Part shown: positions 1-64,000 of the stretch, one piece after another | How the letters are laid out: the number at the start of each line of letters is the position of its first letter | How positions within the stretch are numbered: the first letter of the stretch is position 1 | Assembly (NCBI GenBank): GCA_964019165.1 | Contig: OZ025280.1 | Location: 13,262,428 to 13,326,427, forward strand | Direction of reading: 5' to 3' | Origin: Mastigias papua | Taxonomy: Eukaryota > Cnidaria > Scyphozoa > Rhizostomeae > Mastigiidae | Length of the DNA stretch: 64,000 bases | Position numbers and translations under genes: made by a program | The notes under the pieces: generated by a model | Databases searched by the model: none | Seen by the model: only the letters and a program-made list of their open reading frames with translations | Told to the model about the DNA's origin: nothing

Positions 1-569
1 AAAGCATCTTTAATAACCGACCATTACAGTATGTTGAAGATGAGTTAGGTCCTAGAGTTCTAACTCCAAACTGTATCATTCATGGAAGAGAAGTTTACAC
101 CCTTGAAGGAGATGAAATTGAAGACAGTCCAAGCAAAATGGAAAAGAGATTGAGAAGGGCAAAGATGAGATGTGGAAAAGATGGCGCACAGAGTATATTA
201 GAGCATTAAGAGAGAGACATGATGTCACCCAGAAAACACAGTACTACCCAGAGCTAGGAGAAGTCGTACTGGTTGTTTCAGACAGCAAGAATAAACATGA
301 GTGGCATCATGGACTTGTTTGTGAACACCTGATTGGTAAAGATGGAGTGGTGCGAGGAGTACGGATGATAGTTAGAAATAAGGTATGGGAATGCCCTTAT
401 CTGCCCTCTTGAAATACATTCAACAATGACTCCGGAAGAGTTGAATAAGCAAAGTGTTGTAGCAAACAAGGCACACCCTGAGACTCAAGTGACAAGACCA
501 AAGAGAAGGGCGAGGATAGATGCATCCAAGAAGATTACTAGTATTGCAGAAGATGAAGAATGCTTTTAA
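1..569 (+). pseudogene. LTR retrotransposon pol 3' end (integrase tail plus DUF5641-like domain)
   Basis: Remnant of the C-terminal part of a retrotransposon polyprotein, entering from the left window edge. The first ~165 bases read as an integrase tail with the typical NNRPLQYVEDEL stretch. The frame then shifts at about 168 into WKRWRTEYIRALRER and a GEVVLV...KDGVVRGVRM core, the pattern of the DUF5641 domain that follows integrase in BEL/Pao and related elements. A second shift near 405 leads to a basic, low-complexity tail ending at a TAA at 567-569. AGGGGAGTGTAAC follows at 615, which looks like a polypurine tract and LTR start, but no LTR could be delimited. At least two frameshifts mean it is not functional. 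The element class is inferred from domain order only. Confidence 0.6.
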
Positions 570-733
570 GTAACTGAACCTTAATATAGTAAAAGTAAAA
601 CTTTGTGTTAATTTTAGGGGAGTGTAACAAACGTTGAGAAGTGTGGAGGAGATTTGAGACTTGACAAGGAGGTTGGAGCACATGTTCTGGGAAGAGTAGA
701 AGAACTTTACAAACGCTTGGATTAAAGAACCAT

Positions 734-1906
734 TTACTTACATAAAATTGTTTTTATAGTGGAAATCTCTAATGGGCACGGCATAAGGAGGGGTTTTACT
801 ATAATAGCCCATCTGGTTTTTAGTCTGCCAAATGCACTTTCAATGGGGTTTCTAGCTGTCTGCAGTAGGCCATCAAATACAACTTGTTCATCTGCTGTAC
901 AGCTGTCAAACTCTCTCATACAGAATGGAGTGAGGGGGTAGGCAGGATCTCCAATCAGATAGTTTGGGATCTTGTCACAACCTGGAAGGATTGTCTGCAA
1001 TGTTTTTGGAAGTTCACCATTCTTCAACTTTTGATTTATTGACGACTTTGCAAAAACTTTAGCATCATGGGTACTACCTGGCCAACGACACTCGACATCT
1101 ATAAACATTCCTCTATAGTCACAAACTGCCTGGGACTTAAGAGAGTGGAACATTTTGTAATAGACGAAGGACTGAGAGTTTTTGAATGGTCGCTTTATAG
1201 GAATGTGAGTACTGTCAATGCAACCAAACACTTGCACCATTCCACATTTAGCTTGAAACTCTGATACCTTTTGTCTCATTTGTTCTACATTTGATGGTAA
1301 TGAAAGTACTTTAGGCCCTAATGATTCTGCAATAGCCTTGCAGACTTCATGCAACACCACTGACACTGTAGATATATGAATACCAAATGTATTGGCTGTC
1401 ATTGAGAGAGATCCTGTATCCTTCAGAAAATATAAAGTAACTGCCAGTTTCTTTTCAGTGCTTAATGCTCTGTAGTTTGGAGAATTTGCTGTTGGGGAAA
1501 TAACATTGGCTAGTTGATCAGCTAATTCATGAAATTCTGATTTTGTCATTCTTAAGTTTGTCTTCCAACTTTCTTCTGGAGACCTACCACCCAACATGTT
1601 ATCCCACCATTTATCAGACCATCCTGGTTTGTACCAGCACCTTGTTGGCTTTCTTCTCAGTCTTTGCAAACATGCTTTTCTTAACTTGTACAAGAAGGGA
1701 TTGCGTTTACCTAGAACCAAATCAAGTACAGTGTCATTCCGTTGACTTTCGTAAAGTCTCCATAACATTATTAAGCCATGTAGTTGCAAGGTTAATCCAA
1801 ACAAAGATAAAAACTGGGCAATTATTACCGATATCATTTTACGAAGCCAATGTACATTTTCGGTCACCATTTTACTTTTCACATGGAAGCTGACATTTCC
1901 TGCCAA
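734..1906 (-). CDS. PIF/Harbinger (HARBI1-like) DDE transposase
   Basis: 390-residue open frame for a DDE_4 superfamily nuclease, the cut-and-paste transposase of PIF/Harbinger elements. Residues ~120-200 form the helical N-terminal region (MTKSEFHELADQL). The catalytic core shows FGCIDSTHIPIKRP (D231), WPGSTHDAKVF (D281), LIGDPAYPLTPF (D320) and NPIESAFGRLKTRW (E355). The usual C-terminal block ending in an HNFCE-like motif is missing. The last codons run into TTATGTAAGTAAATGG, which matches a splice donor, so the final exon may lie beyond an intron or be lost. The companion Myb-like Harbinger ORF was not found. The upstream terminus of the element is at 2027. The first ~90 residues do not resemble the family, so the true start may be downstream. 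Confidence 0.85.
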   Translation of the reverse strand: MAGNVSFHVKSKMVTENVHWLRKMISVIIAQFLSLFGLTLQLHGLIMLWRLYESQRNDTVLDLVLGKRNPFLYKLRKACLQRLRRKPTRCWYKPGWSDKWWDNMLGGRSPEESWKTNLRMTKSEFHELADQLANVISPTANSPNYRALSTEKKLAVTLYFLKDTGSLSMTANTFGIHISTVSVVLHEVCKAIAESLGPKVLSLPSNVEQMRQKVSEFQAKCGMVQVFGCIDSTHIPIKRPFKNSQSFVYYKMFHSLKSQAVCDYRGMFIDVECRWPGSTHDAKVFAKSSINQKLKNGELPKTLQTILPGCDKIPNYLIGDPAYPLTPFCMREFDSCTADEQVVFDGLLQTARNPIESAFGRLKTRWAIIVKPLLMPCPLEISTIKTILCK

Positions 1907-2027
1907 AACGGCCAGGCTGAAAAGTACCTTGCTTGAATGTTCTCATGTAAAAGCCGAGCTGAAAAGTACTTCCTGAAAGCCAGCCAGCCTGGGTAGCCGG
2001 GCTGGCTTGGCTCGTATAAACAGACCC
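734..2027 (-). mobile_element. Harbinger DNA transposon, one end visible
   Basis: The transposase lies on the minus strand. Upstream of it, positions 1930-2027 read on the minus strand as GGGTCTGTTTATACGAGCC followed by GC-rich imperfect repeats of GCCAGCC, and end against TAA at 2028-2030. A GGG-rich terminus and a 3-bp TAA target are typical of PIF/Harbinger. No matching opposite terminus was found to the left of 734, so the 3' end is missing or diverged. The element interrupts a gypsy gag remnant that ends at 2031. Confidence 0.6.
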
Positions 2028-2030
2028 TAA

Positions 2031-2880
2031 GAATTTAATGGTAGCATGGGGGCCTGTAGTTTTACTATCATGAATGGATAGAAGTAATCATCATCAGTAT
2101 GGGACTGGGCATGGACAAGCTGTTTTACATAGGTGCGTGGTCTTGAGTGTGAGACAGTTTGAGTGCACGATTGCCCTGATTTGTGACCTGTCATTGGCTT
2201 TCCATGACACTATTTTGCGAACTGATTCATCTTCCTGCAGTTATGACACTCTTTCTCTTTTGCAGGACAGGTGTGGAGATGAGGGGTAGGGCCACCACAA
2301 TAGTGGCAATTATTTGGTTGTGTGGAGAGTTTCAACATCTCTTTCCCTTCTATTGTGGCAGACTGAAATTTGCTAATTTCGTCTCGATGACCATCAAGAA
2401 GCATGGCTTTAAGATGATAACTAGAGTCACGTAAGGCCTGTTTGCGAATATGGGTGGGCGTACCCCCTATAATAATCTGTTCTTCCATCTCAAAGTCTAT
2501 GTTAGTAAATTCACATGGTTCAGCTACAGTTCGCGTATGATATTGATCGAGAGTTTCATCTTTTTGCTGAAAAGCTTTACGAAAACATAAACATCATACC
2601 TGGCATTTTTCTGTGGTTGAAAATGCTGTGTAAGTTTTTCTTTGGCTGTTTCAAAATCATTAGCTTCACTACTATCACGTAGCAGAGCAAAAATGTCTCG
2701 AACCCGTGAGCCAGCTTGGTAGAGGAGAAGAGCTCATTTACATGCATTATTTGTAATGGCAGATGCAGCTAGGAACATTTCAAAATCCATAAGCTATTTC
2801 TGCCATCGAGTAGCAAGACTCACACCACCTTCAACATCGGGGTTGAAGTCAGGCATTGGATGTAGCGAAATGCTGGACAT
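2031..2880 (-). pseudogene. Ty3/gypsy-type gag remnant with CCHC zinc knuckles
   Basis: Decayed gag of an LTR retrotransposon. The minus strand opens at 2880 with MSSISLHPMPDFNPDVEGG, the usual opening of gag proteins in many invertebrate gypsy elements, and continues through a helical capsid-like part (LYQAGSRVRDIF, ETLDQYHTR). Near 2210-2300 it has a zinc-knuckle pair, CHYCGGPTPHLHTCPAKEKECHNC. It carries two in-frame stops (about 2797 and 2737), a frameshift near 2580 and a stop near 2210. A spacer with TYVKQLVHAQSHTDDDY continues to 2031, where the Harbinger terminus begins. No protease or reverse transcriptase follows, so only the 5' part of the element remains. Confidence 0.65.
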
Positions 2881-3073
2881 GGTGCAAAATACTACGACTT
2901 ATGTGACTTAATCCTTGTCGCCAGTGTAATAGTCCTGTGTACGTTGTTAGAGCAGATTCAGAAACAACAACCTTCTTGAAACAGAAGATAACAAGACTTC
3001 TAATTCAACGCATTTACACACATAAAAAACATGTCACACTGCTTAGTGTCCTGGGCACTAGTCTCTAAATACT
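2881..3073 (-). other. Primer-binding region and LTR fragment of the gypsy remnant
   Basis: On the minus strand, just upstream of the gag start, is ACTATTACACTGGCGACAAGG, where TGGCGACAAGG resembles a tRNA primer-binding site directly after an LTR ending in ACA at about 2931. The LTR would extend to the right, but its far end is lost at the junction with the Rep element near 3074. The assignment rests on position and the TGGCGAC motif only. Confidence 0.4.
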
Positions 3074-4236
3074 ACAACATCCATCATTTCTGTCTCTCTC
3101 TCATCAATACTGGAGCCTTTGATGAAGACTATGGGAGACTTGGACATGGCAAAAACTGGAGTTTTGCTGGTAAACTGAATATCCCTAGCATAGGTGGTTC
3201 TAGATGCAGCGAAATGGACAATGTGGCCTTCTAACAACAATAGCATGTCATTCCTAGGTAAGATAGCTGGAGTATACCGAAAGTCATTCAAACAGAAAAC
3301 TTCTTTGTCTTCAACCCCTAGCCACGCATACAAACAAGTCACAGGTGAAAGGAACGTGTTATAAATAACTCATAAGGGGTCAAGAATGAATGTTTTACCA
3401 CAGTTTGCTGGACCTGTAATGTATTACGGCCCTTCCCGAGACCCATGGTGAGTAATGTAATAATGGCATCAGCAAATATGCTTTGCTGAATGTCATTGTT
3501 ACAGAGAATCTGCTTGGCACACTGCAACCACTCACCTTGACAAACACACGTATCATTATACACCTTTTTGAGGAGATCAGTGCGGGACATTGATCTCCTG
3601 TCTAATGTTTGCTGTGCCCTTTCCATTGACCATACAGACTGTATGAGTTTGTTCAATTTTCTCACCTCTATTCAATACCAACTCATACAGCCTGCTGTCA
3701 CCATTCGTTTTTCTCTTTTTTGCCAGAGCAAGGATATGTAACTTGGAGTCAATGCTGTGCGAGACAATGATGTTGGAGACTTCCACGTTACTAAGCCATT
3801 TCTTCTGTGCACCTTTGCCTTTCTTATGTGACGAACAGTTCCGTATTGCCGAAGATGTCTTAGGGACAGCACTTGAAGCTGGGTGATTCTCGCTTCTCAG
3901 AACCTGGGTATCCTGCTTTGTAACATACTGGTAAGCTGTATGATACCCAGAGTAACCTGAGAAGTTAACAACGATAATTCCATGTTCCTGGAGATATTTA
4001 TTAACTTTCCTCCATCTCTGAAGCTTGCTCAAAAGAACACACATATGAAAATGGACACCCACATCCTTATGATGTTCCATGCAACATGCCCATTGAATGA
4101 TGAGGGCTGTTTTTACAGGTTGGAAAGCAGGTGTTACACTTTTTGCGAAGGACTTGCGATTGAACCTTTCTGTATCTGCTTGACTATATGTTAGCAGATA
4201 CACTTTTCTAACTTCAGTTTTATTTAGTTGAGCCAT
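3074..4236 (-). pseudogene. Broken Rep (HUH nickase / SF3 helicase) of element A
   Basis: Degenerate paralogue of the intact Rep at 22250-23524. The first 219 codons (4236-3577) are open and keep the nickase motifs LLTYSQ, HFH and YVTK. The frame then breaks in the linker near 3665. The helicase part resumes in another frame (3665-3339), breaks again just before the Walker A loop near 3420 and meets a stop near 3370. It continues at 3342-3074 with LNDFRYTPAIL and SSIDERETEMMD. The last ~35 residues are lost at the truncation. With two shifts, a stop and a missing end, it cannot encode a working protein. The open nickase domain alone could in principle still be translated. Confidence 0.85.
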
Positions 4237-4921
4237 TATGATATTACTATCTCTGTGATTTTCTCGTCATTCTCTGTAACCAACTGCTACTTTTACTACC
4301 CGAGGAATAATTTGACTGCTATGTTTCTTCCACGAGAAATAATCTGACTATTACCACTGTGAGCTTATTGTTTGAAAATGTATAAATATCGACCATTAAA
4401 ATGGTGCTTTTGTGGTGAAAAATCTTATTTCTCTTGTAAAAATACAGGTGAAAAACTACATGATTAGAAGCTATTTTCAGAATGTACCTACCAAGAGCCA
4501 AAGTAGTTGTGTAAAAATGTATAAGTTAAAATCTGCATGTAGATAATGGTGATTATTATTATTACCAGAGGGTTGTGTGGTACCCTTGTTTGCAATTTTT
4601 TACACACACATACCACAAGGGCATTACTCACATATATAGAGAGCTAATTTGCTCCCACTTTTGTACATATTCTCAGGACATGTTCCAGGGTGCTTGGTCT
4701 ACCGATAAAATTGTGTTCCAGCAATAATCCTTTCATCGTGCTATTGCTTTAGGCAGGTAAACTGCCACAGAGGCACACCGATAGACCCTCATGTGATATG
4801 ATGTCACAGAGATGACTTAACAACATTTTTATCATCACCATCGTGTTCAGCACCATAGATTATCCATTGACCGACCACTACATTGCAGGTATAAACCGTT
4901 TTGACAAATGTCACCACCAGA

Positions 4922-5195
4922 TAATAGTCGCCAAAGTCCTGGGACACTCTGCACTTTGTTACTCTGCGCTCATCTCTCCCTCCTCCCCTTAAACAATGGT
5001 GAGTTTTGGAAGGAGTATATACGATAGTGGACAAATTTCACTTTTCCAATAGCGTCAAGTGTCTCCTCCATCAGCCAACATTGTTCCTGGGGGGGGGGGG
5101 GGGGTTGCCTGTAAGGTGTAAAAGTAAGGAAGTTCAGAGGACTATGGTTTTTTTCCTTTTTCTGTATGTGTCCCAAGGACTTCTGGCGACTATTG
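4922..5195. repeat. Terminal repeat with nested inverted repeats, element A
   Basis: 274-nt terminus whose two ends are inverted copies, ending ...GGACTTCTGGCGACTATTG at 5195. Inside lies a G-rich inverted pair: CTCCTCCCCTTAAACAATG near 4978 against CATTGTTCCTG plus a run of 16 G at 5089-5104. TA follows at 5196-5197. Its orientation relative to Rep is the same as in element 2. Long G runs on one strand could form quadruplexes. Confidence 0.8.
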
Positions 5196-5197
5196 TA

Positions 5198-5750
5198 GGT
5201 CAACTTTGGGGAACACAGGCTGCAGGCTTTTTCCTTGTTTGTGGATTGATTTGTACAGTTCTTGAAATACTACCAACTGGCAAGCTAATATGAAAGCATA
5301 GTAAAAAGAGAATCTCTAAGAAAGTGTACTAGTTACATACCTTCTTGACTGAATAAGGATGACAGTATCTGTCATGCATTAAGTTTCATATTCTGATTCT
5401 TGTAGTTGGGATCACTAGTATCCCACAAACACTTATATTCTCATAAAGCTTGAAGAAAGGTTTCCTTGTCGAAAGCGTACTCTGGTATCTAACTGTCAAC
5501 TTCGATTGTCGAAATAATAGGCAGAACTTGTGGACTAATAAGCTAAGCATCACACCTTCCACCATTCAAAGCAGCCATGTTGAAATGAGCAAAGTATTGT
5601 GGCTGTCAGAATATTGCAATTTGATTGGCTTATGTTTTGACGATCTCACAAGGTACGACAAAAAGTTAGAACTGGTGTAACTTTTCGTCACATGCCTGTT
5701 ATCAGAAGGCAGTTCGAGTTGGTACATTGTACTTCTACAGGTGTCTTACC
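5198..5750. other. No recognisable gene
   Basis: About 550 bp between Rep element A and the HMGXB3-like remnant. Short open frames occur (for example 5450-5680 on the plus strand), but none shows a recognisable domain or a repeated copy elsewhere in the window. Confidence 0.5.
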
Positions 5751-7018
5751 TTCTAGAAACGGGAGGGAGGCACTTAGATCTCCGGACTTGGCTATTTGAC
5801 TATTTTCCACTGTCCTCTTGGCAACACGCCCTTCAAATGGATGGAAAAATCTTCTTCAAACTTATTCCCCTGGACAGCAACCATGTGTGCCATATCGCAT
5901 AGTAGTACATTTGGCCTTTGCTTCATGTTCCTTAGCATATTGATGTAGTCTCTAGGGCTCTCAGATCTTAATAAACATTCAAGTTAACAGTATTTCTATT
6001 ATGTGCCCCTTTAACTCTATTACTTATGTCCAGTTTTGAGCCTCTATCACTGACACCCACTGTCCTTGCTACCTTTTTGATTTTGATCAACTTCCCTTTA
6101 TGTATAACTTCTAGCAAACTGTCCTCTGATAGTTCTTTGCAATCAGATTCTAACTCTCCTGTTCCCTTATGAATTTTCCGATGTTCAGTATTTGTAAGTA
6201 AAGTACTAGATCTTGTAAATTTACCTATATGAGGAGACTAGTTGTAGATGGATGGCTTAACCTTGAATTCAACAGGTAAATTCAGAGAAAATCCCTTGAT
6301 TATGATATTGGTTTCGACTTTATTGTAACACCTTTCACAGTCCCCATAGTTGGCTGTATTGTCATCACTATCGGCTATATTGTCATCAATCATGTGGCAC
6401 ATGAATACAACTTTTCTTTTTAAATCAGCAATCAACACAGGGGATGGAAGCCACAAATCACATGGTAAAAGTCATAACTGTGATCACATAAAGCCACGAA
6501 ATGCATGTATGCATTTAAGACTGTTTGCTGCTTGAGCTTTATGTGTAAATATTCTTGTGGTATATCACATACAGTTCCCACACCAACATGGTTTTTAACG
6601 TTTTCTCTTATGAATAAGCAGATACCTAGTGAAATATGCACTTTATCATCAAAATTATGCACCCCATCAGTGAATTCTTGATATCTATAGCACATCTTGC
6701 AATTAGGCAAATTTTGACAATAGTCACGCGAATGTGTAAAACTCCATTCATTGTCAAGACTTTTGCATTTTTCGGCAGGAGAAGCGGACCTTTCAGTTTT
6801 TGATCACACTCGTGACACCTACTTTCAATGGGAATAAATGCTTTGGGGATACCATCGATACATATGCTAGTTAAATTATGTGGAATATCAACTGGTATTC
6901 GCTTCTTTCTTTTAAGGTAGTTACACATTTTATTAAGTGTATTACTATCTTGAGGAGGATAAACAAAGTTGCCAAATATCATTCTCGCCTGAGGTTCAGG
7001 TATATTGCAGTCATCATC
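5751..7018 (-). pseudogene. HMGXB3-like / KDZ-associated cysteine-rich protein remnant
   Basis: Minus-strand coding remnant resembling the C-terminal part of HMG domain-containing protein 3 and the cysteine clusters found with KDZ transposases. Reading from 7018, after a good splice acceptor (ATACATATTTCAG), it shows FIPIESRCHECDQKLKGP, then RYQEFTDGVHNFDDK, FIRENVKNHVGVGTVCD, VLNAYMHFVALCDHSYDF and CGFHP, then VLIADLKRKVVF, and further down ESPRDYINMLRNMKQRPN and MAHMVAVQGNKFEEDF. It ends at LPFLEG beside a splice donor (GAAGGTAAGAC) near 5751. At least three frameshifts (about 6700, 6440 and 6000-5950) break it. Family assignment comes from remembered motif patterns, so it is moderately sure. 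The repeated Cys pairs suggest zinc binding. Confidence 0.5.
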
Positions 7019-7473
7019 TGAAATATGTATATATGAAAAAAATAAAGATAGATAACTAAGAAAAAAAGAGTAATCGCAACCACACCCTGAAATTTTAACC
7101 CTAGTGCAAGTCCCTTTTAAAGAGGCATTGTGCGTTGAATACACAATGTAGGAGAGACCCATAGTAATGGGTCAATACCAATGAGTAAAATTATTAGTAC
7201 TTGCCACAAGTAAGAATGTGGAGTTGTAGGTAAAATGTTGTGTGATGTTGTGTGTATGTGTATGTATGCCATAAAAAGAGAAGATTGTACAATTCATCAG
7301 CTATCCACCTGTAATCAGCATTTCGGGGGTTTAAGGACAGTACGCTATCGATTACAGGCCCCCCAACACCGCTTTAGGGGCATCATCGTACATATAAAGA
7401 TTGAGAATAATTGAAAGTTGTAGAAAAATGTGTATTGTATGATGTGTATGGTATGGTTGATTAGGGGCTTACT
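7019..7473. other. Intron-like and Penelope 3' flanking sequence
   Basis: Holds pyrimidine-rich sequence upstream of the HMGXB3-like acceptor and the 3' flank of the Penelope-like element. A C- and G-rich stretch at 7326-7375 (CGGGGGTTTAAGG, GGCCCCCCAACACC) could pair, but no gene is visible. Confidence 0.4.
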
Positions 7474-9436
7474 TCATTGTAATTTCGTGTGGATCAGCAT
7501 ATCCTTGATATTCCTATTGCGTTTGAATGCCATCATTGGTTTGTCTTGGTGAAGTGGAGTTAAGGTAGCGTCCTCTGTGATAGTGTTCCAGTGGTGATTG
7601 AGAATGGGTCCAATTGCCTTTGTATTGGTGTTGAATGGTATGACGAAAGGCAGTATCTTTTTTTGATGTTTCTCTCTTTCAGCTAATACAGTATGTCCCT
7701 CTGGGATAAATTTCTTATAGTGGAAAAAATCGAATGGATAAGGCACGGCTCGTATCCCTGTAGTACAAGATTGTGGAACAGTGTCTTAAGGTGAAAATCT
7801 AGATTCTCATCGTTCGAGATAATTCTGCGATATCGTAGGGCTTGGCTATAAATGATGCCTTTCTTACAGCTGAATGGGTGGAACGATTGTGCATGTAATA
7901 AGGAGCAGATGTCTGTGGGTTGTCTGTATAATGTTGTTTTAATTGAGCCTACGTTGTCGAAATACGTCATAGTGTCGAGAAATGGACGTTCTTTTGTGGA
8001 GAACTTCATTTCAAATTGGATTGAACAGTGATTCTGGTTCATATGTGAATGGAAGGAGTGTAAATCGTCCATAGAGTGAGTCCAAATCATATAGATATTG
8101 TCAATGTATCGTTTCCAAAGAAAAGGGGTTTGCCCCCCAGGGGCTGTGGAGATGATTTTTCTCTCAAGTTGCTCCATGAAAATGTTAGCATAATGTGGGG
8201 CACAGGGTGTACCCATTGCTGTGCCATGAGTTTGTAAATATAAATCCCCATTAAATGTGAAATAGTTTTGTTTCATAATGACTTCTAGCAATGTCTTTAG
8301 GTAACGTGAAGGTAAGGGTAGATTTCGGTTGTACAATTGTGGTAAGGCTATCATGCAACATTGGATACCCTCACCATGAGGGATGTTCGTGTAAAGTGAC
8401 TTTACATCAAAAGTAACCAATAGAGAATTTGGAGGAATAAGCCCATCGTGTTCTGAGAGGATCTGTAAAAAGTGTGTGGTGTTTTTAAAGTAAGAGGCAG
8501 TGGTTTGTACTACTGGTTTGAGGTAATGGTCTAAATATGTAGATAGATTGGCAGTGGGTGAACCACACCCAGAAATAATGGGACGTCCTGGTACATCTTT
8601 TTTGTGTATTTTTGGAAGCATATAAAAATAGGTGTTCTTGCATTGTGTCTTGGTTGTAGAAAGGAAAAGGTATCATGGTCAATCAGATGCTTACCCCTGA
8701 GGTACGAGATAAAGGAAGAAATCTCTAAGCTTAGGTGTTGTATTGGTTCACAGTGCACTTTCTTGTATAATTTGATGTCAGATAAGTGGCGATTGGCCTC
8801 GTTTAGGTAGTGTTCTCTGTCTAGTATGACACTTTTACCCCCTTTCTCTGCAGGTTTTATTATTATGTTTGGCATAGACTGTAATTCTTTTAGGGCTATC
8901 CGTTCTGAGGCCTGCAAGTAATTATGTGATCGAAGACTAGACATTTGTGATAATTCTTTACGTATATCTGCAAGATATTTCTGACTTGTGTGATTATCTG
9001 GTTCTGGTGGTTGCCAGGAGGAGGATTTATGAAAGGGGGTGTGATATGCTGTGATTTTTCTGGCATTTTTTGTCATGACCATGTGTTTCAAAAGTAATCT
9101 ACGTTTGAAATCTTGATATGCTATCTGAATTTGAGTTGTTGGGGTGAGATTTGGGCTAGGAACGAATGGGAGGCCTTTACATAGACCTTGTTGCTGTGAG
9201 AATGAAAAGTCTATTTTACTTAGGTTATGTATGCAATCAGGTTGAGGAATATTGTCATGGATAATTTTCTTGGCGAGTTTCTTGAGAGAGTTCTTGCCTG
9301 CTTTTCTCGTGTTGTGTTTTCGTCGTATACCTGCTGATGTCCTTAAGAATTTCAATTTGTTCCCGGAGTCTGCCGAGCCGTCCTTAACTGAATAAGGTGG
9401 AGAAACAATAAATAAATATACACAGATCTGACCCAA
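7474..9436 (-). pseudogene. Penelope-like element protein (reverse transcriptase), broken
   Basis: Reverse transcriptase of a Penelope-like retroelement. The N-terminal part (9436-8620) carries LQSMPNIIIKPAEKGGKSV, the usual PLE lead-in to the RT. A frameshift near 8620 separates it from MLPKIHKKDVPGRPIIS. The RT core follows with FDVKSLYTNIPHGEG, GTAMGTPCAPHYANIFM and the active-site box RYIDNIYMIW. The box should read YIDD, so the second catalytic aspartate is lost. Another shift near 7745 leads to KPMMAFKRNRNIKDMLI, after which the frame stops at 7474 beside a GTAAG, before any GIY-YIG endonuclease. The frameshifts, YIDN and missing endonuclease make it inactive. An acceptor-like CTCCACCTTATTCAG near 9390 suggests an intron in the leader. 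A partial copy lies at 28681-29578. Confidence 0.85.
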
Positions 9437-10016
9437 TCAAGTGCATCAATGAAACAGTTATCACCACTTACAATAGTAGAATTGTATGATAATAGTAATA
9501 CGTGTAACAAATCTATTAGTGATGTTCAGCGTTGTCTTTAGTAAACGAGGGGAAGGTTCATTTTGTAGTAATTCAATAAATATTAGAGCTTGGTTGGCAG
9601 TGTAATTTGAAATTGGGGTTTAGTATTAAGGAAAACTTACAGAAGTGGAAAGTGTCAACGAATCTACGGATGGATGATGAGATAGGTTTGTACTTCATTC
9701 ATAGTTAATATAGTGGGAACTTAAGCATGGAGGATCTGTGAAGTCGAAAATGTGTGTTTGAATACAATCTCACTTCGTTTGAAAAAAATGGGGGAAGGAA
9801 AACATCAAGTTCAAAAGGGAAATGAAGGTGTGTTCAGTAAAAAGATCTCATACATAGGCATGATTGAAAATAAGAGGTTTCCAATACTATTCTATAATAA
9901 GGATATTGAGTGTGGAGGGACATAAATGGTGACCCAGTTGACAGGAGATGGCAAATACGCTAGACGAAACTACTGCAATGATACTAATAAATTCGGTAAA
10001 TGAATATAAATAGAGC
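9437..10016 (-). other. 5' leader of the Penelope-like element, left of the inserted Rep element
   Basis: Non-coding leader, matched in reverse complement by 28681-29280. The same leader continues on the far side of Rep element 1 at 14238-14561, showing that 10019-14235 is a later insertion. Confidence 0.75.
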
Positions 10017-10018
10017 TA

Positions 10019-10295
10019 CAATGGCCGCCAAAACTCTTGGAACACTATGCTTCTTATCTCTGTATGCTGTCTCCCCTCCCCCTATACAATGTTGTAATAT
10101 GGCTAGGAAATGAAGAAAAAGTGAGATCTAAGTTGACCAAGTACACCAAACATCCTGGGACATATTCCTCCGTCTTCTCAACATTGTTTCAGGGGGGAAG
10201 GGGGGGCTGTTTGTATGAAATACGACAATGAAGTGTGAAATATCTATTTCCTGGCAATTCCACGCTACTGTTCCAACTACTTTTGGCGGCCATTG
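10019..10295. repeat. Left terminal repeat with nested inverted repeats, element 1
   Basis: 277-nt terminus. The outer ends CAATGGCCGCCAAAA and TTTTGGCGGCCATTG are inverted copies. Inside sit CTCCCCTCCCCCTATACAATG and CATTGTTTCAGGGGGG. The copy at 13957-14235 differs at roughly a dozen positions by eye and is in the same (direct) orientation. Confidence 0.85.
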
Positions 10296-10408
10296 TCTTT
10301 TCACAATATCGAAAACGGCCATTAGGAAATCAGAACAAACGTTCACATGGGGGTTTTCTGGGGTGCTGATTTCAGTGGTGAAGTTTAAATTTTGATCAGA
10401 ATGGTGCG

Positions 10409-10416
10409 TGACGTCA
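10409..10416. promoter_or_regulatory. TGACGTCA palindrome inside the left terminus, element 1
   Basis: Perfect 8-bp CRE-type palindrome (GTGACGTCAT context) 112 nt inside the terminus, preceded by GGGGGTTTTCTGGGGTGCTGA. The same block recurs at the same distance in the other termini of the family, so it is likely a functional site: either a CREB/ATF-type promoter element or a Rep or transposase site. Confidence 0.5.
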
Positions 10417-10625
10417 TAATAGCTAAAAGGTTGTTTTTCAATACCATATTTTATATGTTTTGCAAGATTATCCGTAGAAAACTTAGATTTCTATTAATAT
10501 CAATCATACTATGTCTGTCTGTCCTACTTATCCAACAACGCTACTTGCATGGTTCTGAAACAGATCTTTTATACTGCCAGTGTCACATGAAATACATTGG
10601 AATGTTAATATAACATAAGGAACCA

Positions 10626-11206
10626 TGTGTGAGTGAGGGCCAGTGGTTGTGCTGCGCTTTGGAGATTTTGGACAATAATGATGTCAATAGGGCAGTTTTC
10701 TCTGACGCCAGTATTAAGCTTCTTGTAATGGGTGGAGGCAAGGGCAAAAATATATAGATATAAATATATGTGGGCCAGCGAATTGTGGCAAAACATGTAT
10801 ATCAGATCCCCGTCACATCAGTCATAAGTCCTTTCGTTCTCCGGCCACATTTTCCTATGCTTGGCTGGGATTATACGAAAAAGAAATCATTTTCCTGAAT
10901 GATTTCAGGTACTTTTCGATAATTATACCAAAGAGTGATATGTTGTTATTATTGGAAGGCCACATCGTCCATTTCGCAGCTCCCAAAACATCTTACAGCG
11001 AGGCTATCTTGTTCCAGAAAGACACTCCACTTTTTGCGACAGCCAAAGCACCCATTACTGTCGTAACGAATGGTCACCTAGACGAGCGCGAGACTGAAAT
11101 GACTGTACGATGGCGTATTTTTACATTCCGCAATGAAATACCTCTGGATAAATGACAAGATGTTCACATTTGTGGACATTGCTTTGCAAGCCTGCTGTTA
11201 TCTTAC
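10626..11206 (+). pseudogene. Rep remnant: SF3 helicase domain, element 1
   Basis: Homologous to residues ~231-420 of the intact Rep at 22250-23524. It starts with CVSEGQWLCCALEILDNNDV, keeps a GPANCGKT-type Walker A loop near 10775, an FLNDFRYF Walker B region near 10895, LLLLEGHIVHFAAPKT at 10943 and DERETEMTVRW near 11085. A stop interrupts the end at 11153, but the next codons still read CGHCFASLLL, matching the CGTCFAHLIL tail of the intact Rep. The reading frame is broken around the Walker A loop. The HUH nickase half is absent. Confidence 0.8.
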
Positions 11207-11253
11207 ACAGTGTGTTGCTGTTGCTGATGCTTCCTCGTTTGTTCTAAATGTAG

Positions 11254-11663
11254 CCACGGTCTACGAAATGTCTCCACGGTCTACGGTACGAAAAGTACAG
11301 AAAACGTCCGTTGTTTCCAATATTGTCATTTAATAACATACTTGTCAAGCGTGCACTGATGTAGGTAACATAAGACATGAACTATTTCAGGCCAAATTTG
11401 TAGTAATCGGACGATAGACCCGAAAGTGTCACAGTCTACGGCAAATTTGTATATGAATTACATCATCAGATATATCATTCTTGAAAACAGCGTAGACCGT
11501 GCCTTTCTTCCTGAAATACGTAACTTCTGATGCATTTTACGCCGCCACAATTCACAGGAAGATACTGTATCGTCATGCACGTCTATTTGATAGTTTTGAA
11601 CGAGATTGATGCAAACAGTCATCTTTTATTAGAGTAAACATTCTCATTTTCCCACCGTAGACC
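11254..11663. repeat. Iteron cluster downstream of Rep, element 1
   Basis: CCACGGTCTACG occurs twice, exactly 20 nt apart (11254-11265 and 11274-11285). CACAGTCTACGG is at 11430, and the inverted forms CGTAGACCGTG at 11491 and CCGTAGACC at 11655. The shared core ACGGTYTAC matches the iterons at the equivalent place in element 2, though the elements are otherwise diverged. Candidate Rep-binding iterons; function is inferred. Confidence 0.5.
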
Positions 11664-11948
11664 ATTGCAGAAATCGATAGCCATCACGCTCCTGTCATCA
11701 TTACCATGCATGGATAAATATATCACTTGGCGATTTAAGCTCGTAGATATTATTACATCTGTAGATGGATGACTTGAATCGGTGCAGTGTTATGGATCTA
11801 TTGACACGCAATAACGTCCTGCTCAGAGTAAGAGATATTTGCTCAATAAATATAGATGTTTGTCTTCACAGATTGATTATATACTGACAGTTAAAAACAT
11901 AAAATGGTATAACTACAATTATCAATATTGTATACGATAACCCTTATT

Positions 11949-13046
11949 TCATGATAGTATTTTTAGCCTATTAGGTAGCGAGGCACTTGTTTTATCAATG
12001 GTAAATACATTACAGTTTTTCAAATGTTTACCAACTCTCTCTTTAAACTGAAGAAACGACTCTTTTGAAATCTTCTGTTCCATGGCCTCCTTTTTCAATG
12101 CCACTTTTACGATGTGAAACACATTTTCGATGGGATTAATGTCTGGTGATCTAGGTGGAATATTAAGAAACTGTAAGCCGCATTCTTCTATAGCATCAAG
12201 TGCCACTTTACTTGTCTGGCAAGGATCGTTGTCCATTACGAAGATCAACTCCTCTCTTCCTTTCATCTCTGCCAATTGCAGTAGCCTACTATGCAGCGTG
12301 TTTTGTACAAATGTTGCAAAATAATGTCCCTGCATTGTTGCGTACTCTTCCAGTAAAACAACGCCACTTCTACTGCTTATGCCAACTAGAAAATGGATCC
12401 TTCTCCCACCAGCAAGATTGTTTGGTCCTTTTGCGGTCACCCTAAGTCCTTCATTCTAAGTCACCCTAAGTTCGCCCTAAGTTTTTCTTCTATACACCTT
12501 CCCCTGCGCTGAAACAGCTTCTTTGTACGGGTTACTCTTGTAAACAAATGAAACACCATCTAAATACAGCAAGACCTTATCACTCCAAAATCTGGTATCA
12601 TATCTGTTCAACGCATCTCTCGCAAATTTAACGCGTTTTTTCCTGTCCTCTACAGACAAGGCGCCCTTTCTTATTGCCGTTAGTCTATAATAATTCGCTT
12701 CGTTCAAGGCACGTATTAAAGTCCTGCGGCTGACGTGGGTCATTACCGCTTCTCTACCAACCTCCAGCACTGTCACATTCAAGTTTTCCTCTCTCATTGC
12801 CAAAAACTTTCGTAGAAATCGGCTCCTATCTCTGTCCGTAAAGATGTGTGGTCTACCAGGTTTTAGTTTCTTCATGTTATTTTCGCCTTTATCCTTTGCC
12901 ATTATGCCCTCTCTACATATTCTCAGGACAGATGATGCGGAGACTTGGCAACGCCGGCTTATTTGTCTTAATGATAGTCCTCCCTCCTTTCTCAATAAAT
13001 GGATATACGCTCTTGTCTTGTCGGCTATTTTCCTTCTGAATACCAT
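11949..13046 (-). pseudogene. Tc1/mariner-type transposase, element 1, with two stops
   Basis: DDE_3-type transposase in the orientation opposite to Rep. It starts at 13046 (MVFRRKIADK) with helix-turn-helix DNA-binding sequence (LSLRQISRRCQVSASSV) and a second HTH-like part. The catalytic core shows LLYLDGVSFVYKSNPY, FVMDNDPCQTS and RSPDINPIENVFHIVK. Two TAG codons lie in frame at about 12474 and 12453 within a short imperfect tandem duplication of ACTTAGGGTGAC; the frame on both sides is the same. It is clearly homologous along its length to the transposase of element 2. Otherwise near full length, so inactivation looks fairly recent. Confidence 0.85.
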
Positions 13047-13834
13047 ACTTGTTGATGAACAGAGCAGATGATACACTATATAGGTACGCTTATATTTCAA
13101 AATATACAGATATATATACAGAACTGTGAACAATGGGGGATCGACAACCACATGATAAGATAATGTCATTGTGGTTCAATGCCAATAGTTTTCGCCCTTA
13201 CAGTTTGGGCGCCAAAAGTTTGCCCTTACATTTTGGGCTCCAAGAACAGATTTCGTGTATATCACGTGGTTTTCGATCCTTATTTTTCTTGTTTAAATGT
13301 ATTACAGATGTAGCCGCGCAGTTATGCTGGAAGATGTTCTCATGCTGCCAGCCTTACTACAAATATACAGATATGTTTTTACTACAGGTTTCAGTGTAAA
13401 CAGTTACTTGGTATTGCAATTTTCATGAAATGACATGAGTACCACGCGCTCCATACACAAACAGTTACATTCCTTTATCCTGTTTGACATATATTGTAGA
13501 ATACCTTTATTGCTGTAAACATTTTATTATATTTAAAATAAATTGACGTGTGCTATATTATAAACATGTTCATTATTTGCGTCAAAGCGATGAAGTTACG
13601 AGGATGAGAATATGCAGCCTCGGTTTCATTGACATTTGATGCTTATTTAACTACCCCAGTTCCATGGGAAACCGAAGTCATCAGGGAAACCCGCCACCCC
13701 CCATTGTTTCTGCATGGAAATAGGTTATTTATCTAAACAACCAATAACTATAAATTACCTTCCAGTGTATTCAGACATGAAAGCAACATTTGTTTATAGA
13801 GAGATAATATAGAATATTAGAGTTGAACTAAATA
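13047..13834. other. Interior of element 1 upstream of the transposase; no gene seen
   Basis: About 790 bp, longer than the matching ~290 bp of element 2. It contains a local repeat of a TTTGGGCGCCAAAAGTTTGCCC type near 13190-13235 but no convincing open frame. A TATATA-rich stretch at 13075-13125 lies just upstream of the transposase and may hold its promoter. Confidence 0.4.
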
Positions 13835-13842
13835 TGACGTCA
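13835..13842. promoter_or_regulatory. TGACGTCA palindrome inside the right terminus, element 1
   Basis: Read from the right end inward, GTGACGTCAT lies 113 nt inside the terminus, after a GGGGTAATTGGGGG stretch, mirroring the left end. Confidence 0.5.
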
Positions 13843-13956
13843 CCGATTCGTTATACAGCTTTACTTTTTGTTCCATTGAATTTGCGACCCCCAATTACCC
13901 CAGGATAGCCATCTGTGATATTTCAATATCAGTCACGTTTAAAGAAACGAAAAAGA

Positions 13957-14235
13957 CAATGGCCGCCAAAGCTCTTGGAACACTATGCTTCTTATCTCTG
14001 TACGCTATCTCCCCTCCCCCCCTATACAATGGTGTAATATGGCTAGGAAATGAAGAAACATTGAGATCTAAGTTGACCAAGTACACCAAACATCCTGGGA
14101 CATATTCCTCCGTCTTTTCAACATTGTTTCAGGGGGGAAGGGGGGGCTGTTTGTGTGAAATACGACAATGAAGCGTGAAATATCTGTTTCCTGGCAATTC
14201 CACGCTACTGTTCCAACTACTTTTGGCGGCCATTG
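13957..14235. repeat. Right terminal repeat with nested inverted repeats, element 1
   Basis: Same sequence as the left terminus with about a dozen differences, and in direct orientation to it, although the sequences just inside the two termini are inverted relative to each other. TA follows at 14236-14237. Confidence 0.85.
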
Positions 14236-14237
14236 TA

Positions 14238-14559
14238 GGTAAATAATATAATGAAATCATCATGAAATGTGTAGACATGAAATAAGAGTGACCATAGTTT
14301 TCAATAAATTGTGAGGGTTGCTTTGGTATAAGCGGTGTATGAATGTCTATGGAGCTAGATAAATCATGTAGTAAAAATCATTCCAAAAGTCTAGGCATGA
14401 AATAAGAGTGATCATTGTTATTTTATCAAAAAAGAAATGTGGAGGGCGACTCTAGTATGAGTGGTGTATGAGACATATCGGAGCTGGCAAAATGATGGGA
14501 ATAACCATGGAGAAAAACCAAAGAATCGAACACTTTATATGCTAAACATGGGCCTGTAT

Positions 14560-14561
<2 letters not shown>
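14238..14561 (-). other. Far part of the Penelope-like leader, right of the insertion
   Basis: Matches 28361-28678 in reverse complement. It contains two ~115-bp imperfect repeats (ATGAAATAAGAGTGA... and GTATAAGCGGTGTATGA / GTATGAGTGGTGTATGA) and ends at a (TA)n tract. Confidence 0.7.

Positions 14562-14654
<93 letters not shown>
14562..14654. repeat. (TA)n microsatellite
   Basis: Uninterrupted TA dinucleotides abutting the 3' tail of the minus-strand Penelope-like element. Confidence 0.95.
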
Positions 14655-14658
<4 letters not shown>

Positions 14659-14684
14659 AAACCACAAATATACTATCCTTTAAG

Positions 14685-14735
14685 TAAACGTTTCGATCAG
14701 AATCTTCATCAGTACTAAACTTACAATGACATTGG
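14685..14735 (-). ncRNA. Hammerhead-like motif in a Penelope 3' tail
   Basis: On the minus strand: GTACTGATGAAGATTCTGATCGAAACGTTTAC. The CTGATGA...GAAAC core with a short stem II is what minimal hammerhead ribozymes of Penelope-like elements show. Flanking TAAGT and ACTTA could pair. Pairing was judged by eye only. Confidence 0.45.
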
Positions 14736-14998
14736 GCCTGCTTAAATTACCTACATAACAATGGGGTCACAATTGATATTACCTAAGGGGGACCTACCTA
14801 TTAACACCTCATGATAAAGTAAGAATACATTACATGGGGAGGGCCGAAGCTGTGAAGTAAGAAACAAAGGAGGATAATATAGAGCATATAAGGTGATGCA
14901 AAGAGTGCGAGAAGTGTGAAGAAAAGACGAATAGATGCTGGATAGACGCAAAATGGACAAAAGAAGCAAGTAACGCTAGGAAAGTGCATAGGGGATTG

Positions 14999-17692
14999 CT
15001 AATGATCTGCATATCTGACGTTAAGTCCCTCAGGTATAAAGCTCTGTAGTCTAAACTGCCAGAATCCCTCCTTATGTCTAGATACTCCAAATACCCTATC
15101 TATAATTTGAAAACTAACATCCTCTAAAAATCCATGATGGTTGGCTTCTGTAAAATGTCTAAACAACTCTGCCTGCGTCACTGCTACTCCACTAGAAAAC
15201 TTCCTACTAGATGACTTATAATTGTTAAACCTGGCTCTAAATGATGTAAAGGTGCTACCTACATACTGCTTGCCACATACTTTACAGCCTAATAAATACA
15301 CTACCCCTGAAGAATCGCAATTAAAATCACTATTTATATCATACTCCCTACCTGAAACATTACATCTAAACCCACTACCCTCTGACATATAACTGCAAAC
15401 TTGACATCGCGCTTTACCACACCTAAAACAACCCCTAACTCCTTCTGTCCGAATCTTAGGAAGCTTAGCTCTAACTAGATTATCCTTCAAATTTGGTGCC
15501 CGTCTGAAGACCACAAGAGGCTGCTCTTTAAAGGCCATCCTGTGTTCTTCAGACGCTTCTAACATGGTATGGAGTTTCCTAATTATGCCCCTAAGCTCAT
15601 TAAGTGCTGGATGGAATGTAACTACTAATGGAACCTGATCCTTTCTCTTGTCATTACATCTACCTTCCTGGTTAAAAAGTCTTTCTCTGTCTAAACTACT
15701 AGCACGAACTATCTGCTCCCTAACGAAATCCTCCTTATAACCCCTATCTACTAACCAACTCACTAACTCCTCCGACCTCTTTCTGAACTTCTTCTCATCT
15801 GAACAAATTCTTCTAATTCTAAGAGCCTGTCCATATGGGATTGCTTTTTTGACGTGCCATGGGTGACAAGAGCTCCTCTGCAAATACTGGTGTGTATCAG
15901 TAGATTTGCAGTAGAGATCTGTCTCCAAGGCCCGTCCCTTTCTACTTACTAAAACATCCAAATAACTGACACTATCCCTTGATTTCTCTGTTGTAAACTT
16001 TATTGTTTGATGATAACTATTAATATACTCTACAAAACTACATAACTTTTCCTCGCCATGTGTCCAAATAAAAAACACATCATCAATGTACCTGTACCAA
16101 ATCCAAGGCTTAACTTCACAACTGTTCAACATATCTTCTTCTAAACTGGACATAAACAAATTGGCATATGCCGGAGCAAACTTTGTGCCTATTGCGGTTC
16201 CTAACTTCTGCTTATACACTTTACCATTAAACTCAAACACATTACTATCTAATACTACTTTTCCTAAACTAACTAATGACTTTGTAGAAATTGACGGATT
16301 CTGCCTTGTGTCCAGGGCTTTACGCATCGCCTCCAAACCTTCACCATGTGGAATATTAGGGTAGAGGCCCACAACATCCGCTGTACATAATAAGGCATTG
16401 TCCGGAATTTCACCTAACTTAGCTAGCAACGACAGAAAATGATTAGTGTCCTTAACAAATGATTTACTCTTACTAACTAGAGGATTAAGGTGGAAGTCCA
16501 AATATTCTGAAATATGCTCTGTAGCTGTACCACAATTACTAATAACCGGCCTACCTACAACATCTGACAATCCCTTATGTATCTTAGGCAACAAATAAAA
16601 TCGACCCAACTTCGAACCTCTAACCTGCAAGTACTCAGCCTCCTTATCCGATAAAGCATGTTCACAAACCTGGATCTCCGAAACTACGTTACTAACCTCT
16701 GCTTCTAACTCTGATAAAGGACTACTATCTAACTCTTCATACACACTACTGTTATCTAACTGTCTATAAGCTTCCGCACAATAATCTTCTCTGTCCCAAA
16801 CCACCACTGCTGACCCTTTATCTGCTTCCTTAATAACAATAGTCTTGTCAGATTTAAGATCATACAATGCCTGTCGTTCCCCGATGGAAAGATTACTAAA
16901 GTTTCTACCTTCGGGTACAATAGACAAAGCTTCGCTTTCAAGAAGAGAGAGATAGGATTCTAATATAGGATCGGCCCTGGGAGGATTCCAACCTGACTTA
17001 ATGTAAAAAGAGGGACCATTATTATTATCATGATTATTATTATCTCTACAACTACTACCTAAACTACTAACATCATTACTATTGTCTCTAAAATACCACT
17101 TCAGTCTCATTTGCCTCTTAAATTCTTCGATATCCAACTTTAGCTGACTTTTGTCAATGTCTCTAGGAGTAGGCGAAAACTTTAACCCTCTTGATAACAA
17201 TTTAATCTGATCTTCCGTCAATCTCTTGCACGACAAGGTCACCACACTCCCAGAGACAAAGACGCCAGTCAGTCTAGAGCCAGGAACATCGGTAAATACC
17301 TCTTCCTGATTGTCGCCAACATCGATCATTCCCTCTTCCTCAAATCCCGTGTGCTGTAACCCTTCTTCACTGAACAGGTCACAAACTAGGTGGTTCTTTG
17401 CCTTTAATTGAGTTTGCCAATCACCAATGAACTCGATGTTCTCCTTTTCACATAGCGTCCTTGCCTTTCTCAGCCTTCTGTCCATTAACTTCAAATACTC
17501 AGTCCTGATATTGTCTTTGAGTTTCTTCATGTCCCTAACATGAAGTTCAGGTCTCCATCTCCTCAGACTGTCATAGCACTTTCTCTCCATACCGTCATGT
17601 TGCTCCCTATAGTGTAATACTACGAGCGCTAAAAAGGACATTTCTGCTTGCCGTGAAACTTCTGACCATTGCTCAATAAATTGATCCGACAT
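14999..17692 (-). CDS. Penelope-like reverse transcriptase with GIY-YIG endonuclease (897 aa)
   Basis: Single open frame with the complete Penelope architecture. Residues 1-330 are an N-terminal region leading to SDKTIVIKEADKGSAVVVW. The RT follows with LLPKIHKG, CTADVVGLYPNIPHGEG, GTAIGTKFAPAYANLFM and the active-site box YRYIDDVFF near residue 535. A Cys-rich linker (CFRCGKARCQVCSYM) precedes the GIY-YIG-type nuclease, VVYLLGCKVCGKQYVGST near residue 797 then RFNNYKSSSRKF. The longer open frame to 17713 takes its first seven codons from the neighbouring inverted copy, so the ATG at 17692 (MSDQFIEQW) is preferred. No internal stop or shift is seen; it could be a recent, possibly competent copy lacking its own 5' leader. 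Confidence 0.9.
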   Translation of the reverse strand: MSDQFIEQWSEVSRQAEMSFLALVVLHYREQHDGMERKCYDSLRRWRPELHVRDMKKLKDNIRTEYLKLMDRRLRKARTLCEKENIEFIGDWQTQLKAKNHLVCDLFSEEGLQHTGFEEEGMIDVGDNQEEVFTDVPGSRLTGVFVSGSVVTLSCKRLTEDQIKLLSRGLKFSPTPRDIDKSQLKLDIEEFKRQMRLKWYFRDNSNDVSSLGSSCRDNNNHDNNNGPSFYIKSGWNPPRADPILESYLSLLESEALSIVPEGRNFSNLSIGERQALYDLKSDKTIVIKEADKGSAVVVWDREDYCAEAYRQLDNSSVYEELDSSPLSELEAEVSNVVSEIQVCEHALSDKEAEYLQVRGSKLGRFYLLPKIHKGLSDVVGRPVISNCGTATEHISEYLDFHLNPLVSKSKSFVKDTNHFLSLLAKLGEIPDNALLCTADVVGLYPNIPHGEGLEAMRKALDTRQNPSISTKSLVSLGKVVLDSNVFEFNGKVYKQKLGTAIGTKFAPAYANLFMSSLEEDMLNSCEVKPWIWYRYIDDVFFIWTHGEEKLCSFVEYINSYHQTIKFTTEKSRDSVSYLDVLVSRKGRALETDLYCKSTDTHQYLQRSSCHPWHVKKAIPYGQALRIRRICSDEKKFRKRSEELVSWLVDRGYKEDFVREQIVRASSLDRERLFNQEGRCNDKRKDQVPLVVTFHPALNELRGIIRKLHTMLEASEEHRMAFKEQPLVVFRRAPNLKDNLVRAKLPKIRTEGVRGCFRCGKARCQVCSYMSEGSGFRCNVSGREYDINSDFNCDSSGVVYLLGCKVCGKQYVGSTFTSFRARFNNYKSSSRKFSSGVAVTQAELFRHFTEANHHGFLEDVSFQIIDRVFGVSRHKEGFWQFRLQSFIPEGLNVRYADH

Positions 17693-17693
17693 T

Positions 17694-19291
17694 ATTTGTT
17701 GCCTAAGATACATAAGGGATTGTCAGATGTTGTAGGTAGGCCGGTTATTAGTAATTGTGGTACAGCTACAGAGCATATTTCAGAATATTTGGACTTCCAC
17801 CTTAATCCTCTAGTTAGTAAGAGTAAATCATTTGTTAAGGACACTAATCATTTTCTGTCGTTGCTAGCTAAGTTAGGTGAAATTCCGGACAATGCCTTAT
17901 TATGTACAGCGGATGTTGTGGGCCTCTACCCTAATATTCCACATGGTGAAGGTTTGGAGGCGATGCGTAAAGCCCTGGACACAAGGCAGAATCCGTCAAT
18001 TTCTACAAAGTCATTAGTTAGTTTAGGAAAAGTAGTATTAGATAGTAATGTGTTTGAGTTTAATGGTAAAGTGTATAAGCAGAAGTTAGGAACCGCAATA
18101 GGCACAAAGTTTGCTCCGGCATATGCCAATTTGTTTATGTCCAGTTTAGAAGAAGATATGTTGAACAGTTGTGAAGTTAAGCCTTGGATTTGGTACAGGT
18201 ACATTGATGATGTGTTTTTTATTTGGACACATGGCGAGGAAAAGTTATGTAGTTTTGTAGAGTATATTAATAGTTATCATCAAACAATAAAGTTTACAAC
18301 AGAGAAATCAAGGGATAGTGTCAGTTATTTGGATGTTTTAGTAAGTAGAAAGGGACGGGCCTTGGAGACAGATCTCTACTGCAAATCTACTGATACACAC
18401 CAGTATTTGCAGAGGAGCTCTTGTCACCCATGGCACGTCAAAAAAGCAATCCCATATGGACAGGCTCTTAGAATTAGAAGAATTTGTTCAGATGAGAAGA
18501 AGTTCAGAAAGAGGTCGGAGGAGTTAGTGAGTTGGTTAGTAGATAGGGGTTATAAGGAGGATTTCGTTAGGGAGCAGATAGTTCGTGCTAGTAGTTTAGA
18601 CAGAGAAAGACTTTTTAACCAGGAAGGTAGATGTAATGACAAGAGAAAGGATCAGGTTCCATTAGTAGTTACATTCCATCCAGCACTTAATGAGCTTAGG
18701 GGCATAATTAGGAAACTCCATACCATGTTAGAAGCGTCTGAAGAACACAGGATGGCCTTTAAAGAGCAGCCTCTTGTGGTCTTCAGACGGGCACCAAATT
18801 TGAAGGATAATCTAGTTAGAGCTAAGCTTCCTAAGATTCGGACAGAAGGAGTTAGGGGTTGTTTTAGGTGTGGTAAAGCGCGATGTCAAGTTTGCAGTTA
18901 TATGTCAGAGGGTAGTGGGTTTAGATGTAATGTTTCAGGTAGGGAGTATGATATAAATAGTGATTTTAATTGCGATTCTTCAGGGGTAGTGTATTTATTA
19001 GGCTGTAAAGTATGTGGCAAGCAGTATGTAGGTAGCACCTTTACATCATTTAGAGCCAGGTTTAACAATTATAAGTCATCTAGTAGGAAGTTTTCTAGTG
19101 GAGTAGCAGTGACGCAGGCAGAGTTGTTTAGACATTTTACAGAAGCCAACCATCATGGATTTTTAGAGGATGTTAGTTTTCAAATTATAGATAGGGTATT
19201 TGGAGTATCTAGACATAAGGAGGGATTCTGGCAGTTTAGACTACAGAGCTTTATACCTGAGGGACTTAACGTCAGATATGCAGATCATTAG
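17694..19291 (+). pseudogene. Truncated Penelope RT plus GIY-YIG endonuclease
   Basis: Open frame of about 530 residues covering RT from LLPKIHKG through YRYIDDVFF to the nuclease and the ending NVRYADH. The upstream ATG at 17669 adds nine codons from the antisense of the neighbouring copy (MLNKLIRHY), so translation of a chimeric protein is possible but not expected. The N-terminal third of the family protein is missing. Confidence 0.85.
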
Positions 19292-19565
19292 CAATCCCCT
19301 ATGCACTTTCCTAGCGTTACTTGCTTCTTTTGTCCATTTTGCGTCTATCCAGCATCTATTCGTCTTTTCTTCACACTTCTCGCACTCTTTGCATCACCTT
19401 ATATGCTCTATATTATCCTCCTTTGTTTCTTACTTCACAGCTTCGGCCCTCCCCATTTAATGTATTCTTAATTTATCATGAGGTGTTAATAGGTAGGTCC
19501 CCCTTAGGTAATATCAATTGTGACCCCATTGTTATGTAGGTAATTTAAGCAGGCCCAATGTCATT

Positions 19566-19612
19566 GTAAGTTTAGTACTGATGAAGATTCTGATCGAAAC
19601 GTTTACTTAAAG
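19566..19612 (+). ncRNA. Hammerhead-like motif in a Penelope 3' tail
   Basis: Same motif as at 14685-14735, on the sense strand of the plus copy: CTGATGA at 19578-19584 and GAAAC at 19596-19600. Confidence 0.45.
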
Positions 19613-19681
19613 GATAGTATATTTGTGGTTTATTCTATTTATGTAATTTATATACGTTGTGGATGCGGCTTAGGTTTAGTT

Positions 19682-19821
<140 letters not shown>

Positions 19822-19830
<9 letters not shown>

Positions 19831-20466
19831 GACTGGTTGGCCTTTTCGGATATCTGTAAGGATAAGAGTAAAAGCACATATGATTGGAGAGAGTAGAACT
19901 ATGTATTAGGTCGTTTATCTCCTACTCTTGGTTGTCGTGGACGTTCACTCAGTCAAGCTCAGAAAAATCTACTCCGTGACTTAGTGAAACATAGACTCTA
20001 AATGTTGTACCATGGGGACCTGGCAGCTCAATTTCAACTATATGTGGAATCAGGCACTTCTCTTCCAAAATACACTAAACCTACGCTTGACCTTCGTGAC
20101 CAACACCTTTTTTCAGCCATCACACAAAATAGATTTGATGCGATTAACCTTGACTACCAGAAAGAGGTATGCTCCCTTCTTCAGAGACACCATGAAGAGA
20201 TGATTGAACGTTCGAAACTTATGCTTAAACTTAGATTGGACACAAGTAACCGTTTATACAATGCTCAATCACTTACTGATAGAATGAACAAAGTCTCTAG
20301 ACAAGAATCCTTAGATGCTTATACTTCAGGTTTAAACAAACGTCAACATCCACGACAACCAAGATTAGGAGATAAACGACCTCATACATAGTTCTACTCT
20401 CTCCAATCATATGTGCTTTTACTCTTATCCTTACAGATATCTGAAAAGGCCAACCAGTCTAGAATA
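19822..20466. mobile_element. Inverted-repeat element with ~120-bp arms
   Basis: Arms 19822-19944 and 20346-20466 are inverted copies with only a few mismatches (for example CTGGTTGGCCTTTTCGGATAT against its complement). About 400 bp lies between, and microsatellites flank both sides. It resembles a foldback element. No target duplication can be resolved in the low-complexity flanks. Confidence 0.6.
20002..20391 (+). CDS. Unknown 129-aa open frame inside the inverted-repeat element
   Basis: I do not recognise it. The open frame reads FDAINLDYQKEVCSLLQRHHEEMIERSK in its middle, helical and charged, and ends in the right arm (RQHPRQPRLGDKRPHT). The same frame is open upstream from about 19911 to an in-frame TAA just before the ATG (RSLSQAQKNLLRDLVKHRL), so it may be the remains of a longer protein whose start lies in the left arm. 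It could be a fragment of a retroelement protein. Confidence 0.3.
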   Translation: MLYHGDLAAQFQLYVESGTSLPKYTKPTLDLRDQHLFSAITQNRFDAINLDYQKEVCSLLQRHHEEMIERSKLMLKLRLDTSNRLYNAQSLTDRMNKVSRQESLDAYTSGLNKRQHPRQPRLGDKRPHT

Positions 20467-20565
20467 TATGTGTGTATATGTATGTATGTGTATATATATA
20501 TATATATGCATGTATGTATATATATGTATATATATATGTGTGTATGTGTGCATATATATATGTAT
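20467..20565. repeat. TATG/TGTA-type microsatellite
   Basis: Imperfect TATATG and TATGTG repeats. Confidence 0.85.
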
Positions 20566-20580
20566 CAGGGGCGGATCCAG

Positions 20581-21204
20581 AGATAAAACTGACTGCCGCA
20601 CAGCACAAGAAACATACCAGTAAAAGGGCGTGGCCCAAAGGCTGTGCGGTGGCCACACCCAGTTATTTACCAGTAGCATATATTTATGATTTTTGTGGGA
20701 TTCGCTTCTCTTCCAGCAATCCTCCTATATCATACAATAGCCTTCATTCTTTGAAGTACGATAGTGAGCGTACAGTTATTGCGACAGCCTTAATTTGATG
20801 TTCTAAGTGTTTTTCAAAATTTCATATCAAACTCATGTCTGTTCTATTTTGTTGGCTCAGCATAGAACAAAGAAAGTAAGTGAGTGGCTCTCCTGAAGTC
20901 TGTCAGACTTTTCTGGATCCACATCTGGGTATTACAAGTCAAAACATCAGTTGTTGGAACCATAGAGAAATTGTCCATCATACGCTAATACTTTATATTA
21001 TAAAACTAATAACCTTTCATTTTCTCTAAAAGCCCACTATACTTTACTAAATCAATAATCAATGTACTTTTGATGAGATGGCTCCACCATTCAAGTAAAA
21101 TTCATTTTTCTGCATTTCATGTATGTACATTGCATTATATAATGCAAGTCAGGACCTCTACTTGCTTGGATAACAAAACGGAAGAGTACTGCCCAATGTA
21201 GACC
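20581..21204. other. Left interior of the hAT-like element; no gene seen
   Basis: About 620 bp between the hAT-like terminus and Rep element 2. Short frames only, with no recognisable domain. Confidence 0.4.
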
Positions 21205-21206
21205 TA

Positions 21207-21483
21207 CAATAGTGGACAAAAGTTCTTGGGACACTTACGGAAAAAGTAAAAAAAACCATATTCCTCTGAACTTCCTTACTTTTACACCTTATAGGCAACC
21301 CCCTCCCTCCAGGAACAATGGTTGCTGATGGAGGGGACACTTGACGCTATTGCACACGTGAAATTTTTCCGCTATCGTATATACTCCTTCCACAAACCAA
21401 CATTGTTTAAGGGGAGGAGGGGGATGAGAGATGAGCGCAGAGTACAAAATTGCAAAGTGTCCCAGGACTTTTGTCCACTATTG
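21207..21483. repeat. Left terminal repeat with nested inverted repeats, element 2
   Basis: 277 nt. Outer inverted pair: CAATAGTGGACAAAAGTTCT and its counterpart ending CTTTTGTCCACTATTG. Inner pair: CCCCCTCCCTCCAGGAACAATG and CATTGTTTAAGGGGAGG. Confidence 0.85.
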
Positions 21484-21597
21484 TCTGGAGGTAAAATTTT
21501 TCAAAACACGTTATACCTGTAATGTATTGGTCGGTCAAGGGGTAATCGATGGTGCTGAACACGATGGCGATGATACAAATGGTGTAAGTCACCTCTG

Positions 21598-21605
21598 TGA
21601 CGTCA
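21598..21605. promoter_or_regulatory. TGACGTCA palindrome, element 2 left
   Basis: GTGACGTCAT starts 113 nt inside the terminus, about 650 nt upstream of the Rep start. It is followed at 21628-21642 by a small hairpin (CTGCC, loop TCTGT, GGCAG). Element A has the equivalent GTGACATCAT and a similar GCCTCTGTGGCAG. Confidence 0.5.
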
Positions 21606-22249
21606 TACCGCGTGGGGGTCTATCGGTCTGCCTCTGTGGCAGTGTACCTGCCTAAAGCGATAATACGATGAAAGGGTTATTGCTGGAACACACTTGTATC
21701 AGTAGATCAAGCATCGTGGAACATGTCCTGAGAATATGTACAAAATTGGGAGCAACTTAGCTCTCTATATACGTGAGTAATGCCCTTGTGGTATGTGTGT
21801 GTAAAAACTTGCAAACGAAGCTACCACACAATCCTCTGTTAATAATAATCATCATCATTATCTAGAGGCAGATTTTCATTTATACATTTTTATACAAGTA
21901 ATTTGGCTCTTTGGTAGTATGTACAATCTGAAAATAGCTTCTCATCATGTAGTGTTTCACCTGTATTTTTACGAGAGAGATAAGCTTTTTGACCGCAAAA
22001 GCGCCATTTTAATGGTCGATATCTACTGCATATGTCCATTACCGGTAAAGTGTTTGGAAAACTTCCGTTTTCACACAATAAGCACACGGCAGGAATATTC
22101 AAATTATTCCTCGTGGCACACACGTAGCAGTTGGCTACAGAGAACGACAATAAAATCACAGACATAATAGTCCAATTATTCATTGTATAGCAAAAGTAGC
22201 ACTTGCGTACAGAGAACGACACGAAAATCACAGAGATAGTAATATCATA
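21606..22249 (+). promoter_or_regulatory. Rep upstream region
   Basis: About 640 bp largely alignable with element A (4237-4806). Conserved landmarks are GGTCTATCGGT, GAACATGTCCTGAGAATATG, a TATATA at about 21764 (CTCTCTATATACGTGAG), GGTATGTGTGTGTAAA, and a repeated CAGAGAACGACA...AAAATCACAGA unit (22137 and 22211) ending just before the ATG. Conservation across two diverged copies suggests promoter function; a transcription start cannot be fixed. Confidence 0.45.
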
Positions 22250-23524
22250 ATGGCTCACTTAAATAACAATGAAGTTAGAAAAGTGTATCTGCTAACATAT
22301 AGTCAAGCAGATACAGAAAGGTTCAATCGTGAGTCCTTCGCAAAACGTGTAACAACTTCTTTCCAAGCTGTAACAACCGCTCTCATCATTCAATGGGCAT
22401 GTTGCATGGAACATCATATGGATGCGGGTGTCCATGTTCATACGTGTGTTCTTTTGAGCAAGCTTCAGAGATGGAAAAAAGTTAAGAAATATCTCCAGGA
22501 GCATGGAAATATTGTTGTTAACCTCTCAGGTCACTCTGGGTATCATACAGCTTACCAGTATGCTACAAAGCAGGATACCCAGGTTCTGAGAAGCGAGAAT
22601 CACCCAGCTTCAATTGCTTTCCCTAAGACGTCTTCGGCAATACGGAACCGGTCATCACATAAGAAAGGCAAAGGTGCACAGAAAAAACGGCTTAGTAACT
22701 TGGAGGTCTCCAACATCATTGTCTCACACAGCATTGACTCCAAGTTACATCTCCTTGCTCTGGCAAAAAAGAGAAAAACGAATGGTGACAGCAGGCTGTA
22801 TGAGTTTGTATTGAATAGAGGTGAAAAAAGAGTGAATGAACTCATACAGTCTGTATGGTCAATGGAAAGGGCACAGCAAACGTTGGACAGGAGGTCAATG
22901 TCCCGCACTGATCTCCTCAAACAGGCCTATAATAATACGTGTGTCTGTCAAGGTGAGTGGTTGCAGTGTGCCAAGCAGATTCTCTGTAACAATGGCATTC
23001 AGCGAAGCATATTTGCTGATGCTGTTATTACATTACTCGCCATGGGTCGTGGGAAGGGCCGTAATATATATATTACGGGTCCAGCGAACTGTGGCAAAAC
23101 AGTCATTCTTGACCCCTTACGAGTTATATATAACACTTTCCTTTCACCTGCGACTTGTTCGTATGCGTGGCTAGGGGTTGAAGACAAAGAAGGTATCTTT
23201 TTGAATGACTTTCGGTATACTCCAGCTATCTTACCTTGGAATGACATGCTATTGTTGTTAGAAGGCCACGTCGTCCATTTCGCTGCGCCTAAAACCACCT
23301 GTGCTAGGGATATTGAGTTTACCAGCGACACTCCAGTTTTTGCCACGTCCAAGTCTCCCATAGTCTTCATCAAAGGCTCCAGTATTGATGAGAGAGAGAC
23401 AGAAATGATGGATGTCAGATGGAGACAGTTTCACTTTTTCCATCAGATTCCCATTTCTTCTCAAAAGACAGTGACACCATGCGGCACTTGTTTTGCACAC
23501 CTTATACTCGACGTGGTAGAATGA
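22250..23524 (+). CDS. Rep protein: HUH endonuclease plus SF3 helicase (424 aa), intact
   Basis: Replication initiator of the rolling-circle or rolling-hairpin type. The nickase domain shows motif I VYLLTYSQ (12-19), motif II VHVHTCVLL with the HUH histidines H62 and H64, and motif III YQYATKQD with a single catalytic Tyr104 and Lys107 (YxxK). After a basic linker (HKKGKGAQKKR, 137-147) comes an SF3 helicase: Walker A GPANCGKT (277-284), Walker B GIFLNDFRY (315-323), motif C PVFATSKSP (362-370) and an arginine-rich IDERETEMMDVRW. It ends in a CGTCFAHLIL tail with a CxxC pair also kept in element 1. At 424 residues it is longer than most CRESS-DNA Reps and shorter than parvovirus NS1; its GPxxxGKT loop is nearer the latter. 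Similar Rep-like proteins occur in marine invertebrate genomes. No stop or shift; the start agrees with element A (MAxLN). Confidence 0.9.
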   Translation: MAHLNNNEVRKVYLLTYSQADTERFNRESFAKRVTTSFQAVTTALIIQWACCMEHHMDAGVHVHTCVLLSKLQRWKKVKKYLQEHGNIVVNLSGHSGYHTAYQYATKQDTQVLRSENHPASIAFPKTSSAIRNRSSHKKGKGAQKKRLSNLEVSNIIVSHSIDSKLHLLALAKKRKTNGDSRLYEFVLNRGEKRVNELIQSVWSMERAQQTLDRRSMSRTDLLKQAYNNTCVCQGEWLQCAKQILCNNGIQRSIFADAVITLLAMGRGKGRNIYITGPANCGKTVILDPLRVIYNTFLSPATCSYAWLGVEDKEGIFLNDFRYTPAILPWNDMLLLLEGHVVHFAAPKTTCARDIEFTSDTPVFATSKSPIVFIKGSSIDERETEMMDVRWRQFHFFHQIPISSQKTVTPCGTCFAHLILDVVE

Positions 23525-23592
23525 TAGGTAGCAATAGGTATAATAGCCCCCCACAGTCTTTATGGAATCTGTGCTATTGTATACATATGCCT

Positions 23593-23638
23593 TGACAATA
23601 AGACACTGCGGGCTATATCCCGCTGTGTCTGGTTGTCA
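23593..23638. repeat. 17-bp stem hairpin just downstream of Rep
   Basis: Stem TGACAA/TTGTCA, 2-nt internal loop, AGACAC/GTGTCT, one T-T mismatch, GCGGG/CCCGC, loop CTATAT. It lies 69 nt after the Rep stop and 12 nt before the first iteron. Placement beside iterons is what a Rep origin would look like. The loop lacks the canonical TAGTATTAC nonanucleotide. Confidence 0.6.
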
Positions 23639-23649
23639 TATATGCTACA

Positions 23650-24062
23650 GTTTACACGGTTTACACCCACAGTTTACACTTGTAAAATGCTCTATAGTTC
23701 TTCTTACAATATGTATTTACCGTTTGTAAACTATGTAAAAGATGTACACAGTTTGTGTACATCCGATGGAGCTCTTAAAAGCATATAGAACACGCTGTAG
23801 TACCAGAAAAATCGACATTTCTCGACGGTTTACACTTCTGAAGACTTAAGACTCAGATCATGTGACTTTTGATAGAAAAATTTTGTAAACTGTGCAGTTT
23901 TCCTTCCTTACTGCAAAATATGTGTATGAAAAATATAATAAAAAATCACTGCCAGATGTACAACGATTGCGTACATCTGGTACAGTAGTCAGTTTCCCCC
24001 TTAGTTCAAGTGAAATGGCCTTTTTCAGTAGATTTTCAAGTGTAAACTGTGAGTGTAAACCG
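23650..24062. repeat. GTTTACAC iterons, 26-bp inverted repeat and two hairpins
   Basis: GTTTACAC occurs at 23650, 23659, 23672 and 23828; the reverse GTGTAAAC at 24040 and 24053. The segments 23657-23682 and 24037-24062 are inverted copies with one mismatch in 26. Between them lie two perfect 10-bp hairpins: GATGTACACA/TGTGTACATC (23741-23763, loop GTT) and CCAGATGTAC/GTACATCTGG (23952-23980, 9-nt loop AACGATTGC). No open frame is convincing here. The most likely role is a Rep-bound origin; a small nested MITE is the alternative. Confidence 0.65.
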
Positions 24063-24375
24063 TTGCTACTACCAGTTGTTGTTGTTGAGTATGAGTTCTA
24101 TGGGAGCACATACAAGTGTGTGATTTAGTATGATCAGCAGAAAGTTGCTTGTCCACGGTTTCCTTTGAAATATTCAAGGTTTCGGCATCTTCTCCAAATG
24201 TACTATGATTGTTCACGTTGGAAAGGAACCTAGAAAAGACTTAAAACTCTGGAGTATTAGGTTTAGTATCGACAAGAACTCTACTTATATACTACTTATG
24301 AGAACTACTAGCCATGGGGGTATCAGGCCCCCTGCCCCTCAGAGTCCCTTGTGTTATCATTAGAGTACCTATGTA
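24063..24375. other. Spacer between the iteron region and the transposase 3' end
   Basis: About 310 bp. GTTGTTGTTG at 24076 is a short triplet repeat; nothing else is recognisable. Confidence 0.4.
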
Positions 24376-25555
24376 TTATGTAGGTGTTACAGCACTTACA
24401 TTTGTACGCATCTTCTCTGTCCTAAATAAGTTGTGTACAGTTTTACATAAGAGTATCCAAGTGCACAAACATAGTGAATATTTCGTTTGGCACCCTCTAT
24501 TTTTAGTCATTGTAATTAATCGGTTATACATGCTACTTATTGTTTTATCTATGATACCTATGTCATAATTAGAAATAGTGCGCACAAGTCTATGCTTAAA
24601 TGCAATTAAATCTTCATTTACTATCCTATTATCTAAGGCATCTTGCCTGAGCTTCCTTTTAACGTTATGAAAGACATTCTCTATGGGGTTTAAATCTGGG
24701 GACTTTGCCGGAATTTTAACGACCTCTGCCCCTATATTGTTTAGTGCTTCTTTTGCTTTCGCACTGTTTTGGCTCGGGTCATTGTCTTGAAGAAAAAGCA
24801 ATTTATACTTTCCTTTTGCAGCAGCCCGATCAATAAGTATTTTATGCACACTTTGTTTGATACATTTCGAAAAGTATTTTCCGTTCATTGCCGTATACTC
24901 CTCAACCAGCACTGCTCCGCCCCCAAAAGAAATGCCTACTGCATAGTGACACATATTTCCACCCCTGAGATCTTTTCTCCCTTTTGCTGTTAGCTCCAGA
25001 CCTTCACCAGGTGTTCTCCACACCCTGGCGGCTGGCGCCAATGCATCCTCATAGGGATTTCGTTTGTGGACAAACGACACTGCATCTAAGTACAGCAGAA
25101 CATCCTCTGTCCAGAAAGCTGGAGTCGTATGTTTTACAGCCTTAACTGCATACGCAACCCGTTTCCTTTTGTCACTGGCCGTGAGGATACCTTTTCTCCT
25201 TGGCCGAACATACTTATACCCAGACTGGTTGAGAAGTCTACACAACATCTTAGTACTAACATGATGGAGTTCACACTCCATGGCAATAGCCCCTACCGTC
25301 AAGTTTGGATTTTGTTTTCTCATACATTTAAACTTTCTGAGAAAGCAGTCCTTCTCTCTTCTGTTGAGTATTGGAGGTCTACCAGTCAGTTTTTTAGGCA
25401 GTTTACACTCCATACCCAATTTAGAGATGCGCTCGACGCTAGACTTAGAGATGTTACATAGAGTAGCAATCTGACGAAGCGACAACTTACCCTCTTGTCG
25501 CAATAAGGTAATGTAAGCTTTGTTTGTAATCTGTTATCTTACCGTATTTCGCCAT
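24376..25555 (-). CDS. Tc1/mariner-type DD34E transposase, element 2 (one frameshift near the start)
   Basis: Cut-and-paste transposase of the IS630-Tc1-mariner group. The open part (25503-24376, 375 aa) has an N-terminal HTH (LSLRQIATLCNISKSSVERI), a second HTH region to ~100, a GRPP hinge (41-44), and the DDE core: LLYLDAVSFVHKRNPYED (D140), LLFLQDNDPSQNS (D240) and AKSPDLNPIENVFHNVKRKL (E275), exactly 34 residues apart. The likely start is the ATG at 25555 (MAKYGKIT), aligned with MVFRRKIAD of element 1. One extra base near 25528-25531 puts it out of frame with the rest. The family usually ends at ...GxxTKY; here CQTKY is followed by 33 extra residues before the stop. Transcribed towards Rep. 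Confidence 0.85.
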
Positions 25556-25843
25556 GACACCTCACTCGTTGAGAACTGTTACAGTCGACTTTTGCTGCCA
25601 GGGGCAACCGATTATGAAAGCACTTTAGAAGCCACAGTGAACTGCATGATTACGAGGCTACCCCCTTGGTGCTTTGCTGTGTGCACCACATTATTCAAAC
25701 TCCCCTTGTTTTTGTGTCGTATAGAGGGTATACTCTTGTAGTTTGCTAAACACGACTTAAATGTGAACTACTATATGCAAACGTGCCTTTTATTTGCACT
25801 TTAAGGAGGCAAGGACCATAAAACCTACCCCATGACGTTGGTA
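25556..25843. other. Transposase upstream region, element 2
   Basis: About 290 bp between the likely transposase ATG and the inner TGACGTCA block. Expected to hold its promoter; nothing diagnostic seen beyond ACACCTCACTCG-type GC-richer stretches. Confidence 0.35.
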
Positions 25844-25851
25844 TGACGTCA
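25844..25851. promoter_or_regulatory. TGACGTCA palindrome, element 2 right
   Basis: Read inward from the right end, GTGACGTCATACC begins 113 nt inside the terminus, after GGGGTTTTCGGGGGCGCTGA. It matches the layout of the left end and the GGGGGTTTTCTGGGGTGCTGA of element 1. Confidence 0.5.
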
Positions 25852-25965
25852 CAGGGTAGACCTATGGGAAAACTCTTCACACCATCACACTCAGCGCCCC
25901 CGAAAACCCCATGTTCCGACCTGATTGCAGCTCAGTAGTGTCTATAGCGAAAATCTGATAGCAGA

Positions 25966-26241
25966 CAATAGTGGACAAAAGTCCTTGGGACACTTACGGA
26001 AAAAGTAAAAACACCATATTCCTCTGAACTTCCTTACTTTTACACCTTATAGGCAACCCCCTCCCCCCAGGAACAATGTTGGCTGATAGAGAGGACACTT
26101 GACGCTATTGCACACGTGAAATTTTTCCGCTATCGTATATACTCCTTCCACAAACCAACATTGTTTAAGGGGAGGAGGGGGATGAGAGATGAGCGCAGAG
26201 TAAAAAATTGCAAAGTGTCCCAGGACTTTTGTCCACTATTG
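25966..26241. repeat. Right terminal repeat with nested inverted repeats, element 2
   Basis: 276 nt, about ten differences from the left terminus and in direct orientation to it. TA follows at 26242-26243. Confidence 0.85.
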
Positions 26242-26250
26242 TAAGTCACT

Positions 26251-26445
26251 TTACAACAGTCTTCCTGACTGTAATAGCTTGATCATCACCATGATGGGGA
26301 TGTTCTGTCTGGCACACAAGATGAGTGCCTTTAGCATAGACAAATGCTTATTGGCTTCAACTATATTGTCAACTGATTGCCTATAAGTATTGGTCACATG
26401 TTCAACATGACATTTCAAAATTTTGAGGAAAAAGCTTGTAGTCAT
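26251..26445 (-). pseudogene. hAT / ZMYM1-like transposase fragment (DUF4371-like)
   Basis: Short remnant with YRQSVDNIVEANKHLSML and LILCARQNIPI, the pattern that precedes the RGHR motif in DUF4371-type hAT transposases. The frame runs off just where that motif should be. It fits the enclosing hAT-like termini at 20566 and 28344. The rest of the transposase was not found. Confidence 0.4.
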
Positions 26446-28329
26446 AGGAGATATTCTGTGAATTTGAACATTTTTTCAAGCTCCTTCTACCTTATTAGGT
26501 CAAATAAGTATATAAGTTGCATTCATTACCGTATGGAATCTGAAGGAATTCATATCCATTCTTTGACAAAATGAAAGCAATTGGAGACAAAAAGCAACAC
26601 CAATGAACCCAGAATAAGAAGGGCAAAGGTGCATTGATAACAATGTAGGGATAAACCTTCTATTCTTTAAGAGTGACACATAGGGCATCTAACCTTTGCA
26701 CCTGGTTTCTAAATCTTCTCCACAATTTCAAATATGACGCAATCACCTAGTGTCACAGTTCATAACAACTGATGATAGCAACATTGCACAAACTAGTAGG
26801 GGGGGGGGGCATTGATAGGGCTCCTTCCATACATTATATCATTATCACAAAAAGTAATAGTACTAACAGAGAAAAGATTCAATGAGGAGGTAAAGTATGG
26901 TGATAAAAAGTAATTTCTATAGAGTTTACATGGGAAAGGCAGCTTTATCTGCTTTCTTTTGAGTAACCAGAGGAATCCATATATGTTGTAAGAGTGTAAG
27001 TAATCACAATGATGACTGGCACACACAGTATGGTATGGTTTAAAAGAAGAATCAATTTCTTTGGTGCTATTTCCTTCTCTACACAAAAGGAACCTTTTTC
27101 CATTCTCACTGCATATATTCTTAGGAGAAACTAGGTCACAAAAACCCTGATAGACAGCTGACTACCTGCAACTCCACCAATCTAAAGATATGGAGATACA
27201 CTCCTTTTTATAAGAACCAGTACAATTGAGGTTCCCGCTGGCTGTTCTTAAGTTTTCAAATTTTCAGTATGAATTCCTCTTAATGTCCTCCTAAATGATT
27301 GGGGTGTAGGCAATTTAGACATTAGATAATATACTGTACAAGAGAACATTGGGCGTTTATGAAACAGGTATTAGTCACGTTGATGATTTGGGTGTTTCAA
27401 AGTTCCAAAAGTTACACAAATTGCTAAACAATAGACTATATAATAGTAAATAATCAGCTATATAAGTAAATACAATGAAGCACAAACACTTGCAATGTAA
27501 CAAACAAAATAGGCCAGTGGATCTAAATGAAGAGAGTCTAATGGGCTTAGGGAAAAATCTACTTTTGAAAATGTCACGTTGGATAATACCATCTTGGTTC
27601 ATAAAGTGACATTAAATACCAGGAAACCTCCGCTTTGCCGGGGAGGATGCATAGTCTCTTCATTGGTACAAATCTTAAAGCGGACCTATCTCAGTTAGGC
27701 CATATTCAAGTATGAGCTTCGATATATTCCAAACTCGACTCATTGCATTGGATCTTGTGAATAAGATATCCAGTGAATTAGTAGACATTAGTGATTAAAC
27801 CCTCAGGTAAAGCTCCGTGTTGTCACCCAGTACGCGTAGAATACAAGTGGGGCAGACTTATACTGTCCTCAGTTAGCCTGTCTTCCGTAACCACATCTTT
27901 ATAGACGTACACGAGATTAAGTCGAGCGGCATTGCACTACAGCACGACTTTCCTGACTGCCGCTAGATTTTTAATCAAAAAGACCGCCTATTGTTTTCAA
28001 ATTTGAAATGCCGCTCGATTTTTTTATCAAACAGTACTGCCTATTGTTCTCATGATTGAAATGCTGCTCGATTTTTTGAAGGCTAGACAAGTACTTTGAC
28101 TAGAACTGACATCTTACACAATCAATTGTGACATGTTGTACAAAGTAGGGCCTCCATAGCTCTATTGTTACCAAAATGCTGCTCTGTTGTCTGAGGTGCC
28201 GCTGCAAAAGTCCCATGTAGAACAACAGTCTTTAAAGTCTATCGTGTTCATCGTCAATACTCGGAAAGCAGTGATGATGTCATGGTATGTAATATTTTTG
28301 ACTGCCGCACAGGCGGCGTGTGCGGCGCC
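26446..28329. other. Right interior of the hAT-like element; no clear gene
   Basis: About 1.9 kb with only short open frames in either strand and a G9 run at 26800-26808. A repeated ...ATGCCGCTCGATTTTT / ATGCTGCTCGATTTTTT unit lies at 28008-28078. Probably decayed hAT sequence. Confidence 0.35.
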
Positions 28330-28344
28330 CTGGATCCGCCTCTG

Positions 28345-29578
28345 TATATATCTATCTATACAGGCCCATGTTTAGCATATAAAGTGTTCGATTCTTTGGT
28401 TTTCTCCATGGTTATTCCCATCATTTTGCCAGCTCCGATATGTCTCATACACCGCTCATACTAGAGTCGCCCTCCAAATTTCTTTTTTGATAAAATAAAA
28501 ATGATCACTCTTATTTCATGCCTAGACTTTTGGAATGATTTTTACTACATGATTTATCTAGCTCCATAGACATTCATACACCGCTTATACCAAAGCAGCC
28601 CTCAAAATTTATTGAAAACTATGGTCACTCTTATTTCATGTCTACACATTTCATGATGATTTCATTATATTATTTACCTAGCTCTATTGATATTCATTTA
28701 CCGAATTTATTAGTATCATTGCAGTAGTTTTGTCTAGCATATTTGCCATCTCCTGTCAAGTGGATCACCATTTATGTCCCTCCACACTCAATATCCTTAT
28801 TATAGAATAGTATTGGGAACCTCTTATTTTCAATCATGGCTATGTATGAGATCTTTTTACTGAACACACCTTCATTTCCCTTTTGAACTTGATGTTTTCC
28901 TTCCCCCCCGTTTTTTCAAATGAAGTGAGATTGTATTCGAACACACAATGTCGACTTCACAGACCCTCCATGCTTAGGGTTCCACTATATTAACTATGAA
29001 TGACTTACAAACCTATCTCATCACCCATCCTTAGATTCGTTGACACTTTCCACTTCTGTAAGTTTTCCCTAATACTAAACCCCAATTTCAAATTACACTG
29101 CCAAACAAGCTCTAATATTTATTCAATCACTACAAAATGAACCTTCCCCTCGTTTACTAAAGACAACGCTGAACATCACTAATAGATTTGTTACACGTAT
29201 TACTATTATCATACAATTCTACTATTGTAATTGGTAATAACTGTTTCATTGATGCACTTGATTGGGTCAGATCTGTGTATATACATTTATTGTTTCTCCA
29301 CCTTATTCAGTTAAGGACGGCTCGGCAGACTACGGGAACACATTGAAATTCTTATAAGGACATCAGCAGGTATACGACGAACACACAACACGAAAAAAGC
29401 AGGCAAGAACTCTTTCAAGAAACTCGTCAAGAAAATTAGCCACGACAATATTCCTCAACCTGATTGCATACATAACCTAAGTAAAATAGACTTTTCATTC
29501 TCACAGCAACAAGTTCTATGTAAAGGCCTCTCATTTCTTCCTAGCCCAAATCTCACCCCAACAACTCAAATTCAGATG
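28345..29578 (+). mobile_element. 5' part of a Penelope-like element, carrying the empty site of element 1
   Basis: Reverse-complement copy of 14561-14238 joined directly to 10016-9110, without the 4.2-kb Rep element. The joint ATTTACCTAGCTCTATTG has a single TA at 28679-28680. From 29310 it holds a decayed coding start matching the PLE at 7474-9436 (RRTHNTKKAGKNS, PQPDCIHNLSKIDFSFS). Similarity ends at 29578. Confidence 0.85.
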
Positions 29579-29835
29579 GTAGTTCTTTTGTTGAAGGCAA
29601 TTGTAAATTCTGAGCACACGTTAATATAAGGGAAAATCCAATTTAGTGTGTCCTTCTCTGACAAAAGAACCAGAACTTAACGGAAAATTACAAGAGTAAC
29701 AAATGGTGGCTAGTGTGGTTTTTTCCGAGGAGGAAAGAGTAAAGAAATCATCCAATGTCTCAATCTAACAGAGCTGTAGTGTGACTGATTTGTAATAGCT
29801 GAACCTGTACCAGATTGTTGTTTTGTTTTGTGAAA

Positions 29836-29838
<3 letters not shown>
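29579..29838. other. No recognisable feature
   Basis: 260 bp of unassigned AT-rich sequence. Confidence 0.4.
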
Positions 29839-30293
<455 letters not shown>

Positions 30294-30377
30294 TCCATGT
30301 CGTTTCATTTTCACTCGAAATATGTGCATCCTGGATACACCTCCTGCCACTACACGTTATATGAAATCCATTTACCT

Positions 30378-31020
30378 GTGATTGCTCATTGTTAGATGAG
30401 ACCTTGATGTGGTACATATTTATTGTGGATTCTGCTGCGCAATGCTGGAGTTGCTTGGTCTAAAAGACAGGTATGCATCTTACTATTAGCTGATTGCATA
30501 GTATTTGTAGGGAAATTATTGAGAGGAGCAATGGATATTGAAGAAGGTTATATGGAAGGCAACTCCTTATGTTGCACTCTCATTTCATTGCATTTTCTAT
30601 TGATAGGTGTGCATTGTAAGATGGTAGCCAAATACCTGTGATTGCTCATTCTCAGATGACACCTTGATGTGGTATGTAGAATTGGCTTCTGATGTGCAAT
30701 GCATGAGTTGCTTGGTCTGAAAGACAGATATGTATCTCAGTGTTAGCAGATTGCATAGTATTCTGAGGGAAACTATTGATAGGACCAATGGATATCGAAG
30801 AAGTGTACACAAAAGACAACTCAACTATTCGAGTTAAGATTTATGAACATGTTATAGGTACTATGTTACACTTTTCATTTGATTACATTTTCAATTGATA
30901 GGTGTGCATTGTAAGATGGCAGCTATTTACCTGCAATTGGTCATTGTCAGGTGAGACCTTGATGTGGTAGGTAGGTTTGTTGGATACTGCTGTGCTATGC
31001 TGGAGTTGCTTGGTCTGAAG
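30378..31020 (-). repeat. Three tandem copies of one coding exon (81-84 nt) in ~270-290-bp units
   Basis: On the minus strand each unit has a pyrimidine-rich acceptor (CTGTCYTTYAG), an exon starting TKQL and containing YHIKVS, and a donor (CAG/GTAAAT or GTATTT). Approximate exons: 31018-30935, 30721-30641 and 30464-30381, of 84, 81 and 84 nt, all divisible by three. Their peptides are alike: TKQLQHSTAVSNKPTYHIK, TKQLMHCTSEANSTYHIK and [19 protein letters not shown]. This looks like tandem exon duplication in a minus-strand gene. The protein family is not recognised. Confidence 0.55.
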
Positions 31021-31110
31021 GACAGATATGTATCGCAGTATTAACAGATTACATAGTATTTTAATGGAAAATATTGATAATAGCAACAGACATTGAAGAA
31101 GTATAAAGTC

Positions 31111-32445
31111 AACTAGTATATGCCTGTATACGGTTGCTAAACTCTGTGGTACATAAAGGCATACATTTGCTGTATACAAACATACAAAAGGATGTAGCAA
31201 TAAAATGTGCTATATTCCATTGTATATGTCTGTTTACTACAGAAGAGTATGAGATTTGTCACCACTGCAACCTTTCCATTGTCATTAGGTTTTGTATGTC
31301 TCTGGCACTTCTTTGTCTTTGTAATTGTCTCTTGTGTAGGCATGATGCAGTTCTCTTCATTAAGTGATGGGAAGAAACATGCTATATATTTGCAGTGTGG
31401 AAATGTACCCTACTCATAGCATAGAGTGCTTTGACCAGAAAGTGACGGGTTGCAAGTTTCAAACCCTAAAAAGTCACCAGTTGTCTCACAGGAAATGGAC
31501 TTACCTTGTTGAAGTGAGGAAAGCACGTGTGCTTGACAACAGCATTCCCACTTGTGCAATGATCAGACAAAAGGAACTTAATGCCGTTTTTCTGCTACAA
31601 GCATGCCTTGTGGGTGGCCTGAAAGGAGTACATAGTGTAGTTAATATGTATCACTATGTAAAAAATGCCAAAACTGACTTATCTCACCTCATGTTATAGC
31701 AGCTTTTCTTCATATCTGGAGCATAGACGTTGCAAAGGCTGTTGCTGGCTGTGGAACTCAATGGCTAACTGCTTCAATTTAGTTAAACAAGGAGATGATG
31801 GGAAGCTTTAACAGTGCTTTTCTGGAAAAAGTGTGACCAGGGCCGTACATCGCCCACGCAAGTCAGTCTAGGAAAATCTCAGTAGTAAAATTAAGAAAAA
31901 TCTCAGTACTTGACAACAAGGCTTTAAATTAAAGTTGTTAGTTTGTTCATTGATGCTCTTTTTAGGAGCGAAGACAAAATATGACCAAGAAAGAAAGGGA
32001 AAATGAAGTCATGGAACTGAATGGATGGAATTTGAAAGGAAATGGCAAACTGTAAGATTTCACATGTGAAAGCTCAAAATGCATCCAATTTTTCCATATC
32101 AAAACAAGATACTGAAAAAGCCTGATATGTAAAATTGTGGATGCTGTTTGGTCAGTTTGTGGATTTTAACGATTGTGTGTTAGATGTGGTATTTATTTAA
32201 TTTGTGTATAGCATTGTAACTTTTCAGTAAGCGTTGTCATATTCGTTCCAACATGTAACTATTTTATGTGACTATTCACCATTGACCAACAAGAACTCTG
32301 AAAAAACATTCTCTCAAAAAAAATCGAAAATGTAATAACTGTGTTATACCATGTTAGTTATAAATGAGTACTTGCTGTTTATTCTTTTTTACCAAATTGT
32401 TTACTTGCATAATTCTAGCATTATGTGCAGCACTTTAGCTAGTTG
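31111..32445. other. No clear gene; possible further exons
   Basis: A plus-strand frame (31364-31699, 111 aa, with LDNSIPTCAMIRQKELNAVF) and a minus-strand frame (31343-31137, with KKCQRHTKPNDNGKVAVVTN) are open but unrecognised. The minus frame could be an upstream exon of the duplicated-exon gene. Confidence 0.25.
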
Positions 32446-32721
32446 CAATGCCTGCCAAAAGTCTTGGAACACTTGCTATGATTTACGCTATAGATGAGCT
32501 ATAACATTCCCTCCCCTGTTAAACAATGTTGTATGAAGCAAATATGGGCAACTTGATGGCTAATAGTGATGCATATTTTTAAAACTACTGTTCTCCGCTA
32601 TCGAATCAACATTGTTTCAGGGCGGAGGGGGTCTACATTTTAAGTGGTGTCAAGGAGAAGCGGCAGGAGTCGGAAATCAGTACAATTGTGTGGGTGTCCC
32701 AACTACTTTTGGCAGGTATTG
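32446..32721. repeat. Solo terminal repeat of a third, diverged Rep-element subfamily
   Basis: 276 nt with outer ends CAATGCCTGCCAAAAGTCTT and AACTACTTTTGGCAGGTATTG, and the same inner architecture (CCCTCCCCTGTTAAACAATG against CATTGTTTCAGGGCGGAGGG). TA follows on the right (32722-32723) but not on the left. No TGACGTCA block is found at ~113 nt on either side, so it is a lone terminus or a MITE derived from one. Confidence 0.6.
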
Positions 32722-32723
32722 TA

Positions 32724-33428
32724 GCTTCATCAATGATAGACAACATTCCTTAGTATCTAGCTGTCATCCCCCGCATTCATATTTTAGGTTTATGCATGTT
32801 GTGCCCACGCATTTCAGAGAAGTGGGTTCCAAATGACAATGTGTACATCTACATTCTGTTTAATATTGGCAAATAATTGTCAGCCATACCTAGAACATAT
32901 CTAGTTCAGATATATTTCTGTATGGCCAATCAGCCATCATGTTGCAGCATCAAGGGGAGTAAGTCCTCTTACTGAGTGTTACCCAAATGAATTTCATCAT
33001 TCGATCATAGCTTAGCACGTTTCATAAGAAAGGAACCCCGAACAAAAGGTACCTCCTTGTCGTGGACTTTGGGCTTTAAACCAAGAGCACCTAGCATCAT
33101 TTTTGGATAGAGCTACTATTGCATAGACATGTTTTAGGCGAATCATGAAGAATTATCTATTGTTGGTATTTTTCTTCTCTCTGTGTCTGTCCTGTAAGAT
33201 CTAAAAACCAGAGTTGCATAAAAGCATTCTATGATATGCCAGTACAGCCTCACTTTAAAAAACGATATATTACTGTTTTCCATCAAGGTGGAAAAAACAG
33301 AGAATACTCTGTTTTTCTTAGACTACATGGCGGCACATGCGCAGTATGGCATTTACATCCGGTGAAGGAAGTTTCACTGCAGACTGACCACTGACCTTCA
33401 AGAACCGTGTTTTAGACGTATAGACCTT
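32724..33428. other. No recognisable feature
   Basis: About 700 bp upstream of the predicted micro-exon gene. May include its promoter; nothing diagnostic seen. Confidence 0.4.
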
Positions 33429-36400
33429 ATGGCAGAGAACGGTAAATACGTGAATATACTCTACTTCTATGCATGTGTAAATGGCATTGTAATCGGAGGT
33501 AATGTACCAAAGACAGATTAGGACCAGATAGGCTACTGAACAGCTTTGTGTACTAGAGTCAGCATAACATGTGTGCACATCACCTTTATTTCCCTGGAAA
33601 GTGGGAAAGTGAGCTCTGAGCCATATTCTGATGACTTTGGATAGTTGCTGAGACTGGCTATATGATATTAGCTCTGATACATAAATAATAGGCAGTCTTT
33701 ATCGAGAATCACTTCAGATTGAGTAGCAGAAGTTACTTTTTTACATATCCCACTGTTATTCCTTTTGCAGTGTTAGAGAACTCACTACCAAAGAAGCAGA
33801 AGTTTGTGACTATATTTTGATTGCCACTTTAAACAAGGAATGTTTGAAATATGATGAATGAGCATGAAATATACATTTTGTTTCTTTGCAATATTTGATT
33901 TAGCAACACAATTACAGTGAACATTATAAATACTTATTACTGCCATTTTGACATGAATTTGGAAGCACTGTGAAGCACAGAAAGTCAAAGGAACGATTAT
34001 TGTAATGGAAATGTGTCATATATTGTGTATATGTACATACCTTTTAGACATAGCCTTTTGCTGTACAAGTACGAGTTGATGTACTGAAAAGTCATTTACT
34101 AACATATATTTACTTACTAGGCGTGTGCATCCAGGCAGTGTGGTAGCTGTTATGCACGTGTTAACATAAAAGTTAGATGCTGCCCCAGTTGTGGGCATGA
34201 GTTCCAAAGAAAGAGTAGGACTGAAGGTAAAGGCCATATCAAAAGCACCTCATCAAACAAGTTCACGGATGAGAAGAAAGCCCTTACGAGACGGGTAGGT
34301 GTATGCAAGAACAGTTCCTGCTGTCCAACCATGGAAAGCTGGTGTGGGAATCATTTAGGCATTTCATGTTACATCAAACTACTGGTATGCCTTATTTCAG
34401 TATCTCTTTTGTATTGCCAATAGTACCAAGGTTCATTACCTTATTAACATTTCTCCTATACGTAAAGTTCTCAGATTTAAATGGAATGGTATTATGTGGC
34501 TTTTCATAACATACTCATGTAGGGTTCCAATACCCAATGTTACGTCTATGATATTTTTGTATCTGGTTTGTTTGTATGTTGGCAAGCTGCAGTTGTGAGA
34601 GTTTTATTCTGTTACTACCCCTACACCATATTTCCATGAAGTAGTTTGCCATGAGCGCTAAGATAAACTTTAGTCTTTACTACCTCACTACTTATTTCCA
34701 GCCTCAACAAGTAGCGAGGTACCAAGTGCTACAGGTTTGTTGGCATTCAATACCACCAAGTATACTTTTTGCATATATATTTTCCTAATAATGTTAACTC
34801 CACATTGTCAACAACAAGTATAGTAGCATCAACTCTTATAGCAGCCCCCAATGGAACACATTTGTTTCCATTTAATACCCCCTAGCACATTTTTGTTGCA
34901 TATGTTTCTGTGTATTAATTTGATATCTATCCTGTGATATCAAAATATATTTACTTTTGTCTCCATAATCAACAAGTGTAGCAGTGCCCACTTCAACAGG
35001 TTTGTTTGCATTTAATACCCTCATAGTATACTGTTTTATGTATATTTTGTGTATTATTTTGATATCTACCTTGTGATACCAAAATATATTTACTTTTGTC
35101 CCTAGATTCAACAAGTGTAGTGGTGCCCAATTCAACAGGTCTGTTTGCGTTTAATACCCTCATAGTATACTGTTTTACATATATTTTTGTGTATTATCTT
35201 GATATCTACCTTGTGATATCACAATATATTTACTTTTGTCCCTAGAATCAACAAGTGTAGCGGTGCCCAATTCAACAGGTTTGTTTGCATTTAATACCCT
35301 ATATTATACTGTTTTACATATATTTTTGTGTGTTATTTTGATGTCTACCTTGTGATATCAAAATATATTAACTTTTGTCCCTAGATTCAACAAGTGTAGC
35401 GGTGCCCAATTCAACAGGTTTGTTTGCGTTTAATATCCTCATAGTATACTGTTTTACATATATTTTTTGTGTATTATTTTGATTGCTACCTTGTGATATA
35501 AAATTATATTAACTTTTGTCTCCAGAATCAACAAGTTTAGTGGTGCCCAATTCAACAGGTTTGTTTGCATTTAATACCCTCCCAGTATACTGTTTTGCGT
35601 ATATTTTTTGTGTATTATCTTGATGTCTACCTTGTGATATCAAAATAAGTTTACGTTTGTCTCCAGAATCAACAAGTTCAGCGGTGCCCAATGCCACAGG
35701 TCTGTTGCAATTTAGTACCCCACAGATTCACCGTGACACCATTTTATGTCCCTTTCATTAGAGTAGGTTAGTGTCTTTGCTAGAGTAAGTATACCTTTCA
35801 TAGCCATTGTGGGAAGTTATGAAATGGTAGATGTTTTTCCTGTCTCTTATCTAATCATACCCTCTTCTATGATCCAGTTTCGACGAATATGAGAATATTG
35901 CAAGTGAAGCCTGAAGGTAAATGCTAGTTGTTTGTTTGATTCCTTTAAAGATGAGCTTTTGCCTGATAGTTTCTATTTTAGAACAGTTTCCTCATTCAAT
36001 TTCTATCATATCCGCATCATGTATGATTTTCTCCTAGCGTTAAGCATCATACGTGCTTTTGAGTAACACATTGATGAGACAACATTTCCTGAAGGATATA
36101 TGGAACTGATAACAGTTTCCAAGCAGTTTTGGCCACTTGCTATCATGGTTCAATCTCTAGCTTATCCTAGACCGATAAACATAACCTCGTGAATTGATAT
36201 GGCAAGTTGTTTTGTTACAGTTTTGCGTGCTCTTCTCCAATCAACGGGGAATATGAATGAATAGACATCCTTCAAAGGTAGCTGCTTATCATCTATCTCT
36301 TTGAGTCCCTATTATGCTCTTCGCTATGCACAAATGATTGTGAGGGTATATATATGTATATGCACTGAAATATTTTACAGCCTGCTATTGATCTCTTTGC

Positions 36401-36500
36401 AATACAGTTGCGTTTAGGAAGATAAGAAGTCTGCACTCTGAAACTATTGATTGATTTCGCAGGGATCCTTGTAGTGGCAATATGTGAAGAAGACACATGA
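33429..36500 (+). CDS. Predicted spliced micro-exon gene: Cys-rich exon plus an array of 33-nt exons
   Basis: Gene model built from splice signals and phase. Exon 1 33429-33441 (ATG, MAEN, donor GGTAAATA). Exon 2 33771-33805 after CCTTTTGCAG (LENSLPKKQKF). Exon 3 34121-34226 encodes a zinc-ribbon-like ACASRQCGSCYARV...CCPSCGHEFQ and ends in phase 1 at GAAG/GTAAAG. Then come 33-nt exons at 34702, (34967), 35106, 35246, 35385, 35526 and 35667, each phase 1 to phase 1, encoding 11-residue Ser/Thr-rich repeats of the type (D/E)STSVAVPNSTG. A 39-nt exon follows at 35878-35916 (VSTNMRILQVKPEG), also phase 1, and a possible last exon at 36463-36500 (ILVVAICEEDT, stop). The unit at 34967 has lost its acceptor AG, and one near 34831 has decayed. 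Exons 1 and 2 and the last exon are the least certain; family unknown. Confidence 0.5.
34690..35720 (+). repeat. ~140-bp tandem repeat array, each unit holding one micro-exon
   Basis: Exon starts at 34967, 35106, 35246, 35385, 35526 and 35667 give a period of 139-141 bp. Each unit carries TTGTGATATCAAAATATAT, a TTTTGTCYCYAG acceptor, the 33-nt exon and the donor CAG/GTTTGTTTGC. Two more diverged units lie at 34702 and about 34831. Confidence 0.85.
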
Positions 36501-38057
36501 TGATAATTTGTCAATCGAATTGGGAGAAACTGTAGAAAGAAATGTTCTTATTGACATGAAAATGTATGTCTACTGGCCTTACTCCTTGAATATGATTCTT
36601 GAACCGTTGACCGATTCCTTAACTGTACAATTTGTGCCTACAGTAGGGGTTCCCGACCTATGGTACGCATATCACTGGTCGTATACAGAAGCTTTTCTAG
36701 TGGTACAAGGTATGATATGCAAAAACTGAAAACGTATTTGCTCTCCAAGAAATTGTAACATATGGAAAGGCGGCAATGTGACTTTGCCACAAGTTCTTTC
36801 TGCTCCTTACTTGTAGTACATTTCTTATGTACATATATGTATAATATAACACACACAAACAAACACGCACATACACTGTAGTGACCCCAGAGACTTATGT
36901 AAATACTGTGTGGTAACAAAGAACCTGTTGTGACTTAATTGAACATTGACGGAAGTAAGAGGGAGGTAAATATGCAACAAATTATTTGTGGGGACAACGT
37001 ATCTTTAGTGAAAATAGATCTTTAAAGTTACAATTCATGCTCCAATATCACTATAATGACACACTTTGAAATTACTAATGGTCCATGATATGCCATCTTC
37101 ATTGCCATGTCATTCCTTTTCAATATTCAATTAAGTCGCAATTTGAATCTCCATACAGGTTGACTTTTTCACATATATTTTGCATTTCATACCATATAAT
37201 TTGTATTGTGCATAATTGTAAATGCCTAGTTACTGCTACTAGTGTGGAGGCAGCATGGGTGTTTGGATGACCATAAATACAAGTTTTTCTTTCTATATGG
37301 AAAATAGATATAAGAAACATGAGGTTCACATCAGTAAGAAGTTAAGAAGCAGGCAGGCTGAGATTGAAAAGCAAACTTTAAAAATATGTTGTTGCCTGGG
37401 AGGAAATTGGTAATTGAACTGGGAAAGAAATGCAAATCACATCAGTCATTCAGGTGTTTATAAATAAAAATGTGATTTATCATATCATAGTTGCCTTGTC
37501 GCTCTAGGAAATTTCAAGAGACACTTGAGAAAAAATCAAGGCTGGATTGGGCATAATATTACGAACCGTCCAGGGTGAACGGCAAAAGTTTGTTTATTAT
37601 ATAAAAAAAGCCTGTGCCTCTTCCATAAAAGTATTTCCTATAGCAGCGCAACATGACAAACAGTCTTAGCGAAATTTTCCATCTTTAGCGGTAGTTGTCA
37701 AGTGCTGGGTGTGACTGAGCATCACTTCCCTGAAAAAAACCGAGATGAAACCAAACCATAAAGATTATGAATAAATAGGAACTGCACCTATCTTGCAGAA
37801 AGTACGTTGGCTGATGTAAAGATTTCCTGAAAAATCACAATATAAATGTTGGTTTTCTTGGGCCATTTTGGGGGGGTTCATTGCCAGGCCCTTTCAAAAC
37901 TTTTGAATTGTTGTACAGTGCTCCATTCATTTGTTATTTATTATTATATAATTCACGTAGCATGTGAACTACATCTTCAATGTTTTGCACGTGGATTTCT
38001 CGCATAGGTGTGAAAGAAAACTAATAAATCAGTTATACCCACAAACAGGCCCCCTCC
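36501..38057. other. No recognisable gene
   Basis: About 1.5 kb of AT-rich sequence with short open frames only. A small (AC)n tract lies near 36850. Confidence 0.4.
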
Positions 38058-38583
38058 ACTTTTTTCGAAAATAAACAATAATGTTTTACAGAGGTCGAAA
38101 GAATTCGCTAATGATTGATTACTGTAGCTTTTCAGAGATAACCATTCCTTTGATGTTTAAAGGGGCGGAGTTTTAATTCTAAGGCAAGCCCAGGTCCCCC
38201 ATTCTGTCTCGCTTCGCTACAGTTTAGCCCCCCACCCCCACTTTCAGACTGCTCCTCAGTCCTTGACAAAGGAGGAAAGCCTCTTTCAAGAAACGACCCC
38301 AAAAAATCCTTGCCAGTTGACATGGTTCCTCAAGACCTTTGCCAATCTGAGTCGTATTCCCTTACTATTTCACAAGAAGAGTTCCTGCCTAGGGGCATCT
38401 CATTTGTCCCCGTTCCAAATCCTATACCCATGAATCACATTTACCAACACAAATGATTGCTGAAATAGAAACAGAACTTGATGCCCCCTGTTCAAGGACT
38501 TCTGGAGTATAAAATAAACAATGAACAAGATTCGACGATTACCATATTTGGAATGATCAAAAATAGTTTTGTTATATACTCAT

Positions 38584-41500
38584 CTTCTTCTTCATCTTCG
38601 AGTGCCGTGTCAAAAGACGTTGGCAGCAACGAGTTCTCTTTGCGATGCTTTTCTAACAAGTTCTATCGTGTTGTCACAATTCGTCCACTCTACAAGTTGG
38701 TTTGTGAATAGCATTCTTCTTCTCCCATGTGTTCTTTTTCCTACAATTTTACCAGTAACTACAAGGTATTCCAGTTTATCTTTCCTCATTATGTGCCCAA
38801 AGAAAGAAATTTGTCTTTTCGAAATGTCTGACATGATGTTGCTGTTTTGAATAGTCTTATTCAGTACTTCTTCATTGGTGATCTTTTCTGTCCATTTCAC
38901 TTTTTCCATTCTCCTCAGGAACCACATCTCAGCCGCTTTGATCTTCCTGATGTCTGTCTTGTTTAATGTCCAGTTTTCACTTCCATACAGCAATATTGGT
39001 GTAATGTAGCATTTCAAGATTCGGTATCTCAACTGGAATGGCATCTTAAGGTTCGTCAATATAGCTTTCATTTCTATGAATGCGTTCTTGGCTACTGCAA
39101 TCCTGCACTTGATGTCTACTGTACTCTTGGCATCAGATGTCATGATGCTTCCCAGATATTTGAATTGATTTACTTGTTTCAGTATTTCACCATTCAAGCT
39201 TACTTTTATCTTAGGGGGTTGCTTTCTCTTGCTGAAAACCATAACTTCAGTCTTTTGTACATTAATTTGCATTTCAAAATTTTCACATTCTTTTTGAACA
39301 GCATCAAGCAATTTCTGTAGACTCTTTTCACTTTCTGCTATAAGAACTGTGTCATCTGCAAATCTGATGTTATTTATATTGACACCACCTATTTTCACCC
39401 CCTCTAATGTATCTATTGATCTAAGGATGACTTCAGAGTATAACGAAAAGAGATCCGGTGACATTACACAGCCTTGTCTCACTCCTCTTGCACTTTCTAC
39501 GAAATTTGAGAGTTGGTCTTTTAAGCGTATGTTGGCTTTCTGCTTAAAGTAGAGATGTTGCACGAGCCGTAGATCTCTGTCTTGAAACTCAAGGTCACTG
39601 AGCAATTCAAATAGGATGTTGTGCTGAACTCTATCGAAAGCTTTGGTAAAGTCGATGAAGCAGCAATATAGGTTCTTGTTCACTTCAATGCATCTCTCTG
39701 CTAAATTTTTCAGCACGAACACGGCATTTCTTGTTCCTTTATCTGGCATAAATCCATACTGACATTCGTTGATTTCTTGATGTATGCTTGATTTCATTCT
39801 GTTTAACAATACTGTCAGTAGTAATTTTGTTGTGTGGCTCATTACACTTATTGTTCGATAATTCCCACATTCAATTGCTTTCGGCTTCTTAGGAATTGGT
39901 ATAAATGTGGATTCCAGAAGGTCATCAACAATGTCACCATCGTTATACATTTCATTGAAAAGCCTCTCAAGAATGTCAACTCCAGTATCTCCTAGGTACA
40001 TTAGAAGCTCAACAGCAATTTGATCATTACCAACCGCTTTCCCTCTTTTCATACTTTTCATTGCTCTGCGTATTTCATCTTTCAAAATGATTTCTCCGGT
40101 GAGATGTCCTTCAAACTTTATGGTTTCTCTATCTCTATTCTCATCCCCATAAAGGTCTTTGATGTACTCCTCCCATCTTTTCATTATATCATCCTTATCT
40201 AGTAAGATCCTTCCTTTTTTGTCTTTTATCACATTCCCATCATTTCTGTTTTTCCATAGTTTTCCAACAACCTCTTTGATATTTTGATGACATTCTTTAG
40301 GACTTATGATTTTCAATTTTTCAATTTCTTGACACTTCTTCTCAAAGAATTCAATTTTACTTTGCATACACATTTCTCTTACTCTTTTATCAAGTATCTG
40401 GTATTTTTCAGTGTTCCTTTTCATCTTCCTTCTTTCTTCCATTGTTTCTAATATTTTCTCTGTCATCCACGTTTGCCTGTTATTCTTTTTCTTTGGAACA
40501 AATTCCCTTTTGATGTTATTACAGATTTCCTTGTATGTTTCCCAAGTACTTTTCTCTGATGATTGTCTCTCTGTCCATAGTGTCTTAGCTGCTTTTTGCA
40601 TGTTTTTCATCATTTCTGTGTTTACTGCTTCGTAGTCATGTCTCATTCTTACTTCTCCTTTGTGTGTTTTCTTGAAGCAAGTTCGAACACAAGCCACTAG
40701 CAGTTGATGATCACTGCCAGAGTCTGCACTTGGGTATGTCTTACAGTCTAAAACTGAGTTTCTCATCCTACTATTCACACAGATGTAATCAATTTGATTC
40801 TGCGTCCGATCTCCTGGGCTTCTCCAAGTGTAAAGTCTGCTATCTCTATTCTTAAAACACGTATTCGTGATTATTAGTCTGTTTTGTTCACACCAGTTTG
40901 TGAAGTCTTCACCTCTATCATTGCCCTCACCAAGTCCGACCATTCCACAGGCTTTACTTTTGTTATTCAAGCCAACTTTAGCATTCCAGTCTCCCATAAC
41001 TAGCTTGACTTCTCTATGTTTGCTTTTTGACAAAGCGATATTTACCTCCTCATAGAACTTTTCTATTTCTTTGTCACTACTGCCTGATGTTGGTGCATAT
41101 ACTTGTATGATAAATGTATCTGTTGGATGTCCTTTCAATCTCGCACACAATACTCTGTCCGAGATATGCCAGTATCCTTTCAAGCTCTTTGAGTTTTTCT
41201 TGTTTATTAATAATGCTACTCCTCTTTCTGATCTTTTTTCATTTCCTGAGTATAAGAAGGTGTAATCTCCAAACTGTATTGTGCCACTATTTCTCCATCG
41301 CGTTTCTGCCAAACCTAGAATGTCAATCTTTACCCTTTCCATTTCCTTTGTTACATTTGCTAACTTCCCGGGTTGTAGGAGAGTTCTTACATTCCATGTT
41401 CCAATCTTCTAGCAACTTTCTTATTTTTATTTCTGTTTCCCCCTCTTTTTGTTTCTGTTTTTGTTTTTGTGACAGTAGCTGGATGACGGTCGGGAGTGTC

Positions 41501-41709
41501 CTGTCTCTCAACACTGCACCTACCGAGCGCGGCCTCCGTGTTACGGATTCCGTTGACGCTGTTGTTTTCATTCTTGTAATTATAACTCATTGATTACTAG
41601 GCAGAATAATGGAGAGGTTTGCCGTTGCCAATCCATCCAGAGCCTCGTTAGCAGGCATTGAAATGCCTCCCAGGGGACACCGCGTGGAGGTGAGGTTGTG
41701 TTATCCCCC
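38584..41709 (-). mobile_element. RTE-type non-LTR retrotransposon, copy 1
   Basis: Inserted in the Copia 5' LTR with an 11-bp target duplication TATATACTCAT (38573-38583 and 41710-41720). The intact 3' LTR has this site once. The 3' tail is a short GAA-repeat (CTTCTTCTTC on the plus strand), typical of RTE simple-repeat tails. Confidence 0.9.
38610..41590 (-). pseudogene. RTE endonuclease-reverse transcriptase, one-base frameshift
   Basis: Single-ORF RTE protein: AP endonuclease (IDILGLAETRW, VMGDWNAKVG, IDYICVN, GSDHQLLVA), then reverse transcriptase (KAVGNDQIAVELL, FIDFTKAFDRV, GVRQGCVMSP and the active site IRFADDTVLIAES), then the C-terminal RTE region (FFGHIMRKDKLEYLVVTGK). 910 residues are open from 41342. 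The first ~80 residues (from 41590) are separated by one missing T at about 41408, relative to the intact copy at 58162-61143. RTE/BovB clade by motif pattern. Confidence 0.9.
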
Positions 41710-41826
41710 TATATACTCATATGCGCACGTTTTGTTACCAATTGCAGTTATGTTATGTTGATGGAATACGTTTATCTCTAAATCATAAAGTTATCATTTT
41801 ATTTATCGTTGCTCTGCTAAGAGGTT

Positions 41827-43233
41827 ATGGGCCCAGGAGCAGAAAAGTCGAGATTTCAAAATTTGTGTTTCGATGGGCAACGTAAGTCTTATGCTTTATG
41901 GAGGAAGAAATTCATCGGGTACTTGTGCAATGATAAGCCAGATTTATTCTCAGTCATGGATGAAGCCCTGAAAGAAGACGCTGACGACGCAACAAAAGCA
42001 AAATATGAAAAAGACAATAGAAAGCTGTACTACGAATTAGTCCTGGTATTGGATGATAAGACGAATGACCTTATTGGCGACAACTACGAAAACGATGGCC
42101 GTGCTTTGATGCAGTATTTAGAGCAAAAGTTTCATGGAAGCGATACCCCAGCCTTATTATCTTACTACCATGAATGGACCACTTTGAAAATGGAGGCAAA
42201 TGAAGCTATTGTCGATTATATTGCGCGGGCAGAATCAGCTATTTCTGGACTAAAATCATGCGGAACAGTTCTTTCTGAGACGCTGAAAATGGCAAGTGTG
42301 TTGCACGGATTACCAAAGGCCTATGCTAGTTTCATTACAGTCCATGAACAGATGGATAAATTGAAGATGCTAGAAGAAGTGAAAACCCATGTGGACAAGC
42401 ATGAAAAGACACTGAAAAATTTTAACGAAAGTCCTGAAGTCGAAGAACCAGGTGCAGTAGCCAGTCTGATGAGAACAGTAAAACGTAAAGTTCCAAAATG
42501 TTATGGGTGTGGTGAAAAAGGGCACAAGAAAAATGACTGCAAGTTGGCTGGAAATTTGTATTGCACGACATGTAATAAAAGTGGCCACAATAATAAAGCC
42601 TGTAGAGCAAAAGGGAAAAAGAAAGACGAAATGACTGGAGCAGTGTCTATGATTGAAATTAATGACACTAAAGTGTGTAAACGACCCATGAACAATTGTA
42701 AGTCTATGGTGGACAGCGGATGTTCAAAAACTGTCATCAATTGCAAGCCTATGTTCAAGAATTTCAACGTGCTGAATGGTGATGAGTACATTGTCAAATT
42801 GGCCAATGGTGACATTATAGATGGCGCAATTGAAGGCTGCGGTGATGCTGTGATACCCATGGAAGACAGTCAAGGCAGAGTTCATGAAGTAAATTTCTCA
42901 AATGTCCTGTATTCGTCCAAGTTTCCTATGTCTCTGATAAGTGTCGCACAAACCTGTAAAACGATGACTGCATCATTTCATTTTGACACATCTAAAGGTA
43001 AGAGTTATATGACATTGAAAGGCAAATGCTACAATATGACTCAAATTGAAAACCTGTTTTACTTGGAAATGAAAAGTGGTGTGGAAGTGAATGCTGTGCG
43101 TACCGCAAGTGAATGGCATAAAGGTTTTGCACATGCTTCACACGATACTATTGCTAAAATGCCTGCTTGGATTGAGGACATGGAAATCTCAGGAGCTGAT
43201 AAACAATCATGCGAAAATTGCATTAAAGGATAA
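41827..43233 (+). CDS. Copia gag and protease (469 codons), ends at in-frame TAA
   Basis: Gag part with a UBN2-like capsid region (YLEQKFHGSDTPALLSYYHEW), then two CCHC zinc knuckles (CYGCGEKGHKKNDC and CTTCNKSGHNNKAC, about residues 224-256) and an aspartic protease motif MVDSGCSKTVI near 294. It runs into the GAG-pre-integrase domain (ASEWHKGFAHASHDT, SCENCIKG). A TAA at 43231-43233 then interrupts, while the integrase continues in the same frame. The same TAA is in the duplicate copy. It probably replaces a Lys codon and blocks Gag-Pol unless read through. Confidence 0.9.
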   Translation: MGPGAEKSRFQNLCFDGQRKSYALWRKKFIGYLCNDKPDLFSVMDEALKEDADDATKAKYEKDNRKLYYELVLVLDDKTNDLIGDNYENDGRALMQYLEQKFHGSDTPALLSYYHEWTTLKMEANEAIVDYIARAESAISGLKSCGTVLSETLKMASVLHGLPKAYASFITVHEQMDKLKMLEEVKTHVDKHEKTLKNFNESPEVEEPGAVASLMRTVKRKVPKCYGCGEKGHKKNDCKLAGNLYCTTCNKSGHNNKACRAKGKKKDEMTGAVSMIEINDTKVCKRPMNNCKSMVDSGCSKTVINCKPMFKNFNVLNGDEYIVKLANGDIIDGAIEGCGDAVIPMEDSQGRVHEVNFSNVLYSSKFPMSLISVAQTCKTMTASFHFDTSKGKSYMTLKGKCYNMTQIENLFYLEMKSGVEVNAVRTASEWHKGFAHASHDTIAKMPAWIEDMEISGADKQSCENCIKG

Positions 43234-45793
43234 ATGCACAGAGAAAACATCGGAAAAGGGCAAATTGCTAACAGTCACAGTCCATTAGAAGTCATACATT
43301 CGGACACATGTGAAATGCCGATAGCTTCCAAAGGTGGCTACAAGCATGTAATAATTTTCCTCGATGACTATTCTGGATATACTTTTATCTATTTGCTGAA
43401 ACGAAAGAGCGATAGTCATTTGGCGCTGAAAATGTTCCTAAATCACATTAAAAGCAGCCACATTGCTCAATTACATACTGATTGCGGAACCGAGTACGTG
43501 AATGAGGAATTTCTTGCGGAGCTCACAAATAATGGAATTCGACATACAACATCTACGCCTTATGTGCACAATCAAAATGGCAAAGCAGAACGCTGTTTCA
43601 GAACCTTGACCGAAGCGACTAGATGTTTGCTGATTGAAAGCAAATTGGATCAGAAATATTGGGATTACGCCGTACGCTATGCACATTTGGTACGCAATTT
43701 TTGTCCCGGTCCCAGAAATGCAAAGATGAGCAAATATGAATTATTTTACGGGGAAAAGCCAAGTGTTGCAAAGCTGAAAATCTTTGGCGAAGTCTGCATG
43801 TCCTATGACGAACGACAGAAAACAAAGTTAGACGATCGCTGTAGATTAGGTTACTTTCTTGGTATTGACTCAAAAAGTGGAAGTTACTACTTTTTAGACA
43901 GTGATACCGAACAAGTCTGTATTACCAATTCAATCAGAACAATGAAAGAACCAAGAGAGCAGCAGGTCAACAATGAAGACACAGAGGATGCCGTTTACCC
44001 ATTAGAAAATCCGCCTCCGGGAGGAAGTCACATTTTGGAGGGAGACATGGGCAACGACGATCCTTGTGTACAACCAGTCATTGAAAATCAGAATAACGAT
44101 GATGCTGATGCGATTTCTGATGAAAGCAACTCAGATTATGCAAATGCAAGTGACAGTGAAGACGATATTCATCCTGTCAATGTTAGGCCACAACGTGCAA
44201 CTGAGCGACCCAAACACCTTAATGACTATGAAGTAGATTGGTCGGGTGCCTGTTGGATTGGCATGTGTAAGCCTGAAAGCTACCAAGAAGCTGTTAATGG
44301 CAAGAATGCAGTTGAATGGCAAACAGCAATAAATTACGAACTGCAAGCCTTGGAAAAAAATGACACATGGGAAATTGTAAACAGACCAGAAAAGGCCAAC
44401 ATTATTTCACCAAAGTGGGTATTTGCTATCAAAGGTGATACTTCTCTCAGAGCCCGTTTAGTTGCAAAAGGATGTTCGCAAAAATACGGCATAGATTATG
44501 AAGAAGTCTTTTCGCCGACTGTAAACAAAGACACTTTACGACTTATGCTACAAGTAGCTGTCAACAAGCAGTACGTGATTCATCAAATCGACGTAAAAAG
44601 CGCGTACTTGAATGGAAAAATCGATGCAGGTATTTACATGAATGCACCAGAAGGAATGCAAATCGAAAAGGGACAATGTCTCAAATTGAAAAAGTCCCTC
44701 TATGGCCTAAAACAATCGGGAAAAATTTGGAACGGAACTTTGAGCGAATTCTTAGTGACAAAGGTAAAGTTCCTTCGTTCATCCAAGGATCCATGTTTGT
44801 TTATGAAAAAGGGGATCTTCATTGGAATTTGGGTTGATGATATTGTGATTTGTTGTGAAAATAAAGACTGAGAAAATGAATTCAAACGTGATATTGCTAG
44901 AGAATTCCCCATTGACGATCGTGGAGAAATTTCCGAATTTCTTGGAATGGAATTCAAATATGAAAATGGTCAACTGAGCATCTCTCAGGAAAAGTATGTC
45001 AACAAGTTATTAGACGAATTTGGAATGACTCATTGCAAAACAGTAGAAACACCAATGGTACTTAGCAAAGTGGTGAAAACTACGATAGTGTGTGATGTGA
45101 ACTATAGGAAGTTAATTGGTGGCCTATTATATATTGCTACGAACACACGTCCAGATATAAGCTCTATTATATATTGCTACGAACACACGTCCAGATATAA
45201 GCTTCAGTGTTGCTTACTTATCGCGAAGTTTGAACAATCCATCATTAACAGATTGAGAATGTGGACAACGAATTCTACAATACCTTAAAAGCACCAAACA
45301 TCACAAGCTGATTTATGCAAAAATGGAAAAGGAGAAATTCATATCCTACAGTGACGCAGATTTTGCAAACGAAGATGACCAGAAATCTGTGAGCGGATAC
45401 GTTATTTACGGAACAGCACCAATAGCTTGGGCTAGCAAAAAGCAAACAACTGTTGCGCAATCAACATGCGAAGCTGAATATATCGCACTAAACACTGTTG
45501 TTAATTTGCAAAGATATCTTGGCGAAATGTACCGCGAGCTGACCGGATTAGAGATTGATATTACAAACCTTGTGGACAATCAAAGCGCTATTAAAATTGC
45601 AAAAAGTTTGGACACTAAGCGAAGCAAGCACTTTGATGTACGTTACTACGCAACAAAGGAATACTTTTCGACAAGGGAAAACGCATTGAAATACGTGGAA
45701 TCGAAACGAAACATTGCAGATGGACTTACAAAGCCATTGCAACTTGAAAGATTTAAACAATTTTGTGCAGATTTAGACTTTTTACACCCTTAA
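43234..45793 (+). pseudogene. Copia integrase, reverse transcriptase and RNase H, broken
   Basis: In frame with gag. The integrase core has HSDTCEMPI, IIFLDDYSGY, LHTDCGTEYVN and NGKAERCFRTL (D, D, E). The RT has WVFAIKGD, HQIDVKSAYLNG, SLYGLKQSGK and the active site WVDDIVICC. A TGA at 44869-44871 interrupts just after it. The frame resumes (FKRDIAREFPIDD), then a 40-bp tandem duplication (45124-45163 and 45164-45203) shifts it. RNase H is open again from 45323 (SYSDADFANEDD, STCEAEYIAL, HFDVRYYATKE). Two lesions plus the gag TAA make this copy inactive. Confidence 0.9.
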
Positions 45794-45804
45794 GTCAGAG
45801 GGAG

Positions 45805-46001
45805 TGTTCAAGGACTTCCGGAGTATAAAATAAACAATGAACAAGATTCGACGATTACCATATTTGGAATGATCAAAAATAGTTTTGTTATATACTCATA
45901 TGCGCACGTTTTGTTACCAATTGCAGTTATGTTATGTTGATGGAATACGTTTATCTCTAAATCATAAAGTTATCATTTTATTTATGGTTGCTCTGCTAAG
46001 A
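45805..46001 (+). repeat. Copia 3' LTR
   Basis: 197 bp starting TGTTCAAGG; nearly identical to the split 5' LTR. It shows the uninterrupted TATATACTCAT that became the RTE target. Followed by CCCCC. Confidence 0.9.
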
Positions 46002-46275
46002 CCCCCTGTTACAATCACTCGTCGTGCAATCCACTATAAACTAAGAATTCTTCAATACAGCAATATCTCCCATATGTCTATAGGGACTTGTCAGACCAAC
46101 AACACTACAGAGTACAGCCTGACAATTTGTCAGAAACCGAAAAATCATCTCTCAAGGAAATGGTCTCTAACCCTCATAATATTATTAACCCGTCAGACAA
46201 AGAAGGCAAAATCGTTATACTAGATCTCGATGATTATAGTAATGAAGCCAAAAGCCCATTATCTTATTATAATTG

Positions 46276-46767
46276 ATTACCAATATGATAACATTTCTTG
46301 AACAACTAGTTCATTACATAGGCCATTATAAATGTTTAACTATTGTTTTCTTTACACTTTAAGGCAAATTTAGCAACTACTTTTAAAGTCAATAATCTAT
46401 ATTCTTTTCAAAACAGGGCCCTCATTGATAGCAGTGCCTTTTGGCACTGAAAGGGTTTGTATCCTGTATAAATATTTCTACCACTATTCTTCCTGAAATG
46501 TGTTGGTAACGATTGTAAAAAAATTCCAAATTAGGAATTTGAAACCACTGGTAACATGATGACGTGCTCATAATCAAAACGAGTATTTCAAAAGTGTGAT
46601 TAGGTAAAGACAAATTAGTTAACAAATGTATATACTTTTGAGTACCGAATAATCCCCCCTATCCCCGATTGTTAAAATCCTGTTCATTAATTTTGAAGAT
46701 TTTTCAGAGATACTGTATTTTTTGCAGGGAATATTTTTAATTTTTTTCGGCACTGAAAAGTACATAA
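46276..46767. other. No recognisable feature
   Basis: About 490 bp of AT-rich sequence between the Penelope remnant and the MITE. Confidence 0.4.
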
Positions 46768-47454
46768 GGGGTCAGTCATTTATAACTCTGGGTACCGGGG
46801 GGCGGGTTAGAATTTACAAACTGGTCAAAAGTTTTATAACTCTTCAATTTTTGTCTAAAAGTTTTCATACCCTATGGAAAAATAAGTAATAAAGTTCATA
46901 TCCCCATTTGCTATCTACCCTGTAAGGATTTTAGCATAGATTTCTTCATTGCTACTTTTAAAGTCACCATTGCCACTATCATCTACTTGAAAGATCATAT
47001 AAAAGAGAATGTGTTCTGCAAAAGTACTTCCTAGGAAAAATTGCATGGAAAACCTGTGTATACAATGTTGTAAATATCATTCTTTGTGAGATTTCTTTGT
47101 ATAAGGCATAGAAAAGTTTTCATGAAAAGCTGATTTATGCTTGAAACTTCATTTGAGCAAACAGCTGTGATGAATGCTAATAAGAGCACTACAAGAACAC
47201 AGTATACCACAAAAAACGTAAATCAGAGAAAAATTGCTATTGGATAAACTCAGGCAACTAGATACGTATACAGTGATCAATAGACTTCTGCAGGTCATCA
47301 AGTTGATTTTCATTAGATTTTGTCTCTAAAGGATGTTGTATCCCTCAAAAATTCTCTACAAAGTTTCATACCCCCAAGGTATCCTAGAAAAAGTTTTCAT
47401 GCCCTACCCAATTCTAGCCCGCCCTACTACCCAGAGTTATAAATGACTGACCCC
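46768..47454. mobile_element. Harbinger-type MITE (687 bp)
   Basis: Inverted ends GGGGTCAGTCATTTATAACT...AGTTATAAATGACTGACCCC, identical over about 26 bp and similar further in (GGGCGGGCTAGAATT). Flanked by TAA on both sides (46765-46767 and 47455-47457), the usual PIF/Harbinger target. No coding capacity. Confidence 0.75.
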
Positions 47455-47797
47455 TAACTAAGCAATGTAAGTATATACACACGAGTAGAATCACAAACTA
47501 TAACGTAAATAATCTAAATGGTCCCCTTCGGGGTTATTTATTTTCTTTTCGATGAGGCTTATTCCAGGGACATTACATGACACATGCTCCATAACACCCT
47601 CCTGCCAACATTTGCACGCAAAGCGGGGTTTCAAGATACAAATCAATTCAATGAGTTGGAATAACTGAAAGACATATTCCATAATTTTCGCACACACTTG
47701 CGAATGACCTTCACATTTGGATTCCTGGCCCCTACACCTACCGACTAGCTTTTCTTATATTGACCTATGCATACGTTCACAAGTTGTAAATTAGCAG

Positions 47798-48776
47798 CTA
47801 CCATTTCATAATCCACAAACTACCACAAGAAGTATGTTCAATACCCATCAGCTGTGCAACCGTTTGAACAAACAATTTCTTGCACTCAATGTCACGAATA
47901 ATCAGAGAGCCTCCATCACGGCCATGAAAGCGATTGTTCATCATGTTAATGAATGCCACAAAATGTGGATCCATCATTAATACTAGTGTTTTAGAGTCAA
48001 CAGTATAAAGTGCACTTTTCCTGCGTCTCGTCGCACATATCTGAGCAACTTGAAGTTCTAATAATAAGTCTGCGTCAACATTTTCAATGAATACAGGATA
48101 CTCTTCAAAGCTATTGATTGTAATCATTTCTTTTAATAAAGTAGCACCCTTATTTGCTGACATATCACCGTTAGGCAAACATGCTTTGAAAAATTCGTAT
48201 ACTTTCATTCCTTCAGAAAGTGCATGACAAATCAACTGAACCAGTGACAGAAATTGCCGGCATTTTGCCCACATACCTATTGGCATATCAATTTGTGACT
48301 TTTCAAGGAGATAGCAGAGAATAAAGCCACTAAATATGCTTACTCTTTGGTCAAATGACTTGTCAACTGGAACAATATCTGCAGATTTACTCTGCTTACA
48401 GGCGAGGAGAGAAACATCATTAGAAAGTAGGAGGACTTCAGTGTCACACTCGAACGTATCATAAAGGAGAACACACGGGTTCAAGTCATATAACAGCAAG
48501 CATTGCGATATTTCCAGATTTACTTTCTGGAAAGCAACGATATTTCCATCGTCATTGACAGTACTGTCATCATCGGACTCTTCACGATTAAGGTCAGGTG
48601 CAAAGCTGGAGGCAGCAGCTACTTTGTCAAAGTATGCCTCTGTCGCACTAACAATAGTCATATCGACAGAGTATATAACTGAGAACTCTTCCGCTGCTTT
48701 CCTTAACTGTGAGTAAGCAAAGTGTGGATTCCCTGTCTCAATAGAGATTGGAAACCAAGTGCAATAGCTCTAGTGG
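47798..48776 (-). CDS. Unknown protein-coding exon (~325 codons)
   Basis: I do not recognise this protein. The open frame begins after a stop near 48776 (SYCTWFPISIETGNPHFAY) and has an ATG at 48661. It contains an acidic stretch (NREESDDDSTVNDDG), leucine-rich hydrophobic segments (LSLVQLICHALSEGM), and ends FIFRDIE-like (GGSLIIRDIECKKLFVQ) and SLWIMKW. The lack of stops over almost 1 kb in AT-rich DNA suggests real coding. It follows the decayed KDZ exons in the same orientation and could be part of that element or a separate gene. Confidence 0.4.
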
Positions 48777-49207
48777 TTACATTGCAACTGTACCTATCAG
48801 ATGGCTACAACAGAGAAAGAACAATAAATCAATACAAGAATTGCTAGCTATCAATAGGAATAATATGCACATTGTTGGGCAACTTTGCTGCTAAGGTGCA
48901 GTATATGAATTAGCATCAAGTAGCAAATAACCTAATCTAGCCTGCAACCAGTATTCATCCCTACAAGCAATTTACCATAAACTACTGAATCTGAAACAAG
49001 CATTACCAAAGAAGCTGCTCCTTCCGAAAGTATAGCAGTTTGTTGATCAGAGCCTGAAAGAGCAATCGACAAGGGTTACTTTTTGGACTATAACAGAACT
49101 CACCCATGATATATAGAGGTGAATTATTTGCAAGATAGTTATTTACATGTTATTTAACACCCAGCTCAGTAGAAATGTTTTAAGAGAGGAATGCGACATC
49201 CAATACT
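48777..49207. other. No recognisable feature
   Basis: About 430 bp between the unknown exon and the coiled-coil exons. Confidence 0.4.
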
Positions 49208-50360
49208 TCATAAATCCATGAAACTCTCGATACCTTCGTGTCCATTGCTGTTAGTGATTCCTTCGATCTCTAGCAATTCGCTTTCTAAATATGGTATGAC
49301 CTTTTCAACGTAAAATCTCATATAGTCGCACATCTCGTGCTGAAGTATGGCAATCTCCTCTTCAGCCCTCCGCTTGCAGATTAGTTTTTCAAAAATCTGT
49401 CGCCTTACTGACAATGATTCACCTACGTTAAAGAACAGAAGCAGACATACCAATTTCAGGGTCACTTGATTCCTAATGCAGAGTATTCTATTGTTATAGT
49501 ACATTCTGGCATACCATATATAGATATAATCCCTCGCTAACAATTAAAGCAATAAAAGCATCACAAAGAATAACCTTCAATTGAATCATGCTCCATCCAA
49601 AACAGTTTCCCGTTATTCACATCAGACACCACTATTGGCGTTAGTTTCAAGTCAGCTGCTAGAGAAGTATAAATAAAGACTTTTTTTTCTATACATTCTT
49701 GCTGCTTTCTTGCCTTCTTCATGAGCTGAACAAAATGCTTGCTCGTTTCTACAACGCGAACCATATTGTTTTAGGTGTAAGAAAGGGAAGGAATATGGCA
49801 TGCAAAGCATTGAAAGAAACTATACACAAATGGGATGGCAAATGGAGAATTGAAGGAGGTAGAAGCCTGGAAGTAATTATCGAGGCAGCAATTATAAATC
49901 TGATTGGTGTACTGTAGTAAGATTGAACATAAAGGCAATGTTTACATTGCCGCTCAAAGTTTCTATAGCATCCTATTTCTCATCTTGGCAATTTCTGTCA
50001 CTCTTACCGGCAAATTTGCGTGCATTGGCTGAAATTTGGAACTTTGAGAGAAAAGCCTTCTCCAACTGTAGTTGTAGGGCTTTCAATAAGTCAAGCTGCA
50101 TATTGCATAAAGGGGTGCTGCAATCAATGTTTTCCATACAAGAGAAATTACGAATCGCGTCCATCTGCTTTACTTCTAAAGTTCTTATATCATGTTTTCT
50201 TGGCTCCCTAATTGCACTGTATTGTCTATAGAACTTGCAATAGTCTTCTTTGTTGATTCCTTCGTTCTCCTCAGGAAGGTTTTGAAGGCTACATAGTTCT
50301 GCAAGCTGAATAACATACTCCTCCAAATAGGTATGACAGACCGATTCTCTCGACTCTTTT
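49208..50360 (-). pseudogene. Probable C-terminal exons of a KDZ-type transposase
   Basis: Three minus-strand coding segments in order: 50360-49973 (YLEEYVIQLAELCSL, TPLCNMQLDLLKALQ), 49764-49561 (VVETSKHFVQLMKKARKQQ) and 49436-49208 (after acceptor TTTAACGTAG: SVRRQIFEKLICKRRAEEE). They are charged and helical, as in the coiled-coil C-terminus of Kyakuja-Dileera-Zisupton transposases, and lie downstream of clear KDZ exons (56047-57402). No catalytic motif is within these pieces; the link to KDZ rests on position, orientation and composition. Confidence 0.35.
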
Positions 50361-50394
50361 CAAGCTAAAAGGAGGAAAGCATTATGTCCATATA

Positions 50395-50399
<5 letters not shown>

Positions 50400-50440
<41 letters not shown>

Positions 50441-50448
50441 TGTTTGTG
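50400..50448. repeat. (TG)n microsatellite
   Basis: TG dinucleotide run followed by TTTGTG variants. Confidence 0.9.
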
Positions 50449-50584
50449 TCTGTGCCTCTCTACTTATATTACATGTTACTATATGTATACATACAATACA
50501 TGAAAAAATTAAGACAATTAAGTATCTCCATCCTTTCCTCCTAGATAAACGTCTCCTTAAATTATAGTAAGAGGAAGGAAACAA

Positions 50585-51400
50585 GTTTCATCTTTATCAC
50601 AGTTGCAAAATGTCCTTCACTGACCTCTAGCAAACTCCTGTAAATCCAACTTCCATCTATCGAAATCAACGCAACTGCATTCAATGCTGCTTTCACAACA
50701 AAGAGCTAGAAACTCTTTCTCCGCGACGTTCAAGGAATTTTGAGCCCAGAATTGGTACAATAACTACTTAAAGTGCAATAAATAACTACTAAGAACAGTG
50801 TTTTGTAGCAACGATGATGGTTCTAAGCAAATGCAATTCTCTTTGCTTGTCATATATCATTCAGTAAAATTACAAACTATACTTAGAACTTTCATTGATG
50901 TCAACTAAGTTTTTTTTTATATCATTATAAAAAGTTACAATATAATGCTACATTCTACTATACTCTACTTACTATACAATACTACAAGGAACTATACCAT
51001 GGAGAGCAAAAGACAATGTCTACCCCATGGCAACACATTAAGACATACAATTCAACTAAATACACACCCACAGAATGATACACACACTATACGATACTGA
51101 CAGATCCTGGAGTCTGTTTCACACCTGGCACCAGACCAGCGACGGAGGCTCCTGATGCTGAACAATAGAAACTCTGGCAGAGAGAGCAACCAACAACAGC
51201 AATAATTGCTGCTGTTCCTGCCTCCCCCCGGAGTTCCCACTGCCCATGACACCGTGCCTCCAGGTTGTCTGGGTTTAAGGATCACGATTTGGATCACGAT
51301 ATAGTGTAGATAGACTGTCTGGAATCCACTGCAAAACAGACTCAAGGAACTGGAAAACAAATAAAGGGAGAAAAAGGAGACTTTGTGGGGGGGTATAGTG
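50585..51400. other. No recognisable feature
   Basis: About 800 bp including a short GC-richer patch at 51120-51300. Probably intron or LINE 3' flank. Confidence 0.35.
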
Positions 51401-51519
51401 GCTACTTTAAACCATTTCAGTTGAACCTACCTGTTTGGTTAATGAAATTTAGAGTTGATTTTAGTATGTTTTTATTACTATCAGTAGGAAGGTCTTTATC
51501 ACCATACAATAAAATTTGG

Positions 51520-54500
51520 ACCATCGCATTATTTGGGAGGTTGTTTATTCGAACATATGGTCACAATAAGTCTGAAACTCCAGCAAGAAGGTCTCGTCGT
51601 TGAATGTCAAATGAAGGGCAGAGCAACAACAAGTGCTCCGTATCCTCAATGCCATCGTTCGTTGGGCACATTGGGTCAATGGTATCTCAAAAAGTATGAC
51701 TGACTTTGTGAAACTTTCATTTACTGAGACCGACCCTTATTGGGTAAGATACGTTAAGCCTACTGGGTCATGAATACCAAATACAGAGTTTGCAGGGGGG
51801 CGAATTATTGACAAAAGCTTTTTCTTAAAAACAGCAACAGACGGTGCATGCCACATTTCTGGATCAAGCTTGTTCCATTCATGTAAGCAGTTGGGATAAA
51901 AGCCGGATTGAAATTGCTCGGTTCTTACCCTTATCCACCCAACAACATTCTGGTTGCGAAGAGAGTAATTTGACTGATGAGGCTGTGGGATCGGTTCTTT
52001 TGTGTACAAGGGTGTGAGATTATTCAAAATGTTATAGAACAAGGTTAGGCGTCTACTCCATCTTCGGGAGCTCAGCAACTCCCAGCCAAGTTCAATGTAC
52101 AGCTTTTCCCGTGATGTTCCCTTCCAAGTCCCTGTTACAGCGCGGGCAGCAGAGTACTGAACGGATTCTAATTTTTCCATTACATTTGATAAACTGATGT
52201 TTTGACTGAATTCGCATATTTTAGCTGGTATGTGATAGATAACATCCCCGTAGTCTAAATGTGGTCGCACATAAAGCTTATATAGTTCTCTTAGGGTATG
52301 TCTGGGTAGATATTTTGAGAGATATTTCAGCAAACCAATGCTCTTTCTCGTTTTAGAGATAGCAGATTTTATATGAGCCGAGACCAAAAGCTTTGAATCT
52401 AAGATAATGCCTAAATGTTTATGTTCTTTTACTTTTTTTACAGGTATCTTGTTAAAGAGAATCACTGGATGATCTGTTTCATTTCTGTTCCTTGAAAATA
52501 ATAATTCAACTGCTTGCTTCTGTGGATCAGGATTAAATGACATTCTCCAATCATGGGCCCACTGACTAATCAATTGAAGGTCATGGTTCATATCACTTGC
52601 TGCTTCGTGAGTTTCTCGAACAACTGTAAATAAGGACATATCATTGTCGAAGAGTTTGACATTACATTTCAAGTCGGCAGTCAGATCATTTATGTATACG
52701 AGAAAAATAAGGGGCCTAAAATAGAACCCTGGGGCACTCCCACTGAAATATTTCCCCAATTAGAACACTGTCAATTCAGAACAGTTCTCTGTTTCCGATC
52801 TGTAAGAAAACTTTGGATGAGAAAAAGAAGTTTCCCTGAGACACCACATCATTTTAATTTATAAATGAGACCATCATGCCATACCCTGTCAAAAGCTTTA
52901 GAAATGTCAAGATACACAGAACGTACCTCAAGAGGAGGATTACAGTCAAATGCCTTGAATATCGTATGCGTTATGTGAAGTAATTGGTTAATTGATGAGT
53001 CACCAGGACAAAAACCTGATTGACTAGGGTTCAGCACATTACATGAAACAAAATGTGAGTATAGGGAGTCGTAAACGAGTTTTTCAAACATCTTCCCAAA
53101 GATTGGTAGAAGAGAAATAGGACGATAGTTACTCTTTACATTCTTTTCATTTTTCTTGTGAACGGGGACTACATTTGCACACTTCCATATGTCGGGAAAT
53201 ACACCCTGTCTCAAACAGTTTGTAAATATTATTTTAAGAGGAGTGAGTAATGAAGCATCCCTTATTTTTATCATTCTTATAGAAAATCCATCCCAGCCAT
53301 GTGCCTTGTTAGGATTAAGAGATCTTATGATGTTTAGAATTTTTTCCTCAGAGATATTAAAGTCGTTTATCAAAGAAGTAGGTGCTGGAATATGTTGAGG
53401 AAGTTCACTACCTGTGTCTATTGTTGTACATTGGAGTATAAAATAGTCATTAAATAACTGAGCCTTTTCAGTAAAATCAGCTATAAATAATCCGCTCTCT
53501 AAAAGGGGTGGTATTATAGGAATCTTCGCCTTATTCAGAAGAGTATTGATTAAAGACCAGTATGCCTTGCAAGATGTCCCTGGGCTAGCTAAAGGTTGCC
53601 CTGTCTTATGGAGGTAATTTGTTTGGCGTCCTCAATCATTTTTGCACCATCAGATATCATCTTTTGTATTCCCTCAAGCTTGTCACTTGGTTGACCATTC
53701 CTAACAAAAGTTTTATAAGCATGATTCTTTTTTCTGAGAAATTTTTTTACATTGTGCGTTATCCAGGGAGCTTCGCGAGGCTTTATCGTCTTAACTTGGT
53801 TCGGAATATAAGTACAGTAAATGTTCAAAAGGATTTCATTGAATAATCTTACTTGCTCATTAGGGCATGTAATTTTATCAAGATGTTCCTGCCAATGAAA
53901 CATTCCAATACTTTTCATAATGGTGACAAAATCTGCCTTATCATAATACCAGATTCTGCGCATGTGAGGGGGCAGTGTAACATTCGAGATAGATAACTTC
54001 CCATAAACGATTTGATGATGACATAGCTCATGCAGTGATGGATGAACACCAGACTCAATAATGAGGTTTGGTTGATCACTAAAAATCAAATCAATGCAGG
54101 ATTTTGATTCATTCATTAAGTGGGTCGGTTCTGAGATTAGCTGGTGTAGACCAAGGTCAGATGTCATTATCTCAAATAGCTTTCCTTCATTATTTTCGAT
54201 ATCATTTTCCCACCATTGGGACGAATGGCAGTTGAAGTCACCGGTGATTATAACAGAAAATGGATTTTCAGCATGCATTTTCGAAAGCAACAACTCAAAA
54301 TTCGTCATAAAGTTTTCAAATTCACTATGATTTTGACTTGGACTTCTATAAACAACTACAGAAAAGTACTTTTTCCTGTTTAGGTGGATCTCACGAACAA
54401 TGCACTCTGGAAGAGTCACCAGGTCTGAACGATTTTTGGAAGGAAGCGAATCCCTAACATATAAACCAACGCCACCTATTTTTACATTTTGGGGATGCTT

Positions 54501-54740
54501 ATCTTTGAGAAACATATAGCCATCTAATGAAAGCCTATCTTCATCAACGGTGCTGTCAATTTGAGTTTCAACAATAACGATTAAGTCGTAGTTACACACC
54601 GAGTTATATGCTTCAATAAGGGAAACTCTTAGAAAATCATATGTAGTGATGCAATTCAAAGTCCACCAGCAAAAATCAAATGATTCCGGACCAGGATTAA
54701 TTTCGACATAACCACTAAGCAAAATGGTCCTGAGAAACAA
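51520..54740 (-). pseudogene. CR1/L2-group non-LTR retrotransposon with 2A-like motif
   Basis: Minus-strand LINE. The first frame (54740-53589) opens with [12 protein letters not shown], a 2A-like peptide (consensus D[V/I]ExNPGP, here Y for D), followed by an AP endonuclease (IVIVETQIDS, VVYRSPSQNHSEF, ITGDFNCHSSQW, SCIDLIFSD, SLHELCHHQIV). After a break, the RT part 53373-52849 has NPNKAHGWDGFSI, YRPISLLPIFGKMFEK and YLDISKAFDRVWHDG. Another break precedes 52759-51737, with FRPLIFLVYINDL and KLFDNDMSLF, where the FADD catalytic box has become FDND. A shift near 51735 leads to a Cys/His end, CPTNDGIEDTEHLLLLCPSF, stopping near 51560. It is clearly inactive. Confidence 0.85.
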
Positions 54741-54932
54741 CCATCCTATTCATAATGCCCTAACCGTTTTGTATCTTTTCACCAGCTGTGCAGGAAGATT
54801 CAAGATTTTCCTGTTATTCCAATGCATTATGCATTCAGTAAGTAATTCTTCTCATCCTAAAAGGTATGGTTCTTTGTTAAAGCAGCGTGTATTTGAAGAC
54901 ACATCTGAAACACAAACTCAACTGCATTTACA

Positions 54933-55330
<398 letters not shown>

Positions 55331-55611
55331 GGCACTAAGAGGAAGAGAACAAAAGAAGAATAGAAGTAGAAAGAAAAATAGGAGCTCTACCCCTGAGGAT
55401 AGAGCAAGTGCAAAGCACACAATAGATGTAGTAAAGAAAGGAAATGACAGAGGTTGAATGGAGAGATGCTGCCTGTTAATCCATACAGATATGGGAAATG
55501 AGTAAAAATGGACCGTAAAGAAACCAAGTTGAGTAGCACCTAGCAACATAGCTATACCAAGGCACAATGCCGAACTTACTTTTAAAAACTTTTAGTGGAA
55601 AGGCTATTGAA

Positions 55612-55788
<177 letters not shown>

Positions 55789-56389
55789 CACAAGTCTCTG
55801 CATGCAAAATACCTTCTGGTAACATCCGTTTAGTTACCAAAGCCAGCTTGGATATGTAGCTGTTCACCAGTTCCACTTCTTCACCTGTGGTTAGTTCAGT
55901 GCCTTCAACCCATCTGCCTCCCCAAATAATCTAAAACAGATGGCAAATGTTTCCATGTTAACCTCTAAGTACAAAGAACAGTTATGATAGATGCAGCATA
56001 TTGAGATATAACAACACTGCTGTAATGGTTCATTTCTGAATATTACCTCACAGTACCAAGCATGTCCCTTTGCATGCATGACTGACAATGCTGGCACCAG
56101 TTTATCTGCAACATCATGATCCACCCTTCTTAGCCAAGGCCAATACTGGCAAATTACATCTTGCCAAAAATAGCCCATCTGCTTTGGACTTGCACAGTGC
56201 TTTTGTAGGTACAGTGGGTATGCATAAATCTCCCCTTGAAACATATTCAAAGCCTTTTGTGCAATCTGGTGTCTGCATGCACATAAATACAACCCTGTTT
56301 CATCCAGCTTTGCTTTTCAGTGTGCAATATTTGCAGCAGCATCCCAAATACTGTCTCCACAACTGTTGTCAGTTCTGACATCCTACAGC

Positions 56390-56492
<103 letters not shown>

Positions 56493-56979
56493 TATTGTAA
56501 ACATAGTTACAGAACAGAAGAGGAAATGAAGCAGAGGAAATTGTAAAGCATTTCAACATCATTATTGCATTTACATAAATGAAGAGGAATAACACCTAAG
56601 GAAACACAAATATCTCACAGCTGAAACACATGGTCAGATTTCTACAATGATTCCTATATATAGGAATATTACATCTGTAGCAATACAGAAAAGCTTTTCA
56701 AAATTAAAAGTTGGGATCACATACTGTTGTTGTCTTTCTTATCTTTTTAACAAACTCTTCCACCTTCTGATTACGTACGACAAATTGTCCTTGGTAGTAA
56801 GAGCTACCTCTAGAGCTTGATAAGAAAGGAGTTATCTTACAATTGTATGATACATAGTCCTTTTCCATACTCTATCATTAATCAGTATTAAAATTAGTTT
56901 ATCAAGCATACTACAAAAAAGCAGTTATTAATCAATTCCCTCCTAATCTCTATTCCATATCAAATGCCTTCATGACAAT

Positions 56980-57051
56980 GCATCTGCCAGGATTTGAACC
57001 CGGATTCTCTCTGAACCTTCCAGAGAAGTGTTACCATTACACCACAGATGT
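56980..57051 (-). ncRNA. tRNA-like sequence or tRNA pseudogene
   Basis: Minus strand: CATCTGTGGTGTAATGGTAAC...CGGGTTCAAATCCTGGCAGATG. Acceptor arms CATCTG/CAGATG pair, A box TGGTGTAATGG and B box GGTTCAAATCC are good, and the anticodon stem is CTCTG/CAGAG. The anticodon loop GAAGGTT lacks U33, so it is probably a SINE head or pseudogene. Confidence 0.45.
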
Positions 57052-57789
57052 GTTCATATCAAAGTCACTGAAGAGATTTGATAGATTATAGGAATTCACT
57101 CTGTTCTACTGGCTATGGTATGTAATGTCCCTCAGGGATTTATTACAGTGTAGGATAAGTAGAAAAAACTATAGCCTGATTCCACTGGGGTAATGTAAAA
57201 CGATAAACATGAAATCAACCTACCACCCAGATTTCATAAGCCGCTTCAGCTTGCTGTTACCGTCTGCATGGACTGAGTGCTGTCTTTCAAAACATGGGGG
57301 GCATTCCATCCGGTCTTTACCCTGCAACTTCTGCAGTTCATATTGGCAATACTTCCATTCTTTAAAAGACCTTCCACATGCTGTACGATTTATAGATGGA
57401 ACCTGCTCAAAAGAAATAGCAATGGTATGCCTATTTATATCGAATGACGGAAACTATTGTTCAATATCAGAAATGCTAATGCTCTGCTCATGAACTATCA
57501 GAAGCTTCTATGAAGACATCATACAATAGCAATAGTTGGCATACTGCAAAGCTATAACACAACTTTATAACTAGGAACAGCTTCTATATCTATTCTATAT
57601 CCAACATATACTTTTTTCGAAAATAAACAATAATGTTTTACAGAGGTCGAAAGAATTCGCTAATGATTGATTACTGTAGCTTTTCAGAGATAACCATTCC
57701 TTTGATGTTTAAAGGGGCGGAGTTTTAATTCTAAGGCAAGCCCAGGTCCCCCATTCTGTCTCGCTTCGCTACAGTTTAGCCCCCCACCC

Positions 57790-58040
57790 CCACTTTCAGA
57801 CTGCTCCTCAGTCCTTGACAAAGGAGGAAAGCCTCTTTCAAGAAACGACCCCAAAAAATCCTTGCCAGTTGACATGGTTCCTCAAGACCTTTGCCAATCT
57901 GAGTCGTATTCCCTTACTATTTCACAAGAAGAGTTCCTGCCTAGGGGCATCTCATTTGTCCCCGTTCCAAATCCTATACCCATGAATCACATTTACCAAC
58001 ACAAATGATTGCTGAAATAGAAACAGAACTTGATGCCCCC
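57790..58040 (+). pseudogene. Penelope-like N-terminal fragment, copy 2
   Basis: Same as 38240-38488 (FLPRGISFVPVPNPIPMNHI), left of the Copia 5' LTR with CCCCC at the junction. Confidence 0.6.
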
Positions 58041-58135
58041 TGTTCAAGGACTTCTGGAGTATAAAATAAACAATGAACAAGATTCGACGATTACCATATT
58101 TGGAATGATCAAAAATAGTTTTGTTATATACTCAT

Positions 58136-61100
58136 CTTCTTCTTCATCTTCGAGTGCCGTGTCAAAAGACGTTGGCAGCAACGAGTTCTCTTTGCGATGC
58201 TTTTCTAACAAGTTCTATCGTGTTGTCACAATTCGTCCACTCTACAAGTTGGTTTGTGAATAGCATTCTTCTTCTCCCATGTGTTCTTTTTCCTACAATT
58301 TTACCAGTAACTACAAGGTATTCCAGTTTATCTTTCCTCATTATGTGCCCAAAGAAAGAAATTTGTCTTTTCGAAATGTCTGACATGATGTTGCTGTTTT
58401 GAATAGTCTTATTCAGTACTTCTTCATTGGTGATCTTTTCTGTCCATTTCACTTTTTCCATTCTCCTCAGGAACCACATCTCAGCCGCTTTGATCTTCCT
58501 GATGTCTGTCTTGTTTAATGTCCAGTTTTCACTTCCATACAGCAATATTGGTGTAATGTAGCATTTCAAGATTCGGTATCTCAACTGGAATGGCATCTTA
58601 AGGTTCGTCAATATAGCTTTCATTTCTATGAATGCGTTCTTGGCTACTGCAATCCTGCACTTGATGTCTACTGTACTCTTGGCATCAGATGTCATGATGC
58701 TTCCCAGATATTTGAATTGATTTACTTGTTTCAGTATTTCACCATTCAAGCTTACTTTTATCTTAGGGGGTTGCTTTCTCTTGCTGAAAACCATAACTTC
58801 AGTCTTTTGTACATTAATTTGCATTTCAAAATTTTCACATTCTTTTTGAACAGCATCAAGTAATTTCTGTAGACTCTTTTCACTTTCTGCTATAAGAACT
58901 GTGTCATCTGCAAATCTGATGTTATTTATATTGACACCACCTATTTTCACCCCCTCTAATGTATCTATTGATCTAAGGATGACTTCAGAGTATAACGAAA
59001 AGAGATCCGGTGACATTACACAGCCTTGTCTCACTCCTCTTGCACTTTCTACGAAATTTGAGAGTTGGTCTTTTAAGCGTATGTTGGCTTTCTGCTTAAA
59101 GTAGAGATGTTGCACGAGCCGTAGATCTCTGTCTTGAAACTCAAGGTCACTGAGCAATTCAAATAGGATGTTGTGCTGAACTCTATCGAAAGCTTTGGTA
59201 AAGTCGATGAAGCAGCAATATAGGTTCTTGTTCACTTCAATGCATCTCTCTGCTAAATTTTTCAGCACGAACACGGCATTTCTTGTTCCTTTATCTGGCA
59301 TAAATCCATACTGACATTCGTTGATTTCTTGATGTATGCTTGATTTCATTCTGTTTAACAATACTGTCAGTAGTAATTTTGTTGTGTGGCTCATTACACT
59401 TATTGTTCGATAATTCCCACATTCAATTGCTTTCGGCTTCTTAGGAATTGGTATAAATGTGGATTCCAGAAGGTCATCAACAATGTCACCATCGTTATAC
59501 ATTTCATTGAAAAGCCTCTCAAGAATGTCAACTCCAGTATCTCCTAGGTACATTAGAAGCTCAACAGCAATTTGATCATTACCAACCGCTTTCCCTCTTT
59601 TCATACTTTTCATTGCTCTGCGTATTTCATCTTTCAAAATGATTTCTCCGGTGAGATGTCCTTCAAACTTTATGGTTTCTCTATCTCTATTCTCATCCCC
59701 ATAAAGGTCTTTGATGTACTCCTCCCATCTTTTCATTATATCATCCTTATCTAGTAAGATCCTTCCTTTTTTGTCTTTTATCACATTCCCATCATTTCTG
59801 TTTTTCCATAGTTTTCCAACAACCTCTTTGATATTTTGATGACATTCTTTAGGACTTATGATTTTCAATTTTTCAATTTCTTGACACTTCTTCTCAAAGA
59901 ATTCAATTTTACTTTGCATACACATTTCTCTTACTCTTTTATCAAGTATCTGGTATTTTTCAGTGTTCCTTTTCATCTTCCTTCTTTCTTCCATTGTTTC
60001 TAATATTTTCTCTGTCATCCACGTTTGCCTGTTATTCTTTTTCTTTGGAACAAATTCCCTTTTGATGTTATTACAGATTTCCTTGTATGTTTCCCAAGTA
60101 CTTTTCTCTGATGATTGTCTCTCTGTCCATAGTGTCTTAGCTGCTTTTTGCATGTTTTTCATCATTTCTGTGTTTACTGCTTCGTAGTCATGTCTCATTC
60201 TTACTTCTCCTTTGTGTGTTTTCTTGAAGCAAGTTCGAACACAAGCCACTAGCAGTTGATGATCACTGCCAGAGTCTGCACTTGGGTATGTCTTACAGTC
60301 TAAAACTGAGTTTCTCATCCTACTATTCACACAGATGTAATCAATTTGATTCTGCGTCCGATCTCCTGGGCTTCTCCAAGTGTAAAGTCTGCTATCTCTA
60401 TTCTTAAAACACGTATTCGTGATTATTAGTCTGTTTTGTTCACACCAGTTTGTGAAGTCTTCACCTCTATCATTGCCCTCACCAAGTCCGACCATTCCAC
60501 AGGCTTTACTTTTGTTATTCAAGCCAACTTTAGCATTCCAGTCTCCCATAACTAGCTTGACTTCTCTATGTTTGCTTTTTGACAAAGCGATATTTACCTC
60601 CTCATAGAACTTTTCTATTTCTTTGTCACTACTGCCTGATGTTGGTGCATATACTTGTATGATAAATGTATCTGTTGGATGTCCTTTCAATCTCGCACAC
60701 AATACTCTGTCCGAGATATGCCAGTATCCTTTCAAGCTCTTTGAGTTTTTCTTGTTTATTAATAATGCTACTCCTCTTTCTGATCTTTTTTCATTTCCTG
60801 AGTATAAGAAGGTGTAATCTCCAAACTGTATTGTGCCACTATTTCTCCATCGCGTTTCTGCCAAACCTAGAATGTCAATCTTTACCCTTTCCATTTCCTT
60901 TGTTACATTTGCTAACTTCCCGGGTTGTAGGAGAGTTCTTACATTCCATGTTCCAATCTTTCTAGCAACTTTCTTATTTTTATTTCTGTTTCCCCCTCTT
61001 TTTGTTTCTGTTTTTGTTTTTGTGACAGTAGCTGGATGACGGTCGGGAGTGTCCTGTCTCTCAACACTGCACCTACCGAGCGCGGCCTCCGTGTTACGGA

Positions 61101-61262
61101 TTCCGTTGACGCTGTTGTTTTCATTCTTGTAATTATAACTCATTGATTACTAGGCAGAATAATGGAGAGGTTTGCCGTTGCCAATCCATCCAGAGCCTCG
61201 TTAGCAGGCATTGAAATGCCTCCCAGGGGACACCGCGTGGAGGTGAGGTTGTGTTATCCCCC
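58136..61262 (-). mobile_element. RTE-type non-LTR retrotransposon, copy 2
   Basis: Same target duplication (TATATACTCAT) and GAA-type tail as copy 1, but without the one-base deletion. Confidence 0.9.
58162..61143 (-). CDS. RTE endonuclease-reverse transcriptase, intact (993 aa)
   Basis: Full-length open frame. A basic N-terminal ~60 residues (TKTKTETKRGGNRNKNKK) lead into KIGTWNVRTLLQPGKLANV, the first endonuclease motif that copy 1 loses by frameshift. The endonuclease continues with LGLAETRW, MGDWNAKVG and SDHQLLVA; the RT has FIDFTKAFDRV, RQGCVMSP and the YADD-type box FADDTVLIAE; the RTE C-terminus ends QRELVAANVF. All catalytic motifs are present, so the source gene may have been active recently. 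Confidence 0.9.
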   Translation of the reverse strand: MSYNYKNENNSVNGIRNTEAALGRCSVERQDTPDRHPATVTKTKTETKRGGNRNKNKKVARKIGTWNVRTLLQPGKLANVTKEMERVKIDILGLAETRWRNSGTIQFGDYTFLYSGNEKRSERGVALLINKKNSKSLKGYWHISDRVLCARLKGHPTDTFIIQVYAPTSGSSDKEIEKFYEEVNIALSKSKHREVKLVMGDWNAKVGLNNKSKACGMVGLGEGNDRGEDFTNWCEQNRLIITNTCFKNRDSRLYTWRSPGDRTQNQIDYICVNSRMRNSVLDCKTYPSADSGSDHQLLVACVRTCFKKTHKGEVRMRHDYEAVNTEMMKNMQKAAKTLWTERQSSEKSTWETYKEICNNIKREFVPKKKNNRQTWMTEKILETMEERRKMKRNTEKYQILDKRVREMCMQSKIEFFEKKCQEIEKLKIISPKECHQNIKEVVGKLWKNRNDGNVIKDKKGRILLDKDDIMKRWEEYIKDLYGDENRDRETIKFEGHLTGEIILKDEIRRAMKSMKRGKAVGNDQIAVELLMYLGDTGVDILERLFNEMYNDGDIVDDLLESTFIPIPKKPKAIECGNYRTISVMSHTTKLLLTVLLNRMKSSIHQEINECQYGFMPDKGTRNAVFVLKNLAERCIEVNKNLYCCFIDFTKAFDRVQHNILFELLSDLEFQDRDLRLVQHLYFKQKANIRLKDQLSNFVESARGVRQGCVMSPDLFSLYSEVILRSIDTLEGVKIGGVNINNIRFADDTVLIAESEKSLQKLLDAVQKECENFEMQINVQKTEVMVFSKRKQPPKIKVSLNGEILKQVNQFKYLGSIMTSDAKSTVDIKCRIAVAKNAFIEMKAILTNLKMPFQLRYRILKCYITPILLYGSENWTLNKTDIRKIKAAEMWFLRRMEKVKWTEKITNEEVLNKTIQNSNIMSDISKRQISFFGHIMRKDKLEYLVVTGKIVGKRTHGRRRMLFTNQLVEWTNCDNTIELVRKASQRELVAANVF

Positions 61263-61379
61263 TATATACTCATATGCGCACGTTTTGTTACCAATTGCAG
61301 TTATGTTATGTTGATGGAATACGTTTATCTCTAAATCATAAAGTTATCATTTTATTTATCGTTGCTCTGCTAAGAGGTT

Positions 61380-62786
61380 ATGGGCCCAGGAGCAGAAAAG
61401 TCGAGATTTCAAAATTTGTGTTTCGATGGGCAACGTAAGTCTTATGCTTTATGGAGGAAGAAATTCATCGGGTACTTGTGCAATGATAAGCCAGATTTAT
61501 TCTCAGTCATGGATGAAGCCCTGAAAGAAGACGCTGACGACGCAACAAAAGCAAAATATGAAAAAGACAATAGAAAGCTGTACTACGAATTAGTCCTGGT
61601 ATTGGATGATAAGACGAATGACCTTATTGGCGACAACTACGAAAACGATGGCCGTGCTTTGATGCAGTATTTAGAGCAAAAGTTTCATGGAAGCGATACC
61701 CCAGCCTTATTATCTTACTACCATGAATGGACCACTTTGAAAATGGAGGCAAATGAAGCTATTGTCGATTATATTGCGCGGGCAGAATCAGCTATTTCTG
61801 GACTAAAATCATGCGGAACAGTTCTTTCTGAGACGCTGAAAATGGCAAGTGTGTTGCACGGATTACCAAAGGCCTATGCTAGTTTCATTACAGTCCATGA
61901 ACAGATGGATAAATTGAAGATGCTAGAAGAAGTGAAAACCCATGTGGACAAGCATGAAAAGACACTGAAAAATTTTAACGAAAGTCCTGAAGTCGAAGAA
62001 CCAGGTGCAGTAGCCAGTCTGATGAGAACAGTAAAACGTAAAGTTCCAAAATGTTATGGGTGTGGTGAAAAAGGGCACAAGAAAAATGACTGCAAGTTGG
62101 CTGGAAATTTGTATTGCACGACATGTAATAAAAGTGGCCACAATAATAAAGCCTGTAGAGCAAAAGGGAAAAAGAAAGACGAAATGACTGGAGCAGTGTC
62201 TATGATTGAAATTAATGACACTAAAGTGTGTAAACGACCCATGAACAATTGTAAGTCTATGGTGGACAGCGGATGTTCAAAAACTGTCATCAATTGCAAG
62301 CCTATGTTCAAGAATTTCAACGTGCTGAATGGTGATGAGTACATTGTCAAATTGGCCAATGGTGACATTATAGATGGCGCAATTGAAGGCTGCGGTGATG
62401 CTGTGATACCCATGGAAGACAGTCAAGGCAGAGTTCATGAAGTAAATTTCTCAAATGTCCTGTATTCGTCCAAGTTTCCTATGTCTCTGATAAGTGTCGC
62501 ACAAACCTGTAAAACGATGACTGCATCATTTCATTTTGACACATCTAAAGGTAAGAGTTATATGACATTGAAAGGCAAATGCTACAATATGACTCAAATT
62601 GAAAACCTGTTTTACTTGGAAATGAAAAGTGGTGTGGAAGTGAATGCTGTGCGTACCGCAAGTGAATGGCATAAAGGTTTTGCACATGCTTCACACGATA
62701 CTATTGCTAAAATGCCTGCTTGGATTGAGGACATGGAAATCTCAGGAGCTGATAAACAATCATGCGAAAATTGCATTAAAGGATAA
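61380..62786 (+). CDS. Copia gag and protease, copy 2
   Basis: Identical protein to 41827-43233, including both CCHC knuckles, MVDSGCSKTVI and the same in-frame TAA (62784-62786) between SCENCIKG and the integrase. Confidence 0.9.
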   Translation: MGPGAEKSRFQNLCFDGQRKSYALWRKKFIGYLCNDKPDLFSVMDEALKEDADDATKAKYEKDNRKLYYELVLVLDDKTNDLIGDNYENDGRALMQYLEQKFHGSDTPALLSYYHEWTTLKMEANEAIVDYIARAESAISGLKSCGTVLSETLKMASVLHGLPKAYASFITVHEQMDKLKMLEEVKTHVDKHEKTLKNFNESPEVEEPGAVASLMRTVKRKVPKCYGCGEKGHKKNDCKLAGNLYCTTCNKSGHNNKACRAKGKKKDEMTGAVSMIEINDTKVCKRPMNNCKSMVDSGCSKTVINCKPMFKNFNVLNGDEYIVKLANGDIIDGAIEGCGDAVIPMEDSQGRVHEVNFSNVLYSSKFPMSLISVAQTCKTMTASFHFDTSKGKSYMTLKGKCYNMTQIENLFYLEMKSGVEVNAVRTASEWHKGFAHASHDTIAKMPAWIEDMEISGADKQSCENCIKG

Positions 62787-64000
62787 ATGCACAGAGAAAA
62801 CATCGGAAAAGGGCAAATTGCTAACAGTCACAGTCCATTAGAAGTCATACATTCGGACACATGTGAAATGCCGATAGCTTCCAAAGGTGGCTACAAGCAT
62901 GTAATAATTTTCCTCGATGACTATTCTGGATATACTTTTATCTATTTGCTGAAACGAAAGAGCGATAGTCATTTGGCGCTGAAAATGTTCCTAAATCACA
63001 TTAAAAGCAGCCACATTGCTCAATTACATACTGATTGCGGAACCGAGTACGTGAATGAGGAATTTCTTGCGGAGCTCACAAATAATGGAATTCGACATAC
63101 AACATCTACGCCTTATGTGCACAATCAAAATGGCAAAGCAGAACGCTGTTTCAGAACCTTGACCGAAGCGACTAGATGTTTGCTGATTGAAAGCAAATTG
63201 GATCAGAAATATTGGGATTACGCCGTACGCTATGCACATTTGGTACGCAATTTTTGTCCCGGTCCCAGAAATGCAAAGATGAGCAAATATGAATTATTTT
63301 ACGGGGAAAAGCCAAGTGTTGCAAAGCTGAAAATCTTTGGCGAAGTCTGCATGTCCTATGACGAACGACAGAAAACAAAGTTAGACGATCGCTGTAGATT
63401 AGGTTACTTTCTTGGTATTGACTCAAAAAGTGGAAGTTACTACTTTTTAGACAGTGATACCGAACAAGTCTGTATTACCAATTCAATCAGAACAATGAAA
63501 GAACCAAGAGAGCAGCAGGTCAACAATGAAGACACAGAGGATGCCGTTTACCCATTAGAAAATCCGCCTCCGGGAGGAAGTCACATTTTGGAGGGAGACA
63601 TGGGCAACGACGATCCTTGTGTACAACCAGTCATTGAAAATCAGAATAACGATGATGCTGATGCGATTTCTGATGAAAGCAACTCAGATTATGCAAATGC
63701 AAGTGACAGTGAAGACGATATTCATCCTGTCAATGTTAGGCCACAACGTGCAACTGAGCGACCCAAACACCTTAATGACTATGAAGTAGATTGGTCGGGT
63801 GCCTGTTGGATTGGCATGTGTAAGCCTGAAAGCTACCAAGAAGCTGTTAATGGCAAGAATGCAGTTGAATGGCAAACAGCAATAAATTACGAACTGCAAG
63901 CCTTGGAAAAAAATGACACATGGGAAATTGTAAACAGACCAGAAAAGGCCAACATTATTTCACCAAAGTGGGTATTTGCTATCAAAGGTGATACTTCTCT
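62787..64000 (+). CDS. Copia integrase and start of RT, copy 2, cut by the window end
   Basis: Same frame as gag. Integrase motifs IIFLDDYSGY, LHTDCGTEYVN and NGKAERCFRTL are present, followed by an acidic linker (SNSDYANASDSEDD) and the beginning of the RT (SPKWVFAIKGD). No lesion is visible up to 64000. Whether the TGA and 40-bp duplication of copy 1 are shared cannot be seen. Confidence 0.85.
   Translation, partial: MHRENIGKGQIANSHSPLEVIHSDTCEMPIASKGGYKHVIIFLDDYSGYTFIYLLKRKSDSHLALKMFLNHIKSSHIAQLHTDCGTEYVNEEFLAELTNNGIRHTTSTPYVHNQNGKAERCFRTLTEATRCLLIESKLDQKYWDYAVRYAHLVRNFCPGPRNAKMSKYELFYGEKPSVAKLKIFGEVCMSYDERQKTKLDDRCRLGYFLGIDSKSGSYYFLDSDTEQVCITNSIRTMKEPREQQVNNEDTEDAVYPLENPPPGGSHILEGDMGNDDPCVQPVIENQNNDDADAISDESNSDYANASDSEDDIHPVNVRPQRATERPKHLNDYEVDWSGACWIGMCKPESYQEAVNGKNAVEWQTAINYELQALEKNDTWEIVNRPEKANIISPKWVFAIKGDTS

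Follow-up and report, generated by a model that had tools for sequence, protein, structure and literature searches.

Members of the IS630-Tc1-mariner superfamily, among which Sleeping Beauty and Mos1 have been solved, ordinarily carry one gene between terminal inverted repeats, and cut-and-paste transposons gain copies only indirectly. Helitrons join an HUH nuclease to a Pif1-like SF1 helicase in one protein, make no target duplication and have no DDE transposase. AAV-type ITRs and the hairpin termini of parvoviruses occur in flip and flop orientations. A further layout, LTDR-INT-LTDR with solos and multimers, was described for KolobokP by Kojima and Bao (2022; PMC9587614), who call it unlike any other DNA transposon.

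The window analysed here is a single stretch of 64 kb. Its element at 21207-26241 reads, in order, TA, a 277-nt repeat, an HUH/SF3 Rep gene on the plus strand, iterons, a DD34E Tc1-type transposase gene on the minus strand, a 276-nt repeat and TA (Table 1). An initial sequence-only reading had placed these boundaries correctly, with TA outside each end, and had rightly recognised termini; these are, however, long direct repeats (LDRs; left against right, E 3e-131), each with its own inverted ends of 24-30 nt. Folded as single-stranded DNA, the left LDR gives a z of -6.85. A second locus had been described as having the same order, which holds, but only the helicase half of its Rep was found and both of its genes are broken; its right and left LDRs differ at 10 of 278 compared positions. 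Beside the LDR and Rep of a third copy in the window, no transposase match was found.

Table 1. Features of the three copies and the solo LDR in the 64-kb window.
Feature	Coordinates	Strand	Remarks
Left target duplication TA	21205..21206	.	read from sequence
Left LDR	21207..21483	+	inverted ends CAATAGTGG...CCACTATTG; TC directly inside
Rep, 424 aa	22250..23524	+	open frame
Iterons (ACRGTTTACAC)	23647..24063	.	candidate replication origin
DD34E Tc1-type transposase frame	24376..25527	-	probably defective here
Right LDR	25966..26241	+	97% to left, equal orientation; GA directly inside
Right target duplication TA	26242..26243	.	read from sequence
Second element (subfamily S1), left LDR	10019..10295	+	TA outside, TC inside
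Second element, Rep remnant	10614..11200	+	only helicase half found, frames broken
Second element, iterons	11255..11663	.	CACGGTCTACG; spacing as in first element
Second element, transposase	11925..13013	-	interrupted by stops; 42% to first
Second element, right LDR	13957..14235	+	TA outside, GA inside
Third, truncated copy, left LDR	4923..5195	-	89-90% to 21-kb element; TA outside
Third copy, Rep	3076..4236	-	with stops; 67% to intact Rep
Solo LDR	32446..32721	.	subfamily 78% like array LDR; left TG, right TA

N-terminally, Rep is an HUH nuclease in which both HxH (HVH at 62-64) and YxxK (Y104..K107) are present, and C-terminally it is an SF3 helicase with GPANCGKT at 277-284. Across 30 aligned homologues the nuclease and helicase motifs are retained in at least 90%, and C411, C414 and F415 do not vary. 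Fold comparison placed Rep nearest to AAV Rep, parvovirus NS1 and papillomavirus E1, at identities of 9-22% to the listed matches. Many relatives of Rep sit on short contigs, only a few kb long. No relative turned up in IMG/VR or in prokaryote genome contigs when these were scanned with sets of two to six short peptide patterns. The window Rep and that of C12 differ in 24 codons, 13 of them nonsynonymously, which by itself shows no constraint; between subfamilies, third codon positions hold about half of all differences. The iterons are arranged as forward copies, 156 nt, forward, 59 nt, reverse, 156 nt and reverse copies, and this spacing is identical in four subfamilies, that of the 21-kb element and three others. 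When four iteron centres were compared by eye, no common nick motif was recognised.

The transposase has a DDE_3 catalytic domain with DD34E spacing, a Sleeping Beauty match and a Tc3-type HTH match, which in the window copy falls below Pfam's cut-off. At both ends the frame in the 21-kb element differs from those of the 359-aa relatives, and the copy is therefore likely to be defective; the genome search returned other copies in which the Rep and transposase frames are both open. Named relatives of the transposase come from the cnidarians Dendronephthya, Paramuricea and Exaiptasia. A by-eye check for shared contigs against a second list of transposase matches gave few lengths in common, from mixed sources, and we draw nothing from it.

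In the 347-Mb host genome, each of the 14 Rep loci scored in the 21-kb element's subfamily also holds the transposase, and the same plan recurs in two further intact subfamilies. The searches scored the best candidates only (99 of 1389, 40 of 1220, 40 of 1163 and 113 of 999), so that these counts are lower bounds biased to the best matches. Divergence of Rep is correlated with that of the transposase (r = 0.89 for the distances in 8 pairs), the co-divergence that had been proposed as a check. Where both outer edges could be read (13 loci), they were TA/TA at 10, TA with a one-base offset at 1, TG/TG at 1 and TT/TT at 1; judged from these edges, insertion appears to take place mostly at TA with a 2-bp duplication. 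The pairing, the correlation and the outer TA bear out the earlier claim of a persistent combination and not a chance neighbourhood. The pairing has gaps: the third window copy has Rep without a transposase match, and at 3 of the 15 transposase loci in the subfamily no neighbouring Rep was scored.

The LDRs are alike within subfamilies, measure 276-279 nt and share one orientation in every element where both were seen, with no flip-flop of termini. Their inner edges read GA-LDR-TC at 38 of 39 places. In the 21-kb element's subfamily, an element's own left and right LDRs are no closer to each other than to those of other elements (in one element they differ at 32 of 275 positions), except in three identical copies, which also match one another. 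Of ten solo LDRs tested, nine have TA on both sides. Head-to-tail arrays, with a unit of about 5,047 bp and one LDR per junction, occur in at least 27 small contigs. Units read from nine contigs show nearly no substitutions; uniformity among the array hits is in part a selection effect, since only the top candidates were scored. Another array subfamily (C40) likewise lies in a small contig, and the C1 dimer retains TA/TA. When the ATG frames of the array unit are listed by length, just two exceed 130 aa, Rep and transposase; hence no capsid gene was seen, nor is a His-Me finger homing endonuclease among these frames.

With modest confidence we read this as an integrating replicon, that is, a Tc1/mariner-type composite element in which a DD34E transposase is encoded beside a replication initiator of the HUH/SF3 type. 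The reading draws on features visible in the sequence: the fixed plan LDR-Rep-iterons-transposase-LDR, the 2-bp, mostly TA edges, the likeness of LDRs within subfamilies, the arrays with one-LDR junctions, the solo LDRs and the correlated divergence of the two proteins. The composite itself, as first proposed, stands, and its transposition is well supported. For the self-replication claimed alongside it, the arrays and the iteron spacing fit, and we infer that Rep is the replicating agent. A circle with one LDR would form by LDR-LDR recombination or by Rep action. Rep would bind the iterons lying between both genes, its SF3 ring would open the DNA, and rolling-circle-type replication of the circle would yield head-to-tail concatemers. 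The transposase would recognise the inverted ends of each LDR, cut LDR-internal-LDR pieces, longer ones or single LDRs from the chromosome or the concatemer, and insert them at TA. Since the LDR edges in a concatemer are GA and TC, cleavage there would have to occur at edges that lack TA, a point against this reading. A new copy would draw both LDRs from a single repeating template, and they would initially be identical. More tentative, and in our estimate short of an even chance, is the further step to a transposing replicon of a new class, which would alternate between an extrachromosomal stage, a circle or concatemer driven by Rep, and TA-inserted copies made by the Tc1-type transposase, with the 5,047-bp arrays as its replicating form. 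We count against the replicon reading that a left LDR is not closest to its own right LDR, that TG/TG and TT/TT insertions occur, and that the transposase loci without a scored Rep and the third window copy break the pairing.

Unequal crossover can also produce arrays and solo LDRs, and a single young satellite within a chromosome, left unassembled, could account for the array contigs. If so, the transposase alone spreads the element, with Rep contributing at most nicks that stimulate crossover between the direct LDRs, as has been suggested for the homing endonuclease of KolobokP. We regard this as possible but doubtful. KolobokP has an equal set of forms (single, multimer, solo), for which induced unequal crossover is proposed (PMC9587614). 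The TA/TA kept by the C1 dimer is what crossover would leave, and TA on both sides of solo LDRs is what recombination of an element's two LDRs would leave. The nearly substitution-free pieces from nine contigs and the second array subfamily speak against it, and an SF3 helicase with conserved iteron spacing exceeds the needs of a nickase.

It is improbable that a small DNA virus captured a Tc1 transposase to integrate, with the arrays arising from its replication or representing its integrated genomes. The nearest folds of Rep and the short contigs carrying its relatives would suit such an origin, but the array unit's two frames, the empty pattern scans of IMG/VR and the termini without flip-flop do not. 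A rolling-hairpin parvovirus was rejected, with neither flip-flop nor a capsid frame in the array unit. We give similarly little credence to Rep as a passenger or regulator, for example one that times transposition, that does not replicate the element: transposition alone would explain the dispersed copies, and the nonsynonymous changes relative to C12 would agree, yet the retained motifs, the third-position differences, the correlated distances and the iteron spacing all argue against it. That two MITEs merely flank unrelated genes is scarcely credible. Each LDR does have inverted ends of its own, and solo LDRs occur, but inner edges of GA and TC instead of TA led us to reject this explanation, and the plan recurs at every Rep locus scored in the subfamily as well as in two more intact subfamilies.

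If the integrating replicon is real, a Tc1-type element has an initiator and origin of its own; it would then be a DNA transposon that replicates by means of a virus-type Rep, and possibly a bridge from small DNA viruses to transposons. In a transposing replicon, Rep would multiply the transposase's substrate ahead of integration. The array contigs open the replicon idea to direct testing.

Like the IS630-Tc1-mariner superfamily, the element has the DDE_3 domain, DD34E spacing, Tc3-type HTH match and mostly TA insertion; unlike in ordinary members, its LDRs are direct and enclose a second gene and an iteron region. Its Rep shares the order of HUH then SF3 helicase domain, and fold matches, with AAV Rep68, parvovirus NS1 and geminivirus and other CRESS Reps, but differs from these viral initiators in having a DDE transposase as partner and no capsid gene seen in the array unit, and flip-flop ITRs of AAV type are absent. 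Helitrons are likewise eukaryotic transposons with one protein joining an HUH nuclease to a helicase, whereas the present element has an SF3 helicase, a 2-bp duplication and a DDE enzyme. No described family of this composition had been recognised at first, and full-text searches of the literature gave no account of a Rep/DD34E pairing; the layout, in contrast, is known from KolobokP, the nearest published one that we found. In both, long terminal direct repeats with short inverted ends of their own enclose a DDD/E transposase and a second nuclease, and both form solo repeats and multimers with one common repeat. The enzymes differ (KolobokP pairs a Kolobok transposase with a His-Me homing endonuclease, the present element a Tc1/mariner DD34E transposase with an HUH/SF3 Rep and iterons), as do the repeat lengths (about 450 or 660 nt in KolobokP). 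Since the paper calls the KolobokP layout unlike any other DNA transposon, the present element would give long-direct-repeat transposons a second, separate case.

An HUH/SF3 replication initiator (Rep) and a DD34E Tc1-type transposase (Tnp) almost certainly belong to one composite element here, bounded by long direct repeats (LDRs) with inverted ends of their own. In the subfamily S2 element the LDRs measure 277 and 276 nt, start with CAATAGTGG, end with CCACTATTG and have TA outside each, and they enclose an open 424-aa Rep frame, an iteron region and the transposase frame. The transposase matched DDE_3 (E 1.6e-13); among solved chains Sleeping Beauty came closest (E 4.5e-7), and 34 residues separate the second D from the E. 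This copy's frame diverges at both termini from 359-aa relatives and is probably defective. The sequence-only reading had placed the same plan at the S1 locus; the order matches, but only broken helicase pieces of Rep and a broken transposase were found there. The truncated third copy in the window gave no transposase match. Across 30 aligned Rep homologues C411, C414 and F415 are invariant, and residues 411-415 are a possible metal site at the helicase end.

Features of the window, with strands where reported
Feature	Coordinates	Strand	Content
S2 element	21207-26241	Rep (+), Tnp (-)	LDR-Rep-iterons-Tnp-LDR plan
Second element (S1)	10019-14235		plan like that of the S2 element, broken
Third copy, truncated	3076-5195		LDR and broken Rep
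Solo LDR	32446-32721		LDR alone
LINE-type frame, paired with a 468-aa frame (+)	38610-44871 and 58162-62786	-	LINE-type frames of 910 and 993 aa
Head-to-head frames	14999-17713 and 17669-19291	- and +	reverse transcriptase and weak GIY-YIG matches

The head-to-head frames are presumably Penelope-like. At both LINE-type places a 468-aa frame (+) follows the LINE-type frame, with a Copia gag match at the first, the one searched, so this neighbour pair seems to occur twice.

The host genome (346.8 Mb in 172 contigs) yielded 101 Rep matches with 99 of 1389 candidates scored, and the counts are therefore lower bounds: at least 14 S2 loci (16 rows) and two loci of subfamily S3 (contigs C20 and C14). 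C1 accounted for two further rows, and 23 small contigs for 81. The transposase was present at all 14 scored S2 Rep loci, in some copies only as pieces and on C13 about 4 kb from Rep, which upholds the earlier claim that the two genes share one element rather than occupying separate ones; the third window copy lies outside these scored matches. Within the scored subset of Rep candidates, 12 of 15 S2-type transposase loci adjoin a Rep match, and three (two on C21, one on C3) have no scored match nearby. Both frames are open in several copies.

Beyond the host, we compared 117 Rep and 117 transposase hits, each with a stated source-contig size. On contigs above 6 kb, 7 of 54 Rep hits matched a transposase hit's contig exactly in size (shifted-size control: mean 0.0125, maximum 1); over all sizes the figure was 10 of 117, against a mean of 1.3 and a maximum of 7 in the controls. 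A common megabase contig is not adjacency, and homologues P0001 and P0025 share such contigs with transposases of only 44-46% identity. The predicted co-divergence was recovered from distance matrices, with r = 0.89 over 8 pairs (three from the host, five matched by equal contig size) and 0.88 once the 3,915-base pair was dropped; P0001/P0139, P0012/P0230, P0025 with P0143 and P0144, and P0017 and P0095 with P0123 (near-copies of S2) were excluded.

We read the outer edges on both sides of 13 loci: the window copy, the second element, C12, C17, C6, C10 (two), C13 (three), C14, C20 and C1. They were TA/TA at 10, as had been claimed for the flanks; of the other three, one has TA shifted by a single base at its right edge, one TG/TG and one TT/TT. 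One insertion sits in a CATA microsatellite. Copies L044 (C13; TG/TG) and L036 (C20; TT/TT) may be rare insertions at dinucleotides other than TA. Two separate MITE insertions would leave TA at the inner edges as well. Instead, GA preceded or TC followed the LDR in 38 of 39 cases, one of them past a changed LDR base, and the exception was GG; the count covers these elements together with four incomplete copies and two array junctions. Transposition of the element into TA is well supported.

LDR size is nearly constant (276-279 nt) over subfamilies S1, S2, S3 and ST (the array type), and both ends have the same orientation wherever both were seen. Identity is 96-100% inside each subfamily and only 46-56% among them; left and right LDRs of 10 elements differ at no position in three, at 6-10 in six and at 32 of 275 in one. 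Judged from these alignments, the two LDRs evolve in concert at subfamily level, as expected if a single template supplied both when a copy arises. Against the simple version of that origin, an S2 left LDR is no nearer to its own right LDR than to those of other elements, except in three identical copies, which also match one another. Among 40 S2 LDR copies scored of 1163 candidates, 14 seem partnerless by position; of the ten with edges read, nine are solo LDRs flanked by TA left and right, with an extra base in one case, and one ends a truncated element.

On at least 27 small contigs (Rep and transposase searches combined), units of LDR-Rep-iterons-Tnp run head to tail with a period of about 5,047 bases and one LDR at each junction; 98 of 113 scored transposase matches fall on 26 of these small contigs. 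Rep and transposase are the unit's only ATG frames above 130 aa. Array LDR matches were 100% identical among the best 40 of 1220 candidates, an identity partly selected. Set against a single unit, pieces of nine array contigs show 0-1 substitutions; small gaps also occur, as many as 21-22 in one stretch. A chromosomal dimer on C1 (LDR-unit-LDR-unit-LDR, TA/TA around the whole) differs from the array unit by 18 substitutions in 5,047. Sampling of 19 further small contigs with 301-base probes (three read N) found an array-type junction LDR of a different subfamily on C40 (82%) and internal pieces on C90 and C120 (71-75%); further subfamilies, at 71-82% DNA identity, are thus also on small contigs.

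Iteron words differ (S2 ACRGTTTACAC; ST CAACGGTCTACAC; S1 CACGGTCTACG; S3 CACGGTTTACCATT, the last on the + strand of a locus where the element is reversed). The layout is common to the four subfamilies: two forward and two reverse positions lie 154-156, 56-61 and 154-165 nt apart, and one outer position or both hold the iteron twice (in S3, on the transposase side). We infer that this region is a candidate origin bound by Rep, which would likely drive copying of the element as a circle or concatemer.

Under the terms used, no such Rep/Tc1-type transposase element was found described in the full-text literature. KolobokP shares the LTDR-INT-LTDR plan, solos and multimers, and combines a Kolobok transposase with a His-Me endonuclease; its authors proposed induced unequal crossover and discussed circles (PMC9587614). 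Such crossover may also lie behind the multimers and solos of the Mastigias papua element. Where KolobokP has the endonuclease, however, this element encodes a complete replication initiator alongside an origin-like region, and that partner makes replication the more natural reading.
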